Assembly (NCBI RefSeq): GCF_003713065.1
Contig: NZ_CP033433.1
Location: 434,001-498,000 of the forward strand
DNA from: Cohnella candidum
GTDB taxonomy: Bacteria > Bacillota > Bacilli > Paenibacillales > Paenibacillaceae
Reading direction: 5' to 3'
Length of the DNA stretch: 64,000 nucleotides
Each line of letters begins with the position of its first letter. The stretch's first letter is position 1. The position numbers and the translations under genes are program-made. Shown here piece after piece: positions 1 to 64,000 of this stretch. The notes beneath the pieces were generated by a model, which did no database searches, was not told the DNA's origin, and saw only the letters and a list, made by a program, of their open reading frames with translations.

Positions 1-54
1 TTCGAATTCTTGCTGTCCTATTGTCTAACCCTATCGAACGGCCTTCAAGCGGTC

Positions 55-60
55 TATAAT
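55..60 (+). promoter_or_regulatory. -10 element of the adaAB promoter
   Basis: A perfect TATAAT lies 27 bp before the chosen adaA start. At 17-bp spacing the -35 position reads TATCGA (32-37), a poor match to TTGACA. A weak -35 fits a promoter that needs an activator, as expected if methylated AdaA activates its own operon. The operator itself was not identified. Confidence 0.55.
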
Positions 61-86
61 AGGGAAAGCCGGAAGGAGTGAAGGCG

Positions 87-689
87 ATGAAACCAACGGT
101 TACAGATGAGGTTTTCGATCGGGTATATGAGACGATCTTGCGCCGGGACGCGTCGCTGGACGGGCGCTATTATGTGGGGATCGTCAGCACGGGCATTTTC
201 TGCAGACCTTCCTGCCGGTCCAGAACGCCGAAACCCGAAAACGTCCGGGTCTACGAAAGCATAGAGGAAGCCCGGCAGGCGGGATTCCGTGCATGCAAAA
301 GATGCCGCCCCGAGACTCCCGGGAAGGAAGGTCCGGATGCCGCGATGGCGAGCGCCGTCACCGACCTGATCCGGAAGCACTACGCGGAAAATTTGACCTT
401 GGGCGATCTGGCCGCCAGGCTGAACGTGAGCCCGTTCCATTTGCAAAGGGTGTACAAAAAAACGACGGGATCGACTCCGGCGCAATGGCTGTTGCAGACG
501 AGACTGGAGGAAGCCAAACGCCAACTCGCCGATCCGAGCCGGTCCGTGACCGACATTGCGGCCGCCGTCGGGTTCCGGAGCGCGTCGCATTTCTCGTATG
601 CGTTCCGCAAAGCCGTCGGCTGCCCGCCGAACGATTACCGGGGAAATAACCGACCCGTTTCCGCCGCAGAGGAGGAGAACAAAGCTTGA
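87..689 (+). CDS. adaA: AdaA: methylphosphotriester-DNA methyltransferase / AraC-type activator
   Basis: Takes methyl groups from DNA phosphotriesters onto a zinc-bound cysteine and then acts as transcriptional activator of the adaptive response to alkylation. The 200-residue protein has an N-terminal Ada zinc domain with Cys39, Cys43, Cys70 and Cys73 (GIFCRPSC and ACKRC). Cys39 is the expected acceptor. An AraC-type double helix-turn-helix fills residues 90-185. The length matches Bacillus AdaA (about 211 aa), which lacks the O6-alkylguanine transferase domain of E. coli Ada; that activity is in the next gene, whose start overlaps this stop. ATG at 87 is preferred to GTG at 78 because the GGAAGGAG sequence (71-78) then has normal spacing. 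Function is known from the family; the protein was recognised by motif. Confidence 0.93.
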   Translation: MKPTVTDEVFDRVYETILRRDASLDGRYYVGIVSTGIFCRPSCRSRTPKPENVRVYESIEEARQAGFRACKRCRPETPGKEGPDAAMASAVTDLIRKHYAENLTLGDLAARLNVSPFHLQRVYKKTTGSTPAQWLLQTRLEEAKRQLADPSRSVTDIAAAVGFRSASHFSYAFRKAVGCPPNDYRGNNRPVSAAEEENKA

Positions 690-1249
690 ACACCGCAGTT
701 TCAACTGAAGTTTATTGGGGCAAGCTGATCCACCCCGTTTTTCAAAATCGCCCCATTTTGGTAGCCGTCACATCGGAAGGATTGTGCCGAATCACTTGGC
801 CGCACGAAACGCGTGAGCTGCTGAATGACTGGGTGGAGAAGAGGATACCCGGCGCGGCGCTGCTGGAGGACCAGGAACGCGTAACGCCTTATATCGAACA
901 GCTGCAGCAGTATTTGGACGGGAAACGGAAGGTTTTCGAGCTGCCGGTCGATTTGCGGGGAACGCCGTTTCAAGTCTCCGTTTGGCAAGCGCTGGCCCGG
1001 ATCCCTTGCGGGGAAACCCGCAGCTACTCCGACATTGCCGAAGCCGTCGGCCGCCCCGCCGCCGTCCGGGCCGTCGGGATGGCGAACGGCGCCAATCCCG
1101 TTCCTATCGTCATTCCGTGCCACCGCGTCATCGGCAAAAACGCGTCTCTCACCGGATTCGCGGGCGGGCTTCGGGTGAAGGAAGACCTCCTCAACCTGGA
1201 AGGATTTCGGGCATACACGGCCGCAGGGCACGCTCGCTTTAAATTTTGA
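686..1249 (+). CDS. adaB: Methylated-DNA--protein-cysteine methyltransferase (AdaB/Ogt type)
   Basis: Suicide repair enzyme that moves the alkyl group from O6-alkylguanine to its own cysteine. The 187-residue protein carries the PCHRVIG active site at 144-150 (acceptor Cys145), preceded by the C-terminal DNA-binding fold (TPFQVSVWQAL, then RSYSDIAEAVGRP). The start is TTG with GGAGGAG at 671-677, overlapping the adaA stop by 4 bp, so the two genes are translationally coupled. The pair reproduces the Bacillus adaA-adaB operon, in which the two halves of E. coli Ada are encoded separately. A short hairpin with a T-run follows. Confidence 0.94.
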   Translation: MNTAVSTEVYWGKLIHPVFQNRPILVAVTSEGLCRITWPHETRELLNDWVEKRIPGAALLEDQERVTPYIEQLQQYLDGKRKVFELPVDLRGTPFQVSVWQALARIPCGETRSYSDIAEAVGRPAAVRAVGMANGANPVPIVIPCHRVIGKNASLTGFAGGLRVKEDLLNLEGFRAYTAAGHARFKF

Positions 1250-1255
1250 TAAAGG

Positions 1256-1276
1256 ACCGGGCTTAAGCCGGTTTTT
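1256..1276 (+). terminator. Weak rho-independent terminator after adaB
   Basis: ACCGG (1256-1260) pairs with CCGGT (1268-1272) across a 7-base loop and is followed by five T. The stem is only 5 bp, so termination may be partial. Confidence 0.45.
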
Positions 1277-1322
1277 ATGTTAGAATGGGAGCACTTTGTC
1301 GCAAGTTTCGGAGGTTGGCGGG

Positions 1323-1973
1323 TTGGAGTCGGTGTTTTACGCATTCGCGAAAGGTTTTTTGTTCAGTCTGGCGCTGTGCCTGGATCTCGGCGTCGTGAAT
1401 ATCGCCATTATGAAGACGGGGCTCGACCGGGGGTTCGGGGCTTCGTTCCGAATTGGGTTCGGCTCCTGCTTCGGGGACGCTTTCTATATGGCTCTGGCTT
1501 TGCTGGGTTGGACCGCCGTGTTCCATTATCCCGCCGTCCGCTGGATTTTGTGGATCGGGGGTACGTTGGTGCTGCTGTGGCTGACGCGCAACATGATCCG
1601 CGACACCATTCGGCCTAAGGTGCTTAACGGGAGCGGAGATGCGGTCAAAAGCCGAGGCGGATGGGGAGACATCCTCGTCGGGGCGGGTCTTGCCCTCTCG
1701 TCTCCGACGCTGATCCTGTCTTTCGCCGCGATCGCCGGGCCCGTGGTGGCGGATCTGGATATCCGCGACGGCATGGTGCTGACGGCGTTCGTCGTCGGTT
1801 TCGTTACGGCCGGGCTGCTCTGGTCGGTGCTGCTGGCATGGCTCGGAAGCCAATCCGCCCGGCTCGGCAAAGGCGTCCTCCGCACGATGTCCCTGATCTC
1901 CGCGCTGTTGTTTCTTGCATTTGCCGCCAATCTGTTTTGGAACGGTTTGCGGGATCTCGTTTTGTCCCGTTGA
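1323..1973 (+). CDS. LysE-family translocator (amino acid exporter)
   Basis: Predicted integral membrane exporter of the LysE/RhtB superfamily, which pumps out amino acids or their derivatives using proton motive force; the substrate cannot be told from sequence. About 216 residues, usual for the family, with some six hydrophobic segments and a short polar central loop. The N-terminal FAKGFLFSLALCLDLGVVNI resembles the LysE signature region. TTG at 1323 is chosen because GGAGG at 1310-1314 lies 8 bp upstream; an in-frame TTG at 1296 has no ribosome binding site. No terminator separates it from the MFS gene 45 bp downstream, so the two may be co-transcribed. Confidence 0.8.
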   Translation: MESVFYAFAKGFLFSLALCLDLGVVNIAIMKTGLDRGFGASFRIGFGSCFGDAFYMALALLGWTAVFHYPAVRWILWIGGTLVLLWLTRNMIRDTIRPKVLNGSGDAVKSRGGWGDILVGAGLALSSPTLILSFAAIAGPVVADLDIRDGMVLTAFVVGFVTAGLLWSVLLAWLGSQSARLGKGVLRTMSLISALLFLAFAANLFWNGLRDLVLSR

Positions 1974-2018
1974 CGCCTATGACTGTGACTCATAAGTAAA
2001 TGAAAAGGACTTATCCGT

Positions 2019-3287
2019 ATGCAACGTCTACAACGCTTAATCCATCAATATGACGGAGGGATCTGGATCCGCGTGATCGGGTCGGCTTTGTCCACCGTCA
2101 CCGGTTTCATGATCCGACCGTTTCTCGTTCTCTATCTGTACGAAAAATTGGACGGGTCCGTGCTGCTCCCGATGCTCGTCGTCGGATTGTCGCCGTTGTG
2201 CGGCATGGTCGTCAGCTGGTTCGGGGGCGGCATCAGCGACCGGATGGGACGCAAGCCCGTCATGGTCGTCTCGCTCCTGCTGCAAATGCTGTGCATGATC
2301 GGTTACGCGTTATCATCAGAAGTTTGGCAATATGCCGCCGTCTCGATCGTGACTGGTGCGGGCTCCGCGTTGTTCATGCCCGCGGCCAACGCTCAGATGA
2401 CCGACATGGTGCCGGCGCAGCGCCGGGCGGAAGTGTTCGCCCTGATGCATACCGGGTTTAACGTCGGGGCTGCCGTCGGGCCGCTGCTCGGCTTGCTGAT
2501 GTTCCGCTGGAACCCCTCGGTCGTGTTCGTGATCGCGGCTTGCACATTCCTGATCAACGCGTCCCTCGTCTTGTTCAAACTGCCGGAGACGGCTCCTCTC
2601 CTGCTGGCTCGGCGGAAGGGAGAGGCGAAGGCGAGCCCGGCTGCGGCTGGCATTAAACGCCACGGCGGCCTTCGGATGCTGTTTACGAGCGAGCGTACGC
2701 TGCTGCTCGTGACGCTGCTGACGATGCCGATCGCCTTCCTGTATTCCTTGGCGGAGACGGCGCTGCCCATCCATTTGGGCACCCATTTCGCCCATCCGAA
2801 AAATATATTTCCGGCGATGATGACGTTTAACGGCACGATGGTGATCGCCTTGCAAATCTGGATCGCCCGCAAAACCGAAGCGTTCCGCTCGTACGCCGTC
2901 GTGGGCGCCTCGTATGCCTTTTTCGCCGTCGTCGCTTTGGGATACGGCTATTCCACGACGCTCGTCGCGCTGTTCGCCGCCGAGTTCGTTTTCACCATCG
3001 GAGAGATGATCAACGGGCCGCATATGCAGAAGGAAATCTCGCTGATGGCGGCCGAAGAGAAACGCGGCTACTATTTCGCGGTATTCGGAGCCAGCCGGCT
3101 GCTCGGTCAAGGGCTCGGACCGATCCTGGGCGGCTTGACGCTGGCCTGGACGAACGGCGAAGTGCTGTTCACGCTTCTCGCCGTCCTTCTCGCCGCGGCG
3201 GGATTCGCGCAGTTCCGCGTCATGAGAAGGGTAGAACAGACGCGTCTCGGTGCCGATGCGGGATCGTCGTCGGGCTTGAGCGTTTAA
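2019..3287 (+). CDS. MFS transporter
   Basis: Twelve-helix major facilitator of 422 residues, probably a drug or metabolite efflux protein. The loop between helices 2 and 3 contains the MFS motif A form GGGISDRMGRKP, and the two six-helix halves are joined by a basic central loop (RRKGEAKASPAAAGIKRHGG). The ATG has AAAAGGA about 10 bp upstream. It follows the LysE-type exporter closely, so the pair may form a small export operon, and it ends at a strong terminator. Family assignment is secure; the substrate is unknown. Confidence 0.85.
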   Translation: MQRLQRLIHQYDGGIWIRVIGSALSTVTGFMIRPFLVLYLYEKLDGSVLLPMLVVGLSPLCGMVVSWFGGGISDRMGRKPVMVVSLLLQMLCMIGYALSSEVWQYAAVSIVTGAGSALFMPAANAQMTDMVPAQRRAEVFALMHTGFNVGAAVGPLLGLLMFRWNPSVVFVIAACTFLINASLVLFKLPETAPLLLARRKGEAKASPAAAGIKRHGGLRMLFTSERTLLLVTLLTMPIAFLYSLAETALPIHLGTHFAHPKNIFPAMMTFNGTMVIALQIWIARKTEAFRSYAVVGASYAFFAVVALGYGYSTTLVALFAAEFVFTIGEMINGPHMQKEISLMAAEEKRGYYFAVFGASRLLGQGLGPILGGLTLAWTNGEVLFTLLAVLLAAAGFAQFRVMRRVEQTRLGADAGSSSGLSV

Positions 3288-3304
3288 GAGTCATGTAAAA
3301 CGAA

Positions 3305-3344
3305 AACGGCCCCAACCGTCTTGAAGATGGTGGGGCCGTTTTTT
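3305..3344 (+). terminator. Rho-independent terminator after the MFS gene
   Basis: AACGGCCCC-ACC (3305-3317, one bulged A) pairs with GGTGGGGCCGTT (3329-3340). An 11-base loop and a run of six T complete the structure. Confidence 0.9.
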
Positions 3345-3384
3345 ACGTTAGAGCGGTTTTGCCCGGAGAAAACGGGATTGCGAA

Positions 3385-3575
3385 ATTAACGGGAAAAGTT
3401 CCTACTAAATTTTACAAAATGGCCTCCAGGCCGAAAATAGTGGGAAAAGCTCCAATTAAATCCGCGCGTTCGTTATTTGAACCAAAGAAACGTCCGATTT
3501 AGTGGGCATTTTTCCCACTAATCGGGAGATTTAAGAAGTGGAAGGCGAAATAGTAGGAGGTTTTCCCATTATTTT
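3385..3575. repeat. Four imperfect copies of a small palindromic intergenic element
   Basis: This 313-bp gap between convergent genes has no credible gene. It holds four diverged copies, about 25 bp each, of a palindrome of the form TTAGTGGG-loop-CCCACTAA, at about 3385-3410, 3435-3460, 3497-3523 and 3548-3575. The third copy is the most perfect, with 8 bp of uninterrupted pairing and an inner T-rich loop. The copies alternate with unrelated spacers, so the layout is REP-like rather than a tandem array. A further short palindrome (TCCAGT-A-ACTGGA) lies at 3581-3593, next to the stop of the minus-strand gene, and may help end both transcripts. Confidence 0.55.
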
Positions 3576-3600
3576 CGACGCTCCAGTAACTGGACCCCCG

Positions 3601-4203
3601 TCAACTCTCCGCTTTCTCGTCCTCCGACAGCTCGTCGATCGTCTTCTCGAAGGCGGGGGCCAGCCTCTCCAGCACCCAGTCGACCTCGGGCATGCCGAGC
3701 GCCCGCAGCTTCTCTTCGCTTTGGCGACGGGCGGTTTCGAATTCGCGGTTACCTCCCGACGTTTCGCTCAAGCATTTGAGGTAGGCGTCCAGCACGTCGG
3801 CCGCTTTCACGTATTTTACGAGCTCCGGGTCCGCGCCCGTTCCGGTCACGAACGGCCTATAAGCTTCGCGCAGTGCGTCGGGCACCGTGCCCAGCAGCCG
3901 GTCTGCCGCGAGCGACTCAATCTCCCGGAAATTGGCCAGGATGCGGGAATTATGATGTTTGACGGGAGTGGGGATATCGCCGGTGAACACCTCGGTCGCA
4001 TCATGGAACAAAGCGTATGAGGCTGCACGGTCCGGGTCCACGTTTTGATGGAAAACGTCTCTCGCGACCGTCCCCAGCAGATGGGTGAGCAGCGCCACGT
4101 GATAGGAATGCTCGGCGACGTTTTCGGTCGTCGTATTTCTCATCAGGCTCCAGCGGCCGATGTTTTTCAATCGATAGAGATAGGCGAGAAAATGGTGCGC
4201 CAA
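3601..4203 (-). CDS. yfbR: YfbR-type 5'-deoxynucleotidase (HD domain)
   Basis: Predicted metal-dependent phosphohydrolase removing the 5'-phosphate from deoxyribonucleoside monophosphates, a step in nucleotide-pool control. At 200 residues it matches E. coli YfbR (199 aa). HD-domain ligands are visible: His32 in AEHSYHVA, the HD pair at 67-68 in ALFHDATE, and a later conserved Asp region. The segment FTGDIPTPVK following the HD pair is typical of this subfamily. It is a single gene on the minus strand, facing the MFS gene, with the palindrome-rich gap between them. Assignment rests on family motifs. Confidence 0.85.
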   Translation of the reverse strand: MAHHFLAYLYRLKNIGRWSLMRNTTTENVAEHSYHVALLTHLLGTVARDVFHQNVDPDRAASYALFHDATEVFTGDIPTPVKHHNSRILANFREIESLAADRLLGTVPDALREAYRPFVTGTGADPELVKYVKAADVLDAYLKCLSETSGGNREFETARRQSEEKLRALGMPEVDWVLERLAPAFEKTIDELSEDEKAES

Positions 4204-4294
4204 CGGTCACGACTCCTTTGGTTCGGGCGAATCTATCAACCCTTTTCGTGAGATATCATGACCATTCTACCTGATCCCCAAAGAGTGCGACAGA

Positions 4295-4417
4295 TTAAAT
4301 ATAACCGGCCCACTCGATATGGAGATGATCTCTGTCTTCGTTGGTTTCGGATTCCGGCAGCTCTTCCGGTTCAAGGGATGCCGTTTCCGGACTAGGATCG
4401 GCTTCGTGGATTTCCAT
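4295..4417 (-). CDS. Small acidic protein of 40 residues, function unknown
   Basis: A 40-codon ORF starting MEIHEADPSPETASL and ending HIEWAGYI. About a third of its residues are Asp or Glu. The reading frame is preceded on its strand by AAAGGAT 8 bases before the ATG, a good ribosome binding site, which is the main reason to believe it. It has no cysteine, no membrane segment and no family I recognise. It lies between yfbR (same strand, downstream) and the fumarase gene (opposite strand). It could be a small conserved Paenibacillaceae protein or a chance ORF. Confidence 0.45.
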   Translation of the reverse strand: MEIHEADPSPETASLEPEELPESETNEDRDHLHIEWAGYI

Positions 4418-4569
4418 CTGCGGTTATCCTTTCTGCAAAATGCGGTGGTTACCAAGTAGCATGCTTCTAGAACCGGTCATCTATGCAGGTTATACATGCC
4501 CTCTCCGTCGTGCGGTGTGCTATTATATGAGTGATGAGCTATACCGATCAGAGAGGGGAAAACCGCAGT

Positions 4570-6102
4570 ATGTCCACTTTTGAACAAAGCGTCTACAAAT
4601 TGATCGTCGAAACGTCCACGAACCTGCCGGCCGACGTCCGCCGTGCCGTCGCAGCCGCGAAAGAGGCGGAGGATCAAGCGACCCGCGCGGGCTTGTCCCT
4701 CGCCACGATCGCTCAAAATATCGAGATGGCGGAGTGCAACGTTTCCCCTATCTGCCAGGATACGGGCATGCCTACTTTCATCGTTCATACTCCGGTAGGG
4801 GCGAACCAAATCGTCATGAAACGCGAGATCCGCGAAGCCGTCGCGCGCGCCACGAAAGACGGCAAGCTCCGCACCAACTCCGTAGATTCGCTGACGGGCT
4901 CCAACACGGGCGACAACTTGGGCCCGGGCACGCCGGTCATCCATTTTGAGCAGTGGGAGCGCGACGAAATCGAAGTGAAGCTGATCCTCAAAGGGGGAGG
5001 CTGCGAGAACAAAAACATCCAATACAGCCTGCCGACCGAGCTCGAAGGGTTGGGCAAAGCCGGCCGCGACCTGGACGGCATCCGCAAATGCATTCTCCAT
5101 GCCGTTTACCAGGCACAAGGCCAAGGCTGCAGCGCCGGATTCATCGGCGTCGGCATCGGCGGCGACCGCACGACGGGTTACGAGCTCGCGAAGCACCAAC
5201 TGTTCCGTCCGGTCGATGACGTCAACCCGATTCCGGAGCTTCAGCAGCTGGAAGAATATGTGATGGACAAGGCCAACCAGCTCGGCATCGGTACGATGGG
5301 CTTCGGCGGCAACGTCACGCTGCTGGGCTGCAAAATCGGCGTCAACAACCGGCTGCCGGCGAGTTTCTTCGTCTCGGTCGCCTACAACTGCTGGGCGTTC
5401 CGGCGCCAAGGCGTTATCCTCGACGGCTCGACGCACGAAATCAAAGAATGGGCGTACGAAGGCGGTTCCGCCGTCCCGATGAACGCTTTCGCGAAGAAGG
5501 AAGAAGCGGCCCCGGAAAAACGCCGGGAAGTCGTGCTGCGCGCACCCCTGTCGGAAGAGGACGTCCGTCAGCTCCGCGTCGGAGACGTCGTCATCCTGAA
5601 CGGAGAGATGCACACCGGCCGCGATGCGCTGCATAAGCATTTGATGGACCACGATTCCCCGGTCGACCTGAACGGCGGCGTCATCTACCACTGCGGCCCC
5701 GTCATGCTGAAGGACGAGGAAGGCTGGCACGTCAAAGCGGCAGGTCCGACGACGAGCGCCCGCGAGGAGCCCTACCAAGGTGAAATCATCCGCAAATTCG
5801 GCATTCGCGCCGTCATCGGCAAAGGCGGCATGGGCCAGAAAACGCTGGCGGCTTTGAAGGAGCATGGAGCCGTGTACTTGAATGCGGTCGGCGGCGCGGC
5901 GCAGTACTACGCGGAATGCATCAAGAATGTGAACGGCGTCGATTTCATGGAGTTCGGGATTCCGGAAGCGATGTGGCACCTGCAGGTCGAAGGTTTTGCG
6001 GCCATCGTGACGATGGATGCTCACGGGAACAGCCTGCACGCCGACGTCGAACAGGATTCCAAGGCGAAGCTCGCGCAGTTCAAGGATCCGGTTTTCGCCT
6101 AA
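4570..6102 (+). CDS. fumA: Class I fumarate hydratase (iron-sulfur)
   Basis: Interconverts fumarate and malate in the TCA cycle using an oxygen-sensitive [4Fe-4S] cluster. The 510-residue protein joins the tartrate-dehydratase/fumarase alpha domain (to about residue 290) and the beta domain (about 325-500) in one chain. Cys62 in ICQDTGMP is a likely cluster ligand, and GGGCENKN and QGCSAGFIG supply further conserved cysteines. GSNTGDNLGPG and the beta-domain GPTTSAREEP and KGGMG motifs are characteristic. ATG 4570 is used because GAGAGGGGAAAA precedes it; an in-frame ATG at 4531 has no such site. In B. subtilis the phoPR region is also flanked by TCA genes (citZ, icd, mdh), so this position is meaningful. 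Confidence 0.93.
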   Translation: MSTFEQSVYKLIVETSTNLPADVRRAVAAAKEAEDQATRAGLSLATIAQNIEMAECNVSPICQDTGMPTFIVHTPVGANQIVMKREIREAVARATKDGKLRTNSVDSLTGSNTGDNLGPGTPVIHFEQWERDEIEVKLILKGGGCENKNIQYSLPTELEGLGKAGRDLDGIRKCILHAVYQAQGQGCSAGFIGVGIGGDRTTGYELAKHQLFRPVDDVNPIPELQQLEEYVMDKANQLGIGTMGFGGNVTLLGCKIGVNNRLPASFFVSVAYNCWAFRRQGVILDGSTHEIKEWAYEGGSAVPMNAFAKKEEAAPEKRREVVLRAPLSEEDVRQLRVGDVVILNGEMHTGRDALHKHLMDHDSPVDLNGGVIYHCGPVMLKDEEGWHVKAAGPTTSAREEPYQGEIIRKFGIRAVIGKGGMGQKTLAALKEHGAVYLNAVGGAAQYYAECIKNVNGVDFMEFGIPEAMWHLQVEGFAAIVTMDAHGNSLHADVEQDSKAKLAQFKDPVFA

Positions 6103-6138
6103 AATAGCGGGATTTGGAAGGAGCGCCGGCGGACGCGG

Positions 6139-7932
6139 ATGAATAAATTCAGAGTGAAGCTGTCCCTGCTGTTCATGCTGCTGATCGGGCTTTCCGTTCT
6201 GGCGGCGGGGCTGCTGTCCGGTCATACTTACCGGCAGAACCATCAGGACGCCCTTCGCGCCAATATGGTGCGGGAATTGAAGGTCATCAACGCCACGACC
6301 CCTTGGCCGGACGAGAGTGATCCCGAAGCGGCGAAAGCCCTGTTCCACGAACGAGCGAAGGATTTTAAAGACATTGCCGAAATGCGGGTCACTTACGTGC
6401 TGCCGGACGGAACGGTGGCCGGGGATTCCGACCATGACGAAGCGACGATGGACAACCATTCGCAGCGGGCGGAGATCGTACAAGCGCGCCAGAAAGGCTT
6501 CGGAAGCAGCATCCGCGAAAGCGACACCCTTCACGAGAAAATGATGTACGTCGCGATGGCCGTCAAGAAAGACGGCCAGCTTCAGGGATTCATCCGGCTG
6601 GCGATGAGCTTGAGCGAAGTCAGCAGCGGATTGCACGACATGTGGCTGGCGTTATTCTTCAGCTTGTTCCTGCTGTTCGCGCTTGCGGCGATCGTCAGCT
6701 ACCGTGTGGCCCTTAGCGTGACGCGTCCGCTCGAGAAAATGACTTCCGCGGCGCAGCGCATGGCGAACATGGATTACGCGATCCGCGTTCCAGCAGGCGG
6801 GCGGGATGAGATCGGTGCCCTGGCCAAGGCGCTGAACCTCATGGCGGACAACCTGCAGGAGCAGCTCAAGCTCATCCGGGAGAACGGGGAACGCCTGCAG
6901 GACGTGCTCGATAACATGACGAGCGGAGTCATCATGGTCTCGAGCGACGGCCGCGTCACGCTGTACAACCGACAAGCGGAGACGCTGCTTGGCAGTACGA
7001 CGCGCGATCGGGTGGGGCGCCCTTATACCGAAATCAAGCAGCATTTCGAATTGACTTCACTGATCCGCGAAGGCTTGGACGGCCGGGAACCGCAATATCG
7101 CCGCGAGCTTCACGTTTACTATCCGGAAGAGCGACTGCTCGAAATCAGCCTCGTTCCGATGACCCAAAGCACCGACGGGCTCCCCGGACTGCTGCTCGTC
7201 CTTCAGGACGTGACGGCGATCCGGCGGCTCGAGAACATGAGAAGCGAGTTCGTGGCCAACGTGTCCCATGAATTGAAGACGCCGGTGGCGGCGGTCAAAG
7301 GGTTCGCCGAAACGCTGCTCTCGGGAGCCATGGACGACCGGGAAACCGCGAGGTCGTTCCTGACGATCATCCATGAAGAAAGCGACCGGCTGAACCGGTT
7401 GATCGGGGACATTCTCGAGTTGTCCAAAATCGAATCGAGGCGCTCTCCGCTGCAGTATTCGCCCGTCGATTTCGGGGCGTATCTGGCGAGACTGAGCGAG
7501 ATGCTGACGCCGGAAGCGGCCAAGAAACGGATTTCGCTGGATTTGCAAGCGGAGGAAGGCTTGTTCTTCGAAGCCGATGAGGACCGATTGGGGCAGATCA
7601 TGCTGAACCTGTTGCAGAACGGGATCAACTATACGCCCGAAGGCGGCCGCGTCAAAGTGTGGGCGGAAACGTTTTTCCCCGAAGAGGGCGAGGAACAAGT
7701 GCGGATCACCGTTACGGACACCGGCATCGGAATCCCCAAGAAGGACATCCCCCGCATTTTCGAACGGTTTTACCGGGTCGATAAAGCGCGTTCGAGAAGC
7801 TCGGGAGGAACCGGTCTCGGGCTGTCCATCGTCAAACACTTGGTCGAGCTGCATCACGGCAGTATCCGCGTGGAAAGCTCGGTCGGCGTCGGAACGAGCT
7901 TCATCATCGAGCTTCCGCTTCTCCAGCCTTAA
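6139..7932 (+). CDS. phoR: PhoR: phosphate-regulon sensor histidine kinase
   Basis: Membrane histidine kinase expected to sense phosphate limitation and phosphorylate PhoP. The 597 residues run: TM1 (8-27), extracytoplasmic sensing domain (28-166), TM2 (167-189), HAMP (190-243), PAS (252-363), HisKA with phospho-acceptor His377 in NVSHELKTPVAAVKGFAETL, and the ATPase domain with NLLQN, DTGIGIPK and GGTGLGLSIV. This is the Bacillus PhoR architecture. The gene begins 36 bp after fumA; GGAAGGAG at 6118-6125 is somewhat far from the ATG. Unlike in Bacillus, it lies upstream of phoP, and the Pho box sits between the two genes. PhoR supply may therefore be uncoupled from PhoP autoregulation. PhoR rather than another kinase is inferred from the Pho context. 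Confidence 0.88.
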   Translation: MNKFRVKLSLLFMLLIGLSVLAAGLLSGHTYRQNHQDALRANMVRELKVINATTPWPDESDPEAAKALFHERAKDFKDIAEMRVTYVLPDGTVAGDSDHDEATMDNHSQRAEIVQARQKGFGSSIRESDTLHEKMMYVAMAVKKDGQLQGFIRLAMSLSEVSSGLHDMWLALFFSLFLLFALAAIVSYRVALSVTRPLEKMTSAAQRMANMDYAIRVPAGGRDEIGALAKALNLMADNLQEQLKLIRENGERLQDVLDNMTSGVIMVSSDGRVTLYNRQAETLLGSTTRDRVGRPYTEIKQHFELTSLIREGLDGREPQYRRELHVYYPEERLLEISLVPMTQSTDGLPGLLLVLQDVTAIRRLENMRSEFVANVSHELKTPVAAVKGFAETLLSGAMDDRETARSFLTIIHEESDRLNRLIGDILELSKIESRRSPLQYSPVDFGAYLARLSEMLTPEAAKKRISLDLQAEEGLFFEADEDRLGQIMLNLLQNGINYTPEGGRVKVWAETFFPEEGEEQVRITVTDTGIGIPKKDIPRIFERFYRVDKARSRSSGGTGLGLSIVKHLVELHHGSIRVESSVGVGTSFIIELPLLQP

Positions 7933-7961
7933 TGAAGAGGCAAGAATCGGCAAACATTCTT

Positions 7962-8015
7962 TTAACACCGCGTTAACAAATCATTGTCTTTCTCTTTACA
8001 CGGGCATGATAAAAA
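7962..8015 (+). promoter_or_regulatory. PhoP box and promoter for phoP
   Basis: Hexamers TTAACA (7962), TTAACA (7973), TTGTCT (7984) and TTTACA (7995) fall at exact 11-bp steps. Nine bases later comes TAAAAA (8010-8015) as -10. The Bacillus PhoP consensus is a direct repeat of TT(A/T/C)ACA spaced by 5 bp. The site predicts autoregulation of phoP independent of the upstream phoR. Confidence 0.85.
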
Positions 8016-8063
8016 GGGATTGTGAGCACAACACGGCAGTATGCTGCCGGACCGGAGGTCTGT

Positions 8064-8792
8064 ATGTCGGACAAGGTGCTGATCATCGAAGACGAACCCA
8101 CGCTCGCCCGCCTCGTGACGTATAACCTATCCCAGGAAGGTTACGAAACGGAAGTCGTCGGCAACGGGGCGGAAGGGCTGCACCGCGCGATCCATGACAG
8201 CTATGCCGTCATTTTCCTGGATTTGATGCTGCCCGGAATGAATGGCTTCGAGGTTTTGCAGAAGCTCAGGCAGCATGGCGTGAAAACGCCCGTTATCATT
8301 CTTACGGCACGGAACGCCGAAGAGGAAGTCGTGCAAGGTTTGCGGCTGGGGGCCGACGATTACATCACGAAGCCGTTCGGGGTCGCCGAGCTGCTGGCCC
8401 GCACGTCCGCAGTGCTTCGCCGATCCCGCAATGAAGAGGGTAAACCCGTGGTCCCTTCGGGGGGAGAGAAAGTCATCGCCCTCGGCGACCTGCAGATCTT
8501 TCCCGAAAAGTATGAGGTTTTCCTGAACGGGGAGTGGATCTCGCTCCGTCCGAAGGAGTTCGAGGTTCTGCTTTATTTGGCGGAAAGGCCGGGGATCGTC
8601 ATTACGCGCGACGACCTCATGAACGTCGTCTGGGGATTCGATTACGTCGGCGGGCAGCGGACGGTAGACGTCCACGTCAGCTCGCTTCGGAAGAAGCTGG
8701 AGCTGAACCAGCAGTCGGTGCAAATCGAATCGATCCGCGGCGTCGGCTACAAGCTGATCGTCAATCGCAAGGCAAGCGCACCGGGACGCTGA
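8064..8792 (+). CDS. phoP: PhoP: phosphate-regulon response regulator (OmpR family)
   Basis: DNA-binding response regulator of 242 residues. The receiver domain (1-120) has acidic residues Glu9/Asp10, phospho-acceptor Asp53 in VIFLDLMLPGMN, Thr in ILTAR and Lys in DDYITKPFG. An OmpR-type winged helix (about 140-235) includes SLRPKEFEVLLYLAERPG and TVDVHVSSLRKKL. The start is ATG 8064 with GGAGG 8 bp upstream; longer in-frame starts have none. The gene has its own Pho-box promoter. Identity as PhoP rather than WalR or ResD rests on the adjacent phoR-like kinase, the Pho box in front, and the dense set of Pho boxes in the next 28 kb. Confidence 0.9.
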   Translation: MSDKVLIIEDEPTLARLVTYNLSQEGYETEVVGNGAEGLHRAIHDSYAVIFLDLMLPGMNGFEVLQKLRQHGVKTPVIILTARNAEEEVVQGLRLGADDYITKPFGVAELLARTSAVLRRSRNEEGKPVVPSGGEKVIALGDLQIFPEKYEVFLNGEWISLRPKEFEVLLYLAERPGIVITRDDLMNVVWGFDYVGGQRTVDVHVSSLRKKLELNQQSVQIESIRGVGYKLIVNRKASAPGR

Positions 8793-8909
8793 CGTTCCGG
8801 TGTTTTCTTTTGGGTAAAGGAAGGAAACGGGCGGACCCCGTCGAAACAGTAGTGACCGGTATTGCGCAGCGCCGCAGAGGATCGAGCGACGGAATCGGAG
8901 TGGTCAGCC

Positions 8910-9275
8910 ATGCACAAACACCTGCTCAGCCAGCAAGAGATCGAAGAGTTGTTGTACAGCGGCGATCAGGAGCCTTCGCCGGCTCTCTCCGAGGAAAGCG
9001 AAGGCCGCGAAACAAGCTCCGCTCAGGAAGAGATCCGCGGAGAGGACCATAAAGAGATGGCGATCCGCTACTTGCAGCAGACGGTTCAAGAGCTGCTTGG
9101 CGAGGTGGCGGACCTGCGCCGGCGCCTCGAGAAACTGGAGCGCGCGGGCGCGGCGGGTAAGGAAGATTTTGATGCTGGTGCGAGCGCAGAAGCGCCGAAG
9201 GTGGAGAAGGGAGAGCCCGCAGCCATCCCTTCGCGAGCCGAACGCCACCGCGCCCAGCGCGGAAAGTGGTTTTAA
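8910..9275 (+). CDS. Small coiled-coil protein with a FliM-like N-terminal peptide
   Basis: Unrecognised 121-residue soluble protein. The N-terminus reads HLLSQQEIEELLYSGDQE. This resembles the LSQ-x-EIDALL peptide at the N-terminus of FliM and FliY, to which CheY-P (and in Bacillus also CheC-type phosphatases) docks. An acidic linker follows, then an amphipathic helix likely to form a coiled coil (about residues 50-76, EMAIRYLQQTVQELLGEVADLRRRLEKLE). The tail is disordered, rich in Ala, Glu and Pro, with a basic end (RAERHRAQRGKWF). No flagellar C-ring domain is present. It follows phoP by 117 bp without an evident terminator, so co-transcription is possible. Any link to chemotaxis is inference from the peptide alone. 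Confidence 0.65.
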   Translation: MHKHLLSQQEIEELLYSGDQEPSPALSEESEGRETSSAQEEIRGEDHKEMAIRYLQQTVQELLGEVADLRRRLEKLERAGAAGKEDFDAGASAEAPKVEKGEPAAIPSRAERHRAQRGKWF

Positions 9276-9291
9276 GTTGGTGGCGGGGGGA

Positions 9292-9372
9292 GCTTTAGTC
9301 GCAAAATGCTACGATAACCCGCCCAAGCAGCCTCTACGAGCCAAAATAGTCGCAAATTGCGACGATTCACGA
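9292..9372. repeat. Two copies of a TCGCAA-type palindromic element
   Basis: Between the small protein gene and the minus-strand gene lie two related units, TAGTCGCAAAATGCTACGAT (near 9297) and ATAGTCGCAAATTGCGACGAT-like (near 9347). The second contains a perfect 7-bp inverted repeat, GTCGCAA-A-TTGCGAC. They resemble the 3.4-kb elements in layout (short palindrome starting with TAGT, paired in a convergent intergenic gap) but differ in core sequence. Confidence 0.45.
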
Positions 9373-9387
9373 GATCCAGTCCTCTCG

Positions 9388-10044
9388 CTACCACCCGCCG
9401 TAAGGAATTTTCTCTTCAACGACCCGGTATCGTGCAACTCTCTTCGATAAAGGATCAACCGGTGCCACGAGCCCCTTCTCCACCAGCGATTGAAGGTGCC
9501 GTACAACCGTCGTGCGATGCAAACCCAACTCCGCAGAAGCCATCGCCGGCGTCAGCATTCCGGCTGAGCCCGAAGCTAAACGCATTAATGCGGTCTCCAT
9601 TGGCGATAACTTTACCTTCTTATCCGCGTCTGCCCATTTGCCGATCAGCTGTTGAAGGATTTGCTGGCATTGCCGCGGCCTTTCCGCGATATCGTCGTAT
9701 GAGAACCGCAGTACCATCCACCCGTCGATCACCAGATGGTTTTGGCGCATCAATTGAGCTCCAAAATCCCTTCGGCTGATGTCGCGCCAGTGCGGGCCGA
9801 AGCCGTCGATCTCGATGCAGATTTTCAATCCTCTCCCGATATAAGCAAAGTCCAAGAACCGGATCCCGTCGCGGTAATCCCTGATTTCGTACTCTGGGTA
9901 AAGAAACTCAAAGCTGCCCAGCGCGGGCTGCCAAATCTTCGTCGCGAACGTTCTCTCGGCGTGAAAAGCCTGTTCCGTTAGCCTGCGAAGCCTTTCGCCT
10001 TTCGCTGATTTGCGGTGATACTCCATCCAGGCATCATAATCCAT
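9388..10044 (-). CDS. DUF559-type nuclease-fold domain fused to a winged helix
   Basis: A 218-residue protein of the kind often annotated vaguely as a DNA-binding protein in Paenibacillaceae. The middle part (about 60-130) has the restriction-endonuclease-like fold of DUF559/Vsr relatives: LDFAYIGRGLKICIEIDGFGPHW gives the D...ExD core, followed by RRDFGAQLMRQNHLVIDGW and VLRFSYDDI. The C-terminal third (about 145-215) is a winged helix (PAMASAELGLHRTTVVRHLQSLVEKGLV). GGAGG at 10053-10057 sits 8 bases before the internal ATG at 10044, which decides against the ATG five codons upstream. Whether it cuts DNA or acts as a regulator is unknown. Confidence 0.72.
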   Translation of the reverse strand: MDYDAWMEYHRKSAKGERLRRLTEQAFHAERTFATKIWQPALGSFEFLYPEYEIRDYRDGIRFLDFAYIGRGLKICIEIDGFGPHWRDISRRDFGAQLMRQNHLVIDGWMVLRFSYDDIAERPRQCQQILQQLIGKWADADKKVKLSPMETALMRLASGSAGMLTPAMASAELGLHRTTVVRHLQSLVEKGLVAPVDPLSKRVARYRVVEEKIPYGGW

Positions 10045-10088
10045 CGAGATGTCCTCCATCCTTTTCTTAACTTCGAAGCAAACAAAAA

Positions 10089-10125
10089 GCCGCCTATGCC
10101 GGAGGAACCGGAACAGGCGGCGCGT
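10089..10125 (-). terminator. Terminator of the AraC-type gene (minus strand)
   Basis: GCCGCCT (10089-10095) pairs with AGGCGGC (10115-10121). Read on the minus strand the stem is followed by GCTTTTTGTTT, so it ends transcription from the AraC-type gene upstream of it. Confidence 0.8.
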
Positions 10126-10190
10126 GCTTCGCGACCATTTATATAATTGATTACATCATAACTTGCCTGAAACAATCCTTCAAGCCTCTA

Positions 10191-11060
10191 TCAACTCCGC
10201 CCCCAGGCGAGCATTTTGCGTTGGAACTCTTTGGGCGAGAAGCCGTTGAAGCGTTTGAACATTTTGTAGAAATGGGCCATGTTGGCCATCCCGATCTGGT
10301 CGCCCACCTCGCTAACGCTCAGATCGCGGGTGAGGAGCAGCTGCTCGGCGCGTTTGATTTTGCGGAAGTTGACGTACTCCGTGAACGACATGCCCATCAC
10401 TTTCTTGAAAAATTTCACGAAATAATAATAGCTCATGTTGGCGAGCCGGCAGGCTTCCTCCACCGGAATGCGGTCGTCGATCCGCGACTCCACGAAATCG
10501 AGCACGGGTTTGAGCCGGATCCGCTCCACGCGGTCTTGACCGGCGAGCAGGCCGCGCTCGTCGTTGCGGATGAGGATGAGCAGCAGCTTTTTGATCAGCA
10601 TGTTGACGGCGAGCTCGTATCCGATGTCCTTGCGCTGGGCTTCCTCGTGGATCTGGCGGATGCAATCGGCCGCCTCGTCCCTCGCATCGGGATTTTCCCG
10701 GAAAATGTAGTTCATGGCACTGAGCGGCACTTTAGTCTCATTAAAATATTGCAAGTAGGGAATCGTACTTTGGTCAAAGAAGCTCTGCAGATCGAACTGG
10801 AGCACGATATAGTCGAGAGGTTCCCCGTGGCTCCGGTCGCTGTGCAGCTGCAGACTGCCGAGGATCACCACGTCTCCCGCGCCCATCGGGTAAGTCTCGC
10901 CGTCCACGTCGATGTCGAGCCTGCCGCTTTGCACGAGCAGGAGCTCGCATTCCGGATGGTAATGCCAGTTATACGTCATCTTGTCGTTTCGAATGGACTG
11001 CCATATTCTCAGCGAAAGCAACGGATTTTCGTATTCGATTTCTTCCTTGACGGGCTGCAA
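10191..11060 (-). CDS. AraC-family regulator with cupin sensor domain
   Basis: Transcriptional regulator of 289 residues. The N-terminal cupin half (about 20-100; NWHYHPECELLLVQSG, MGAGDVVILGSLQLHSD) probably binds a sugar. The C-terminal AraC double helix-turn-helix (about 190-285) has VEEACRLANMSYYYFVKFFKKVMGMSF and then the second helix-turn-helix ending in FNGFSPKEFQR. It is transcribed divergently from the sugar oxidoreductase cluster, with a 126-bp shared intergenic region that contains a weak dyad at 11149-11167. The simplest reading is local control of that cluster. The ligand is unknown. Confidence 0.85.
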   Translation of the reverse strand: MQPVKEEIEYENPLLSLRIWQSIRNDKMTYNWHYHPECELLLVQSGRLDIDVDGETYPMGAGDVVILGSLQLHSDRSHGEPLDYIVLQFDLQSFFDQSTIPYLQYFNETKVPLSAMNYIFRENPDARDEAADCIRQIHEEAQRKDIGYELAVNMLIKKLLLILIRNDERGLLAGQDRVERIRLKPVLDFVESRIDDRIPVEEACRLANMSYYYFVKFFKKVMGMSFTEYVNFRKIKRAEQLLLTRDLSVSEVGDQIGMANMAHFYKMFKRFNGFSPKEFQRKMLAWGRS

Positions 11061-11186
11061 CCGACCGACCTCCCGAATAGCAAAAAAGCATAGAAGACTC
11101 CCATTTGAGCGGATGTGATTTCATTCAAACGGTGATACACTTAATTGTAGTAATCAAGCAGTTTATTCGCAAGGAGGACAAGTATT

Positions 11187-12257
11187 TTGTCGACCGTAAA
11201 CATTGGAATGATCGGCTGCGGCGGAATCGCCATGGGGAAACATCTCCCGTCGCTTGCCAAAATCCCGGAAGCCCGCATCGTCGCGTTCTTTGACGTAGCC
11301 TACGACCGTGCGAACGAGGCGAAAGCCAAATACGGCACGCCGGACGCGAGAATTTACGACAACGTACACGCGCTGCTGAACGATCCGGACGTTCAAGTCG
11401 TCCACGTCTGCACGCCGAACGACACGCACGCCGAAATCTCCATCGCCGCCCTCGAGGCCGGCAAACACGTCCTGTGCGAGAAGCCGATGGCCAAGACGGC
11501 CGCGGACGCCCAGCGCATGCTGGAGACGGCCGAGCGCACCGGCAAAAAGCTCAGCATTGCCTATCAGAACCGTTTCCGCCGCGACTCTCTGTGGATGAAC
11601 GAAGCGGCCCGCGCGGACATGTTCGGAGAAATCTATTTGGCGAAAGCCCATGCGATCCGCCGCCGCGCCGTGCCGACTTGGGGCGTTTTCCTCGACGTGG
11701 AGAAGCAGGGCGGAGGCCCGCTGATCGATATCGGCACGCACGCGCTGGACCTCGCGCTGTGGATGATGAACAACTATGAGCCCCGCACGGTGCTTGGAAC
11801 GACCTACCGCAAGCTTGCCGAACGCGGCAGCTTGGCAAACGAGTGGGGTCCGTGGGATCCGGACAAATTCACCGTGGAAGACTCCGCGTTCGCCATGATC
11901 ACGATGAAGAACGGCGCCACCGTCTGGCTGGAATCCAGCTGGGCGCTGAACACGCTGGAAGTCGACGAAGCGAAGGTTACGCTGCACGGCACCAAAGCCG
12001 GCGCCGACATGAAAGGCGGACTCCGCGTCAACGGCGAAGAGCACGGCCGCTTGTACACGAAGGAAATCCAGCTCGGCTCCGTGTGGGACAACTCGGTTCC
12101 CAACGACTCCCCGGAGAAGGAAGCCCGCGCATGGATCGACGCGATCCTGTTTGACCGCGAACCGGTCGTCACGGCGAAACAAGGCCTGGTCGTGCAGCAG
12201 ATTCTCGAAGCGGTCTATGAATCCGCGCGCAAAGGCGAGGCCGTCAGCTTCACGTAA
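11187..12257 (+). CDS. Gfo/Idh/MocA-family oxidoreductase 1
   Basis: NAD(P)-dependent sugar or polyol dehydrogenase of 356 residues. The Rossmann N-terminus has IGMIGCGGIAMGKH. The family motif HVLCEKPMAKT supplies the catalytic Lys region, and YQNRFRRD and GGGPLIDIGTHALDLALWM belong to the substrate domain. The start is TTG with AAGGAGG 9 bases upstream. It heads a cluster with a TIM-barrel isomerase and a second Gfo/Idh/MocA enzyme. This grouping is typical of pathways that oxidise, epimerise and reduce inositols or unusual glycosides. The exact substrate cannot be assigned. Confidence 0.88.
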   Translation: MSTVNIGMIGCGGIAMGKHLPSLAKIPEARIVAFFDVAYDRANEAKAKYGTPDARIYDNVHALLNDPDVQVVHVCTPNDTHAEISIAALEAGKHVLCEKPMAKTAADAQRMLETAERTGKKLSIAYQNRFRRDSLWMNEAARADMFGEIYLAKAHAIRRRAVPTWGVFLDVEKQGGGPLIDIGTHALDLALWMMNNYEPRTVLGTTYRKLAERGSLANEWGPWDPDKFTVEDSAFAMITMKNGATVWLESSWALNTLEVDEAKVTLHGTKAGADMKGGLRVNGEEHGRLYTKEIQLGSVWDNSVPNDSPEKEARAWIDAILFDREPVVTAKQGLVVQQILEAVYESARKGEAVSFT

Positions 12258-12300
12258 TGAACCTGTATAGTAATTGTCTGCGTTTTCATGTAGAATGATA

Positions 12301-12342
12301 TGAGGATGGGGAATGTACACGCGTACATAATCCATCCTCATT
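12301..12342. other. Long hairpin between oxidoreductase 1 and the isomerase gene
   Basis: ATGAGGATGG (12301-12310) pairs perfectly with CCATCCTCAT (12333-12342). An inner stem TGTAC/GTACA (12315-12319, 12324-12328) is set off by symmetric 4-base internal loops. No long T-run follows. It could attenuate transcription, protect the upstream mRNA, or be a DNA operator; a possible promoter (TTGTCT 12275, TGATAT 12297) lies just before it. Confidence 0.5.
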
Positions 12343-12383
12343 TCGCGAAGAAGATTCGAAAATGAAAGGTCAGGTGGCACAAA

Positions 12384-13346
12384 GTGAAGCTTGGAGTATT
12401 CATCGTTCTATTCGGACAGCAATCGTTCGAACAAGCATTGGACACCGCGAAAGCGGCCGGCTGCCAATCGGTCGAGATCGGCACGGGCGCTTATCCGGGA
12501 ACGGCCCACGTCAATGCGAAGGCCATTCTGGATGACGACGCCGCCATCCGCCGCATCCGCGAGGCCGTCGATTCCCGCGGGCTTACCATCAGCGCGCTCA
12601 GCACGCACGGCAACCCGCTGCATCCGAACAAGGAGCAAGCGCAGGCACATCATGAAGACTTCGTCGCGACCGTTCTCCTGGCGGAGAAACTCGGCGTGGA
12701 TACGGTCATTACATTCTCCGGTTTGCCCGGCGAATCCGAAAACTCCAAGTACCCGTCCTGGGTAACCTGCCCTTGGCCGCCGGATTTCCTGACCGTGCTC
12801 GAATGGCAATGGAACGAAGTCGCCATTCCGTATTGGAAGGAACAGTCGGCCTTCTGCCGCCAGCACGGCGTTAAAGTCGCGATCGAATCCCACCCGGGCT
12901 TCCTCGTTTACAATACCGAGACGGCGCTTCGCCTTCGCCGCGAGGCCGGCGACAACATCGGCGTCAATTTCGACCCTTCCCACCTGTTCTGGCAGGGCAT
13001 GGACCCGATCGAATGCGTCAAGGCCCTCGGAGATTCGATTTACCACGTGCATGCGAAAGACACGAAGATCGATGCCCGCAACACGGCGCTTAACGGCGTT
13101 CTCGATACGAAACACTACGGCGATATCCTGAACCGTTCCTTCGTGTTCCGCACGGTTGGATACGGCCATGACGACGAGTTCTGGAAGAACCTCGTCAGCA
13201 CGCTTCGCCTGGTCGGCTATGACGGCACGATCAGCATCGAACACGAAGACGGCATCATGAGCGTGAACGAAGGGTTCACGAAAGCGGCCGGCTTCCTGAA
13301 CGGCCTCATCCTGAAAGAATCGGCGGGTGAAATGTGGTGGGCGTAA
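12384..13346 (+). CDS. Sugar phosphate isomerase/epimerase (TIM barrel)
   Basis: Xylose-isomerase-like TIM-barrel protein of 320 residues (AP endonuclease 2 superfamily). Typical elements are SVEIGTGAYPG, a metal-binding Glu in KVAIESHPGFLVYN, the NFDPSHLFWQGMD strand with Asp and His, HVHAKDTKID, and the final Glu in TISIEHED. Such enzymes isomerise or epimerise keto-sugars made by partner Gfo/Idh/MocA dehydrogenases. The start is GTG, and the stop overlaps the next gene by 13 bp, so translational coupling is likely. The precise reaction is unknown. Confidence 0.88.
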   Translation: MKLGVFIVLFGQQSFEQALDTAKAAGCQSVEIGTGAYPGTAHVNAKAILDDDAAIRRIREAVDSRGLTISALSTHGNPLHPNKEQAQAHHEDFVATVLLAEKLGVDTVITFSGLPGESENSKYPSWVTCPWPPDFLTVLEWQWNEVAIPYWKEQSAFCRQHGVKVAIESHPGFLVYNTETALRLRREAGDNIGVNFDPSHLFWQGMDPIECVKALGDSIYHVHAKDTKIDARNTALNGVLDTKHYGDILNRSFVFRTVGYGHDDEFWKNLVSTLRLVGYDGTISIEHEDGIMSVNEGFTKAAGFLNGLILKESAGEMWWA

Positions 13347-14503
13347 ACAATCGCAAAATGAACGTCGGCATGGTCGGCTATAAATTCATGGGCAAAGCCC
13401 ACAGCCATGCCTATAAAGACGTCGGCATGTTCTTCGACATGGACGCGGACGTGGTCATGAAGGCCATCTGCGGACGCGATGAGCAAGGCGTCAAAGAAGC
13501 GGCCGACAAATTCGGCTGGGAAGGCTACGAAACGGACTGGCGGAAGCTGGTCGAGCGCGACGATATCGACTTCATCGACATCAACGCGCCGAGCGACGCG
13601 CACAAAGAAATCGCACTGGCTGCCATCGCGAACGGCAAGCACGTGTTCTGCGAAAAGCCGCTCGCGCTCAACCTGGCGGACGGCCGCGAGATGCTGGAGG
13701 CCGCGGAGAAGGCAGGCGTCAAGCACGCGGTCTGCTTCAATTACCGGTTCCTGCCCGCCGTTCAGCTGGCCAAGAAGCTGATCGACGAAGGCAAGCTGGG
13801 CGACATCCACCATTACCGCGCGACCTACCTGCAGGATTGGCTGGTCGATCCGAATGCGCCGCTGGCTTGGCGTTTGAAGAAGGAAGTAGCCGGTTCCGGC
13901 GCACACGGCGACCTGAACGCCCACTGCATCGACCTGGCGCGTTTCCTGATCGGCGAATTCGACCGCGTCATCGGCCATAACCGCACGTTCGTCAAGGAAC
14001 GCCCGATCCCGGCTTCCACTTCGGGACTCAGCGGCACCGGCACGTCCGAGAAGGGCGAGGTCACGGTAGACGACGCAACGGGCTTCCTGGCGGATTTCAA
14101 AAACGGCGCCATGGGATCGTTCATCGCGACCCGTTTCGCCACCGGACGCAAAAACGGCAACACGTTCGAAATCCACGGCAGCAAAGGCACCATCCGCTGG
14201 GATCTGGAACGGTTGAACGAGCTCGAAGTTTACTTCCGCGATGACGAACCGAACGAAGCCGGTTTCCGCCGGATTCTCGTCACCGAAAGCACGCATAAAT
14301 ACGCGGGCAATTGGTGGCCGACGGGCCACATTATCGGCTACGAGCACGGTTTCGTGCACATCGTATACGAATTCGTGCAGCACATCGCGGCCGGTACGCC
14401 GTTCGCTCCGACCTTCCTGGACGGCGTGCGCTGCCAAGAGGTGCTCGAAGCGGTCGATCTTTCGATCGAGCGCGGAACTTGGGTGAACATCAGCGAAGTT
14501 TAA
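13334..14503 (+). CDS. Gfo/Idh/MocA-family oxidoreductase 2
   Basis: A second NAD(P)-dependent dehydrogenase of this superfamily, 389 residues. The N-terminus GMVGYKFMGKAHSHAYKDV is the Rossmann strand-loop-helix of a common subfamily with the GYxFMGxxHS pattern. HVFCEKPLALN carries the catalytic Lys, and GAHGDLNAHCIDLARFL is the substrate-domain signature. It differs clearly from oxidoreductase 1, so the two probably act on successive substrates. GTG 13334 overlaps the isomerase gene; an in-frame ATG at 13358 is possible, but no good ribosome binding site supports it. The operon ends at a strong terminator. Confidence 0.88.
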   Translation: MVGVNNRKMNVGMVGYKFMGKAHSHAYKDVGMFFDMDADVVMKAICGRDEQGVKEAADKFGWEGYETDWRKLVERDDIDFIDINAPSDAHKEIALAAIANGKHVFCEKPLALNLADGREMLEAAEKAGVKHAVCFNYRFLPAVQLAKKLIDEGKLGDIHHYRATYLQDWLVDPNAPLAWRLKKEVAGSGAHGDLNAHCIDLARFLIGEFDRVIGHNRTFVKERPIPASTSGLSGTGTSEKGEVTVDDATGFLADFKNGAMGSFIATRFATGRKNGNTFEIHGSKGTIRWDLERLNELEVYFRDDEPNEAGFRRILVTESTHKYAGNWWPTGHIIGYEHGFVHIVYEFVQHIAAGTPFAPTFLDGVRCQEVLEAVDLSIERGTWVNISEV

Positions 14504-14526
14504 TCGAATATAGCGGAATACCATAC

Positions 14527-14562
14527 AAAGCCGCGAATTGCAAGAACAATTCGCGGCTTTGT
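14527..14562 (+). terminator. Terminator of the sugar-oxidation operon
   Basis: GCCGCGAATTG (14530-14540) and CAATTCGCGGC (14547-14557) form a perfect 11-bp stem with a 6-base loop, flanked by AAA and TTTGT. It can work on either strand. Confidence 0.88.
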
Positions 14563-14642
14563 ATTCTGATCGTACCCTCGCGCCGATCCGCCGATAAAGA
14601 GAGTATAATCAGTGATGCGAAAATCATCTTAGGTGAGACCTC

Positions 14643-16193
14643 ATGTGGATCAGTTTAATCGCGAATTTTACCCTCATTACGGTATTCCTCTTTTTCTATA
14701 ATCAGCTGTGCAAGGGAGACGCGGCCCGCGCCTTGCGCAATGCTGAATCCCCATACCTCATCGGTTCTCTTCACGGCGCGTGCGGGATCCTGCTGATGTT
14801 CTTCAGCGTATCCGTTTCTCCGACGACGATTCTCGACATGCGCCAAATCATGGTCATTTCTTCGGCTTTCTATGGAGGTTTCGTTTCTTCCTTCGTCACG
14901 GCCGCCTTCGTGGCGTTCGGCCGCATCGCCTTCTTCGGAGGGTTCAACGACTCGTCGCTCGCCGCGAGCATTTCGATTTTCGTACTGGCGACGGGCAGCG
15001 GATGGGTCATGCGGTATGCCGGTTCTTATTGGCGAAAGTGGGGGTATTCCCTCCTAATTGGCATGCTGCTTCTAAGCACGACAATGTATATCTTAATAGG
15101 CTCCCGGAGCTTGTCCGTCATGCCCGTCATGCTCGTGACGTTAGGCGCCGGCGGCAGTTTCACCGCGGCATTGGTCGCCTATTTCTCCATGTCCATCCGG
15201 CTGGCGAGCCAGATCCGGGTCAGCGAGAGAAAGTACCGCGAGTTGAATTCGCTGCAAGAATCGATTTTTCAATCGGCATCCGGCATTTCGATCGTGGTCA
15301 CCGACCTGAACGGCTTCATCACGCGCTTCAACCACGGAGCTGAGTTGATGCTGGGCTACGCGGAGAGAGAGATGATCGGCAAAAGATCGATTTCCATTTT
15401 CGATCCTTCCGAGCTGGAATGCCGCAAAAACAAGTATGCCGCCGAATTCGGCGGGGACATCGCTCTTATCGACGTCCTGTTGTATTCTTCGCAATCCGAC
15501 GACTTTCAGGATCGGGAATGGACTTATATCCGCAAAGACGGAAGCCGGTTAACGGTCGTGCTCATGATCTCCCCCGTATTCTTGGACGGAGAGACGATCG
15601 GTTACATGAGCACGGCGACGGACGTCACCGAGCGGAAGCGGGCGGAGGAAACGCTCCGCCAAGCGAACGAAATCCTGCACGAGCTCTCCTTCATGGACGG
15701 ATTAACGGGAATTTCGAACCGGCGGCACTTCGATGAGGTCCTCTCCAAAGAATGGGGAAGGGCGCAGCGGGGCAGCTGCGATTCTCCTCTTTCCCTTCTG
15801 CTGCTCGATATCGATTACTTCAAAAAATACAACGACACTTACGGACATCAGATGGGAGACGAATGCTTGCGGAAGGTGGCGAGTCTGCTGCAAGCCGTGG
15901 TCGGCCGTTCGACGGACCTCGTCGCCCGATACGGCGGCGAAGAGTTCGCGCTGATCTTGCCCGATACGGATTCCGCCGGCGCGCAGAAAGTGGGCGAGAA
16001 GCTCCGGGCCGCGATGGAGCGGGAAGCGATTCCCCATGCCGGATCGAAGGTCAGCGGCGTAGTCACGTTAAGTATCGGTGCGGCAACCTTCCTCCCGAAT
16101 GCGGAAGATACGCCGGAGCAGTTGATCGCCCGCGCCGACGGCGCCCTCTATGAAGCGAAGACGACAGGCCGTAACCGCGTGCTCGCTTCCTGA
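14643..16193 (+). CDS. Membrane diguanylate cyclase (5TM-LYT sensor, PAS, GGDEF)
   Basis: Predicted c-di-GMP synthase of 516 residues. The N-terminal 190 residues form several membrane helices of the 5TM receptor LYT type. A PAS/PAC sensor (about 200-335) includes FNHGAELMLGYAEREMIGK and ends with TDVTERKRAEETLRQA. The GGDEF domain (about 345-515) has DGLTGISNRRHFDE, LLLDIDYFKKYNDTYGH and an intact RYGGEEF signature, so it should be active. No RxxD inhibitory site was clearly seen ahead of the GGEEF. It is a stand-alone gene with AGGTGAG before the ATG. No Pho box precedes it, unlike the two c-di-GMP genes at 34-37 kb. Confidence 0.88.
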   Translation: MWISLIANFTLITVFLFFYNQLCKGDAARALRNAESPYLIGSLHGACGILLMFFSVSVSPTTILDMRQIMVISSAFYGGFVSSFVTAAFVAFGRIAFFGGFNDSSLAASISIFVLATGSGWVMRYAGSYWRKWGYSLLIGMLLLSTTMYILIGSRSLSVMPVMLVTLGAGGSFTAALVAYFSMSIRLASQIRVSERKYRELNSLQESIFQSASGISIVVTDLNGFITRFNHGAELMLGYAEREMIGKRSISIFDPSELECRKNKYAAEFGGDIALIDVLLYSSQSDDFQDREWTYIRKDGSRLTVVLMISPVFLDGETIGYMSTATDVTERKRAEETLRQANEILHELSFMDGLTGISNRRHFDEVLSKEWGRAQRGSCDSPLSLLLLDIDYFKKYNDTYGHQMGDECLRKVASLLQAVVGRSTDLVARYGGEEFALILPDTDSAGAQKVGEKLRAAMEREAIPHAGSKVSGVVTLSIGAATFLPNAEDTPEQLIARADGALYEAKTTGRNRVLAS

Positions 16194-16209
16194 CGAAACC
16201 GGCTCCTCT

Positions 16210-16238
16210 TTTGGTAAATCGCTTTTGTTCGCTATAAT
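16210..16238 (+). promoter_or_regulatory. Promoter for the MarR/AbrB pair
   Basis: TTTGGT (16210-16215), 17 bp, then TATAAT (16233-16238). Transcription would start near 16245. The GTG at 16254 is then almost at the mRNA end, which supports the later TTG at 16290 as the start of the MarR gene. Confidence 0.6.
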
Positions 16239-16289
16239 GGTAAGGGATGAATCGTGAAAAAGGCGCCTTATCGTGAGGAGAGTTTCATT

Positions 16290-16715
16290 TTGGATCGAAC
16301 GAAATATTTGGATTTATACGTGGAGAAGTTTTTCCTTCATCGTAAAATGTGGGAAGCGGAGTGGGCGAAAACTCAGGATAACGGCTTGTCGAGCAACCAG
16401 GCGATCATGCTCATGATCTTAAACGAAAAGGGTCCCCTCCAAGCGAAAGATTTCATGGGGGTACTCGGCTTATCGTCCGGCGGCGTTACCGTCATTTCGG
16501 ATAAGCTGGCGGAGCTGGGATTCATCCGCAAAACGAAGGACGACCGGGATCGCCGGGCCGTGAATTTGGAAATCACGGAGCGGGGGAGAGAGAAGATCCC
16601 CCATTTGCGCCAAGATTGGGTGCAGGTCATGGACACCATCTTCTCTCCGTTGACGGATGCGGAAGTCGCCATGCTGGCCCAATTGTTCGGGAAATTGGTC
16701 GATGCCCAATCCTAG
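16290..16715 (+). CDS. MarR-family transcriptional regulator
   Basis: Winged-helix regulator of about 141 residues. The core reads ILNEKGPLQAKDFMGVLGLSSGGVTVISDKLAELGFI (helix-turn-helix) and then RKTKDDRDRRAVNLEITERG, the MarR wing with its conserved D-x-R-D-R-R. TTG 16290 has GAGGAGAG 9 bases upstream and is preferred over GTG 16254, which lies too near the predicted transcription start. It overlaps the membrane protein gene that follows, so it probably controls its own two-gene operon. The ligand is unknown. Confidence 0.85.
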   Translation: MDRTKYLDLYVEKFFLHRKMWEAEWAKTQDNGLSSNQAIMLMILNEKGPLQAKDFMGVLGLSSGGVTVISDKLAELGFIRKTKDDRDRRAVNLEITERGREKIPHLRQDWVQVMDTIFSPLTDAEVAMLAQLFGKLVDAQS

Positions 16716-17775
16716 GCACGCATTACCGGTGACTTTCCTGACCGCTTTGATCGGCGGCGTCGTTTTCAAGCTTCTCCATATCCCGGTTCCTTGGCTGCTG
16801 GGCCCGATGCTGGCCGTCTTAGCGGGCTCCAGCGTGCGGAAAAACCTGTTTCGCTGGCCGGGACCGATCCGTAACGCGGGAATGATCGTCGTCGGCTACA
16901 CGATCGGGTTATCGATGACGTCCGCTGCGCTTCACGAAATGGTACGGCAGTTACCGACGATGTTGCTGATGACCGTGCTTCTTCTGCTCTTCTGCGCGTT
17001 CATGGCGTTTATCGTAACCAGACTTTCGGGAAATCCCTACTTAACGATGTTAATGGGAAGCATACCGGGCGGGTTGACTCAGGTGATTACTCTCGCGGAG
17101 GAAACCGAAGGAGTGAACCTGACGGTCGTTACCGTGATGCAGGTCGTTCGGCTGATGATGATCGTGATCTGCGTGCCTGTGTTGGTTTTCAGCCCGCTCC
17201 TGGGTCTGCCGCAGCACGGTGGCAGCGCCCCGGAGATCAGCCATCCCGGCGTTACCTTAGGGAGCGGCGACATTGCCCGCTTGGCGCTTTTCGCTGGCGT
17301 CTGCGTCGTCTGCGCCATCGTCGGTAATCGGATCCGCTTTCCGACCGCCTATTTGCTGGGGCCCGCGATCGGAACGGCTGTGCTGCAGGCCGTCGGATTT
17401 CAAGGTCCGCCGCTTCCTTCCATCGCGATCAATGCGGCCCAATTCATGATCGGCACGTATGTAGGCCTGTTGCTCAAACCGGGAGAATTGCCCCGTAAGT
17501 TACGCCTGCTGACGCTGGCGCTCATGAGCGGTCTATTGCTCGTCCTTGGGGCTTTGGGATTGAGCTTGCTTTTGACCCGACTGGAGCCCGTGTCGATGTC
17601 GACCGCCTTGCTGAGCTTGGCGCCTGGCGGCATGGACCAGATGGGCGTCATGGCACACGAGGTGAATGCGGATCTTTCCATGGTGGCGGGGTACCAATTG
17701 TTCCGCACCTTTTTCATTTTTTTCGCGGTGCCTCCGTTGTTCAAGCTCGCGATTCGGCTCATACGGAGAAAATGA
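16702..17775 (+). CDS. AbrB-family membrane protein (putative transporter)
   Basis: Integral membrane protein of 357 residues of the duplicated AbrB/ammonia-monooxygenase-like family. This is unrelated to the DNA-binding AbrB of Bacillus. It has two similar halves: PVPWLLGPMLAVLAGSSVRK and NAGMIVVGYTIGLSMT in the first, FPTAYLLGPAIGTAVLQ and NAAQFMIGTYVGLLL in the second. PGGLTQVI and PGGMDQMGVMAHEV are paired loops. The start at 16702 overlaps the end of the MarR gene by 14 bp. Some members are linked to export or uptake, but function is poorly known. A bidirectional terminator follows. Confidence 0.8.
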   Translation: MPNPRHALPVTFLTALIGGVVFKLLHIPVPWLLGPMLAVLAGSSVRKNLFRWPGPIRNAGMIVVGYTIGLSMTSAALHEMVRQLPTMLLMTVLLLLFCAFMAFIVTRLSGNPYLTMLMGSIPGGLTQVITLAEETEGVNLTVVTVMQVVRLMMIVICVPVLVFSPLLGLPQHGGSAPEISHPGVTLGSGDIARLALFAGVCVVCAIVGNRIRFPTAYLLGPAIGTAVLQAVGFQGPPLPSIAINAAQFMIGTYVGLLLKPGELPRKLRLLTLALMSGLLLVLGALGLSLLLTRLEPVSMSTALLSLAPGGMDQMGVMAHEVNADLSMVAGYQLFRTFFIFFAVPPLFKLAIRLIRRK

Positions 17776-17781
17776 AAAAAA

Positions 17782-17808
17782 CCTTGGCTTAGCGCCAAGG
17801 TTTTTTTT
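17782..17808. terminator. Bidirectional terminator between convergent genes
   Basis: CCTTGGC (17782-17788) pairs with GCCAAGG (17794-17800). Six A precede and eight T follow the stem, so it serves both the AbrB-type gene and the minus-strand cupredoxin gene. Confidence 0.93.
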
Positions 17809-17845
17809 CGTTTCCGGGCTTCCCCAATCGGGAAGTTTATTCGCG

Positions 17846-18301
17846 TTATTCGACGATCAGCTCGCCGGTCATGTTGTCGTGTCCGCTGCCGCACATGATG
17901 GAGCAGTTGTAATCGTAGGTGCCGGCTTTGTCCAGGACGACCGTGGCGGTTTCGCCGTTTTTGAGGGTGACGTTCAGATCCTTGATTTCCAAGCCGTGAT
18001 TGCCGCTGTCGTTTTTAAGCGTGATTTTGAGCGTGTCGCCGACTTTGGCATGGATTTCCGTTTGGTCGAATTGGAAGTTGGTCGCGGTGACGGTGATCTC
18101 TTTCGTTTCTCCGCCGGCTGCCGGTGCGGAAGCCGAAGGAGAAGCAGCTGCGGAAGATGAAGCGGCTGGCGAAGAAGCCGATGCCGATGGGCTGGAAGCT
18201 GCATCGTTATTGTTGCTTCCGCAAGCGCTCAAGGCGAATACCGCCACAAGAGCCGCAAGCGCAAGAGAGAGTTTGGACGCTTTTTTGTTCATTTTCATCA
18301 T
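17846..18301 (-). CDS. CuA-type cupredoxin lipoprotein
   Basis: Exported lipoprotein of 151 residues. A signal peptide ends in the lipobox ALSAC, followed by a Ser/Ala-rich tether (about 25-60) and a cupredoxin domain (about 65-151). The metal site reads NCSIMCGSGHDNM. This is C-x3-C-x3-H-x2-M, the spacing of the binuclear CuA site of cytochrome oxidase subunit II, and an upstream His in GNHGLEIKD supplies the remaining ligand. The protein has no membrane anchor of its own and no oxidase neighbours, so it is a free-standing CuA domain held at the outer face of the membrane. It is divergent from the PQQ-type dehydrogenase, which suggests an electron-carrier role. The domain is recognised; the role is inferred. 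Confidence 0.82.
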   Translation of the reverse strand: MMKMNKKASKLSLALAALVAVFALSACGSNNNDAASSPSASASSPAASSSAAASPSASAPAAGGETKEITVTATNFQFDQTEIHAKVGDTLKITLKNDSGNHGLEIKDLNVTLKNGETATVVLDKAGTYDYNCSIMCGSGHDNMTGELIVE

Positions 18302-18374
18302 GGTAATCCCCCCGTGTGTATGATTCTTCTTTTATGGAAGTCTGGATGTCTTGAAGCCCTGATGTCCATAAAAT

Positions 18375-18386
18375 CTTACTAATAAG
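18375..18386. promoter_or_regulatory. Candidate operator, copy 1
   Basis: CTTACTAATAAG with flanks AAAAT and, after 4 bases, CCGTCA. The same 26-bp pattern recurs at 18525-18551. The dyad (CTTAnTAnTAAG) lies near the cupredoxin promoter side of the 419-bp divergent intergenic region. The regulator is not identified. Confidence 0.5.
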
Positions 18387-18528
18387 TTTTCCGTCAACGA
18401 GAAAGTATACGCTTCTCCGGATGAATTCGTCAACATAAAACTTAACCGAAACGATTCTTTTTGAATCATTTGAGGATAATGATTGACGACTCCGCGAATC
18501 AGGCGTAAGATGCAACTGAAAATAAAAT

Positions 18529-18540
18529 CTTATTAGTAAG
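18529..18540. promoter_or_regulatory. Candidate operator, copy 2
   Basis: CTTATTAGTAAG, differing from copy 1 at two symmetric positions and preceded by the same AAAAT. It is followed by CCGTCA after 5 bases. It lies 154 bp from copy 1, on the dehydrogenase side. Two matching sites between divergent genes suggest one regulator for both. Confidence 0.5.
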
Positions 18541-18588
18541 ATAAACCGTCATCATTTTGCGAAAGAGAGGGGTCTTTCATACGAAAAA

Positions 18589-18640
18589 GCCGCGTACCGC
18601 CAGTCGGCCACAGACCGGAGGCGGTTCTTCATGCCGCGGC
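18589..18640 (+). other. Structured leader of the quinoprotein gene
   Basis: GCCGCG (18589-18594) pairs with CGCGGC (18635-18640), and ACCGCC (18596-18601) pairs inside it with GGCGGT (18620-18625). Followed by GATTTTCG, it looks like a weak terminator or structured 5' leader about 80 bp before the start codon. It matches no riboswitch class I know. Confidence 0.4.
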
Positions 18641-18720
18641 CGATTTTCGTGAGGGACGATTTCGTTTATTGATTGGTAGTTGGTTGTAAGAGCATAGGAC
18701 ACCATAAGGAGGAAAACACC

Positions 18721-20481
18721 TTGAATAAGAAATTGGCTCTGTCCGGCGCCATCATGGCGACGGTGCTTGCGCTGTCCGCGTGCAGCAGCAACAACAATGG
18801 TTCGGATGCATCCTCGTCGCCTTCCGCGTCGGTATCTCCGTCCGCATCCGCGTCCGCATCCGCATCCGCGTCGGCATCCCCATCCGCCTCGGCGGCTTCT
18901 TTCGAGAACTTCCCGACGTACGGATTCGATCTGGGCAACACGCGCCACGTTCCGTTTAAAGAAATCACCGCGGATAACGTCAATGACCTCGGCGTCGTGT
19001 GGTCCGCTGATTTCAAATCGATCGACAAAGACGTGAAAAACGGCAACCAGTCCTATCCGGTCGTCGTGGACGGCGTCATCTATATCACCACGGGCGGCAA
19101 CCAAGTCTTCGCGTTCGAAGGCGCGACAGGCAAGCAGCTGTGGCATTGGAAGCCGGACGCCGCCATGCTCGAGAAAATCAGCAAAGGCGGCATCGTGGCG
19201 AACCGCGGCGTCGCGGTCGGAGAAGGCAAAGTCTTCATGCTGACGACCGATAACCAAGTCGTGGCGCTCGACCAAAAAACGGGCGCGCTCGTCAAAACGG
19301 TCGCGATCTCCGACGCGGTTGAAGGCGTCACGCTGGAAAACGGCTACTACGAAACGACCGCGCCGATCTACTACAACGGCAACATCTACATCGGAAGCAG
19401 CGGCGGCGACAACGGCGTTCGCGGTTTCGTCATGGCTTACAAAGCCAGCGACCTGTCCCCGGCTTGGGACGCTCCGTTCTGGACGGTTCCGCCGAAAGGC
19501 CAAGATTGGCTGAAAAACAGCAAATACCATGGCGGCGGCGCCGTATGGAATCCGGTCGCCATCGACCAGGAGACCGGCATCATGTACTTCTCCGTCGGCA
19601 ACCCGGCTCCCGACTTCTATGCGAAAGACCGTCCCGGCGCGAACCCGTACACCGACTCGGTCGTCGCGGTCGAAGCGGCGACAGGCAAGCTGATCTGGGC
19701 GAAGCAGGAAATCAGCCACGACCAGTGGGACTATGACGCTGCGGCATCCCCGATGATCCTGAATGCCACGGTCAACGGCAAACAGCAAAAAGTCGTCGTC
19801 GAAGGCGGCAAATCCGGCCAATGGTGGGCATGGGACGCAGCGACCGGCAAAGTAATCTGGGACGGCGTTCCGTTCGCGAAAATCGATCACCCGGAACCGA
19901 CGGAAAAAGGCGTGCTGGTGTATCCGGGCGTGCTCGGCGGCGAGAACTACGCTCCGGAAACGTATGATCCGGCAACCAACTATGTCCTGATTCCGGGCAT
20001 CGAATATCCGGCGCTCATCAAGAAAGCCAAAGATCAAGACCATGCGTTCGACAAATCGTTCCCGGGCGCTTGGGCGTTCGGTACCGCGATGGGCGAAACG
20101 CCTGCCGACATCGTTCCTTACGGCACGGTTACGGCGATCGACGTGAACACGGGTAAACAGGTTTACCAAAACAAAACGAAAGACATGATGCGCGGCGGCT
20201 TGACCAGCACCGACACCGGCTTGGCGTTCTACGGCGAGCTGGACGGCAAAATCAACGCCATGGACGTGAAGACGGGCAAAGTCCTCTGGACGTTCCAGAC
20301 TTCCGGCGATAACATCCAAGCGGCGCCTGCATTCTTCACGGTGGACGGAAAGCAATACCTGACCTTCACGTCGGGCGGCACGAAGCCGAAAATCCACGTG
20401 TTCGCGCTGGGCGGAGACAAGACGCAAGGAGCTGCGGGCCAGGCAAACAACGGCAATGCGCATGCTGAGAGCGGCAAGTAA
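18721..20481 (+). CDS. PQQ-type quinoprotein dehydrogenase, lipoprotein
   Basis: Predicted extracytoplasmic dehydrogenase of 586 residues. The lipobox is LALSAC, followed by a low-complexity Ser/Ala/Pro tether (about 25-60) and then an eight-bladed beta-propeller. Repeated blade motifs such as VFAFEGATGKQLWHW, VVALDQKTGALVKT, and MDVKTGKVLWTFQT carry the W-docking Gly/Trp pattern of PQQ enzymes. HDQWDYDAA matches the segment that holds the catalytic Asp in alcohol and glucose dehydrogenases of this class. No cysteine occurs outside the lipobox, so the vicinal disulfide and heme c domain of classical alcohol dehydrogenases are absent. TTG start with AAGGAGG. The cofactor, substrate and acceptor are inferred; the divergent CuA protein is a candidate acceptor. 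Confidence 0.82.
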   Translation: MNKKLALSGAIMATVLALSACSSNNNGSDASSSPSASVSPSASASASASASASPSASAASFENFPTYGFDLGNTRHVPFKEITADNVNDLGVVWSADFKSIDKDVKNGNQSYPVVVDGVIYITTGGNQVFAFEGATGKQLWHWKPDAAMLEKISKGGIVANRGVAVGEGKVFMLTTDNQVVALDQKTGALVKTVAISDAVEGVTLENGYYETTAPIYYNGNIYIGSSGGDNGVRGFVMAYKASDLSPAWDAPFWTVPPKGQDWLKNSKYHGGGAVWNPVAIDQETGIMYFSVGNPAPDFYAKDRPGANPYTDSVVAVEAATGKLIWAKQEISHDQWDYDAAASPMILNATVNGKQQKVVVEGGKSGQWWAWDAATGKVIWDGVPFAKIDHPEPTEKGVLVYPGVLGGENYAPETYDPATNYVLIPGIEYPALIKKAKDQDHAFDKSFPGAWAFGTAMGETPADIVPYGTVTAIDVNTGKQVYQNKTKDMMRGGLTSTDTGLAFYGELDGKINAMDVKTGKVLWTFQTSGDNIQAAPAFFTVDGKQYLTFTSGGTKPKIHVFALGGDKTQGAAGQANNGNAHAESGK

Positions 20482-20508
20482 TCCGAAAAATTTTCATCGG
20501 CAAATCTC

Positions 20509-20535
20509 AAGCGGGTTCTTCGGGACCCGCTTTTC
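20509..20535 (+). terminator. Terminator after the quinoprotein gene
   Basis: AAGCGGGT (20509-20516) pairs with ACCCGCTT (20525-20532), with an 8-base loop and a short T-run. Confidence 0.75.
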
Positions 20536-20558
20536 ATTTCGCAAGGAGGAAACGCCCC

Positions 20559-21671
20559 ATGAAATTCATGTCCAAAGCGTTCGTTCTCGTTTTATTGGCA
20601 GCCTTGGCCGCAGGGTGCTCGGGAACCTGGAGTTCGGGGGGGAAGGACGCCCAAGACTTGCAAATCCGTCTCGATCAGACGGCATTTACCCTAAAACAGT
20701 GGAAGATGGACGGCTCCCATCGCTCCAGCGTGGGGGGCACGGTCACGATCGGGGAAAAACCGGTGGAAAGCGCCGTGCTTCACGCAGGGGAGATGAAACG
20801 CGACATCGAGACGGACGCGAAAGGAAAATTCGAAATCCTGCTGGACCAAAGCCTGCTCGGTACCGCGGCCGTGAAGGTCGTGTCGTTGGACCAAGCAAAG
20901 GTGGACGGAAAGCCGCTGAGCAAAGAAGAACAGCAACAAGGTCTTACCGCTTCCGCGAACATGCAGATTTATCACCCCATCACGATCGAATCGGTGACCG
21001 CTTCAGGGGATAACACCGTCGTCAAAGGCCGGCTGCTGGCCGATAAAACGGCTTCGGTGGCTTACTTCCAGCTCGATAAATACCGGATCGCCGGCACCGT
21101 GAAGGACGCGGAAGGCAAACCGGTCAAGGGAGCAACCGTATGGATCGACCGCGACGATGGCGAAGGCTTCGCCAAATCCGTCGGCACGGACGAGAACGGC
21201 CATTACGAAATGTTCTATTTACCGGAAGAAGACGAAGAAACGAATTTGTCCGTTCGGTACAATTCGGTGAAATACACGCTGCCGGAAGGGAAGGTTTACC
21301 ATCTCCCTGAGGACACGAGCCTGAACATCGACATCACGCTGCCCCGCGAGGGAACGGTCATCGTCGACAAGCCGCCGACGTTGGTCAGCCAAACCGCCCA
21401 GGGCGCCTTATATACCGGAATGGTCGTCGGTTTAGACATTCCCACCGGCAACACTGATTACACGGTAACCATTCCGGATGCCGAAGGCCGGTTTACTTTG
21501 ACGCTGCCGAAGAAAACCTGGGATCAACATCCGGCATTCCTGGAGACGAACATGACGAAATTCATCGAGAAAGACGCGCCGAATCCGGGCGACGCGGTTC
21601 CCTCCAGCTTTATCGAGGTGGAAGCGAACGCGCCGCGCGGCATTCAAGCGAAAGACACGACAACCAAATAA
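20559..21671 (+). CDS. Lipoprotein with carboxypeptidase-regulatory-like domains
   Basis: Secreted lipoprotein of 370 residues (lipobox LAAGC) without a recognised enzyme domain. At least two segments have the beta-sandwich pattern of carboxypeptidase-regulatory-like or Ig-like domains: VGGTVTIGEKPVESAVLHAG...DAKGKFEI and IAGTVKDAEGKPVKGATVWI...DENGHYEMFYLP. Such domains usually serve binding or spacing at the cell surface. ATG with AAGGAGG 9 bases upstream. It follows the quinoprotein gene but is separated by a terminator, and it has its own strong terminator, so a functional link is uncertain. Confidence 0.6.
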   Translation: MKFMSKAFVLVLLAALAAGCSGTWSSGGKDAQDLQIRLDQTAFTLKQWKMDGSHRSSVGGTVTIGEKPVESAVLHAGEMKRDIETDAKGKFEILLDQSLLGTAAVKVVSLDQAKVDGKPLSKEEQQQGLTASANMQIYHPITIESVTASGDNTVVKGRLLADKTASVAYFQLDKYRIAGTVKDAEGKPVKGATVWIDRDDGEGFAKSVGTDENGHYEMFYLPEEDEETNLSVRYNSVKYTLPEGKVYHLPEDTSLNIDITLPREGTVIVDKPPTLVSQTAQGALYTGMVVGLDIPTGNTDYTVTIPDAEGRFTLTLPKKTWDQHPAFLETNMTKFIEKDAPNPGDAVPSSFIEVEANAPRGIQAKDTTTK

Positions 21672-21685
21672 GCGAAGCACGAGAG

Positions 21686-21711
21686 ACCGCGTCCAAGGAC
21701 GCGGTTTTTTT
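21686..21711 (+). terminator. Rho-independent terminator
   Basis: ACCGCGTC (21686-21693) pairs with GACGCGGT (21698-21705) over a CAAG loop and is followed by seven T. Confidence 0.92.
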
Positions 21712-21736
21712 GTTGTGCGAACAAATTGCCCGAAAT

Positions 21737-21790
21737 TTTACAGACCGTTAACAATTCGCATTTCACCGGTTGACATGGGCTTGGTAGCTT
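21737..21790 (+). promoter_or_regulatory. PhoP box and promoter for the CBS-MCP gene
   Basis: TTTACA (21737), TTAACA (21748), CATTTC (21759) and TTGACA (21770) fall at 11-bp steps. Nine bases later TAGCTT (21785-21790) is the -10. The third hexamer is degenerate, as in the other sites of this window. Confidence 0.83.
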
Positions 21791-21861
21791 GGAGGCAGGT
21801 TGTATTTTCCAGCCGATAGCTGTCTCTAACTTAAAAATTCATTCGAACGAGGTTGAAGCCC

Positions 21862-23007
21862 ATGAGCATCGCTGTTAGGGAACGCCCTGTCATTAACGCA
21901 ACGGAACCCGCCGAATGGGTGCAGCCGGCCGCCGTAAAGGATTGGTTGCGCTCTTGTCCCATCGTTCAACCCGACATGCTCTGCGAGGAGCTGGTAGAGC
22001 TGTTTCGCCGCAACACGGAATTGGAATGCGCGGTCGTATGCGACCCGGCGCGCCGGCCGCTCGGCCTTATGATGAAACACCGGTTTTTCCGGTCATTGGG
22101 CTCCACTTTCGGCATGTCCTTATTCGCGAGCAAACAAATCTCCCACCTGATGGAGACGGGGACGCTCACCGCCGAGGTCGACGTTCCTGCGCGGGAATTG
22201 ATCGACCGCGCGCTGTCGAGAAGCGAGGAAACGTTCTACGATGCCGCGATCATGACCGAGCGCGGCCAATTCGCCGGAATTCTTACCGTCAGCGACCTGC
22301 TCCATCTGTCGCGTATGCTGCAGCGGGAAGCGGCGGAGCGGCAGATCCGCACGGTCCGGGGGGCGGACGAGATGATCGGCCACATTCATCGGTCATTCCA
22401 AAACGTCGCGGCCGCCACCGCGGAAACGCGGTCATACAGCGAGAAAATGACGGAAGTGACGGGACATGGCCGTCAAGTGATGGAAGAAATGCTGCGGCTG
22501 TTCCGGCAATGGTCCGACCACGCCAAACAGCAGGAAGCGGCCATGGCGGAGTTGAACGAGGGTACCGCGGCGGCAAACCAGATCGCGAAGCTGATTGCGG
22601 AATTGGCCGACCGCTGCAATTTGCTGGCGGTTAACGCGGCGATCGAAGCGGCAAGAGCGGGGGAATACGGGAAAGGCTTCGCCGTCGTCGCCGGGGAGAT
22701 TCGCGAGCTTGCCGACGGCACGAAGCGTTCCGCGGGCGAAATCAACCGGAGGCTTCAGGCCATGACGGAGGCCGTCTCGAGAACCGTGGGCCTCGTGGAA
22801 GCCGGAAAGCAGGGCGCGGACCGCGGCATCGAACAGGTGGGGAGCGCGGAGGAGACGTTCGCCAAATTGTGGGACATTTCCGCCCAAAACGGCAAAGCCT
22901 CCCGCCGTCTCAGCGAAGCCGCGCGGGAAGCGGCCGACACGTCGGACGGCATCCGGACGGAAATCGGAAGGCTGATGGAGCAGATGAACGGGAGCACGAT
23001 GCTTTAA
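21862..23007 (+). CDS. Soluble CBS-domain methyl-accepting-type signalling protein
   Basis: A 381-residue cytoplasmic protein with no membrane segment. Residues 30-155 form a pair of CBS-like modules. Residues 165-381 are helical and contain the MCP signalling hairpin tip ([27 protein letters not shown]), the part that contacts CheA and CheW. The CBS part aligns with that of the EAL-CBS-GGDEF protein at 33.8 kb: [14 protein letters not shown] against PVGMLMREKLHQML, and [18 protein letters not shown] against YDAVILTRNGEVSGIVSI. ATG 21862 follows GAGG and a Pho box. CBS pairs commonly bind adenine nucleotides, so this may be a cytosolic energy or phosphate receptor feeding chemotaxis. The role is inferred. 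Confidence 0.78.
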
Positions 23008-23025
23008 CGCCCGGATTAAGAAAAA

Positions 23026-23079
23026 TTAACAAATCCAATCATTCCCTTTTACGGGCTATTAATAAATCGCCTTTAAGAT
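23026..23079 (+). promoter_or_regulatory. PhoP box and promoter for the first pst operon
   Basis: TTAACA (23026), AATCAT (23037), TTTACG (23048) and TTAATA (23059) at 11-bp steps. TAAGAT (23074-23079) is the -10 after 9 bases. It drives the propeller protein gene and pstS1-C1-A1. Confidence 0.82.
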
Positions 23080-23145
23080 AAATCTAGCAAGCGCACCAAT
23101 CCTTACATAGGTAGGCCAATTCAAAAAGAAGGGTGAAACTTCACA

Positions 23146-24219
23146 ATGTCGTTGAAGAAAATGATGGTTTCGGCTTCGATCGCTTCGGTACTTCTCGGCA
23201 CGACTGCCGCCGGCGTTTCCGCCGCGGAAACGGCAAGCGCAGGCGCCGGATTGCTTGCGAACGTGGATCATGTCCAGTGGCTGGACGTGAACCGCTTGAT
23301 CGCATCCCAGGACACCGATGCCGGACGGGTTGACTATCTGGTCGACGTGAACACGGGCAAATTCGAAAAGCTGCTGGACGCGTCTAACGCCTCCGAGCTC
23401 GTCTTGTCCCCGAACGGAAGCAAAGCCGCTTACACCGACAACAGCGGTGCGGTGTACTTGCTTGACCTGACCACGAAAACGTCCCAAACGGTCAGCACCG
23501 ATTCCAATATCAAGCCGGAGCTCGTCTGGTCGATCGACGGCAAAGCTCTTTACTTCCTGCAAGGCGACAAAGGCACCGTGGTCAGCAAGCTCGATATCGC
23601 GAGCGGCAAAGTCGCGACGGTGTTCGACGACAAAAAAGATTACAAAGCCAACCTGAACGTCTCGCCGAACGGCTTGTGGTTTACGTACACGCTGACGGTT
23701 CCTCCGGTCGTGACGGCTCCGTCCGACAAGCCGGTCGATGACGACGCGGTAACGATCGACGATTCCGCCGCCGCCCTCAACGTGTACCAGTATCAAAACG
23801 ATCCTTCCCTGAAAGACAACAAAGCCGTGCAATTGAGCAAATCGACCGATGACAAAATTTTCGTCGGCGCGAACCTGTTCGGCGCTGCGGCGTACTACAT
23901 CGACGTGCCTGCCGGCGACAACGCGAAAGCGAAGCTGGTTTCCGTAGACGACAAAGGCGCAGAGCGCACGCTGTTCGAAGAGCAGGACGTTTACCAGGCC
24001 AGGTACGCAGGCGGCCACCTCTATGCGCTGACCTCCGGTCCGGCCGGCAAAAACCTGATCTACGATATCAGCCCGATGACCGGCGAAAGCAAAGTTCTTT
24101 ACACCGTCGGCGACGACACGACCGACATCGAAGTGAGCTCGAGCGGTATGATCGCCATCGAAGCGAACGGCATTACGTATGTAGACCAAAACGGCAAATG
24201 GGTAGCGGTTACCCGTTAA
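23146..24219 (+). CDS. Secreted beta-propeller-like protein in the pst operon
   Basis: Exported protein of 357 residues with a signal peptide (cleavage likely after GVSA) and no lipobox. The rest is a WD40/TolB-like propeller: repeats such as LVLSPNGSKAAYTDNSGAVYLLDL, LVWSIDGKALYFLQGD and LNVSPNGLWFTYTL have the SPDG-type turn. No catalytic motif is seen. It is first in an operon with pstS1, 28 bp upstream of it and behind a Pho box, so it is a phosphate-starvation protein. It might help hold or present substrate to the PstS protein or bind the wall. I do not know a named family with this context. Confidence 0.62.
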   Translation: MSLKKMMVSASIASVLLGTTAAGVSAAETASAGAGLLANVDHVQWLDVNRLIASQDTDAGRVDYLVDVNTGKFEKLLDASNASELVLSPNGSKAAYTDNSGAVYLLDLTTKTSQTVSTDSNIKPELVWSIDGKALYFLQGDKGTVVSKLDIASGKVATVFDDKKDYKANLNVSPNGLWFTYTLTVPPVVTAPSDKPVDDDAVTIDDSAAALNVYQYQNDPSLKDNKAVQLSKSTDDKIFVGANLFGAAAYYIDVPAGDNAKAKLVSVDDKGAERTLFEEQDVYQARYAGGHLYALTSGPAGKNLIYDISPMTGESKVLYTVGDDTTDIEVSSSGMIAIEANGITYVDQNGKWVAVTR

Positions 24220-24246
24220 TATCCTGGAGAGGGGAACATCAACGAT

Positions 24247-25101
24247 ATGAAAAAATGGTTTAAATCGCTCGGCGTCGCCGCTATGGCGATCGCGATTACG
24301 ACGACCGGAGTCACCGCTGCAGGCGCAGCCAGCTCCCTTAGCGGCAAAATCGTCATCAACGGCTCCTCCGCGCTTCTTCCTCTGACACTGCAAGCGGCCA
24401 ACGAGTTTAAGAAGCTGAACCCGAAAGTGAAAATTTCGGCTTCCGCCGCCGGTTCGGTAACGGGTCCGCAATCCGTCCGCAAAGGCATAGCCGACATCGG
24501 CGCTTGCGACTGGGATGCTTCGATGGACGTACCGGGCTTCAAGAAATTCGACGGCCAAGTCGCGAACCGCGTCGCGGTCATCCCGTTCGCTGCCGTCGTC
24601 AACAAGAACGTGAAAGTCGACAGCCTGACGAACAAACAGCTGGCCGACATTTTCTCCGGCAAAATCACGAACTGGAAAGACGTTGGCGGAGCCGATGCGG
24701 ACATCGTCGTCGTCAACCGCGCTTTCGGTTCGGGCACGCGCGTTAATTTCCAATTGAAGGCGCTGAACGGCGTCGACTTCATGACGAAGGGCAGCAACTA
24801 CAAAGAAGTCAAATCGAGCGGCGACATGAAGACGGCCGTCGACACGACTCCGAACGCGATCGGTTACCTGGATCTCGTATATGTCTCGGGCAGCATCAAA
24901 GCCCTGAAAATCAACGACGTCGCTCCGACGGAAGCCAACGTCATCAACGGCACTTATAAAGTTTGGGGCTACGGCTATTACATGACAAAGGGCCAGCCGA
25001 CGGGCGCGACGAAAGCGTTCATCGACTACGTGCAAAGCGCGAAGTTCCAAAACGGTTCCCTGAAGAAGCTCAAATTCATCCCGCTTTCGGCGATGAAGTA
25101 A
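24247..25101 (+). CDS. pstS: PstS-type phosphate-binding protein 1
   Basis: Extracellular binding component of a phosphate ABC importer, 284 residues. Family hallmarks are INGSSALLPL, KQLADIFSGKITNWKDVGG, VVVNRAFGSGTRVNF and AIGYLDLVYV. It differs from PstS2 in two ways. The signal peptide ends in AAGAASS without a lipobox cysteine, so tethering is unclear. The first phosphate loop reads SAAGSVTGPQSV rather than the canonical Gly-rich GGGSGGG. It lies in the Pho-box operon between the propeller gene and pstC1. Specificity might be altered; phosphate transport is the default reading. Confidence 0.85.
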   Translation: MKKWFKSLGVAAMAIAITTTGVTAAGAASSLSGKIVINGSSALLPLTLQAANEFKKLNPKVKISASAAGSVTGPQSVRKGIADIGACDWDASMDVPGFKKFDGQVANRVAVIPFAAVVNKNVKVDSLTNKQLADIFSGKITNWKDVGGADADIVVVNRAFGSGTRVNFQLKALNGVDFMTKGSNYKEVKSSGDMKTAVDTTPNAIGYLDLVYVSGSIKALKINDVAPTEANVINGTYKVWGYGYYMTKGQPTGATKAFIDYVQSAKFQNGSLKKLKFIPLSAMK

Positions 25102-25194
25102 GAGCTTGCCTCGGAAGAGAAACCTATGAAACGGAAGCGGCCAGCTTCGGCGTTCAACGCGCCGGGCTGGCTTCTTCATGAAGGGAGCTTCGCC

Positions 25195-26154
25195 ATGATC
25201 GAGTCTACCAGCAACCCGGCCATCGCCGTAAAAGGCGAACTGGGCCGCAGCATACGCACGGGATCCGGCCGGCGGACGGACCGCAAGAACCGGCTCCGAT
25301 TCTACAACCGGGCGTTCCGCATCGCCTGCATTGCCAGCGCCGTGTTCGTCTGCCTCATTCTGCTTTCGATCCTGTTTTTCATGTTCCGGACAGGCGTGCT
25401 GACGTTCCAAACCGTGTCTCCCGCCAAGTTCTTCTTTTCGACGGACTGGTCGCCGGAGAACGAATCCTACGGCGCATTCGTATTCATTTTCGGTACGGTT
25501 GCCCTGACGGTGCTGACGCTGCTCTTCTCGGTTCCGATTTCCGTATTCGTCGCCGTATTCCTGGCGGAAGTAGCGCCGTTGTGGCTGCGGAACCTCCTTC
25601 GGCCGATCCTGGATTTGCTGGTCGGCATTCCGTCCGTCGTTTACGGATTTCTAGGCATGACGATTCTGATTCCGCTCCTGCGGCAGGCCGCGGGAACCGA
25701 TCTGGCGGACGGGATATTGGCCGCTTCGATCGTGCTTAGCATCATGGTGCTTCCGACGATCAGCCGGATCAGCGACGACGCGATCAGCGCCGTGCCGAAG
25801 AAGTTCCGGGACGCTTCGTACGCGCTGGGAGCCACCCGGTTCCAAACGACCTTCCGCGTCGTGCTGCCTTCGGCTCGCAGCGGCATCCTGTACGGCGTGA
25901 TCCTGGGCATGGCCCGGGCCGTCGGCGAGACGATGGCGGTCGTCATGGTCATCGGCAACACGCCTCAGTTGGCCGACGCTTTCCTGAAGCCGACCTCCGT
26001 CCTGACCAGCAACATCGTCATGCAAATCCCGAACGTGCCGTTCGATTCGACCTGGAATTACGCTCTGTACATGATGGGCTTCCTGCTGCTCGCGATTTCG
26101 CTGCTGATGATCGTCGTGATCCGCGTCGTTCAGAGAAGGGGGGCCAAACGGTGA
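25195..26154 (+). CDS. pstC: Phosphate ABC transporter permease PstC 1
   Basis: Membrane permease of about 319 residues with six helices and the MetI-type coupling loop (RDASYALGATRFQTTFRVVLPSARSGI). ALGAT and PSAR are the EAA-loop residues that contact PstB. ATG 25195 has GAAGGGAG upstream. An in-frame ATG at 25126 with GGAAGAG is also possible and would add 23 residues rich in Arg and Lys. The gene overlaps pstA1 by 4 bp. Confidence 0.9.
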   Translation: MIESTSNPAIAVKGELGRSIRTGSGRRTDRKNRLRFYNRAFRIACIASAVFVCLILLSILFFMFRTGVLTFQTVSPAKFFFSTDWSPENESYGAFVFIFGTVALTVLTLLFSVPISVFVAVFLAEVAPLWLRNLLRPILDLLVGIPSVVYGFLGMTILIPLLRQAAGTDLADGILAASIVLSIMVLPTISRISDDAISAVPKKFRDASYALGATRFQTTFRVVLPSARSGILYGVILGMARAVGETMAVVMVIGNTPQLADAFLKPTSVLTSNIVMQIPNVPFDSTWNYALYMMGFLLLAISLLMIVVIRVVQRRGAKR

Positions 26155-26996
26155 ACCGCGTCAAGAACCGCATTTTTACGATTGCCGTATGGACCATCGC
26201 TTCCTGCGTGATCCTGTTCGTATTCGGTCTTCTCTTTTTGATTTTGCAGAGGGGCTTGCCTTCCTTGACCTGGGATTTCATCTTCGGGCTGCCCAGCGAG
26301 ATCGAAGAAGGAGGGGGCATCGGGCCCGCGTTGTTCAATTCCTTCTATATGTTGATCATTTCCATGGCGATCGCCATTCCGCTCGGCATGGCCGCCGGCA
26401 TTTATCTCGCCGAGTTCGCGCCGGACAACAAATGGATCGGATTCGTCCGCATTTGCGTGGAAGGGCTGGCATCCGTGCCGTCCATCATTTTCGGCTTGTT
26501 CGGAATCGCCTTGTTCGTTGAGATGTTCCAACTGGGACTGACGATTATCGGCGGCGCGGTCAGCCTGGCCTTCCTGAACCTGCCGGTCATTACGCGCGTT
26601 ACCGAAGAAGCGATCCGGGCGGTGCCCGGGGAACTGAGAAACGCGTCATTCGCGCTCGGAGCCACCCATTTGCAAACGATTCGGCGGGTGCTCATTCCCT
26701 CCGCGGTCAACGGGATCGTGACGGGGATTTGCTTGGCGGCGGGGCGCGCGTTCGGAGAGAGCGCCGTCATCATCTTGACCGCAGGCGTTACGACTTCCGG
26801 CGTCATGTGGGATTTCAATCTGTTGTCCCCGGGTGAAACGTTGGCCGTGCATCTGTGGTACGTGCAGTCGGAAGCCATCGTTCCGGACGCCCAGGAAATT
26901 TCGCAGAAAGCGGCGGCGGTGCTGTTGTTTCTCGTGCTTGCGATCAACGTCGTGTTCCGGATTCCGCTGTGGGTTCGGGAAAGAAGATTCCGCTGA
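26151..26996 (+). CDS. pstA: Phosphate ABC transporter permease PstA 1
   Basis: Second permease of the first Pst system, 281 residues. The GTG start overlaps the pstC1 stop (GTGA). FGLPSEIEEGGGIGPALFNSFYML is the PstA-specific first periplasmic region. The EAA loop is RNASFALGATHLQTIRRVLIPSAVNGI. A new Pho-box promoter follows before pstB1, so the ATPase and phoU1 can be transcribed separately from the membrane part. Confidence 0.9.
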   Translation: MNRVKNRIFTIAVWTIASCVILFVFGLLFLILQRGLPSLTWDFIFGLPSEIEEGGGIGPALFNSFYMLIISMAIAIPLGMAAGIYLAEFAPDNKWIGFVRICVEGLASVPSIIFGLFGIALFVEMFQLGLTIIGGAVSLAFLNLPVITRVTEEAIRAVPGELRNASFALGATHLQTIRRVLIPSAVNGIVTGICLAAGRAFGESAVIILTAGVTTSGVMWDFNLLSPGETLAVHLWYVQSEAIVPDAQEISQKAAAVLLFLVLAINVVFRIPLWVRERRFR

Positions 26997-27007
26997 CGGC
27001 TCCCGAT

Positions 27008-27061
27008 TTTACATTGCGTTAACAATTCGCGCACGCCTGCTTTACAAAGGCCGAGTATAAT
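27008..27061 (+). promoter_or_regulatory. Internal PhoP box and promoter before pstB1
   Basis: TTTACA (27008), TTAACA (27019), CGCACG (27030) and TTTACA (27041) at 11-bp steps, then 9 bases and a perfect TATAAT (27056-27061). It lies inside the pst1 cluster between pstA1 and pstB1. Confidence 0.87.
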
Positions 27062-27108
27062 TCGCGGGGTAAGACTTAAATCTATTAAATTCGAGCGGAG
27101 GAGCTCCT

Positions 27109-27864
27109 ATGCAAGCGTTAATCGAGATCGATCGCTTGAATTTGTTTTACGGAACGTTTCACGCGCTCAAAAACGTATCGATGAACATTCCCGAAAAGGC
27201 GATCACGGCCTTCATCGGTCCGTCGGGCTGCGGCAAATCGACGCTGCTCCGGTCGCTTAACCGGATGAACGACATGATTCCCGGGACTTCCATAGAAGGT
27301 GAGATCCGGATTTCCGGCGCGGATATCTACGGCAAAGACATCGACGTGGAGACGCTTCGCAAGAAGGTCGGCATGGTGTTCCAGCAGCCGAATCCTTTCC
27401 CCAAGTCGATTTACGATAACGTAGCTTACGGTCCCCGCCTGCACGGGATCACGAGCCGCCAGAAGCTCGACGAAATCGTGGAAGCCAGCCTGCGCGGAGC
27501 CGCCCTGTGGCATGAGGTCAAAGACCATCTGAAGCGTTCCGCGCTGAGTTTATCCGGCGGTCAGCAGCAGCGGCTGTGCATCGCACGGGCGCTCGCCGTG
27601 GAGCCGGACGTGCTGCTCATGGACGAAGCGACTTCCGCCCTCGACCCGATTTCGACCCTGAAAATCGAGGAACTGGCGCAGGAGTTGAAAAATAAATATA
27701 CGATCGTCATGGTTACGCATAACATGCACCAAGCGGCACGCGTATCGAACCAAACGGTGTTCTTCCTGAACGGCGAGGTCGTAGAATACGCCGAAACCGA
27801 GAAGCTGTTCTCCAATCCGGAAGATCAGCGTACGGAAGACTACATCAGCGGACGCTTCGGATAA
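27109..27864 (+). CDS. pstB: Phosphate ABC transporter ATPase PstB 1
   Basis: ATP-binding subunit of 251 residues. Walker A is GPSGCGKST, the Q-loop [22 protein letters not shown] is diagnostic of PstB, the signature is LSGGQQQR, Walker B is [12 protein letters not shown], and the H-loop is [12 protein letters not shown]. Expressed from its own Pho promoter together with phoU1. Confidence 0.95.
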
Positions 27865-27898
27865 GTATTATTTTGAACAGAGAGCGGAGGAAGCATCC

Positions 27899-28561
27899 AT
27901 GATGGTCAAACGGAGAGAGCTCGATCACGGGCTCGACGAAATACAGCAGCTGCTGGTTCAAATGGGACACCGCGTCGAAACCGCGCTGACCGAGGCCATG
28001 GAGGCTTTAAGAACGCTGAATATTAACGAAGCCAGGCGCCTGATCGCGGAAGACCTGGAGCTCAACGCGCTGGAGATGCATATCACCGAAATCGGCGCCA
28101 AGCTGATGGCGACGCAGCAGCCGGTGGCGAAAGATTTGCGAAACATCCTCGCGGCGCTCAAAATCAGCAGCGACCTGGAACGGATGGGCGATCTCGCGGT
28201 CGATATCGCCAAGGCCGCCGTCAGGCTGGAAGGCCAGGAACTGATCAAGCCGCTCATCGATTTGCCCCGTCTGGCCGAGATGGTGCGGGCCATGGTCGCC
28301 GACTCCGTCCGTTCTTATTTGGAGCAGAACGTCGACCTCGCTTACAAGCTCGACAAGGACGACCACGAGGTAGACGCGCTCTACAGCCAGATTTTGCGGG
28401 AACTGTTCTCTCTGATGGCGACTGATCCTTCGACGATTTCCCAATCGATGCTGCTCAGCTTCGTGGGGCGTTATATCGAACGGATCGGGGACCACGCTAC
28501 GAATATCGGGGAAAGTACCGTGTATCTCGTAACCGGCAAGCGGCCGGATTTGAATACCTAA
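27899..28561 (+). CDS. phoU: PhoU 1, phosphate-signalling regulator
   Basis: All-helical protein of 220 residues made of two PhoU repeats. Each has the acidic metal-binding pattern: EDLELNALEMHITE...DLRNILAALKISSDLERMGDLAVDIAKAAV in the first, KDDHEVDALYSQI...RYIERIGDHATNIGE in the second. PhoU usually passes transport status from PstSCAB to PhoR and holds it off when phosphate is plentiful. Two PhoU proteins in one region (see 32.5 kb) raise the question which one speaks to PhoR. Confidence 0.93.
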   Translation: MMVKRRELDHGLDEIQQLLVQMGHRVETALTEAMEALRTLNINEARRLIAEDLELNALEMHITEIGAKLMATQQPVAKDLRNILAALKISSDLERMGDLAVDIAKAAVRLEGQELIKPLIDLPRLAEMVRAMVADSVRSYLEQNVDLAYKLDKDDHEVDALYSQILRELFSLMATDPSTISQSMLLSFVGRYIERIGDHATNIGESTVYLVTGKRPDLNT

Positions 28562-28567
28562 TCGCGA

Positions 28568-28592
28568 ACAGCCTTTTTAAAGGCTGTTTTTT
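28568..28592 (+). terminator. Terminator of the pstB1-phoU1 unit
   Basis: ACAGCCTT (28568-28575) and AAGGCTGT (28580-28587) with a 4-base loop and a seven-T tail. Confidence 0.93.
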
Positions 28593-28660
28593 TGCGCTCC
28601 GAGAAGCGCCAAACAGGAAATGTAAACGCTAACATGGCATTCGATTAACGCCGTGTATAT

Positions 28661-28714
28661 TTTACATTCCGTTAACAAAACGAAAACATGACCTTGAAAA
28701 AGAGACGCTAGAAT
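28661..28714 (+). promoter_or_regulatory. PhoP box and promoter for the second pst operon
   Basis: TTTACA (28661), TTAACA (28672), AAAACA (28683) and TTGAAA (28694) at 11-bp steps, then 9 bases and TAGAAT (28709-28714). Confidence 0.87.
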
Positions 28715-28800
28715 TACAAATGTGAGAGGGAGCGAGGATAGGAATCCAAGCCGCTTACAAAAAAAGAGGTCCTTATATGAGGAAGGGGAAATCAAACATT

Positions 28801-29751
28801 ATGAAGAAATCGCTCGTCCTGGTTCTGACTTTGATCGTCGCCCTGACATTGGCAGCATGCGGCAAGAACAACAACGAAGGCGCCGCATCGGGCAGCCCGA
28901 GCGCTTCCGATTCCGCGCCTGCAAGCTCCGCCAGCGGCGAAGCTCTCAGCGGTACGATTCTCGCTGCAGGTTCCACGGCTCTCCAACCTCTGGTTGAACA
29001 AGTATCGACGAAATTCATGGCAGACAGCAAATACAGCGGCATCAGCGTAACCGTCCAAGGCGGCGGCAGCGGCGGCGGCCTGACGCAAGTGCAAGGCGGC
29101 CAAGCCGATATCGGCAACTCCGATATCTTCGCCGAAGAGAAATTCAAAGACGCAGACGCCGACAAAGCCAAAGAACTGGTTGACCATCAAGTCGCCGTCG
29201 TCGCGATCGCTCCAGTTGCCAACCCGAACGTCGGCGTAGACAACCTGACGAAGCAGCAGCTGGTCGACATCTTCTCCGGCAAAGTCACGAACTGGAAAGA
29301 CGTAGGCGGCGCGGATCAGAAGATCGTCATCGTCAACCGTCCGAGCAGCTCCGGCACGCGCAAAACGTTCGAAAACCTGGCACTCGGCGGCCCGTCCCAA
29401 GACCTTCCGGGCTCCATACAAGAAGATTCCTCCGGCACGGTTAAGAAACTCGTAGGCGAAACTCCGGGAGCCATCGGCTATCTCGCGCTTTCTTACCTCG
29501 ACAACACCGTGAAAGCATTGAAATACGAAGGCGTTGACGCTTCGGTCGAAAACATCACGACGGGCAAATATCCGGTATGGGCTTACGAGCACATGTACAC
29601 GAAAGGCGAACCGACTCCGGTCGTCAAAGCGTTCCTGGATTACCTGATGTCCGACGAGATCCAAAAATCCGACGTCACGGATATGGGCTACATTCCGGTC
29701 GGCGACATGAAAGTGGCTCGCGACGTGAACGGCACCGTATCGAACAAATAA
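28801..29751 (+). CDS. pstS: PstS-type phosphate-binding lipoprotein 2
   Basis: Phosphate-binding lipoprotein of 316 residues. The lipobox LTLAAC is followed by a short Ser/Ala tether and the canonical PstS fold: ILAAGSTALQPLVEQ, VQGGGSGGGLTQVQGGQADIG, DIFSGKVTNWKDVGG, VNRPSSSGTRKTF and GAIGYLALSYL. All anion-binding loops look normal, unlike PstS1. ATG 28801 starts a typical lipoprotein signal; ATG 28777, eight codons earlier, is also preceded by an AGAGG site and cannot be excluded. First gene of a complete pstSCAB-phoU operon behind a Pho box. Confidence 0.92.
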   Translation: MKKSLVLVLTLIVALTLAACGKNNNEGAASGSPSASDSAPASSASGEALSGTILAAGSTALQPLVEQVSTKFMADSKYSGISVTVQGGGSGGGLTQVQGGQADIGNSDIFAEEKFKDADADKAKELVDHQVAVVAIAPVANPNVGVDNLTKQQLVDIFSGKVTNWKDVGGADQKIVIVNRPSSSGTRKTFENLALGGPSQDLPGSIQEDSSGTVKKLVGETPGAIGYLALSYLDNTVKALKYEGVDASVENITTGKYPVWAYEHMYTKGEPTPVVKAFLDYLMSDEIQKSDVTDMGYIPVGDMKVARDVNGTVSNK

Positions 29752-29839
29752 ATAGACAGATTACTCCGGGCTTGATTACACCACAAGCGGAAGAGGTCGA
29801 CAAATGTCGGCCTCTGTCTGCCGTTAAAGGAGAGACCCT

Positions 29840-30766
29840 ATGAATTCCCCCGTCAAGCGAGAGAATGCAGCAGCGGACCGGGTCAGCCATTTTCCCAAGC
29901 ATATAAGAGAAGAGTGGGTCGGAAGGGTGTACGTGTATGCATGCGTGGCCCTTCTCGTCGTGACGATTTTCTCGATCGTCTGGTTTATCGCGTCGAAAGG
30001 ATTGACGCCTTTCGTCTCCGGGGCGATCCGAATCCAAGACTTGCTGACGGGCCGGGTCTGGAAGCCCGAGGGCGAACCGCCCCTGTTCGGAGCGCTGCCG
30101 TTCCTCGCCGGTTCGGCGTACGTTTCGTTCATCGCCGCGGCGATTGCAGCTCCGTTCGGCTTCTGTGCCGCTGTTTTCATGACGCAGATCGCTCCGAAGG
30201 TGGGACGCCGCGTACTCCAGCCGGCCATTGAGCTGCTCGCGGGTATCCCTTCCGTCGTATACGGCTTCGTAGGCTTGTCCGTCATCGTGCCGTTTCTGCG
30301 CGATACGTTTCCGGGACAAGGCTTCGGCATTCTAGCCGGATCGCTTGTGCTGTCCATCATGATCCTGCCGACCGTCACCTCGATCGCGACGGACGCGCTC
30401 AGCACACTCCCCGCGGGACTAAAGGAAGGTTCGTTCGCGCTGGGAGCGACACGTTGGCAGACGATCTACCGCCTGATCCTGCCCACGACGCTGCCGTCCT
30501 TGCTGACGGGCATCGTGCTCGGCATTTCGCGTGCGTTCGGCGAAGCGCTGGCCGTGCAGATGGTCATCGGCAACGCGCCTCACGTGCCGACCTCGCTGCT
30601 GCAGTCCGCAGCCACGCTGACGAGCATCATTACGCTCGAAATGGGCAATACGGTCGGCGGCTCGCTGCATAACAACACGCTGTGGAGCTTGGCTCTCATT
30701 TTGCTGGTCATGACCTTCTTGTTCGTCTTTATCGTCCGATTGCTGGAAAGGAGGGCCAAACGATGA
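29840..30766 (+). CDS. pstC: Phosphate ABC transporter permease PstC 2
   Basis: Permease of 308 residues with six predicted helices. The coupling loop is KEGSFALGATRWQTIYRLILPTTLPSL, and ELLAGIPSVVYGFVGLSVIVPFLRD is typical of PstC. AAAGGAGAG precedes the ATG. Its stop overlaps the pstA2 start (ATGA). It is clearly diverged from PstC1, so the two systems are not a recent duplication. Confidence 0.93.
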   Translation: MNSPVKRENAAADRVSHFPKHIREEWVGRVYVYACVALLVVTIFSIVWFIASKGLTPFVSGAIRIQDLLTGRVWKPEGEPPLFGALPFLAGSAYVSFIAAAIAAPFGFCAAVFMTQIAPKVGRRVLQPAIELLAGIPSVVYGFVGLSVIVPFLRDTFPGQGFGILAGSLVLSIMILPTVTSIATDALSTLPAGLKEGSFALGATRWQTIYRLILPTTLPSLLTGIVLGISRAFGEALAVQMVIGNAPHVPTSLLQSAATLTSIITLEMGNTVGGSLHNNTLWSLALILLVMTFLFVFIVRLLERRAKR

Positions 30767-31650
30767 AACCGAAAATCACGGACCGCATCGCTACCGGCGT
30801 CATCATCGGCATCGCGGGGATCATCATGGCGATTCTCGCCGGCCTGATCGTCTATCTGCTTTATCGCGGGCTTAGCCACATCAGTTGGCACTTCCTGACC
30901 TCGCCTCCACAGTCCTTTAAAGTGGGCGGCGGTATCGGGCCCCAGCTGTTCAACTCGCTGTATCTGCTCGTGCTTACCATGATCATCACGGTCCCGCTCG
31001 GCGTCGGCGCCGGCATTTATATGAGCGAATACGCCAAGGCGAATAAACTGACCGGGTTCATACGGCTGGTCGTCGAAGTTCTGTCGTCCTTTCCTTCCAT
31101 CGTCATCGGCTTGTTCGGTTTGCTCGTGTTCGTCAATCTGTTCCACATGAAATATTCGCTCGCAGCAGGCGCCTTGGCGCTTACGGTGTTCAACTTGCCT
31201 CTGATGGTAAGGATCACGGAGCAAGCTTTGCGCGGCGTTCCGCGTGAACAGAAGGAAGCGGGGCTTGCACTCGGACTGTCCAAATGGAAAACGATCCAGT
31301 CGATCATGCTGCCGATGGCTTTCCCGGCGATCATGACCGGGACGATCCTCGCGGCGGGCCGCGTATTCGGCGAAGCGGCCGCCTTGCTATTCACGGCCGG
31401 CATGACGACGCCGAAGCTCGACTTCACCAACTGGAATCCCGCGGATCCCCATTCTCCGCTCAATCCGTTCCGTCCGGCGGAGACGCTGGCGGTGCACATC
31501 TGGAAAATCAACAGCGAAGGGCGGGCGCCCGACGCTCCCGAAATCGCGGCCGGCGCTTCCGCCGTTCTGATCATCATCGTGCTGCTGTTCAACTTCGGCG
31601 CCCGCATGCTCGGCCGGGCGATCTACCGCAAGTTCACGGCGACGAAGTAG
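30763..31650 (+). CDS. pstA: Phosphate ABC transporter permease PstA 2
   Basis: Permease of 295 residues. ATG 30763 follows GGAAAGGAGGG and overlaps the pstC2 stop by 4 bp. [22 protein letters not shown] is the PstA-type opening, and [22 protein letters not shown] is the EAA loop. The C-terminal part before the last helix ([23 protein letters not shown]) is longer than in PstA1. Confidence 0.93.
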
Positions 31651-31660
31651 GAGGGATCCC

Positions 31661-32419
31661 ATGAGCGAAACGGCATTTTACACGAAGGATCTGTCCGTCT
31701 TCTACGGCGAAAAACAGGCGATCAAAAACATCAGCATGGATTTTCCGTCGCGCGAGGTCATCGCGCTGATCGGCCCGTCCGGGTGCGGCAAATCGACGTT
31801 CCTCCGCTCGCTGAACCGGATGAACGACGTCATCGCGGGCGCGCGCGTCGAGGGAGAAATCTGGATCAACGGCCGGGACATCAACGACAAGGGCACCGAC
31901 GTCGTACGGCTGCGACAGAAAATCGGCATGGTGTGGCAGAAGCCGAATCCGTTCCACAAATCGATTTACGAAAATATCGCGTTCGGTCCGCGTTACCATG
32001 GCGTCCGCAAGAAAAGCGAGCTGGACGAAATCGTCGAAAACAGCCTGCGCAAAACGGCGCTGTGGGACGAGGTCAAAGACCGGCTCCACGGATCGGCTCT
32101 GGCGTTGTCCGGCGGACAGCAGCAGCGCTTGTGCATCGCGCGGTCGGTCGCCGTACAGCCCAGCATCCTGCTCATGGACGAGCCGGCGTCCGCGCTTGAT
32201 CCGGTCTCGACGGCCAAGGTCGAAGAACTGATCGCCGAACTGAAGCGCGACTACTGCATCGTAATCGTTACGCACAACATGTATCAAGCCGCGAGGGTGT
32301 CGGATAAAACCGGCTTTTTCCTCATGGGGGATCTCGTCGAATACGACGAAACCCAGAAGATCTTCACGAATCCGTCGCACCGGTCGACGGACGACTACAT
32401 TTCCGGACGGTTCGGTTAA
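31661..32419 (+). CDS. pstB: Phosphate ABC transporter ATPase PstB 2
   Basis: ATPase of 252 residues with Walker [10 protein letters not shown], signature LSGGQQQR, Walker [13 protein letters not shown] and H-loop [12 protein letters not shown]. The Q-loop region reads [22 protein letters not shown], where PstB1 has MVFQQPNPF. This W/K change is a form seen in one of the duplicated PstB types. It starts 10 bp after pstA2. Confidence 0.95.
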
Positions 32420-32459
32420 TCGGAACGCCGGGGTCGAGATGACAAGGGAGGCCGTCTAG

Positions 32460-33116
32460 ATGGTGACGCGCAGGGAACTGGACGAAGGGTTAAAGCATTT
32501 GCAGGACATGCTGTGCCGAATGGGAGACCTTGTGGGGGTGCAGCTGAAGGATGCGATGGCGTCCTTGGTCGGCTTGAACGCCGAAGAAGCCCGGCGCGTC
32601 GTCGCCGAGGATCCGGCGCTGAACCGGATCGAAGAACAGATTTCCGAGGAGGCTGCCCGCCTGATCGCGACGCAGCAGCCGGTGGCGAAGGACTTGCGGA
32701 AAATACTCGCCGGGGTGAAGATCGCTTCCGATCTCGAGCGTATGGGCGACTTGGCCGTGGACGTCGCCAAAGCGACGATCCGGCTGGAAGGACAGGCTCT
32801 GGTGAAACCGCTGGTCGATCTGCCTCGCATGGCGGAATTGGTCCGGACGATGATCGCGGATTCGATCCGCGCCTACGTGGAAGAGAACGTGGACCTGGCG
32901 CACAAGATGGCCAAGGACGACGACCAGGTGGACGGTTTGTTCGGCGTCATTTTCATGGACCTCGCGGCCATTATGGCGGCGGATCCCCAGACGGTCAGCC
33001 AATCGATGCTGCTGTCGTTCGTGGCCCGCTACATCGAGCGGATCGCCGATCATGCGACGAATATCGGCGAAAGCGTCGTGTATTTGGTCACCGGCAAACG
33101 CCCCGATCTGAACTGA
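32460..33116 (+). CDS. phoU: PhoU 2, phosphate-signalling regulator
   Basis: A second PhoU of 218 residues with the same two-repeat layout as PhoU 1 (EDPALNRIEEQISEEAARLIATQQPVAKDLRKILAGVKIASDLERMG and RYIERIADHATNIGE). The second repeat has IADHA where PhoU 1 has IGDHA. It ends the second pst operon. The shared stretch TQQPVAKDLR marks the close relation of the two. Confidence 0.93.
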   Translation: MVTRRELDEGLKHLQDMLCRMGDLVGVQLKDAMASLVGLNAEEARRVVAEDPALNRIEEQISEEAARLIATQQPVAKDLRKILAGVKIASDLERMGDLAVDVAKATIRLEGQALVKPLVDLPRMAELVRTMIADSIRAYVEENVDLAHKMAKDDDQVDGLFGVIFMDLAAIMAADPQTVSQSMLLSFVARYIERIADHATNIGESVVYLVTGKRPDLN

Positions 33117-33126
33117 GTGGTTGTCG

Positions 33127-33172
33127 CGACAAACGGAGTGCAGACCCGCAGGGGCCGGCACTCCGTTTGTCG
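33127..33172. terminator. Long hairpin after phoU2
   Basis: CGACAAACGGAGTGC (33127-33141) and GCACTCCGTTTGTCG (33158-33172) form a perfect 15-bp stem with a 16-base loop. No strong T-run follows. It sits between convergent genes (phoU2 and the GNAT gene) and can act in both directions. Confidence 0.7.
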
Positions 33173-33185
33173 TATGCGGCAGGAT

Positions 33186-33653
33186 TTATATTTCCATCGT
33201 CATAAAGACGCTGTAAGGGTCCAATATATAATCCGCGAACGGCCCGCATTCACGAAACCCGAAACGGGCGTACAGTCTTCTCGCCGGCTCGAAGGCGTCC
33301 ATGGAGCCGGTCTCCAGACTTAGCCTCGCATAGCCGCGCCGCTTGGCTTCGTCGATGATGTGTGCGAGCATCTTTGCCGCAACGCCTTTCCTCAGGTGGG
33401 CGGCGGCCGTCCGCATCGACTTGATTTCCCCGTGGCCGGCGTCCAGCTCCTTCAATGCGCCGCAGCCGGCGAGTTCTTCCCCCTCCCATACGCTCCAGAA
33501 CGTGACGTCCGGATGTTTCAATCCGTCGACGTTCAATGCATGCACGCTTTCCGGCGGGGAATGCAACGCCATACTGCGAAGATGCTCGCCGATGAGCGCT
33601 CTGATTTCGACTCCGGTTAAATCGTCCCGTTTAATATCGAAGATTCTCTCCAA
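33186..33653 (-). CDS. GNAT-family N-acetyltransferase
   Basis: Acetyltransferase of about 155 residues. Acetyl-CoA binding is shown by IKSMRTAAAHLRKGVAAKMLAHII (the R/Q-x-x-G-x-G/A loop) followed by KRRGYARLSLETG and ARRLYARFGF. The closest known kin are small-molecule acetyltransferases such as Bacillus YsnE; the substrate is unknown. Start choice: GGAGG is 1 base from the ATG at 33659 but 7 bases from the TTG at 33653, so TTG is the better start. Confidence 0.83.
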   Translation of the reverse strand: MERIFDIKRDDLTGVEIRALIGEHLRSMALHSPPESVHALNVDGLKHPDVTFWSVWEGEELAGCGALKELDAGHGEIKSMRTAAAHLRKGVAAKMLAHIIDEAKRRGYARLSLETGSMDAFEPARRLYARFGFRECGPFADYILDPYSVFMTMEI

Positions 33654-33697
33654 ATTCATCCCTCCGGGGTTCTATTTAAGATAAGTATACTTGGAAA

Positions 33698-33751
33698 TTT
33701 ACAAGCATTTAACATGTTTTCGACATTCAACGGACAAGCTCGTGATATTTT
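33698..33751 (+). promoter_or_regulatory. PhoP box and promoter for the EAL-CBS-GGDEF gene
   Basis: TTTACA (33698), TTAACA (33709), TCGACA (33720) and CGGACA (33731) at 11-bp steps, then 9 bases and TATTTT (33746-33751). Confidence 0.82.
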
Positions 33752-33816
33752 GAAGGAAATAGGAAAAACGAACCAAATTCCAAGCGGGAAGTGGGATTTT
33801 GGTCGGAGGGATCGCG

Positions 33817-35628
33817 ATGGAAAAAAAGTTCGGCAAAGGATTGGACGTCGAAACGACGGAGCGGCTCGCGGCGGAGGTCATCCGGGTCGGCTTTGTATCC
33901 GAGGGACCTCCGGCAGGAGAAAGGATCGGCGTGCGTTATTCGCCTATCGTTTCGCTGACCGACGGCTCCTTGTTCGGGTACGAGGCGATTCCGTTCGATA
34001 CGTGGAGCCAAGCAGACTGGAAAACCGGAGATTTCTACGGCCTTTCCGAGCGGGAGGGAACGCTGTACGATAATGACCGGCGGTTCCGGGAAATGGCGAT
34101 CGGCGGCATTCCTTCGAGAGTGCCGGCTGTAAAGCTGTTTCTGCCCGTGCCCGCCCGCATCGTGTTCGAACCCCGGCTGTATCCCGGAAGCACGCTGGAA
34201 CGCATAGAAGCGGCGGGCTTGCGGCCCGAGCAAGTCGTCCTCCTGCTGACGGACGAAACGGACAGCCATGCGGGGACCTTCCATGCGGCGATTCGCCATT
34301 ATCGGACGCAAGGCTTCCGCATGGCCTTCTCCGGAATGAAAACCGCGCGGGAGTCCCTGGAACGGATCGTGGAGCTGAAGCCGGACTACGTCCGGATCGG
34401 AAGGGAATGGTACCCCCGCGAAGCGAGGGATCCCGCGGGCGAATGTTTGCTGCAAGCGGTGGCGGCGCTTGGCCGGAAAGAGAAGTTCGTGCTGATCGCG
34501 GAAGGGGTGGAGCGGGAGGATCAACTGCGTCCGCTCATGTCCGCGGGCGTCGGCTGCGGCCAAGGGCCGTGGATCGGCGCGGCGTCCGTAAGCGCCGAAC
34601 CCGTCAACCGGCTGGTCACGGACCGGATCCGTCAGGAAATGAGGCGAAGGTTCCGCGGATCCGCCGGCGGACTGGTGGAATTGGCGGAACCGGCCGTCGC
34701 CTTTCCCGGCTCGACGCCTGTGACGGAGATCGCCAGGCGATTCGAATTGCATCGGGAAGCGCCCGGCTTCGTGATCGTCGAAGAAGGCAAGCCGGTCGGC
34801 ATGTTAATGAGGGAAAAACTGCACCAAATGCTGGCCCGCCAATTCGGCCTCCCGCTGTACGGCAACCGTCCCGTATCGAAAATCATGGATGCCCAGCCGC
34901 TCGTCGTCGACGAAGGAACGCCGGTGGACCAGTTGTCGCAAACCGCGATGGCTCGGGAGCCGGACAAGCTGTATGACGCGGTGATATTGACCCGAAACGG
35001 CGAGGTCTCGGGCATCGTTTCGATCCGGTCCTTGCTGGAGTGGGTCACGCAGGCACGGATGTCGGATGCCCAATGGGCGAATCCTTTGACCGGCCTGCCG
35101 GGCAATGAACCGATCCGGCGCGAGCTGTCCAGGCGCCTGGAAGAAGGCCGGCCTTTTACGGTATTGTACGCGGACCTGGACCATTTTAAATGGTACAACG
35201 ACCGGTACGGATTCCACCGCGGGGACGATGTCATCCGCTTTACGTCGGAGGCGCTTCAGTCGGCGGTTCGCAAATACTGTCCCGAAGACAGCTTTGTCGG
35301 GCATATCGGCGGCGACGATTTCATCGCCATTTTCGATTACGGCAATCCGGTCCGAATCGGGGAGGAAGCGCTGTCGGAGTTCGACAACGGCATCTCTTCC
35401 TTTCAGGACCGTTCGCATGGCCAAGTCACCGACAGGTCGGGGAAAGCCGTGCAAAGCGCCGGACTCTCCTTGTCCCTGGCCGTGCTCTCCTGCCAGAAGG
35501 CGGAGGGCTGGACGCCGGAGCGGCTGTCGGAGCATTCCGCGCTCCTGAAGAAGGAGGCCAAAAGCAAGCCCGGCAGCGCTCTCGTTTGGAAGACGCTCGA
35601 GGAATACCGGGCGGTCGCCGGCTGCTAA
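33817..35628 (+). CDS. EAL(degenerate)-CBS-GGDEF signalling protein
   Basis: Soluble c-di-GMP-related protein of 603 residues. Residues 38-270 have the EAL fold, but EAL is YEAI (55-58) and the DDFGxGYSSL segment is replaced by FSGMKTARESL (171-181), so the metal site is lost and phosphodiesterase activity is unlikely. AEGVE and the later G-Q-G remain. Residues 295-412 are a CBS pair homologous to that of the MCP-like protein at 21.9 kb. The GGDEF domain (422-590) has NPLTGLPGN, YADLDHFKWYND and GGDDF at 498-502; it could be active or act as a GTP or c-di-GMP sensor. ATG 33817 has GGAGGG 6 bases upstream, behind a Pho box. Confidence 0.87.
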   Translation: MEKKFGKGLDVETTERLAAEVIRVGFVSEGPPAGERIGVRYSPIVSLTDGSLFGYEAIPFDTWSQADWKTGDFYGLSEREGTLYDNDRRFREMAIGGIPSRVPAVKLFLPVPARIVFEPRLYPGSTLERIEAAGLRPEQVVLLLTDETDSHAGTFHAAIRHYRTQGFRMAFSGMKTARESLERIVELKPDYVRIGREWYPREARDPAGECLLQAVAALGRKEKFVLIAEGVEREDQLRPLMSAGVGCGQGPWIGAASVSAEPVNRLVTDRIRQEMRRRFRGSAGGLVELAEPAVAFPGSTPVTEIARRFELHREAPGFVIVEEGKPVGMLMREKLHQMLARQFGLPLYGNRPVSKIMDAQPLVVDEGTPVDQLSQTAMAREPDKLYDAVILTRNGEVSGIVSIRSLLEWVTQARMSDAQWANPLTGLPGNEPIRRELSRRLEEGRPFTVLYADLDHFKWYNDRYGFHRGDDVIRFTSEALQSAVRKYCPEDSFVGHIGGDDFIAIFDYGNPVRIGEEALSEFDNGISSFQDRSHGQVTDRSGKAVQSAGLSLSLAVLSCQKAEGWTPERLSEHSALLKKEAKSKPGSALVWKTLEEYRAVAGC

Positions 35629-35632
35629 GGTT

Positions 35633-35686
35633 TTTACCGTGCGTTAATGCGGTTCACGACGAACGTTAACACTTTTTTGATAATCT
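35633..35686 (+). promoter_or_regulatory. PhoP box and promoter for the GGDEF-EAL gene
   Basis: TTTACC (35633), TTAATG (35644), CACGAC (35655) and TTAACA (35666) at 11-bp steps, then 9 bases and TAATCT (35681-35686). It begins 4 bp after the stop codon of the preceding gene. Confidence 0.82.
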
Positions 35687-35726
35687 GAAGCGGCACGATT
35701 CGACAAGAACGGCCTGGAGGCTTCGG

Positions 35727-36989
35727 ATGAGATCGGCGATAGATGGAGGTATGGCTCCGATGGATATGTTTACGAGGGACCCATGGGGCAGGAGCGGGAC
35801 ATGGCCGGAAGCCGGGGCGCTGGGGCTGATCGGCTTGGATTTGCCCTTGTACGGAACGCATGAGGGCCCGCTGCCCGACGCGGAGGAGCCGGTTCGCTGG
35901 AACGCATGGCTGAGCCGGGTGCTCGGAGGGGATGCGGTCCGGTTCGGGGACCGGATCGGTTCCCATCTGTGGCTGTTCGCGGACATGTCGGGCATCGAAA
36001 CCGCGCGTTCCCTGGTTGATCTCGAAGGCCTCGCCCGAAAGCTGCGTGAACGTCTGCTTGCGGATTCCGACGAACTGCTGGGCGTGCGGGCGGGGTTCCA
36101 TCATCGGGCGGACAGGGGCTACGGAGCGGCCGTCGTTGCCGGTCCCGCCTCGCGCCCGTTCCAACACCGTCTGTATGAAGCGTTCCTCATGGCGGCTTCC
36201 AAGCTTTCGGGCTGGGGGCGGACCGAAAAGGAGACGCAAGCGGGGCTCGAGATGGAGCGCATCCTGCGCGAGGGGGATATCCGCAGCGCGTACCAGCCGA
36301 TCTTCCATTTGCGCGGAGGCCATTTGTACGGTTATGAAGCGCTGACCCGTTGTCCGAAAGGCAGCTTGTTTGACGGTCCTCTGGCCTTGTTCAGGTTCGC
36401 TGATCGGGAGGGCTACTCCTTCGCGCTCGACCGACTGGCACGGGAAACGGCGATCCGTTCCTGTCCGTTGCTCGGTCCGAAGCAGAAAATTTTCATCAAC
36501 GTCAATTCCGGCATCATGAAGGACCCGCATTTCGTGTCCGGACAAACGCGCCAGTGGCTGGCGGCCAGAGGGCTGCAGCCGGGACAGGTCGTGCTGGAGC
36601 TGACGGAGCGCGACTCCATCGACGATTTCGAGGAAGCGAAGCAAATGCTGGACCATTATCGCAGCCAAGGCTACGAGATCGCGATCGACGACGCGGGCGC
36701 CGGGTACTCTTCCCTTCAGGCGATCGTGGAGTTGAAGCCGGATTACATCAAGCTGGACAAATCCCTCGTCCAGAACGCGGACCGGGACGAAATGAAATTG
36801 CAGATGCTCCGAACGTTCGTCCGCTTTTCCAAACGAATGAGGATCCGCACCGTCGCGGAAGGAATCGAAACGCCGGAAGAGCTTCAGTTGGTCCGGAAGA
36901 TGGGCATCGATTTCGGCCAGGGCTTCCTGATCGGCAGGCCCAGCGAGCATCCGATCCTTGCGTTCCCCGCCGGGATTGGACTCGGATAA
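35727..36989 (+). CDS. c-di-GMP phosphodiesterase (degenerate GGDEF, intact EAL)
   Basis: Soluble protein of 420 residues. The first 170 residues look like a worn GGDEF domain (GGDAVRFGDRIGSHLWLFADMSG where RYGGDEF would be). The rest is an EAL domain with its catalytic set: YEALTR near residue 203, NVNSGIM, ELTERDSIDDF, AIDDAGAGYSSL, KLDKS, AEGIETPEE and GQGF. It should hydrolyse c-di-GMP to pGpG. GGAGG lies 6 bases before the ATG. It is the second c-di-GMP gene with its own Pho box, so phosphate starvation is predicted to raise a phosphodiesterase. Confidence 0.9.
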   Translation: MRSAIDGGMAPMDMFTRDPWGRSGTWPEAGALGLIGLDLPLYGTHEGPLPDAEEPVRWNAWLSRVLGGDAVRFGDRIGSHLWLFADMSGIETARSLVDLEGLARKLRERLLADSDELLGVRAGFHHRADRGYGAAVVAGPASRPFQHRLYEAFLMAASKLSGWGRTEKETQAGLEMERILREGDIRSAYQPIFHLRGGHLYGYEALTRCPKGSLFDGPLALFRFADREGYSFALDRLARETAIRSCPLLGPKQKIFINVNSGIMKDPHFVSGQTRQWLAARGLQPGQVVLELTERDSIDDFEEAKQMLDHYRSQGYEIAIDDAGAGYSSLQAIVELKPDYIKLDKSLVQNADRDEMKLQMLRTFVRFSKRMRIRTVAEGIETPEELQLVRKMGIDFGQGFLIGRPSEHPILAFPAGIGLG

Positions 36990-37007
36990 TGCGATAACCC
37001 GGATGGT

Positions 37008-37044
37008 AACCCGTCTCCCGCCTTCCCGGCGGAGATGGGTTTTT
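37008..37044 (+). terminator. Terminator after the GGDEF-EAL gene
   Basis: AACCCGTCTCCCGCC (37008-37022) pairs with GGCGGAGATGGGTT (37028-37042) with one mismatch or bulge; five T follow. It marks the right end of the Pho-related block. Confidence 0.9.
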
Positions 37045-37142
37045 CGCGTTCGGCACGATTCGGCCCGCGGATTCCGCTCCCGATTCGCCGTATGGTATGA
37101 TAGACCAAAGGAAGCGACAAGTCGGTGAGGTGGATACGGTTC

Positions 37143-39821
37143 ATGGCCAAAGGAACGGACAAGCTGATGCTGATCGACGGCAACAGCATCATTTACCGGG
37201 CGTTTTTCGCGATACCGCCGTTGACCAACAGCAGCGGACTGCAGACGAACGCGGTGTACGGATTCACGACCATGCTGCTGAAGGTGTTGGAGGAAGAGAA
37301 GCCGTCCCATATTCTCGTCGCCTTCGATGCCGGGAAAACGACGTTCCGGCACGAGGGTTACGCCGAGTACAAGGGAGGCCGGGAGAAAACGCCGCCCGAG
37401 CTGTCCCAGCAATTCCCGGTGCTCAAGGATCTCATTCGGTCTTTCTCGATCTCGCAATACGAACTTCCCGGGTATGAGGCGGACGACATTATCGGAACGC
37501 TGTCCCGGTTGGCGGAGGAAGAGGGCCGCGAGGTCGTCGTGGTGTCGGGCGACAAGGACTTGCTTCAGCTCGCGTCCGACAAGGTCACGGTGCTGCTGAC
37601 GCGCAAAGGCGTCACCGAAGTGGAGAAGTACGCGCCGGAAGACGTGAATGCCCGCTACGGCCTGAAGCCGGAGCAGATCATCGACCTGAAAGGCCTCATG
37701 GGGGATCCGAGCGATAATATCCCGGGCGTTCCGGGCGTCGGCGAGAAAACCGCCGTGAAGCTGCTGCAGGAATTCGGCTCTGTCGAGAACGTGCTGGACA
37801 ACATTCCGAACCTGAAAGGAAAGCTGCGGGAAAACATCGAGAATAACGTCGACAACGCGCGGATGAGCAAACAGCTGGCCACCATTTTCCGGGAGGTGCC
37901 GCTGGACCGCACCGTGGACGACGTCGCTTGGAGCGGGTACGACGCCGCGTCGCTGGCTACCGCGCTTCGCAAGCTGGAGTTCAAGTCGCTGATGGAACGT
38001 CTGGATCTCAGCGGGGCGGATGCCGGCTCAGGGGAGTTGGCTAAGGCGGAAATCGAGTACGAGACGATCATCGTAGGCGATGACGCGGGCGGCTGGGAGC
38101 AGTTGGACGCCTCGCTGCCCGACGCCGATACTTTGATCATCGAAGCGGCCGGAGACAATCCGCACGCGAGCGAAGGCATCGGCCTCGCGGTCATGGCGGA
38201 TTCCCGCTGCTTCGTGCTGGCTTTCCCGCAGCTCAAGTCGGAGAAGGCTGAAGCGCTGCTCACGTGGCTGTCCGATCCTGAAGCCGCCAAGGCGGGGTAC
38301 GACCTTCACCGGGCGGAGCTTGTGCTGGCGCGGGCGGGCATCAAGCTGTGCGGCCAGACGTTCGACGTCCAGCTCGCCGCTTATTTGCTGGATCCGACGG
38401 AAGCGGATCCTTCGCTGACGGGACTGCTTCAGCGGCACGGCCTGCCTTCGGTGGCTTCGGACGAGTCGGTGTACGGCAAAGGCGCCAAGTTCCGCGTACC
38501 GCCGACCGAGGAGCTGGCCGCCCACCTCGCGGCCAAGGCGGATGCGGTCCGCCGATTGAAGCCGGTGCTGGAGGACGAGCTCGAGCGGCTCAACATGAGC
38601 AAGCTGTACCACGAGCTGGAGCAGCCGCTCGCCGTCGTACTTGCGGGGATGGAGCTGCAAGGCATCAAGTGCGAGAGCGGCACTTTGCAGGAGCTCGGCA
38701 AAGACTTTCAGGCGCGGATCGAAGGGATCATGTCGGATATCTACCAACAGGCCGGGACTGAGTTCAATATCGGTTCGCCCAAGCAGCTCGGGGAAATCCT
38801 GTTCGACAAGTTGGGCCTCCCTGTCATCAAGAAAAACAAAACCGGCTACTCCACGGACGCCGAGGTGCTGGAGAAGCTTGAACCCTATCATGAGATCGTC
38901 CGGCTTATTCTCCATTACCGGCAGCTGGCGAAGCTCCAGTCGACGTATATCGAGGGACTGCTGAAGGAAATCCGGCAGGATACCGGAGGCAAAATCCATA
39001 CGTTCTACCGCCAGACGATCGCCGCGACGGGGCGGCTGTCCAGCCAATATCCGAACCTGCAGAACATTCCGATCCGGCTGGAGGAAGGACGCCAAATCCG
39101 CAAAGCGTTCGTGCCTTCCGAGCCCGGATGGCGTATCCTTGGCGCCGACTATTCTCAGATCGAGCTCCGCGTGCTGGCGCACATTTCCGGAGACGACCGC
39201 CTCAAGGAAGCCTTTTTGCAGGAAATGGACATCCACACGAAAACGGCGATGGACGTGTTCGGCGTTCCGAAGGAGCAGGTGGACGCGAACATGCGCCGGT
39301 CGGCGAAAGCGGTCAACTTCGGCATCGTTTACGGCATCAGCGATTACGGGCTTTCCCAGAACCTGAACATTACCCGGAAAGAAGCGGGGGCGTTCATCGA
39401 GCAGTATTTCAGCGTGTTCCAAGGAGTCCGCAAATACATGGACACGATCGTGGAGCAGGCCAAGCAGGACGGCTATGTCACGACGCTGCTGGGACGCCGG
39501 CGCTATTTGCCGGATATCCGGGCTTCGAACTTCAATCTCCGTTCGTTCGCGGAACGCACGGCCATGAATACGCCGATCCAAGGCACGGCGGCCGACATCA
39601 TCAAGCTTGCGATGGTCCGGATGGACGAGGCGCTGCGCGAACGGAACCTGCAGAGCCGGATGCTGCTTCAGGTCCATGACGAATTGGTGTTCGAGGTGCC
39701 GGAAGAGGAATTCGAAACGATGAAGGTGCTCGTTCCCCAGGTGATGGAATCGGCCTTGGAGCTGGACGTGCCGCTGAAAGCCGACGTCAGCTTCGGTTCG
39801 AATTGGTACGAGGCGAAGTAA
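37143..39821 (+). CDS. polA: DNA polymerase I
   Basis: Repair and Okazaki-fragment polymerase of 892 residues. The 5'-3' exonuclease (about 1-290) has MLIDGNSIIYRAFFA, GYEADDIIGTL and GVPGVGEKTAVKLL. The 3'-5' exonuclease region (about 300-480) is present as a fold but lacks the acidic D-x-E motif (LIIEAAGDNPHA), as in other Bacilli, so proofreading is not expected. The polymerase domain has motif A DYSQIELRVLAHIS, motif B RRSAKAVNFGIVYG and motif C QVHDELVFEV. ATG 37143 is preceded by GAGGTGG; GTG 37125 is a poorer start. It heads the conserved polA-mutM-ytaF-coaE series. Confidence 0.97.
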   Translation: MAKGTDKLMLIDGNSIIYRAFFAIPPLTNSSGLQTNAVYGFTTMLLKVLEEEKPSHILVAFDAGKTTFRHEGYAEYKGGREKTPPELSQQFPVLKDLIRSFSISQYELPGYEADDIIGTLSRLAEEEGREVVVVSGDKDLLQLASDKVTVLLTRKGVTEVEKYAPEDVNARYGLKPEQIIDLKGLMGDPSDNIPGVPGVGEKTAVKLLQEFGSVENVLDNIPNLKGKLRENIENNVDNARMSKQLATIFREVPLDRTVDDVAWSGYDAASLATALRKLEFKSLMERLDLSGADAGSGELAKAEIEYETIIVGDDAGGWEQLDASLPDADTLIIEAAGDNPHASEGIGLAVMADSRCFVLAFPQLKSEKAEALLTWLSDPEAAKAGYDLHRAELVLARAGIKLCGQTFDVQLAAYLLDPTEADPSLTGLLQRHGLPSVASDESVYGKGAKFRVPPTEELAAHLAAKADAVRRLKPVLEDELERLNMSKLYHELEQPLAVVLAGMELQGIKCESGTLQELGKDFQARIEGIMSDIYQQAGTEFNIGSPKQLGEILFDKLGLPVIKKNKTGYSTDAEVLEKLEPYHEIVRLILHYRQLAKLQSTYIEGLLKEIRQDTGGKIHTFYRQTIAATGRLSSQYPNLQNIPIRLEEGRQIRKAFVPSEPGWRILGADYSQIELRVLAHISGDDRLKEAFLQEMDIHTKTAMDVFGVPKEQVDANMRRSAKAVNFGIVYGISDYGLSQNLNITRKEAGAFIEQYFSVFQGVRKYMDTIVEQAKQDGYVTTLLGRRRYLPDIRASNFNLRSFAERTAMNTPIQGTAADIIKLAMVRMDEALRERNLQSRMLLQVHDELVFEVPEEEFETMKVLVPQVMESALELDVPLKADVSFGSNWYEAK

Positions 39822-39848
39822 GCCGGGCCGAACCGTTAAATATTGCTT

Positions 39849-39880
39849 AAAGGCCGGGACAAGTGGTCCCGGCCTTTGTC
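39849..39880 (+). terminator. Hairpin terminator after polA
   Basis: AAAGGCCGGGAC (39849-39860) and GTCCCGGCCTTT (39866-39877) form a perfect 12-bp stem with a 5-base loop. The T-run is short, so read-through into mutM is possible. Confidence 0.8.
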
Positions 39881-39930
39881 ATCCGGTATAATGAAACCAT
39901 TCGCAATCTTTTGGGAAGCAGGTGAAACCG

Positions 39931-40830
39931 GTGCCGGAATTGCCGGAAGTGGAAACGGTCCGCCGCACGTTGAACGCGCTCATTGCGGGAAAAACGATCT
40001 CCGAGGTGACGGTGAACCTTCCCCGCATCTTGCAGAAACCCGACGATCCCGCCGCGTTCTCGGCGATTTTGGAAGGGCGTACTTTCACGACCGTGGAACG
40101 GCGGGGGAAGTTCCTTCGCTTGCTGCTGGACGGGGTGACGCTCGTCTCGCATCTCCGGATGGAAGGACGCTACGGCCTGTACCGTTCGGAGGAACCGGTC
40201 GAGCCCCATACGCACGTCATTTTCCGTTTCACGGACGGAACGGAACTGAGATATAAGGATGTCCGCCAGTTCGGTACGATGCATTTGTTCGCGCCGGGTG
40301 AAGAATGGTCGGCTCCGCCGCTGAATAAACTGGGATTGGAGCCGCTCTCGGCCGAATTCACGCCGGAAGCGTTCGCGAAGGCGCTCGGCAAGCGCACGAC
40401 GAAAATCAAACCGCTGCTCCTGAACCAGGAGGTTATCGTCGGCCTCGGGAATATTTATGTCGACGAAGCGCTGCACGCTTCCGGCATTCATCCGGAACGG
40501 ACGGCGGATTCGCTGACGAAGCGGGAGAAAGAGAAGCTGTACCACGCCATTATCGATACGCTGAACGCGGCCGTGGAAGCGGGCGGTTCTTCCGTGAAGT
40601 CATACGTCAACGGCCAAGGCGAGATGGGCATGTTCCAGCATCGGCTTCGCGCTTACGGACGCACCGGCGAACCCTGTGACACCTGCGGCAGGCCGATCGA
40701 GAAATCCGTGGTCGGCGGGCGCGGCACGCACGTTTGCCCGGCCTGCCAGCGAGCGCCCCGCGGTACGCGGCAAACGCTCAAAGCAGCACGCGGCAACGCG
40801 GTCAAACACCGATTGGACGGCAAGCAATAG
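39931..40830 (+). CDS. mutM: Formamidopyrimidine-DNA glycosylase (Fpg/MutM)
   Basis: Removes 8-oxoguanine and formamidopyrimidines and nicks the abasic site. Mature enzymes need Pro as residue 2, which fixes the start at GTG 39931 (M-PELPEVETVRR; nucleophile Pro2, Glu3), with AGGTGA 6 bases upstream. A GTG three codons earlier would bury the Pro. Zinc finger: CDTCGRPIEKSVVGGRGTHVCPACQ with four Cys. The helix-two-turn-helix is around KPLLLNQEVIVGLGNIYVDEAL. The tail after the zinc finger (RGTRQTLKAARGNAVKHRLDGKQ) makes the 299-residue protein about 25 residues longer than usual. Confidence 0.95.
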   Translation: MPELPEVETVRRTLNALIAGKTISEVTVNLPRILQKPDDPAAFSAILEGRTFTTVERRGKFLRLLLDGVTLVSHLRMEGRYGLYRSEEPVEPHTHVIFRFTDGTELRYKDVRQFGTMHLFAPGEEWSAPPLNKLGLEPLSAEFTPEAFAKALGKRTTKIKPLLLNQEVIVGLGNIYVDEALHASGIHPERTADSLTKREKEKLYHAIIDTLNAAVEAGGSSVKSYVNGQGEMGMFQHRLRAYGRTGEPCDTCGRPIEKSVVGGRGTHVCPACQRAPRGTRQTLKAARGNAVKHRLDGKQ

Positions 40831-40921
40831 AGGTTCAATATCGGCTTCGGGAAACTTCCGGGGCATTCGCCCGCTTCCCTGCATAGGATGGTTGAGAACA
40901 TCATCCGGGGGGAGAAACGGC

Positions 40922-41626
40922 ATGCTGGCTTCGTTCACATCGCTGATTCTGCTGTCTTTCGCCGTCAGTCTCGACGGGTTCGGGGTCGGGATCACGTACG
41001 GCGTACGTAAAATCAGAATCCCGATTCCGTCGGTCATGATCATCTCGGTCTTTTCCGGATTGGTCATCTTGTTGTCGATGACGGTGGGTAATCTGCTCGT
41101 CAAATGGATGTCCCCTCACGGCGCGTCGTCGGTCGGCGCCGTTATCCTCATCGGGATCGGCATTTGGGCACTCGTCCAATTCGCCAGAGGCGGCGACTCC
41201 GATGACACGGAACGTGCGGCGGGCAGATCGAAAAGGGCTGCCGCCGGCGCCGAGAAAGCAGACGATTCGCCCGTACCCTTGAAGAGGGAGCTATGGACGT
41301 TCGAAATCCGGCAGTGGGGCATCATCATCCAAATTCTCCGCACGCCTGCGGCCGCGGATATGGACCGGTCGGGTACGATTTCCGCCGGCGAAGCTTCTCT
41401 GCTCGGTGCAGCGCTCTCGCTGGACGCGTTCGGAGCGGGAATCGGAGCCGCGATGGTCGGTTTTCCGCCGCTGTTAACGGCTGCCTTGATCGCCGCGTCG
41501 AGCGGATCGTTCTTGTGGATCGGAACGCGCGTCGGCTTCCGCGTATCGGGCTGGAGATGGGTCCGGCGACTGACGGTGCTGCCCGGCATTATTCTCATCG
41601 CCATGGGACTATTCAAACTGTTATAG
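40922..41626 (+). CDS. ytaF: Sporulation membrane protein YtaF (MntP-like)
   Basis: Membrane protein of 234 residues with two similar halves (SFAVSLDGFGVGITYG and ALSLDAFGAGIGAAMVG), each with the Asp-containing helix of the MntP/YtaF family. The central loop contains DMDRSGTISAGE, a good EF-hand calcium-binding pattern (D-x-D-x-S-G-x-I-x3-E). GGGGGGAGA precedes the ATG. It lies between mutM and coaE as in Bacillus subtilis. Transport of a divalent ion is plausible; no direct function is established. Confidence 0.85.
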   Translation: MLASFTSLILLSFAVSLDGFGVGITYGVRKIRIPIPSVMIISVFSGLVILLSMTVGNLLVKWMSPHGASSVGAVILIGIGIWALVQFARGGDSDDTERAAGRSKRAAAGAEKADDSPVPLKRELWTFEIRQWGIIIQILRTPAAADMDRSGTISAGEASLLGAALSLDAFGAGIGAAMVGFPPLLTAALIAASSGSFLWIGTRVGFRVSGWRWVRRLTVLPGIILIAMGLFKLL

Positions 41627-41639
41627 AAGGAAGATGCAC

Positions 41640-42236
41640 ATGAACATCGGACTAACGGGAGGTATCGCCACCGGGAAAAGCACCGTGGCGAGCCTTCTTG
41701 CCCGGCGCGGCGCTCTGCTGATCGATTTGGACCGCATTGCCCGGGAAATCGTGGAGCCGGGACAGCCGTCTCTCGAAGCGATCGCCCGGGAGTTCGGACA
41801 AGCCGTATTGCAGCCGGACGGCACGCTTGACCGGAAGAAGCTCGGCTCTATCGTGTTCGCCGATACCGATCGCCGTAAAGCGCTGGAGAGAATTACGCAC
41901 CCGGCGATCCGCGCCGTCATGAAAGAACGGATGCAGGCATACGAATCGGAGTTTCCGGAGCGGCTGACCGTGGTGGATGTTCCGTTGCTGTATGAATCTC
42001 AGCTGACTTCGTATTTCAGCAAGGTCATGGTCGTCTACGTTCCGCGTGAAGAGCAGCTTCGCCGGTTGATCGAACGGGACAAGCTTTCGGCAGCGGAAGC
42101 GGAGAGAAGGCTGGCCGCCCAAATGGACATCGAAGAAAAGAAGCGGCTCGCGGACTACGTGATCGACAACGGCGGCAGTCTCGAGGATACGGAGCGTCAG
42201 ATCGAACGGTTGTGGCGGGAAATGGGGCTGGCATGA
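41640..42236 (+). CDS. coaE: Dephospho-CoA kinase
   Basis: Last step of coenzyme A synthesis: phosphorylates the 3'-hydroxyl of dephospho-CoA. 198 residues, with P-loop GLTGGIATGKST at the N-terminus, LIDLDRIAREIVEPG, ITHPAIRAVM and DVPLLYES, all typical. ATG 41640 is 9 bases from AGAAGG, while the ATG at 41634 is only 3 bases from it. The stop overlaps the next start by 4 bp. Confidence 0.95.
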   Translation: MNIGLTGGIATGKSTVASLLARRGALLIDLDRIAREIVEPGQPSLEAIAREFGQAVLQPDGTLDRKKLGSIVFADTDRRKALERITHPAIRAVMKERMQAYESEFPERLTVVDVPLLYESQLTSYFSKVMVVYVPREEQLRRLIERDKLSAAEAERRLAAQMDIEEKKRLADYVIDNGGSLEDTERQIERLWREMGLA

Positions 42237-42814
42237 CGAAAAGGAAAAAAATCAAGGGAAAACGGAAGCGATGGTTCCTGCTCCTGCTCATCGTCGTCCT
42301 CGCGGCCTTATTCATCCGTTCCGAGTGGATCGGCCGGCTCGTGTATCCGGTGTATTACATGGACGAAATCAAGCAGAATGCGGAGCGTTACGGCCAGGAT
42401 CCGCTGCTCATCGCGGCCATTATCCGGGTTGAATCGAATTTCAAGGAAAATGCGGTATCGCCCAAAGGGGCGGTCGGGATCATGCAGCTGATGCCGGATA
42501 CGGCCAATTGGATCCTGAAGCAGGAAAAGTTCGGGGAAATGACGGTCGAGGATGCGGGACAAAGCGCCGACGCCGGCATCCGGCTGGGCACTTGGTACGT
42601 GAAGGAACTGCGCCGGCAATTCGGAGACAGCCTGCCCGTCGTGCTGGCCGCTTACAATGCGGGGCCGAACCGGGTCAAGCAGTGGCTGAACGATAAGGTG
42701 TGGGACGGCAGCGAGAGCACCGTGCGCGATATTCCTTACGGAGAGACTAGACATTACGTACAGCGTGTGATGTATTATTATAAGAAGTATCAGAAGATTT
42801 ACGACGAGAAGTGA
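42233..42814 (+). CDS. Membrane-anchored lytic transglycosylase (SLT domain)
   Basis: Peptidoglycan-cleaving enzyme of 193 residues. A basic start (MTKRKKIKGKRKR) leads to one membrane helix (about 14-28), then the lysozyme-like SLT domain. The catalytic Glu lies in IIRVESNF, followed by SPKGAVGIMQLMPDTANWI, VLAAYNAGPNRVKQWL and the final TRHYVQRVMYYY. Translationally coupled to coaE by ATGA. It may act in growth or in spore cortex and germination; the sequence does not say. Confidence 0.9.
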   Translation: MTKRKKIKGKRKRWFLLLLIVVLAALFIRSEWIGRLVYPVYYMDEIKQNAERYGQDPLLIAAIIRVESNFKENAVSPKGAVGIMQLMPDTANWILKQEKFGEMTVEDAGQSADAGIRLGTWYVKELRRQFGDSLPVVLAAYNAGPNRVKQWLNDKVWDGSESTVRDIPYGETRHYVQRVMYYYKKYQKIYDEK

Positions 42815-42836
42815 GCTTCCCGGCCTATATTAAAGA

Positions 42837-42870
42837 GGAAGCCTTGAAGCGCTTCCGCCTCAAAGCTTCC
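42837..42870. terminator. Hairpin between convergent slt and SASP genes
   Basis: GGAAGC (42837-42842) pairs with GCTTCC (42865-42870), continuing inward through TTGA/TCAA and GCG/CGC to a CTTC loop. T-runs on both sides are modest. Confidence 0.75.
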
Positions 42871-42895
42871 CTTTATTTAAGACAAATTGTTGCGA

Positions 42896-43120
42896 TTAGC
42901 GGTTTGCACCGAATTGACCGGCAAGTTGTTGTTCGGCGATTTGGACCAGTTGACGGGTGATGTTACCCCCGATACGGCCGGCGTCTCTTGTAAGGATGTT
43001 ACCGTAGTAGCCGTCCTGCGAAAGGGTTACGCCCAGGGATTGAGCTACTTCATATTTCATTTGGTCCAGGGCTTGGTTCGCTTGGGGAACGACCAGTTGG
43101 TTGCTGCGGCGGTTGCTCAT
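42896..43120 (-). CDS. Alpha/beta-type small acid-soluble spore protein
   Basis: Spore-core DNA-binding protein of 74 residues that protects DNA in dormant spores. Hallmarks: NQLVVPQANQALDQMKYEVAQSLG, the germination-protease cleavage region around the first conserved Glu, GGNITRQLV in the second half, and the C-terminal helix. ATG 43120 has AAGGAGG 7 bases upstream; the GTG three codons earlier overlaps that site and cannot be the start. A forespore sigma-G promoter is expected but was not seen clearly. Confidence 0.95.
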   Translation of the reverse strand: MSNRRSNQLVVPQANQALDQMKYEVAQSLGVTLSQDGYYGNILTRDAGRIGGNITRQLVQIAEQQLAGQFGANR

Positions 43121-43239
43121 GATCTTCACCTCCTTGCGGTTGGTAATCGTATTGTGTCCGTTTCCTCAGGTTTCATGATAGGAGAATGTTGGAATTAAAA
43201 TCTTTTTTTCGAGCTTGCGAAAGGGGTCCCTTCCGAATC

Positions 43240-43701
43240 ATGAAATGTCCGTACTGCGACTACAACGGAACCAAAGTGCTCGACTCCAGGCCGGCCAACG
43301 ACAATAAGTCGATCCGCCGCCGCCGCGAGTGCGAGAAGTGCAACCGTCGCTTCACGACGTTCGAGACCGTGGAAGAAACGCCTTTGGTCGTGATCAAGAA
43401 GGATGGCAGCCGCGAAGAGTTCAGCCGGGACAAGGTCCTGCGCGGGCTGCTCCGAGCCTGCGAGAAACGCCCCGTTTCCGTTGGGCAGCTGGAGGTCATC
43501 GTTTCCGACGTCGAACGCGAAGTCCGCAACACGGCCCTCGCGGAAGTCGAGAGCCGCGTCATCGGGGAGCTCGTGATGGAAATGCTGTATCCCGTCGACG
43601 AAGTGGCTTACGTCCGTTTTGCGTCGGTGTACAGGCAGTTCAAGGACATCAACATGTTCCTGAAGGAACTGAACGGACTCATCAGCAAACACGGCATGTG
43701 A
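43240..43701 (+). CDS. nrdR: Transcriptional repressor NrdR
   Basis: Repressor of ribonucleotide reductase genes, 153 residues. A zinc ribbon (MKCPYC and [12 protein letters not shown], four Cys) is followed by an ATP-cone (about 47-140; [31 protein letters not shown]). The RRRRECEKC pattern is nearly invariant. Start at MKCPYC by family comparison. In Bacillus the gene (ytcG) also lies near polA-coaE. Confidence 0.96.
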
Positions 43702-43763
43702 ATCCATCCGCCGAGTTAGGATTGCCGATCGTCGATACATTCATGCGAATTGATCAAATCCTA

Positions 43764-43792
43764 TTGACCGGAGCGGAATGAACTGATATCGT
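43764..43792 (+). promoter_or_regulatory. Promoter of the riboswitch transcript
   Basis: TTGACC (43764-43769), 17 bp, TATCGT (43787-43792). The predicted transcript begins near 43800, just before the riboswitch. Confidence 0.5.
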
Positions 43793-43810
43793 ACGGATAT
43801 AAGCGCATAA

Positions 43811-43903
43811 ACCCGCTGATAAAGGCAAACTTGCCGAAAGGCAAGGACGCAAAGCTATGGGTCTAATGTTCCTCGGGACGATGACTGCCAAGCCGCCAAA
43901 GGG
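43811..43903 (+). promoter_or_regulatory. Cyclic di-GMP-I riboswitch (GEMM)
   Basis: The GEMM aptamer core is clear: AAAGGCAAAC, a stem CTTGCC-GAAA-GGCAAG with its GNRA tetraloop, GGACGCAAAGC, TATGGGTCTAA and GACTGCCAAGCC. This is the c-di-GMP-I consensus, which folds around one ligand with tetraloop-receptor docking. A terminator begins 11 bases after it, and GGGGTG...CACCC (43900-43918) could pair alternatively and block that terminator. The controlled gene is the 57-residue ORF downstream. A variant sensing cGAMP instead cannot be ruled out by eye. Confidence 0.9.
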
Positions 43904-43913
43904 GTGTTTCCTC

Positions 43914-43945
43914 ACCCTCATTGGCTTCCGATGAAGGGTTTTTTA
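43914..43945 (+). terminator. Terminator in the riboswitch expression platform
   Basis: ACCCT-CATTGG (43914-43924) pairs with CCGATG-A-AGGGT (43928-43939), one bulged A, CTT loop and six T. It lies directly between aptamer and ORF and is the likely ligand-controlled switch. Confidence 0.85.
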
Positions 43946-43972
43946 TCGTTAAAACACGATAGGGGGAAAACA

Positions 43973-44146
43973 ATGCGTTCTTACATGATGCCGAGCGCCA
44001 ACGGAGGCGTAGACACCTTAAGCGATCGCGAGCTGGAAGAGCTCGTTTACGACATCGTGGAAAACATGGCCGAACAAGATATCCGCGAGCTGTGCCTCGC
44101 GCTCGAGATGATTTGCTGCCATATGCGGCCGGCCGTTTATCATTGA
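43973..44146 (+). CDS. 57-residue protein under c-di-GMP riboswitch control
   Basis: Small protein of unknown function. After a short polar start (MRSYMMPSANGG), residues 13-50 form probably two amphipathic helices (TLSDRELEELVYDIVENMAEQDIRELCLALE); the C-terminus has a CC pair and ends HMRPAVYH. AGGGGG lies about 7 bases before the ATG. It has no signal peptide or membrane segment. It is a single-gene transcript: riboswitch in front, strong terminator 17 bp behind. The acidic, helical shape suggests a protein-protein adaptor, but this is only inference. Confidence 0.75.
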   Translation: MRSYMMPSANGGVDTLSDRELEELVYDIVENMAEQDIRELCLALEMICCHMRPAVYH

Positions 44147-44162
44147 TTTCGATTCCGATTCC

Positions 44163-44193
44163 GATGCAGCGAATACTCGTTGCATCTTTTTTT
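44163..44193 (+). terminator. Terminator after the riboswitch ORF
   Basis: GATGCAGCGA (44163-44172) pairs with TCGTTGCATC (44177-44186), 10 bp with one G-T, 4-base loop, seven T. Confidence 0.93.
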
Positions 44194-44327
44194 GTTGCGA
44201 TAAGCCGAGCCAACTTCCTTCATGGAGAGTTATCGATGTTGAGTTTTCGTTATTTCATCCGAATCCCGGGTTCTATATGCTGAAAATAGAAAGCGCATCC
44301 AATATGATCCAAAACGGAGGGTTAAGG

Positions 44328-45707
44328 ATGAATTTGTTGCAAAGACGGCTGAGCGCCGGACTCGCCATCGTGATGACAGTCGCGATGCTAGCCGGATGCT
44401 CAGGCAAATCGGGCGGCGGCTCGGCAGAAAGCACTATGAAGGCGGAACCGTCCGCTAAAGCGAGCGCGAGCCCCTCGAGCGGACAGGCGGCGCCTTCCGC
44501 CAAGCCATTCGAAGGCAAGACGATTAATCTGGTCACCGCCAACCATCCATGGGCCGACGCCATCAAACCGCTGATACCGGATTTCGAGGCGGCAACGGGG
44601 ATGAAGGTCAACGTACAAGGTTATTTCGAAGACCAGCTGACCCAAAAACTGACGGTTCAATTCACCGCGGGTTCCGAAACGCCGGACGTTTTCATGTATC
44701 GCCCTTTGCAGGAAGGCAAGCTGTTTTTCAAAAACGGCTGGCTGCAGGCGCTGGATGATTACGTGAACAAAGATCCCGCATACGATTTCGCCGACATTTC
44801 CAAATCCGCAATCGGGACGGCCACGGTCGACGGCAAACTCGCCGGCATCCCCATTATCTCGGAACAGGAAATTTTGTATTATCGCAAAGACCTGCTGGAG
44901 GCTGCGGGCATTCCGGTTCCGAAAACGATCGATGAGTTGGTCGCCGCGGCGAAGAAGCTTCATGATCCCGGTAAGGAGATGTATGGATTCGTTGCCCGCG
45001 GGCAGCGTTCGCCGCTCGTCACGCAGGTGTCCTCGTTCCTGTACTCGGAAGGCGGAGACTTCATGAACGGAGACAAGGCTTCGATTAACACGCCGGAAGC
45101 GTTAAAGGCCTTCACGACGTACGGCACGCTTCTGAAAGACTACGGCCCTCCCGGTGTTCTGAATATGTCCTGGCCGCAAGCGTTCGGCATTTTCGGCCAA
45201 GGGAAGGTCGCTTTCCTCACGGACGCGAATTCGCTTTACAAGAACGCTACGGATCCGTCCAAGTCCCAAGTGGCCGACAAGGTGGGTTTTGCACCGTTTC
45301 CGGCGGGTGCCGCGGGATCCAAGCCGTATAACATCACCTCGTGGGGATTAGCCATCAATGCCAAATCCGTCGACAAAGACGCGGCTTGGGCATTCATCCA
45401 GTGGGCAACCAGCAAAGAAATCGTGCTGAAAACCCAGGAGAAAGGCAACCCGGGAGCGCGCACTTCCGTCTGGGACAACCCCCAAGGAACGACGGGATTT
45501 CCGCCGGAACTGGTGGCCGTCATCAAGGAAAGCGTGAAAGGCGGCATCGACCACGATCGTCCCACCGTCATCAACGTCGGGGAAGCGCGCGACGCGGTAG
45601 GCGAAATCGTGCAGAAGATCATTACCGGCGAAACGAACGTGCAGCCCGTCGCGGATAAAGCGAACGAAGCGCTGCAGGCGGTCATCGATAAGGACAAAAA
45701 CAAATAA
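44328..45707 (+). CDS. Sugar ABC transporter substrate-binding lipoprotein
   Basis: Extracellular solute-binding protein (family 1), 459 residues. Signal peptide with lipobox MLAGC, Ser-rich tether, then INLVTANHPWADAIKPLIPDFEAATGMKVNVQ and the typical SEQEILYYRKDLLEAAGI, SWGLAINAKS and AWAFIQWATSKE segments. GGAGGG precedes the ATG. It is the first gene of an operon with two permeases, a YesM/YesN pair and galactonate dehydratase, so the ligand may be a galactose- or galactonate-containing sugar. No ATPase gene is in the window; such systems often share MsmX. A hairpin between it and the permeases probably lowers downstream expression. Confidence 0.9.
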   Translation: MNLLQRRLSAGLAIVMTVAMLAGCSGKSGGGSAESTMKAEPSAKASASPSSGQAAPSAKPFEGKTINLVTANHPWADAIKPLIPDFEAATGMKVNVQGYFEDQLTQKLTVQFTAGSETPDVFMYRPLQEGKLFFKNGWLQALDDYVNKDPAYDFADISKSAIGTATVDGKLAGIPIISEQEILYYRKDLLEAAGIPVPKTIDELVAAAKKLHDPGKEMYGFVARGQRSPLVTQVSSFLYSEGGDFMNGDKASINTPEALKAFTTYGTLLKDYGPPGVLNMSWPQAFGIFGQGKVAFLTDANSLYKNATDPSKSQVADKVGFAPFPAGAAGSKPYNITSWGLAINAKSVDKDAAWAFIQWATSKEIVLKTQEKGNPGARTSVWDNPQGTTGFPPELVAVIKESVKGGIDHDRPTVINVGEARDAVGEIVQKIITGETNVQPVADKANEALQAVIDKDKNK

Positions 45708-45719
45708 AAGCCGAACGGT

Positions 45720-45746
45720 CAAAAGGGTCATTCCATGGCCCTTTTG
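45720..45746 (+). terminator. Hairpin between binding-protein and permease genes
   Basis: CAAAAGGG (45720-45727) pairs with CCCTTTTG (45739-45746), and outer AAGCC/GGCTT can extend it. The position is typical of a partial terminator or mRNA stabiliser that makes binding protein more abundant than permease. Confidence 0.65.
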
Positions 45747-45784
45747 GCTTATACGGCAACGGCGAAGAGAGGAAGGAGAGTCCC

Positions 45785-46669
45785 ATGCCCTACAACTGGT
45801 TCGACCGAAACCTGAAATGGATTTACGTGCTTCCGGCGGTGGCATTCGTGCTCGTGATGATGCTGTTTCCGATTCTGTATACCGTCCGCATCAGTTTTTA
45901 CGAATGGAGCATGTCCGCGATTACCCCGCCCAAATGGGTTGGGCTCGATAATTACGCAGCCTTGCTGAAGGAGAGCAGATTCTGGCACGCGGCCGGTTCG
46001 ACCTTGTATTTCACGGTTGTCGCTCTCGCGGTCGAAGTCGTGCTGGGCGTCGCGATCGCGCTGCTGCTCTCGCGCGAATTCCGCGGCAAAAACCTGGTCA
46101 AGACGGTATTCTTGCTCCCGATGGTGGCGACGCCCGTCGCGATGGGGCTTGTCTGGCTGTTGATCTACGAGCCGACGATCGGCGCGGCCAATTTGATGCT
46201 CAAAGCCATCGGGTTAAAACCGATGCTCTGGCTCGGCTCTCCGGCCCAAGCGATCCCTTCTCTGATCATCGTTGACGTATGGCAGTGGACGCCGATGATT
46301 TCCCTCATCGTCATGGCGGGATTGGCCACGATTCCGAGAGAGCCTTACGAGGCTGCGGACGTGGACGGCGCCGGCAGATGGAAGAAGTTTGCGTCCATTA
46401 CGCTTCCGTTGCTGCGACCGACGATCCTGGTCGCCGCCATGCTGCGGCTGATCGACGTGCTCAAAACCTTCGACATCATCTACGCCACCACGCAGGGCGG
46501 TCCGGATCTTGCCACGGAGACGCTGAATATTTACGGTTACGTGCTCGGCTTTCAATATTTCAAGCTCGGCATGGCGTCTTCCCTGCTGGTCCTTTTCTTC
46601 GCGTTGGTGATGGGACTGACGCTCGTGATGATCTGGATGCGCAAAAGAATGGAGGCCCAGTATGACTAA
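45785..46669 (+). CDS. Sugar ABC transporter permease (MalF type)
   Basis: Inner permease of 294 residues with six helices. The coupling motif reads EPYEAADVDGAGRWKKFASITLPLL, the EAA---G loop of carbohydrate importers. GAGAGGAAGGAGAG precedes the ATG. Its end overlaps the next permease by 8 bp. Confidence 0.92.
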   Translation: MPYNWFDRNLKWIYVLPAVAFVLVMMLFPILYTVRISFYEWSMSAITPPKWVGLDNYAALLKESRFWHAAGSTLYFTVVALAVEVVLGVAIALLLSREFRGKNLVKTVFLLPMVATPVAMGLVWLLIYEPTIGAANLMLKAIGLKPMLWLGSPAQAIPSLIIVDVWQWTPMISLIVMAGLATIPREPYEAADVDGAGRWKKFASITLPLLRPTILVAAMLRLIDVLKTFDIIYATTQGGPDLATETLNIYGYVLGFQYFKLGMASSLLVLFFALVMGLTLVMIWMRKRMEAQYD

Positions 46670-47480
46670 ACGCAACAAGACGGCACGGCTCATCATGGGC
46701 GTTTTAACGGCTGCGGTGCTGCTCGCGTTTGCCTTTCCGTTCCTTTGGATGCTGCTCGCTTCTTTCAAGACGCAGTCCCAAATCATGTCCACGGGCCAGC
46801 TCTTCGCATTCAAGCCGACAACGCATAATTACGCGAGCGTGTTCGAAGAGTACGATTTTCTCGGTTATATCCTAAACAGTCTCGTCGTAGGTCTCGGTTC
46901 GACGGTGCTCGCGCTGCTGCTCGGCCTCCCTGCCGCATATGCCATCGCGAGGCATCATCTTCACAAGCTCGGATTGGTCATTCTCGTCGCCCGGATCATT
47001 CCCGGCATTACGTTCTTGATCCCATGGTTCATTCTTTTCTCGAAAATCAAACTGGTGGACACTTATACGGCCTTGATACTCAGCCACATGCTGGTGGGAC
47101 TGCCGTTTATCATTTGGATCATGATTTCCTTCTTCGAGGCGTTGCCTAAAGAAATCGAGGAAGCCGGCCTGATCGACGGCTGTACGCATCATCAAGTGTT
47201 CATGCGCGTTATCCTCCCGATCTCCGGTCCCGGGGTCATCACTTCATCCTTGCTTTCTTTCATTTTTTCTTGGAACAATTTCATGTTCTCGATCATTCTG
47301 TCCGGGGACAAGACGAAGCCGCTTCCGGTAGCGGTCTTCAACTTCATGTCCTACTCGGAAATCAACTGGGGCGCGTTAATGGCGGCGGCATGCGTCATTA
47401 CGTTGCCCGTGCTGGTCATCGCGCTTCTCGCTCAGCGATATGTCGTCAACGGTCTAGCCGCCGGAGCCGTCAAAGGTTAA
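46662..47480 (+). CDS. Sugar ABC transporter permease (MalG type)
   Basis: Second permease, 272 residues, six helices. The EAA loop is KEIEEAGLIDGCTHHQVFMRVILP and the C-terminus ends GLAAGAVKG, as usual for MalG-type subunits. The start overlaps the upstream permease gene; the next gene begins 51 bp downstream without a terminator. Confidence 0.92.
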   Translation: MTKRNKTARLIMGVLTAAVLLAFAFPFLWMLLASFKTQSQIMSTGQLFAFKPTTHNYASVFEEYDFLGYILNSLVVGLGSTVLALLLGLPAAYAIARHHLHKLGLVILVARIIPGITFLIPWFILFSKIKLVDTYTALILSHMLVGLPFIIWIMISFFEALPKEIEEAGLIDGCTHHQVFMRVILPISGPGVITSSLLSFIFSWNNFMFSIILSGDKTKPLPVAVFNFMSYSEINWGALMAAACVITLPVLVIALLAQRYVVNGLAAGAVKG

Positions 47481-47531
47481 AATGTAACCGTTGCCAAGAT
47501 GGCATATACGCGCGCGGGAAGGTGACCGGCA

Positions 47532-49322
47532 ATGAAGTACAGACTGAACATTTTCAATAAAATCCTGACCCTGGTCGTGCTTCTGTTGGCGCCTATCTTG
47601 CTGCTGTACAGCTATTCCAACCGTACGGCCAATCAGGTCATCCAAGAGGAGATCCAATCCTCCAATTTGAATCGGCTATCCTTTTTTCTATACCAAATCG
47701 ATTCCGCGATCGAGAATCTATCGATGTTCCCGGTCATCTTGAGCCTGGATCCCCATATCAATGACTTCGTCGAGCAGGAGGAGCATCGATCGGCGGAATC
47801 GCTGAAGGCGGAATCCCGAGTCGTGGACAAACTTGGCCTGCAGAGCGTGTCGAGCAGCTGGTCCAACGATTTGTCGCTGTTTCTCCCCCGCGACCGGAAG
47901 GTGATTTCGACCAACATATTTCTGCACGGAGCCGCGAGGCAAGGCACGTGGAGGGACCGCATTCATTCGTCGTGGACGTTCGAAACCGATGCCTCGCGAG
48001 GACAGCCTGTCGGATCCTTCATTCGCGAAATCGGGGAGCCGACGAGAGCCGTTTCTTTCTCCGAGGCGAACGCGGTTTTTCAAATTCGCTTTCCGGTACA
48101 AAACATCAGCGATCTGCTCGACGTTTCGAAGAAGGACAAACAAAGCGATCCGTTTTTATACCATCCCGGTTTCGATCCGATTGGAAACAGCACTTCGGCG
48201 AAACGGACCGTTCGCGAGATCGCCGACAGGTTGGGCCGAGGTACGCTGCCGGATACCGGCCAATTGCGCATGGTGGCGGACGGTCAGCAGGTGCTCGTAA
48301 GCTACGTGAAGTCGCGCCAATTGGGATGGTACCTTGTCGACTATGTACCGGAGCAGCGCATATTGTCTCCCATCGCGAAATCAAGAAACCTGTTTTACGT
48401 TTCGGTAGCCCTGTTGCTCGGGATGAGCGTGCTTGCCTCTTTCCTGCTCTACCGGAACGTGCAGATTCCGATTAAAAATATCATCCGCAGCCTCCAACGG
48501 ATGAAGCGGGGAGACTTATCCGCGCGCATCCGCTACCGATCCAAAAACGAATTCCAGTTTCTGATCCAGCGATTCAACGAAATGGCGGAGCAGATCCAGA
48601 AACTGGTCGAGGTCGTTTATGCGGAGAGAATCAGTTCTCGGGAAGCCGCCTTAAAGCAATTGCAATCGCAGATCAATCCCCATTTCCTGTACAACTCTCT
48701 CTTCTTCATGATCAACTCCGCTAAAATCGAGGACAGCGAAGCGGTGATCGCAATGGGAGAAAATTTGGCGGAGTATTACCGTTATTCGACGAGAGTAGAG
48801 AACCAAACGGTGCGCCTGGGAGAGGAGCTCCATCTCGTCGAAAATTATTTGAGCATCCAGAACATGCGGATGCACCGCTTGGCATACAGGATTACCGTAC
48901 CCGACTCCATGCTCGGGGAAGAGGTTCCCCGCTTGATCCTGCAGCCGATCGTCGAGAATGCCGTCATTCACGGGGTCGAGCACCGGGAAGGCGGCGGGAC
49001 GATCTCCGTGATGGGGGAACAGGATGCGGAAGCGAACAGGTTGATCGTGGAAGACGACGGGGAAGGAATGGCCGAGATTGACCTGCAAAACCTGCGGATT
49101 AAGCTGATGCAGCCGATGTCCGAGGAAATCGGCTGCGGGGTATGGAACGTCCATCACCGCTTGAAGTACCAATTCGGCGAAAGGTCCGGCCTTACGTTCG
49201 GGCAGTCCGCCTGCGGCGGACTGCGTGTGGTGTTGGAATGGGAAAGGAAGAAGGGCGCGTCCGAACCGGTAGATGTCCATGAGGGAGGCGTCCGAAGTGG
49301 TTCAACTGTTGATCGTCGATGA
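47532..49322 (+). CDS. YesM-type sensor histidine kinase
   Basis: Membrane kinase of 596 residues. TM1 (about 11-30), a large extracellular domain (about 31-285), TM2 (about 288-308), HAMP (to about 360), and the His_kinase domain with phospho-acceptor His in QINPHFLYNSLFFMINSAK. The ATPase part has LILQPIVENAVIHGVEH and DDGEGM. It pairs with the overlapping AraC-type response regulator and probably senses the sugar brought in by the adjacent transporter. Confidence 0.92.
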   Translation: MKYRLNIFNKILTLVVLLLAPILLLYSYSNRTANQVIQEEIQSSNLNRLSFFLYQIDSAIENLSMFPVILSLDPHINDFVEQEEHRSAESLKAESRVVDKLGLQSVSSSWSNDLSLFLPRDRKVISTNIFLHGAARQGTWRDRIHSSWTFETDASRGQPVGSFIREIGEPTRAVSFSEANAVFQIRFPVQNISDLLDVSKKDKQSDPFLYHPGFDPIGNSTSAKRTVREIADRLGRGTLPDTGQLRMVADGQQVLVSYVKSRQLGWYLVDYVPEQRILSPIAKSRNLFYVSVALLLGMSVLASFLLYRNVQIPIKNIIRSLQRMKRGDLSARIRYRSKNEFQFLIQRFNEMAEQIQKLVEVVYAERISSREAALKQLQSQINPHFLYNSLFFMINSAKIEDSEAVIAMGENLAEYYRYSTRVENQTVRLGEELHLVENYLSIQNMRMHRLAYRITVPDSMLGEEVPRLILQPIVENAVIHGVEHREGGGTISVMGEQDAEANRLIVEDDGEGMAEIDLQNLRIKLMQPMSEEIGCGVWNVHHRLKYQFGERSGLTFGQSACGGLRVVLEWERKKGASEPVDVHEGGVRSGSTVDRR

Positions 49323-50913
49323 CGAGGTACACGTCGTGGAGCGGTTCTCCCAGACCGTAGATTGGAGATCGGTTGGGATCGAGCAAGTGCACAAAGCTTA
49401 CTCCGGCGCAGAAGCCTTAGCTTTGCTCGAACAGTTCTCGGTCGATATTGTCCTGACGGACATCCGGATGCCCGGCATGGACGGGCTGCAGCTCATCGGG
49501 GATATCCGCCGGCGATGGCCAAGGACCAAATGCATCCTGCTTTCCGGCTATTCGGAATTCAACTACGCCAAGGAAGCGATCTTGCACCGTACGGAAGATT
49601 ACTTGCTCAAGCCGGTGAAAGAACAAGAATTGATCGCCGCCGTAGAGAAGGTCATCCGGAAGCTTCGCTCCGAATGGGATGAGGTATTGTCCAGGCAGCG
49701 GTTGGCCTATACGCTCAAGGAAAATCTGCCGCTGCTCCGTGCCAACCTGCTTCTCGACTTGCTTCAAGGCCGAAGAATGGACGAATCGGCGCTCCGTCAG
49801 AAAATGGAGCTGCTCGGTATTTCTAGAAGCGCCGAAGACGTTTTCGAGCTCCTGATGATCCGCCCGGAGGATACTTTGGGATATGACGCCGACAGCCTTT
49901 CTCTGATGGAATACGCCATCGGCAACATCGTCGAGGAATTGTTCGGCGAAAGGTACTCCTGCTGGCAAGCCAAGGATTCGCATGATTATTTGGTCTTCGT
50001 GCTGATGGACAAGGCGCCGGCGACGCCCGCGGCCGACCCCGCGTGGTTCGAGCGCACCGCCTCCCAGTTGCAGTCTGCGGTCAGGGCTTATCTCAAAGGA
50101 AAAATATCCGTATTGGTGAGCGGCCAAGGGCGGTTTCCCCAGGAGCTTCGCGAGCTATACGACAGGTCCGTCTCTTTGTTCCGCAGACGGTTCGGCAACG
50201 CGGAGGAACTCTTAATGCGGCTCGGAGAAGCGCAGCGGATGCCGGCGGAGATCGGATCTCTGCATCGTCTGTATGAACCTCCTTCGTTGATTCATTTGCT
50301 AGAGGCCGGGCGTTGGACGGATATCGGCGAGAAGCTTCAGTGCGCATTCGCCGAGCTGGAGAGCCAATACGGCTGTTTCCCGGAGCGGCTGCTGGAGGTT
50401 TACTTCGCGATCGCGTCGGCTTACTCCTATATCTCCCATAAGAACGGAAAGCCGCTCGGCGAACTGCTAGGGGAAGACTTCGACAGGATGTCGGACGGAA
50501 AGCCGTTCCGCACCGTGAAAGGATTGAAGGAATGGTCGCTGCGCGGGCTCGAGCGGATCCGGGACGACATGGACCAGGAGACGAAGCATTCGCGCGCCGC
50601 GCTCATCAACGAAATCCGCGGCTTTATCGAACAGAACGTCTTCAAAGACGTTTCGCTGCAATCCATTTCCGAGCACGTCTACCTGCACCCGGTATATGTC
50701 TCGAAAATTTATAAGCTCGTAACCGGCGAAAATTTGAGCGACTACGTGCAGCGGGTCCGCATGGAGAAAGCGGAATTCCTGCTTAAGAACAGCGGGGTTA
50801 AAATTTACGAAATCGCGGCGCAATTGGGTTATCAGCGTCCTCATTCGTTCCATCATGCTTTCAAGAAGGCTTTCGGCATGACGCCTCAGGATTACCGGGA
50901 TCAATATTCTTGA
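49297..50913 (+). CDS. YesN-type response regulator with AraC DNA-binding domain
   Basis: Response regulator of about 538 residues: receiver ([16 protein letters not shown], phospho-Asp in [24 protein letters not shown]), long middle region, and C-terminal AraC double helix-turn-helix ([64 protein letters not shown]). GTG 49297 has GGGAGG 8 bases upstream; ATG 49273 is possible but less well placed. It overlaps the kinase gene by 26 bp. It likely activates this transport and degradation operon. Confidence 0.9.
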
Positions 50914-50929
50914 AGGGGAGAAATCGCGC

Positions 50930-52078
50930 ATGAAAGTGACGAAAATGGAACTGTTTACGGTGCCGCCCAGGTGGTTGTTCTTGAAAATCGAAACGGATGA
51001 CGGCATCGTGGGCTGGGGGGAACCGGTCGTTGAAGGAAAAGCCGACACGGTCAGGGCCGCCGTCGAGGAGATGGCCGATTACGTGGTCGGCCAAGACCCG
51101 ATGAAGATCGAGGATCTGTTCCAGGTGCTTTACCGGGCCGGCTTTTACCGCGGAGGTCCCATCCTGTCGAGCGCCATCTCGGGCATCGAACAGGCACTGT
51201 GGGACATCAAGGGAAAGTACTTTGGCGCACCTATTTACGAATTGCTCGGCGGCGCCTGCCGGGACAAAACGCGGGTGTACTCATGGATCGGGGGGGACCG
51301 CCCGAGCGACGTCGGCCTGGCGGCCAAGCGTCAGGTCGAAGCCGGCTTTACCGCGGTGAAAATGAACGCGACCGAGGAGCTCCATTATATCGATTCCAAC
51401 GGTAAGCTGGATGCGGCGATCGCGCGCATCGCGGCCGTGCGCGACGCTGTCGGGAAAGACGTCGGGATCGGCATCGACTTCCACGGCCGCGTCCACAAAT
51501 CGATGGCGAAAATTCTCGCCAAGGAGCTGGAGCCGTTTAGGCCCATGTTCATTGAAGAGCCCGTCCTTCCGGAAAACAACGAAGCGCTCAGGGAGATCGC
51601 AAGGCACACGTCATGTCCGATCGCGACGGGGGAACGAATGTATACACGCTGGGGGTTCAAGGAGCTGTTGTCGCAGGGCATGGTGGATATTATCCAACCG
51701 GACGTGTCCCATGCCGGCGGGATTCTCGAAACCCGCAAAATCGCGGCCATGGCCGAAGCTTTCGACGTGGCCGTGGCTCCTCATTGCCCGCTTGGGCCGA
51801 TCGCCTTGGCGGCATGCCTCCAAATGGACGCGTGCACGCCCAATGCTTTCATTCAGGAGCAAAGCCTGGGCATCCATTATAATCAGGGGAGCGATTTATT
51901 GGATTACTTGAAGGATCCGCTCGTTTTCCGTTATCGGGACGGATTCGTGGACAATTTGACGGGACCCGGGCTCGGAATCGAAATCGATGAGGACAAAGTG
52001 CGCGAAATGGCTGCGATCGGGCATCGGTGGAGGAATCCTGTCTGGCGTCAGGAAGACGGGACGGTAGCAGAGTGGTAA
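50930..52078 (+). CDS. dgoD: D-galactonate dehydratase
   Basis: Enolase-superfamily enzyme that dehydrates D-galactonate to 2-keto-3-deoxygalactonate. The 382 residues follow E. coli DgoD almost throughout: [103 protein letters not shown] and [16 protein letters not shown]. Metal ligands Asp, Glu, Glu and the catalytic His are in place. No kinase or aldolase of the De Ley-Doudoroff route follows, so those steps must be encoded elsewhere. Confidence 0.93.
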
Positions 52079-52115
52079 GGGGAGATGCCGCGATGAGCGG
52101 CATCTCCCCCTTACC
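52074..52115. terminator. Bidirectional hairpin terminator after dgoD
   Basis: GGTAAGG-GGAGATGCCGC and GCGGCATCTCC-CCCTTACC pair over about 18 bp with one bulge and a 5-base loop. The stem includes the dgoD stop codon. It lies between convergent genes and lacks a long T-run. Confidence 0.75.
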
Positions 52116-52147
52116 ATCTCCGGCAGTCCGCCGTTAAGATATGGACG

Positions 52148-52891
52148 CTATGCATTCAAGGCGTTGATATCGTGGTTGGCATTTTCTCGGTAAAAACCGC
52201 CGTGGTAACAGATGAGGCGCTGAATGTCGAATTCCTCGAACCGTTTGAGGGAACGCAATGCCTGATCCGGATCGGAGCATAGATGGGGGGCGGGGGGCGC
52301 AAGCTTTCCGCCTTCGATCGTTAGCGCGTCGCAAGCGATCAGGGTGCGGCTCGGCAAATGATAGAAACTGAGATGTCCGGGGGTGTGTCCGGGAGTCTCG
52401 ATGACGACGATCCCTCCGCCGAAGGGCAGCGTGGTTCCGCCGGCAAGGAGCCGGTCTACGCGTCCCTTCGGCGGATTTTCGAGCGTTCTGCGAAATGCCG
52501 TTTTCCACTCCTCTGGAACGTTCGGCGGCATGGCGGCGACCGCCTGGGAGATGGCTTCGTCCGTGATTTTGAGGAGCCTCTTTTCTCCTTGGATGTAGGG
52601 CTGTTCAAGCGGATGAGCCGACACTTCGAGATCCGGCTGTTCTTCCAGCAGGGCGGGGAGCGAACCGATATGATCGATATCCTGGTGGCTGATGAGCACT
52701 TTCGTGAGTTCCTCCAGCCGTTTGCCGGCTTCAGAGGCGGCTGCACGGATCAGGGGAAGCTGGCCGGGATAACCGGTATCGATAAGCACGGCATCCTTCT
52801 CGTCCCAGATGAGGACCGGGTACACCGTTTCCGTTCTCCCCATCATCGCGGCTTCGATTTTCAACATTTCGATTCCATGTTCCTTCTGCAT
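52148..52891 (-). CDS. MBL-fold metallo-hydrolase
   Basis: Metallo-beta-lactamase-fold hydrolase of 247 residues. Metal motifs: ISHQDIDHIGSL (the usual H-x-H-x-D-H with Asp in place of the second His), TPGHTPGHLSFY, ACDAL and a late His in LICYHGGFY. The substrate is unknown. GAAGGAGG precedes the ATG. Single minus-strand gene between dgoD and the tandem-repeat region. Confidence 0.85.
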   Translation of the reverse strand: MQKEHGIEMLKIEAAMMGRTETVYPVLIWDEKDAVLIDTGYPGQLPLIRAAASEAGKRLEELTKVLISHQDIDHIGSLPALLEEQPDLEVSAHPLEQPYIQGEKRLLKITDEAISQAVAAMPPNVPEEWKTAFRRTLENPPKGRVDRLLAGGTTLPFGGGIVVIETPGHTPGHLSFYHLPSRTLIACDALTIEGGKLAPPAPHLCSDPDQALRSLKRFEEFDIQRLICYHGGFYRENANHDINALNA

Positions 52892-53027
52892 GAGGATACC
52901 TCCTTCAATTGACGGGCACTTGATCCGTCATGATCCCGAGGACATCTTAGCAAAGGGAAGATTCCGTGTAAATAAGTAAATAAATTATCATAACATAAAA
53001 ATAAATTTTTGTCAAGGAACAACCAAT

Positions 53028-53212
53028 CCCCACTCCAACGGGAGTTTCTCCCTCTACAGCAGGCCAATCCCGCCGAAGCCCCACTCCAACGGGAGTTTCT
53101 CCCTCTACAGCAGGCCAATCCCGCCGATACCACACTCCAACGGGAGTTTCTCCCTCTACAGCAGCCAATCCCGGCGAAGCCCCACTCCAACGGGAGTTTC
53201 TCCCTCTACGTG
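53028..53212. repeat. 51-bp tandem repeat, four units
   Basis: Four copies of a unit containing CACTCCAACGGGAGTTTCTC and then CCTCTACAGCAGGCCAATCC. The ACTCC markers start at 53032, 53083, 53134 and 53184, giving steps of 51, 51 and 50 bp; the last step lacks one G. Each unit has the dyad CTCC-AACG-GGAG followed by pyrimidines. The 51-bp period equals 17 codons and frames are open on both strands, but no ribosome binding site supports translation. The rest of the 478-bp gap is AT-rich and holds the promoter of the next gene at 53298-53326. Confidence 0.92.
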
Positions 53213-53297
53213 TGTAACATTCTCACAAAGAAATTAAGATGAAATGATCATCGTTGGATTTATAACAAAACGAAAACTATGATTTATTTCAAAAATA

Positions 53298-53326
53298 TTG
53301 ATTTAATTCAATTCTGAATGTAAAAT
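53298..53326 (+). promoter_or_regulatory. Promoter of the ArsR-type regulator gene
   Basis: TTGATT (53298-53303), 17 bp, TAAAAT (53321-53326) in an AT-rich stretch 44 bp before the start codon. Confidence 0.7.
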
Positions 53327-53369
53327 CGTTGTAAGAAACAAACATTCGAGAAGAAAGGCGGTTTGGAAC

Positions 53370-54320
53370 GTGCTCGAGCTTAACTTCAATGAACCCGACA
53401 AACTCGTGACGGTGGCGCATGCCCTCTCGACGCGGGCCCGAATCGACATTCTCCGATTGCTGAGCAACCGAAACCTGAATGTCGTCGAAATCGCGGAGAC
53501 GCTGAAGCTGCCCGTATCGACGGTCGCGAACAATATCAAAGTTCTGGAGGCCGCCAAGCTGATCAACACGGAGCTGCTGCCGGCTTCCCGGGGTGCCATG
53601 AAAGTCTGTACCCGGAACTATGACGACATTCACATCGCTTGCAATCTGGAGAAAGCCGTGCCGAAGGGCGCTTTGCGCGTTTACGAAATGGAGATGCCGA
53701 TCGGCCACTACAGCGATTGCGAGGTTCATCCGACGTGCGGAATGGCCAACTCGGACGGCATGATCGTTCGCGAGGACGAGCCTGCGAGCTTCTATCACCC
53801 GAAGCATATCGGCGCCCAAATCATTTGGTTCCGCAAGGGTTACGTCGAATATTTGCTGCCGCTGGAAGTGCCTCAAGGTGCGCGCATCGATTCGCTGGAA
53901 TTGTCTCTGGAAATGTGCTCGGAAGCTCCGAACTACGACAATAACTGGCCTTCCGACATTACGCTCTGGCTCAACGGCGTCGAAATCGGGACTTGGACGA
54001 GCCCCGGCGATTTCGGAGACCGAAGGGGAAAACTCAATCCTTCCTGGTGGCTGGATTGGACGACCCAATACGGTTTGCTGAAGACTTGGCGGATCGACAG
54101 GGAGCGGACGACGCTGGACATGGTGAAGGTGTCGGACATCGTCATCGACGATCTCAAGCTCATGTACCGCCCCAATATCCGGCTGCGGATCGGCGTGAAA
54201 CCGGACGCCGTGCACCAGGGGGGCGTTAATCTGTTCGGCCGGCAATTCGGTGACTACGAGCAGGACATCATGATGAAGGTTCACTATTCTCTCGAGGATG
54301 TTGGAACAAACGACCTTTAA
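53370..54320 (+). CDS. ArsR-type regulator with C-terminal sensor domain
   Basis: Regulator of 316 residues. The N-terminal winged helix (about 8-80; STRARIDILRLLSNRNLNVVEIAETLKLPVSTVANNIKVLEAAKLI) is of the ArsR type. The rest (about 95-310) is a beta-rich domain with many Trp (PSDITLWLNGVEIGTWTSPGDFGDRRGKLNPSWWLDWTTQYG), which looks like a carbohydrate-binding sandwich. Such proteins often precede sugar ABC operons in Paenibacillus. GTG start with AAAGGCGG upstream. It probably controls the following operon, whose leader contains an inverted repeat. The ligand is unknown. Confidence 0.78.
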   Translation: MLELNFNEPDKLVTVAHALSTRARIDILRLLSNRNLNVVEIAETLKLPVSTVANNIKVLEAAKLINTELLPASRGAMKVCTRNYDDIHIACNLEKAVPKGALRVYEMEMPIGHYSDCEVHPTCGMANSDGMIVREDEPASFYHPKHIGAQIIWFRKGYVEYLLPLEVPQGARIDSLELSLEMCSEAPNYDNNWPSDITLWLNGVEIGTWTSPGDFGDRRGKLNPSWWLDWTTQYGLLKTWRIDRERTTLDMVKVSDIVIDDLKLMYRPNIRLRIGVKPDAVHQGGVNLFGRQFGDYEQDIMMKVHYSLEDVGTNDL

Positions 54321-54356
54321 TTACAAAATTCCTGTAATTAAAGGTTTTTATTTTTT
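54314..54356 (+). terminator. Terminator after the ArsR-type gene
   Basis: CCTTTAATTACA (54314-54325) and TGTAATTAAAGG (54333-54344) form a perfect 12-bp stem with T-rich sequence after it. The stop codon lies in the stem. Confidence 0.9.
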
Positions 54357-54386
54357 GTTTTATTACAAAGTTTTTAAATGAAACCG

Positions 54387-54415
54387 TTGACAACTTTTGT
54401 TATAGGCATTAAGAT
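54387..54415 (+). promoter_or_regulatory. Strong promoter of the carbohydrate operon
   Basis: Perfect TTGACA (54387-54392), 17 bp, TAAGAT (54410-54415). The strength fits an operon that needs repression. Confidence 0.85.
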
Positions 54416-54423
54416 AGGCTCAT

Positions 54424-54468
54424 AGGTACAAACAATATGTAATAAAACAACTAAAGTGTTTTGTACCT
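54424..54468. promoter_or_regulatory. Inverted repeat, candidate operator
   Basis: AGGTACAAA (54424-54432) and TTTGTACCT (54460-54468) are perfect inverted copies 27 bp apart, just downstream of the -10. Bound by a repressor they would block the promoter. As RNA they could form a stem-loop in the leader. The adjacent ArsR-type protein is the obvious candidate. Confidence 0.6.
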
Positions 54469-54501
54469 AAAAATCCATTTTATTCCTAAGGGGAGGCAAA
54501 C

Positions 54502-55860
54502 ATGAAAAAAAGTTTTGGATTGGTCTTGGCGTTGCTGTTCTCGATTTCCCTGTTGCTGAGCGCGTGCGGCGGCAGCAAAAACGAAAGCAGTTCTTCGCCT
54601 TCGGCATCTCCGAGCGACTCTTCCGCTCCCGCGTCTTCCGCGGCCGCTTCTGAAAGCGCTGCACCGTCCGGCGACAGCGGCCAAAAAGTAACCCTGTCTT
54701 TCTGGACCTTGTTCGACGGCGGCGACGGCGCGAACATGCAAGCTCTGATCGACGAATTCAACAAAACGCACCCGAACATCGAAGTCAAAAACACGAAGCT
54801 CGTATGGGGCGAGTACTATACGAAGCTGATCACGGCCGTCGGCAACGGCAACGGCCCGGACATCGGCATTTCCCACACGTCCCGCCTGCCTGACCTGATC
54901 GATCAAGGCGTCGCGACGGAAGTGGACGATGCCGCTCAAGCTGCGCAAGTCGACTGGAATTCCTTTAACCAGAACCTGCTGAACGCTACCGTCGTAGACG
55001 GCAAGCATTACGCCGTTCCGATCGATACGCATCCGTTCATCATGTACTACAACAAGAAGCTGCTGACCGACGCCGGCGTGCTCGGCGCAGACGGCAAACC
55101 GGTCATCGAGCCGGGAGCGGACGGTTTCGTCAAATTCTTGACCACGATTCATGAAAAACTGCCGAAAATCACGCCGTTCGCGCTGTCCAACACGAATGAC
55201 GACCCTTACCGTCTCTGGTGGGCGCTGTATCACCAACTGGGCGCCAATGACGTCATCTCCCAAGACGGCACGAAGGCTCAAGTAGACGCAGACAAAGGCG
55301 CGAAAGCTGCGCAATACATTCAAGACCTGTACACCAAAGGCCTCATCAAGAAGAACGACCCCGACTTCTACAAGAACTTCCAGAGCGGTACGGCTGCCGT
55401 CATGATGACGGGCGTATGGGCGACGGGTACTTGGGAATCGACGAAAGGTCTCGACTTCGGCGCTATGCCGATCCCGCAAATTTACGACCAACCGGCTACG
55501 TGGGGCGACTCCCATACGATCATCCTGCCGGCGACGAAAGACAACGACCCGGCGAAACGCCAAGCTGCGATTACCTTCGCGAACTGGGTAGCGGACAACG
55601 GCCAAATCTGGGCGAAAGCGGGCCATATCCCGTCGAAGCCGTCCGTATTGGAGAAGCCGGAATTTAAGGCTTTGCCATACCGCAGTGACTATGTCGCAGT
55701 AGCCGATACGGTTAAGTTCATGAGCCATTCCACGAAATCCTGGCAAATCCGCGACCTGGCGCTCTTCAAGTACCTGAACGAAGTTTGGGCGAACAAAATG
55801 GCGCCGGCGGACGCGATGGGCAAAATTTCCACGGAAATCGATAAAGTACTGAAAGAATAG
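54502..55860 (+). CDS. Sugar ABC transporter substrate-binding lipoprotein
   Basis: Family 1 solute-binding lipoprotein of 452 residues. Lipobox LLLSAC, Ser/Ala tether to about residue 52, then VTLSFWTLFDGGDGANMQALIDEFNKTHPNIEVKN and the typical HPFIMYYNKKLL, MMTGVWATGTWE and AITFANWVADNG. AGGGGAGG precedes the ATG. It is followed by a perfect hairpin and two permease genes. With GH2 and GH43 genes in the same operon, an oligosaccharide ligand is likely. Confidence 0.92.
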   Translation: MKKSFGLVLALLFSISLLLSACGGSKNESSSSPSASPSDSSAPASSAAASESAAPSGDSGQKVTLSFWTLFDGGDGANMQALIDEFNKTHPNIEVKNTKLVWGEYYTKLITAVGNGNGPDIGISHTSRLPDLIDQGVATEVDDAAQAAQVDWNSFNQNLLNATVVDGKHYAVPIDTHPFIMYYNKKLLTDAGVLGADGKPVIEPGADGFVKFLTTIHEKLPKITPFALSNTNDDPYRLWWALYHQLGANDVISQDGTKAQVDADKGAKAAQYIQDLYTKGLIKKNDPDFYKNFQSGTAAVMMTGVWATGTWESTKGLDFGAMPIPQIYDQPATWGDSHTIILPATKDNDPAKRQAAITFANWVADNGQIWAKAGHIPSKPSVLEKPEFKALPYRSDYVAVADTVKFMSHSTKSWQIRDLALFKYLNEVWANKMAPADAMGKISTEIDKVLKE

Positions 55861-55880
55861 GTTCCGACCTTCAAACGGTT

Positions 55881-55917
55881 TCGACAAGCTTGCGGCCCCG
55901 TGCCGCAAGCTTGTCGA
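55881..55917 (+). terminator. Hairpin between binding-protein and permease genes
   Basis: TCGACAAGCTTGCGG (55881-55895) and CCGCAAGCTTGTCGA (55903-55917): perfect 15-bp stem, 7-base loop, no T-run. It probably stabilises the upstream mRNA rather than ending the transcript. Confidence 0.7.
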
Positions 55918-55942
55918 CCAAATAGGGAAGAGGTGAGGCGCA

Positions 55943-56833
55943 ATGAGAATGAACAAACTGAGAGCGGACGTGCAGGCGTTGCTATTCCTGCTTCCATTCT
56001 TAGTGATTTATGGTTTGTATACGATTTGGCCGATGATCAAAGGGGTCGAAATGACGTTCTACAAGTGGACCCTGATTCGAAAGATGAAATACATCGGCTG
56101 GGACAACTACACGAAGATGTTCCACGACCAAGAAGTTTGGGCAGCCATTTGGCACTCCACGATATTCGTTCTGATCACGACACCGACCATGATCGTGCTC
56201 GCGATCGTACTCGCGTTAATCGCCAATCGAAAATCGCGTCTGCAGAAGTTTTACCGCAGCGTCTTCTTCCTGCCGAGCGTGCTTTCCGTTGCGGTCGCTT
56301 CCTATCTCGGACTTTTCATATTCCAGCCCTATATGGGTTTCGTCAACTCGCTGCTGCATCTCATCGGCCTTCTTCCGTCCGGCACCGAGCTTTTTTGGTT
56401 GACGGAACTGAACCTGTCCTGGGTCGCGTTGTCCGTAATCACCTTGTGGTGGACGGTCGGATTTAACTTCATTCTCTACTTGTCCGCCATGCAGGATATC
56501 CCGGATGAGATTTACGAAGCGGCTCGCTTGGACGGCGCCAGCGACCGGCACGTGTTCTGGAAAATCACGCTGCCTTATTTGAATCCGATCACGAAAACGA
56601 TCACGATGCTGCAGATCATCGCTTCCTTCAAGGTGTTCCTGCAGATTTACATTATTACGGGCGGCGGACCGCTCGACAAGACGCGGCCGATCATCCAATT
56701 GATCTACACGACGGGCTTCCGCAAAAACGACCTGGGATACGCCGCGACGATGTCTTACGTGGTGTTCGTCATTCTGCTCGTCCTGTCGGCCATTCAGTAC
56801 TGGATGAACAACCGGAAAGGGGCGCAAGCGTAA
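55943..56833 (+). CDS. Sugar ABC transporter permease (MalF type)
   Basis: Permease of 296 residues, six helices, EAA loop DEIYEAARLDGASDRHVFWKITLPYL. GAGGTGAGG precedes the ATG. The stop shares one base with the start of the next gene. Confidence 0.93.
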   Translation: MRMNKLRADVQALLFLLPFLVIYGLYTIWPMIKGVEMTFYKWTLIRKMKYIGWDNYTKMFHDQEVWAAIWHSTIFVLITTPTMIVLAIVLALIANRKSRLQKFYRSVFFLPSVLSVAVASYLGLFIFQPYMGFVNSLLHLIGLLPSGTELFWLTELNLSWVALSVITLWWTVGFNFILYLSAMQDIPDEIYEAARLDGASDRHVFWKITLPYLNPITKTITMLQIIASFKVFLQIYIITGGGPLDKTRPIIQLIYTTGFRKNDLGYAATMSYVVFVILLVLSAIQYWMNNRKGAQA

Positions 56834-57639
56834 TGAAATGGTTTTATCGCATCATTTCCATCCTCGCGGCTTTTTTCTTCGTCGCCCCGATCGTCTGGAT
56901 GCTCGTCGTTTCCATTAAAGAAGAAGGCATGAAAATCATCACGTTGGTTGACTGGTTTACGCCGCCTTATTCCTTCGCGGTTTATCACCAGATTCTGATG
57001 GGCACCAAGCTCACCAACTGGATCGGCAACAGCTTCCTCGTCGCGATCTGCGTGACGTTGTTGACCGTGACTTTCGCGGCGATGGCGGGATTCGCGTTAT
57101 CGAAAATCCCGTTCCGTTACCGCGCGCTCATGTTTTTCGTCGTGCTCGCGGGCCTGCTGATCCCAGGCGAAGCGATCATCATTCCGTTGTACCAAGTCGC
57201 CAAAGACCAGTCGCTGCTGAACAGCTATCAAGGCTTGATCATTCCGGTACTGGCTTCGCCGGTCGCCGTCATCGTGCTCAAAAGCTTCTTCGACGGCGTG
57301 CCGAACGATCTGATCGAAAGCGTTCAGATCGACGGCGGCGGCACCTGGCGGATTTTCATGAACATCATGCTGCCGCTGACCCGTCCGGCGCTCGCTTCCA
57401 TGGCGATCCTGACGTTCATCGGGTCCTGGAACAACTTCCTGTGGCCGTTCCTTTCCGTGACGGACGACAACCTGTTCACGCTTCCAATGGGAATCCCGAC
57501 CTTGATGAGCTCTTACTCGGAGGACTACGTGAAACCGATGGTCGTCAACACGATTTCCTCCTTGCCGATCATCCTGCTGTTCCTCATCTTCGAACGGCAA
57601 ATCGTCAAAGGCGTCAGCCTGTCGGGGATTAAAGGGTGA
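56833..57639 (+). CDS. Sugar ABC transporter permease (MalG type)
   Basis: Permease of 268 residues, six helices, EAA loop NDLIESVQIDGGGTWRIFMNIMLPLTRP, and the C-terminus RQIVKGVSLSGIKG usual for MalG-type partners. The stop overlaps the GTG of the next gene by 4 bp. Confidence 0.93.
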   Translation: MKWFYRIISILAAFFFVAPIVWMLVVSIKEEGMKIITLVDWFTPPYSFAVYHQILMGTKLTNWIGNSFLVAICVTLLTVTFAAMAGFALSKIPFRYRALMFFVVLAGLLIPGEAIIIPLYQVAKDQSLLNSYQGLIIPVLASPVAVIVLKSFFDGVPNDLIESVQIDGGGTWRIFMNIMLPLTRPALASMAILTFIGSWNNFLWPFLSVTDDNLFTLPMGIPTLMSSYSEDYVKPMVVNTISSLPIILLFLIFERQIVKGVSLSGIKG

Positions 57640-58700
57640 GCAAGGCTGCCGCGCCCGCGAGGAAGCGGGAGAGGGCCATCGACCTCTTCAAAGGCTTGCT
57701 CGTGCTCGGTATGGTGTATTGCCATACGCTTCAGTTTTTCAGCGATCAGCAGATCTACCCGAACGGCCAAATATGGATCGATTTGATCAACCTGATCACG
57801 TTTTCCGGGTTCGTGTTCAGCTTCGGCTACGTCTCCCAATTGGCCTACTATAACAAGCCGTTCCGCGAATCCGCGCCGCGCATGCTGATGACCGCGTTGA
57901 AGACGCTCGTCGCGTTTTACGTTTCCGGCACGGCCTACCGGCTGTTCATCGACGGCAGGCTGCTGGAGTGGAACAACATCAAGCCGATACTGCTGCTTCA
58001 GGACATGCCCGGCTGGTCGGAATTTCTGGCCTCGTTCACGTATTTGATGGTCGTTGGGCTCGTCCTGTTCGTGCCTCTGAAATGGCTGGCCGAACGCAAA
58101 TGGCTCGGCTTCGCGGTTGCCGGCCTGCTGCTGCTGACGACGTTCATCCCCTACGGTTCCATTCACGCGATGAAGCTGGGGCCGCTGATCGGGACGCGGG
58201 ATTTCGCCTCGTTCCCCGTCGTGCAATATTTTCCGTACTATTTAATCGGCATGCTGTTCGCGCGATACCGCATCGTGTGGGATTGGCGCGTTCTCGCAGG
58301 CGCGGTGCTGGCTTCGGCGGCCTTCCTGTGGAAGTGGCTGTCGTCGGAAGGGCATCCGCTGCCGGAACGTTTTCCGCCGTCCGTCTGGTGGATCGTCGGA
58401 CCCGCGCTGCTGTTATACGGCTATTATTTGCTGGCCCGCCTGATGGAGCGTTACCCTAAACCTTTCATGATTTTTGAAGCGATGGGACGTAACGTCCTGT
58501 GGTATCTCGTGATGAGCAACGTACTCATTTTCGCGCTTAAAAACAACCAGCAGCCCAACAACTTCATGGTCAGCGCATCGGATGGTTTCTGGATGGCCCT
58601 CGTTTTCCTGGCTGTCGTCTCGTTCAGCGTCTGGATCGTGACCAAGCCGCCGAAATCGAAACCTGCTGAAACCAAACCATCTATGTCTACCCCATCGTAA
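57636..58700 (+). CDS. Polytopic membrane acyltransferase-like protein
   Basis: Membrane protein of 354 residues with about ten helices. The opening RERAIDLFKGLLVLGMVYCHTLQFF has the R-x3-D-x2-K/RG...H pattern shared by acyltransferase-3 and HGSNAT/OpgC-like proteins, in which the His is important for acyl transfer. Later FEAMGRNVLWYLVMSNVLIF resembles the same group. GTG start coupled to the upstream permease. In a glycan-use operon it may acetylate or handle an acylated sugar; the reaction is unknown. Confidence 0.65.
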   Translation: MSKAAAPARKRERAIDLFKGLLVLGMVYCHTLQFFSDQQIYPNGQIWIDLINLITFSGFVFSFGYVSQLAYYNKPFRESAPRMLMTALKTLVAFYVSGTAYRLFIDGRLLEWNNIKPILLLQDMPGWSEFLASFTYLMVVGLVLFVPLKWLAERKWLGFAVAGLLLLTTFIPYGSIHAMKLGPLIGTRDFASFPVVQYFPYYLIGMLFARYRIVWDWRVLAGAVLASAAFLWKWLSSEGHPLPERFPPSVWWIVGPALLLYGYYLLARLMERYPKPFMIFEAMGRNVLWYLVMSNVLIFALKNNQQPNNFMVSASDGFWMALVFLAVVSFSVWIVTKPPKSKPAETKPSMSTPS

Positions 58701-58722
58701 GAGCAAAAGGAGCAGGAGAGAG

Positions 58723-60480
58723 ATGACTGAGCTACAGAGAAGATCAGAGTATCCGCGGCCGCAATTCGTACGCGGCCAATGGATGAATCTGAACGGCGAA
58801 TGGGATTTCGAATTCGACGACGGCAACGTCGGAGAACGCGAAGGCTGGAACGAAGGCAGCCGCCCGTTCTCGAAGAAGATCCAAGTGCCGTTCTGCTATC
58901 AAAGCGAATTGAGCGGCATTGCCGACACGTCGTTCCATGACGTGGTCTGGTATCGCCGCACGTTAGCGGTTCCTGCCGAGTACAAGGGTAAACGGCTGCA
59001 CCTGCACTTCGGCGCCGTCGATTATGAAGCCACCGTATGGGTGAACGGCAAACGCGTGGCCGCGCACGAAGGCGGGCACACGCCGTTCCACGCGGACATC
59101 ACCGACGTGCTGACGGACGGGGAAAACGTGATCGTCGTAAGAGCGGTGGACTACAGCAAAGACGTCACGCTTCCCCGGGGCAAGCAGTTCTGGGAAGAGA
59201 AGTCCGCCGGCATTTTCTATACGCGGACGACCGGCATTTGGCAAAGCGTCTGGCTGGAGCCCGTCGCGGAAACGCACGTGCGCCGCGTTCGCCTGACGCC
59301 CGACATCGATCGAAACGAACTGAAGCTGCAAGCGTTTTTCGGCGGATTGCCGGCGGGGGCGGAAGTTTCGATGCGGGCGACGATCACGTTCCAGGGAATG
59401 CCGGTCACCGAGGATACGTTCAAGGTGACGAATGAAACGGAATCCCGGACGATCGGCATCCATGATTTTAACGACCATGGTTTGGGACGCTGGTGGAGCC
59501 CGGAGAAGCCGAACCTGTACGATCTGCAGCTTACGCTGCTCGTGGACGGGCAAGAAACGGACAACGTCAGCAGCTATTTCGGGATGCGGAAGATTTCCAT
59601 CGAAGACGGCGTCGTGCTGCTCAATAACCGTCCTTATTATATGAAGCTCGTTTTGGACCAAGGGTACTTCCCTGCGGGCTTGCTGACCGCGCCGAGCGAC
59701 GAGGATTTGCGCCGCGACGTCGAGCTCACGAAGGAAATGGGCTTCAACGGCGCCCGCAAGCATCAGAAAATCGAAGATCCCCGCTACCTGTACTGGGCGG
59801 ATCGGCTCGGTTTGCTCGTGTGGGGCGAGATGGCGAACGCCTATCACTTCTCCGAGACGTACGTGGGCCGCGTGACCCGGGAATGGCTGCAGGCCGTTGA
59901 ACGGGATTACAATCACCCGTGCATCGTGGCTTGGGTGCCGATCAACGAAAGCTGGGGCGTCACCAACATTCTCGTGGACCAGCAGCAGCAGCAGCACGCA
60001 TTGGCCATGTATCACATGACCAAATCGCTGGACATGACCCGTCCCGTCATCTCGAACGACGGCTGGGAGCTCGTCAAGACGGACCTGGTGACCATCCACG
60101 ATTACGAATGGCGCCGCGAGGTGTTGACGGAGCGTTATTCCGAGGTCGATAAAGCGTTGTCCGCGCGTCCGGGCAACCGCTGGATTCTCGTGCCCGGGTT
60201 CCCGTACGAAGGCCAGCCGCTCCTCATGACCGAATTCGGCGGCATCTCGTTCAAGAAGAGCGATTGGGAAGGCTGGGGATATTCCGGCGCAGCCAATGAA
60301 GAGGACTATACGAAACGGCTTGAGGACGTCATCGTCCCGATGCTGAAATCGCCGGTCATTCAAGGCTTTTGCTACACGCAGCTGACCGACGTCGAGCAGG
60401 AAATCAACGGGCTCCTGACGTACGACCGCCAGCCCAAAATCCCGCTGGAAACGATCCGCCGGATCGTCGAAGGCCGGTAA
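58723..60480 (+). CDS. Glycoside hydrolase family 2 enzyme
   Basis: Cytoplasmic glycosidase of 585 residues without a signal peptide. The sugar-binding domain (about 15-175; LNGEWDFEFDD, VWYRRTLAVP, VWVNGKRVAAHEGGHTPF) and the Ig-like domain (about 180-275) precede a TIM barrel. The acid/base is Glu in PINESWG and the nucleophile Glu in LLMTEFGGI. GH2 covers beta-galactosidases, beta-glucuronidases and others; the short chain and KHQKIEDPRYLYWADRLGLLVWGEM match the sub-type common in soil Bacilli. It presumably cleaves the imported oligosaccharide. Confidence 0.9.
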   Translation: MTELQRRSEYPRPQFVRGQWMNLNGEWDFEFDDGNVGEREGWNEGSRPFSKKIQVPFCYQSELSGIADTSFHDVVWYRRTLAVPAEYKGKRLHLHFGAVDYEATVWVNGKRVAAHEGGHTPFHADITDVLTDGENVIVVRAVDYSKDVTLPRGKQFWEEKSAGIFYTRTTGIWQSVWLEPVAETHVRRVRLTPDIDRNELKLQAFFGGLPAGAEVSMRATITFQGMPVTEDTFKVTNETESRTIGIHDFNDHGLGRWWSPEKPNLYDLQLTLLVDGQETDNVSSYFGMRKISIEDGVVLLNNRPYYMKLVLDQGYFPAGLLTAPSDEDLRRDVELTKEMGFNGARKHQKIEDPRYLYWADRLGLLVWGEMANAYHFSETYVGRVTREWLQAVERDYNHPCIVAWVPINESWGVTNILVDQQQQQHALAMYHMTKSLDMTRPVISNDGWELVKTDLVTIHDYEWRREVLTERYSEVDKALSARPGNRWILVPGFPYEGQPLLMTEFGGISFKKSDWEGWGYSGAANEEDYTKRLEDVIVPMLKSPVIQGFCYTQLTDVEQEINGLLTYDRQPKIPLETIRRIVEGR

Positions 60481-60491
60481 CGAAGCGAAGG

Positions 60492-60530
60492 AAACGACGG
60501 ACGTCTCTATCGGACCCTCCGTCGTTTTTG
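60492..60530 (+). terminator. Terminator after the GH2 gene
   Basis: AAACGACGGA (60492-60501) pairs with TCCGTCGTTT (60518-60527), followed by T-rich sequence. Read-through to the GH43 gene is possible. Confidence 0.82.
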
Positions 60531-60547
60531 CTAAGGAGTGCTCTGTC

Positions 60548-62998
60548 ATGAGTAGAAAAAGCGGGGCCGGCATGCTGCTCCTCCTCGCCGGTCTCCTCGC
60601 GGCGGGCTGCACCCCGCAGACCGAGGATGCGCCGAAACTGCCGGCCCGCACCTACACCAACCCGATCTCCCTTCCGGATGAGTGGGGGGAATACGGGCTG
60701 GGTGATCCGTTCGTGTTTTCCTATAACGGCTACTATTATCTCTACGTCAGCACGAGGGACACCGACGCCGGCGTGAAAGTGTGGCGCTCGGCGGATTTGG
60801 CGGATTGGAAATACGAAGGGCTCTGCACGGAAGATCCGCTCACGACGGGGGCTTACGCCCCGGAAGTACGCTACTGGAACGGAAAGTTCTATATGTACAC
60901 GTCTCCGGCGGGGCAAGGCCATTACGTGCTGGAAAGCGGCAGCCCGACCGGACCTTTCAGGGTCGCGACCGGCAACTTCGGGCGGACGATCGACGGTTCG
61001 ACGTTCGTGGACGACGACGGGCAGTGGTACTTCTACTACGCTGGACCGAATGGCATACAAGCGGCCCCGATGAGCGATCCGCTGACGGTCGCTCCCGAAG
61101 AGGATCAGACCGGAGCTTACATGGGCGGATGGACGGAAGGGCCGACCGTATTCAAGCGGAACGGCAAGTATTACATGACGTATACCGGCAACCACGTCTT
61201 CAGCGCCGGATACAGGGTGGATGCCGCGGTCAGCGATTCTCCGCTGCAAGGCTTCGGAGGTTTCGAAGACAATCCGGTCCTGCTGCGTTCGGACGGAGCG
61301 ACGGTCGGTTTGGGCCATAACTCCGTTGTGACCGGACCCGATCTGGATACCCAGTACATGATCTATCACAACCTTGAAGGCCATGGGGTCGTCGGACCGC
61401 TCCGGCATATGAACATGGACCGGATCGTCTGGAACGGGGACGGGTTTCGGGTTTGGGGTCCGACATCGGACGCTCAGCCGGCGCCCGAGCTGCCGGCTTT
61501 CGCCGATCGGTTCGAACGGAATGACCTCGGCAAGGATTGGAAGACGGCCGGAGATGGCAGTTGGAGCGTTAACGCGAAGGACGGACTAAGCGTGGACGCG
61601 GCGGGCAAGGAAGGCCGCTCGATGCTGCTTGCGAAGACGGAAACACCGTCGGCTTACACGGCGGAATTCCATGTTCGGCTGGACGGAGGAGCAGGGAAAG
61701 CCGGCGCCGTGTTCTCCTACGAGAACGACAAGAACTACGGCATCGCGATGCTCGATGCGCAATCCGGGCAATTGACCGCGGAAGTACGCGAAGGCGGTAA
61801 GGTCGCGGTGACCGGGTCGGCCAAGCTGCCGGGTGACCTCGACATCAGCCAGCTGCAGACGCTTCGCTTGGAAGTGAGCGGCAAGACGGTCCGCATCTAC
61901 GTTGAGGGGATGCATCTGCTTGACCTGGCGCTCAAGGATGCCGCGGGCGCAGGGAAGATCGGCTATGCGGCGGAGAGCGCTAAAGCCCGGTTCGGCTACG
62001 TCGCCTTCAGCGGAAGCGTCGGCGGCAGCGGCGTTCGGCATGCCTATGCGCCGTTGCCGGGATTCGTGAACGCGGCGGACGACGAAGCCGGCGAGGCCTT
62101 GAAGCTCGGCATCGCGCAGGCCGGTGAGGAAGGCGCCGTCGTGAAGAATTTTGGAGCGTGCAAGAAGCTCTCTTATCTCGTCAGCGTCCCGAAGAGCGGG
62201 ACCTACAACTTCCATTTTCGGGTCGCGCCCGGGTCGGATGGCGTGAAATTCCGCCTGAAGGACGGGGATACCGAAGTGATCCCGGCAATTGAAGTGCCTG
62301 CCGGTAAAACCGGCGAATGGGTAACGGTATCCGCGGTCGGTATGAAATTAGAAGCCGGCTATCAACGGCTGACGCTCGAAGTCGACAAGGGCTCGATGGA
62401 TTTCGCGAAGATGGAGACCGCGGCTTATGCCCCGGTTACCGCCGTGAAGGATGACTTCGAGGACAAGAACGATTTCGGTTGGACGCGTTACGAAGGCGGT
62501 TGGTCCGTGAAACAAGGCCAGCTTCGCGCCTCGTCGCTGCAACCCGCGAAGACGGTAATCGGCGACTACGGTTGGACCGATTATTCCGTGGAAGCGGACC
62601 TCACCGTGCCGGAGGACGGCGGGCAAACCGGACTGCTCGTCCGGGTCGCCAATCCGGCGAACGGCATGGATCAGAATCAGAACCGCGACGATTTCCTGCA
62701 GGGCTACTTCGTCTACGTGGACGCGAAGGGCATCCATCTCGTCAAACACGATTACGACACGGTTCCGCTGGCGGATGCTGCATTCGCGACGCCGAAGCCC
62801 GGCGAGATGGTGCATCTGAAGGTCCTGGCTGAGGGCAGCCGGCTCACGGTCTATGCCGGGGACGGCGGCAAACCGGTTCTCGAGTATGAGGACAAGAGCG
62901 GGCGCGCGTTCCTGCAGGGCAAAGCCGGATTGAAATCGGTCGGCACCGCGTCGAGGTTCGACAAGGTGCGGATTGAACCCGCGGGAGGCAAGCCTTAA
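60548..62998 (+). CDS. Glycoside hydrolase family 43 lipoprotein, multidomain
   Basis: Surface lipoprotein of 816 residues (lipobox LLAAGC). The five-bladed GH43 propeller (about 35-315) has its three acids: base Asp in GLGDPFVF, pKa-modulating Asp in TIDGSTF, and acid Glu in GGWTEGPTVF. Behind it lie a concanavalin-like DUF1080-type domain (about 322-500), a beta-sandwich resembling CBM6/35 (about 505-630), and a second concanavalin-like module (about 640-815; DDFEDKNDFGWTRYEGGWSVKQG). It likely trims arabinose, xylose or galactose side chains outside the cell, upstream of the ABC importer and GH2 enzyme. AAGGAG precedes the ATG. Confidence 0.88.
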   Translation: MSRKSGAGMLLLLAGLLAAGCTPQTEDAPKLPARTYTNPISLPDEWGEYGLGDPFVFSYNGYYYLYVSTRDTDAGVKVWRSADLADWKYEGLCTEDPLTTGAYAPEVRYWNGKFYMYTSPAGQGHYVLESGSPTGPFRVATGNFGRTIDGSTFVDDDGQWYFYYAGPNGIQAAPMSDPLTVAPEEDQTGAYMGGWTEGPTVFKRNGKYYMTYTGNHVFSAGYRVDAAVSDSPLQGFGGFEDNPVLLRSDGATVGLGHNSVVTGPDLDTQYMIYHNLEGHGVVGPLRHMNMDRIVWNGDGFRVWGPTSDAQPAPELPAFADRFERNDLGKDWKTAGDGSWSVNAKDGLSVDAAGKEGRSMLLAKTETPSAYTAEFHVRLDGGAGKAGAVFSYENDKNYGIAMLDAQSGQLTAEVREGGKVAVTGSAKLPGDLDISQLQTLRLEVSGKTVRIYVEGMHLLDLALKDAAGAGKIGYAAESAKARFGYVAFSGSVGGSGVRHAYAPLPGFVNAADDEAGEALKLGIAQAGEEGAVVKNFGACKKLSYLVSVPKSGTYNFHFRVAPGSDGVKFRLKDGDTEVIPAIEVPAGKTGEWVTVSAVGMKLEAGYQRLTLEVDKGSMDFAKMETAAYAPVTAVKDDFEDKNDFGWTRYEGGWSVKQGQLRASSLQPAKTVIGDYGWTDYSVEADLTVPEDGGQTGLLVRVANPANGMDQNQNRDDFLQGYFVYVDAKGIHLVKHDYDTVPLADAAFATPKPGEMVHLKVLAEGSRLTVYAGDGGKPVLEYEDKSGRAFLQGKAGLKSVGTASRFDKVRIEPAGGKP

Positions 62999-63037
62999 CG
63001 AAACCGGCTTCTAACTTTGAGGAGGAAATTCGATTCC

Positions 63038-64000
63038 ATGTGGACCCGAGCAGGCAGGTTCAAAGGAAATCCGCTGAAATCCGTCGGCATGAAGCTGTTC
63101 CTCGTTTTCTTCGTCAGCATTACGGCCTTCGTCGCCGTGCTGGGAACAGCTTCGTACCAGACGTCCAAAAAAATGCTTCAAAACAAGGTGACGGACGCGT
63201 CCCTGCAGACGATCGTGCAGACCGGCTCCAAGCTGGACTTGTTTTTCGCCCAACTGAATAGCCTGGCCAAGCAAATTTCGGGGGACAGCGAAATCGCCGA
63301 CGCTCTGCTCGCCTACGACAAGTCGGAAGCCGGCTCGGATTCTTCGCTGGATGCGGTAGACGCGGTGCAACGTAAAACGTCGCTCATTTTGTCGGACGGC
63401 GATCTGATCTATGCTTGGGGCATTTACGAGACCGACGGGACGGAAATCACCGGCTCCTCCACGAGGGGGGCGGCGACGGACGCCGAATGGTTGAAGAAAA
63501 CGGCGGAAGCCGACGGGGATGCGGCGTGGTTTCAAACGGCCAAGGAAGGCTACCTGAACAAAGGCGGCAATTCGGCGTTCGCGGTCGGCATGCTGCTGAA
63601 AAGCGCCAGTGAAGGCGCGAAGCCGAAAGTGCTCGGCATCGAGTTCAAGATGGCGAAGCTCGAAGCGCTGATGAACGACGTGAATCTGGGAGCGGGCAGC
63701 CAAAAGTACGTCGTATCCGCGGACGACCATATGGTGTATACGGTGAATCCGGAACAGCTCGCGGACCCGTCGCCGGTCCGCACGGGAGGCGGCAGCGACG
63801 CGAAAACGTTGGATGCCGCCGTGGCAGGCACGGACAGCCTGGTCGTGGTCTCGCCCATCCAATCGACGGGTTGGTACGCCGTCGGAACGCTGCCCAAGAA
63901 GGAGCTTTACAAAGAAACGAAATCGATCCTGAACATGACCCTGCTCATGGTTGCAGCCGCGATCGCGGTTGCGCTCGGCACCGGGTATGCGGTTGTCCGG
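63038..64000 (+). CDS. Cache-domain transmembrane receptor, partial (probably MCP)
   Basis: Cut by the window end after 321 codons, frame open. GAGGAGG precedes the ATG. The short basic N-terminus leads to TM1 (about 18-42; SVGMKLFLVFFVSITAFVAVL), an extracellular dCache-like domain (about 45-290; LSDGDLIYAWGIYETDGTEI, STGWYAVGTLPKKELY) and the start of TM2 (about 300-321). The opening SVGMKLFLVFF is common to chemoreceptors of Paenibacillus, which favours an MCP, but a histidine kinase or GGDEF protein would look the same up to this point. Its place after sugar-use genes suggests a sugar-related signal. Confidence 0.7.
   Translation, partial: MWTRAGRFKGNPLKSVGMKLFLVFFVSITAFVAVLGTASYQTSKKMLQNKVTDASLQTIVQTGSKLDLFFAQLNSLAKQISGDSEIADALLAYDKSEAGSDSSLDAVDAVQRKTSLILSDGDLIYAWGIYETDGTEITGSSTRGAATDAEWLKKTAEADGDAAWFQTAKEGYLNKGGNSAFAVGMLLKSASEGAKPKVLGIEFKMAKLEALMNDVNLGAGSQKYVVSADDHMVYTVNPEQLADPSPVRTGGGSDAKTLDAAVAGTDSLVVVSPIQSTGWYAVGTLPKKELYKETKSILNMTLLMVAAAIAVALGTGYAVVR

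Follow-up and report, generated by a model that had tools for sequence, protein, structure and literature searches.

A gene for a soluble chemoreceptor that joins a pair of CBS domains to an MCP signalling tip (CBS-MCP) stands beside pst and phoU genes in Cohnella candidum, and its relatives keep this company across genomes. The linkage of CBS-MCP to pst-phoU is new here and is the strongest evidence in this analysis. The window, by which we mean the whole stretch of DNA that was analysed, comprises 64,000 nucleotides (positions 434,001 to 498,000 of contig NZ_CP033433.1), and the features that matter to the argument are as follows.

21686..21711, + strand: intrinsic-terminator-like inverted repeat and T run, read from the sequence, 3′ of the upstream lipoprotein gene
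21737..21775, + strand: Pho box TTTACA-5-TTAACA-6-ATTTCA-4-TTGACA before the CBS-MCP gene (3/24 mismatches)
21862..23007, + strand: CBS-MCP chemoreceptor gene, soluble product of 381 amino acids (open reading frame, Pfam, hydropathy)
21925..22341, + strand: CBS pair of CBS-MCP, RapA subtype (residues 22-160; R120, with T142 and D145 in CBS2)
22342..23004, + strand: MCP signalling region, residues 161-381 (homology predicts a helical hairpin whose turn is near E268)
23026..23064, + strand: Pho box before a propeller gene and pst operon 1 (3 mismatches)
24247..28561, + strand: pst operon 1, pstS, pstC, pstA, pstB and phoU (names from translations of the open reading frames)
27008..27046, + strand: Pho box before pstB1 (3 mismatches)
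28661..28699, + strand: Pho box before pst operon 2 (4 mismatches)
28777..33116, + strand: pst operon 2, a second pstS, pstC, pstA, pstB and phoU (translations and homologues)
33676..33736, + strand: Pho box cluster before the EAL-CBS-GGDEF gene
33817..35628, + strand: EAL-CBS-GGDEF protein of RapA-like architecture (start ATG 33817 preferred over TTG 33799)
35727..36989, + strand: EAL protein with catalytic motifs present

The initial annotation had read the chemoreceptor as a CBS pair coupled to an MCP tip with no membrane segment, and Pfam and hydropathy bear this out. Translation likely starts at ATG 21862, with GAGG at 21849-21852, rather than at TTG 21853. Pfam places MCPsignal (PF00015) at residues 223-375 (E 4e-30) and gives a single CBS match at residues 94-149 (E 1.6e-6); the first CBS half is recognised through alignment with relatives. 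At E ≤ 0.01, MCPsignal is found in all 45 CBS-MCPs and CBS in 43 of them. No transmembrane segment was detected in the window protein, whose 19-residue mean hydropathy peaks at 0.94, and this peak is at most 1.76 among the 40 CBS-MCPs of the family, the window protein included. Pfam finds neither EAL nor GGDEF on the CBS-MCP chain, and only the protein at 33817-35628 carries both. The terminator-like repeat ends the upstream gene, and thus the CBS-MCP gene probably has its own promoter. The stretch before it (18673-21671) encodes two lipoprotein-like products, a PQQ-dehydrogenase-like propeller protein and a carboxypeptidase-regulatory-domain protein, and homologues of these also precede CBS-MCP at loci L141, L146, L149, L155 and L158.

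The CBS query matches 269 of the 295 genomes in the family sample, a count that includes matches to EAL-CBS-GGDEF proteins. From the top of this match list, and hence not at random, we took 39 family CBS-MCP loci, 20 from the same genus and 19 from other genera. At 38 of the 39, pst or phoU genes lie within about 10 kb of the CBS-MCP gene, and the homologues of the pst operon genes adjoin the orthologues; the remaining locus (L170) has weak pst/phoU matches only. Gene orders vary. CBS-MCP may precede a propeller gene and pstSCAB, immediately precede pstB-phoU, or lie within the operon, flanked by pstA and pstB (L163) or by pstB and phoU (L172). Because linkage is kept in these different orders, it evidently outlasts rearrangement. 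In the window itself, 24247-33116 holds two complete pstSCAB-phoU sets in tandem.

Beyond the family, we drew on class and phylum samples of 151 and 199 partly overlapping genomes. At least five CBS-MCPs from four other families (L210, L214, L215, L264 and L282) were present among the loci inspected for architecture, and three of the five are pst-linked (L214 and L282, from one family, and L264). At L214 the order is pstS-pstC-pstA-pstB-phoU, CBS-MCP, EAL-CBS-GGDEF and polA. Two or more pst/phoU genes accompany 15 of 47 further loci with this CBS subtype (3/5 CBS-MCP loci and 12/42 others), of which 44 are from other families and three (L211-L213) from another genus of the window's family. The same was seen at none of 80 generic MCP loci, a control set that lacks the CBS subtype and differs in taxonomy; some contigs in this comparison are short. 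In other families, two longer MCPs that have no CBS pair were also found within a pst locus or next to one (L262:3666-5532 and L258:11916-13605), and another receptor type may occupy the pst-locus position there. At L210:8685-10625 (family f6, G430), an EAL gene and CBS-MCP have overlapping open frames, which resembles the split EAL and CBS-GGDEF frames of L213 and L216; the comparison is one of open frames.

Both the CBS-MCP gene and the EAL-CBS-GGDEF gene had been described as lying behind Pho boxes, and our motif scan agrees (21737 and 33676). The cluster before the latter gene contains TTTACA-5-TTAACA-5-TCGACA-5-CGGACA at 33698-33736. Scoring used a Bacillus-type Pho box consensus. Five four-hexamer boxes with at most 3/24 mismatches occur in the window (7962, 21737, 23026, 27008 and 33676), and all five are on the + strand and precede genes. 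Ten first-order shuffles of a single strand contained none; such shuffles do not mimic the AT-richness of intergenic DNA, and the regions upstream of orthologues offer a better test. There, the best box has at most five mismatches in 23 of 39 cases, versus 10.9% of composition shuffles. The corresponding figure for other upstream open reading frames is 28 of 191, a comparison that is lenient toward these others because 330 bases were scanned for them and 270 bases around the start for the orthologues. Upstream of the other 16 of the 39 orthologues there is no box with at most five mismatches, which counts against the reading that CBS-MCP is Pho-induced. Elsewhere in the window, 6139-8792 encodes a histidine kinase (sCache-like, HAMP, PAS and HisKA) followed by an OmpR-type regulator, with the Pho box at 7962 between them. 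This is a PhoR/PhoP-like pair in kinase-regulator order, and a candidate for the cognate one. The PhoB model TIGR02154 has no match over its cut-off in the genome and 129 below it.

The CBS pair of the chemoreceptor had also been said to align end to end with that of the nearby EAL-CBS-GGDEF protein, and this holds and is specific. A single pairwise BLASTP comparison of the two pairs gives 27% identity over 105 amino acids (E 5e-18). With hhalign, the CBS pair of CBS-MCP aligns with the single sequence over 112 columns (Prob 99.75, E 3e-27), and when the two families are compared (32 CBS-MCP rows and 31 EAL-CBS-GGDEF-type rows), 136 of 139 columns align with Prob 100 and E 8e-45. A failure to align in profile-profile comparison, which had been named as the outcome that would speak against the idea, thus did not occur. 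PF00571 matches 12 open reading frames of the genome, namely 11 others and the EAL-CBS-GGDEF protein, and CBS-MCP is absent from that list. Using CBS-MCP as a single-sequence query, only CBS-MCP and the EAL-CBS-GGDEF protein are recovered from the genome at E ≤ 1e-3 (all five candidates scored), and a profile query at the same threshold recovers the same two proteins among 27 scored of 38 candidates. Because the other CBS proteins of the genome go unmatched, the two must have a specific CBS subtype in common. The subtype extends further. EAL/GGDEF proteins borne on plasmids of Pseudomonas aeruginosa match the CBS pair of CBS-MCP, the best at 36.6% over 108 amino acids (E 9e-9), and the subtype is found with MCP and with EAL/GGDEF outputs in several families.

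It had further been proposed that one sensor module feeds two outputs. For the type of module this stands, given its occurrence with both kinds of output across several families. The idea that both sense one and the same thing is not supported in that form, since the two pairs are 27% identical, fall on opposite sides of a tree and differ at Asp145. Residue R120 is invariant in all 96 CBS-pair rows. The sequence GILTVSD in CBS2 of CBS-MCP fits the adenine-nucleotide motif G-h-h-T/S-x-x-D, in which T142 and D145 are presumably the signature of a nucleotide site; the motif is absent from CBS1, where GLMMKHRF occupies its place. T142 and D145 are each present in 38 of 40 family CBS-MCPs, and D145 is also kept by two lone CBS proteins of the window's family. 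In rows whose CBS pair is linked to EAL and/or GGDEF, D145 occurs in 2 of 47: in neither group of three at CBS-MCP loci of the window's family (0/3 and 0/3), in 1/34 EAL-CBS-GGDEF proteins elsewhere, in 0/2 EAL-CBS proteins, and in 1/5 CBS-GGDEF proteins elsewhere, this one being L213 from another genus of the family. With 38/40 set against 2/47, the type of module is common, and the ligand site need not be. Among the five CBS-MCPs of other families, D145 is missing from exactly the three that are pst-linked (L214, L264 and L282), and the two that retain it (L210 and L215) have no pst genes nearby in the fetched stretch. Pst linkage and D145 are therefore uncoupled outside the family, and either the ligand or the role of D145 differs there.

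A PDB search yielded no closely related solved structure for the CBS pair, the best hit being a multi-CBS protein (E 6e-10), and the CBS profile of the EAL-CBS-GGDEF proteins reaches E 3e-15 at best. An AlphaFold model of CBS-MCP built on a 21-row alignment has a pTM of 0.48. It is confident over one unbroken helix at 143-380, with no turn where homology leads us to expect a hairpin, and of low confidence over most of the CBS pair, with pLDDT below 62 in every 10-residue block of 31-140. We set this model aside as evidence.

The absence of a CheW-binding tip, likewise named beforehand as a refuting outcome, is not what we found. Solved chemoreceptor chains align across the tip, in which N258, A259, I261 and E262 are present in 45 of 45 CBS-MCPs and G267, G270, G272 and F273 in 44 of 45. 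Judged by these residues, a predicted CheW/CheA-binding tip is conserved. In 44 of the 45 proteins the D145 column and G267 lie 122 residues apart, in the remaining one 123, and this constant spacing argues for a rigid helix. The C-arm measures 114 residues in the window protein and 108-128 in family CBS-MCPs (24 of 40 matched by the tip pattern), compared with 134-156 in 12 further full-length MCPs from this genome matched in the same way; one more match, L132, is interrupted by a stop. Methylation consensus sites are typical of methyl-accepting members and are dispensable for the fold. Of the family's 40 CBS-MCPs, 3 carry such a site; of the genome's other MCPs, 11 of the 13 that were checkable do, a count that leaves out the 11 of its 25 own MCP loci on which the tip pattern failed. 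The pattern scan found no such site in the window protein. We call CBS-MCP a chemoreceptor, a term that does not imply methyl-accepting status. The genome has 25 MCPsignal matches over the cut-off, CBS-MCP included, and two matches to CheA. At least one CheA match is present in all 295 family genomes, and for this reason a test of co-loss with chemotaxis had no power.

In a tree of the CBS pairs (96 rows and 139 columns, with a bootstrap that had not settled), the 40 family CBS-MCPs, L210, L215 and two lone CBS proteins make up one side (98/99); the opposite side holds the EAL-CBS-GGDEF proteins, the window's own among them. By this placement the two CBS pairs of the window are old lineages. 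The CBS-MCPs of f18 and f89 branch among the EAL-CBS-GGDEF proteins, which suggested several separate fusions of CBS to MCP. A single clade of all 45 is unrejected by the AU test (p 0.072), even though the constrained tree bears the extra cost of splitting two lone CBS proteins off from the clade, and p rises to 0.30 when L264 is left out. The MCP halves of all 19 sampled CBS-MCPs form one branch (SH-aLRT 96) in a quick tree that included 50 of 79 generic MCPs, gave long-branch warnings and showed odd composition in six of these CBS-MCP rows. With the single clade unrejected, the MCP halves united in one branch and the spacing fixed, we prefer one old fusion as the simpler account and do not claim several. 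Two lone CBS proteins in the CBS-MCP clade (L211 and L212, g13, from the window's family) keep D145 and look like proteins that once had an MCP half; the stretch fetched around them holds no pst genes.

The second half of the proposed sharing, the c-di-GMP protein, calls for a similar qualification. The GGDEF side of the 33817-35628 protein retains GGDDF and could be a cyclase or an effector. Its EAL half is degenerate, with the motif EAI and with DDFG replaced, and looks catalytically dead. The adjacent EAL protein at 35727-36989 keeps the EAL catalytic motifs and is a probable c-di-GMP phosphodiesterase. A c-di-GMP-I-GGC riboswitch (72 bits) lies farther along at 43815-43901, roughly 0.4 kb ahead of the gene at 44277, for which sugar-ABC substrate-binding models give matches below their cut-offs.

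Our reading of these observations, for which we would put the chances a little short of even, is that CBS-MCP is a Pho-induced, weakly adapting cytoplasmic receptor that passes the internal phosphate or energy state to CheA. PhoP would act on the four-repeat box at 21737-21775 and turn on CBS-MCP along with the two pst operons and the gene for the EAL-CBS-GGDEF protein. The protein may then dimerise through its CBS pair, where an intracellular ligand would report phosphate or energy status. The likeliest ligand is an adenine nucleotide, bound in CBS2 where T142 and D145 mark the site, and R120 and a YD motif, common to the EAL-CBS-GGDEF kin, might form the joint part of the ligand site. The helix, 122 residues from D145 to the turn, could relay the change to the tip, and the tip is predicted to dock with both CheW and CheA within the chemotaxis array, which would bias swimming. 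Given its short C-arm and lack of methylation consensus sites, CBS-MCP would probably give a lasting bias instead of adaptation. The neighbouring Pho-controlled GGDEF/EAL proteins may set c-di-GMP in parallel, and with such parallel control, moving and settling would be decided from the same phosphate-related information.

Perhaps the CBS pair instead reads a protein. It might dock PhoU or PstB and signal to CheA how the Pi transporter is working, much as CtpL acts through PstS, for which the accessible text of one report provides a precedent (PMC4926252). The position of CBS-MCP directly before pstB or among pst genes (L163, L167, L168, L172-L177 and L179) suits such docking, and linkage is kept at three loci of other families that all lack D145. 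However, the canonical small-molecule signature stands in CBS2 of nearly all family CBS-MCPs, and the subtype occurs without pst genes nearby at 30 of 42 non-MCP loci, some of them on short contigs. On balance we consider this unlikely, if far from negligible. Co-location by chance, in which a soluble MCP with a generic CBS pair came to lie at pst in this family by accident, strikes us as very improbable. CBS domains are common and MCPs are numerous in this genome (25 matches), but the CBS match is to a specific subtype, gene order has been rearranged while linkage is kept, and the counts (38/39 in the family, 3/5 in other families and 0/80 at generic MCP loci) speak against accident.

A third explanation is that the protein does not steer swimming by phosphate as such but serves as a receptor for c-di-GMP or an alarmone, or as an accessory of the second CheA system, and belongs to the Pho regulon because starvation alters motility generally. 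Its CBS subtype does recur in GGDEF/EAL proteins, the EAL and CBS-MCP frames overlap at L210 (G430), the genome has two CheA matches, and the C-arm is shorter than in the 12 checkable full-length other MCPs. Nevertheless, an EAL-CBS-GGDEF gene lies within the fetched 20 kb at only 5 of the 39 family CBS-MCP loci, against the 38 with pst or phoU, and visual inspection of the CBS pair turned up no motif for binding c-di-GMP. We judge this explanation improbable.

If CBS-MCP is the Pho-induced receptor of internal phosphate or energy state that we favour, the proposal might be extended to the whole phylum. Pst-linked, methylation-independent cytoplasmic receptors would then be widespread, and a CBS pair sensing phosphate status would have been joined both to MCPs and to c-di-GMP enzymes and would answer to one intracellular ligand. 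We view this extension as rather doubtful. Were it true, one ligand would tell starving cells how to swim and whether to leave a biofilm. Since CBS-MCP and Pho-linked c-di-GMP proteins have this CBS subtype in common, the ligand of the one would suggest or exclude that of the other.

Cytoplasmic chemoreceptors such as TlpD, HemAT and TM14 have sensor domains other than CBS. Like CBS-MCP, they combine an MCP signalling domain with the lack of a transmembrane segment. In the accessible portions of the open-access literature, subscription journals aside, we found no CBS-sensor chemoreceptor tied to pst or phosphate, which is weak evidence of absence, and no phosphate receptor described in the window's bacterial group. 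The accessible part of a paper on Paenibacillus sonchi at low Pi lists MCP genes, whose locus numbers do not adjoin those of its pst genes. CBS domains in c-di-GMP proteins are described, in the accessible text of a review, as putative sensors whose roles are without experimental validation (PMC8846402).

Two further systems invite direct comparison. RapA of Pseudomonas fluorescens is a Pho-controlled phosphodiesterase that lowers c-di-GMP at Pi starvation, according to the available part of the report (PMC3032545), and PA3258 of P. aeruginosa is an EAL-CBS-GGDEF protein of which RapA is termed a homologue, again in the text available (PMC12900916). Pho control and EAL-CBS-GGDEF architecture liken these to the EAL-CBS-GGDEF protein of the window, with which a plasmid-borne P. 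aeruginosa EAL/GGDEF protein has 29% identity over 549 amino acids; it is from the plasmid-borne Pseudomonas proteins that we infer the CBS subtype of RapA and PA3258. CBS-MCP differs from both in having an MCP output instead of EAL/GGDEF, and in having D145. The second comparison is with phosphate taxis in Pseudomonas, which uses receptors that sense Pi or Pi-loaded PstS. As far as the accessible text goes, the ligand-binding domain of CtpH in P. aeruginosa binds Pi, and CtpL binds Pi-loaded periplasmic PstS (PMC4926252). Like these, the window CBS-MCP is a chemoreceptor tied to phosphate, in the case of CtpL through a Pst protein. Unlike them, it has neither a membrane segment nor an extracytoplasmic ligand-binding domain and carries a CBS pair, and a soluble receptor of this kind at a pst-phoU locus would constitute a second, internal route of phosphate taxis.
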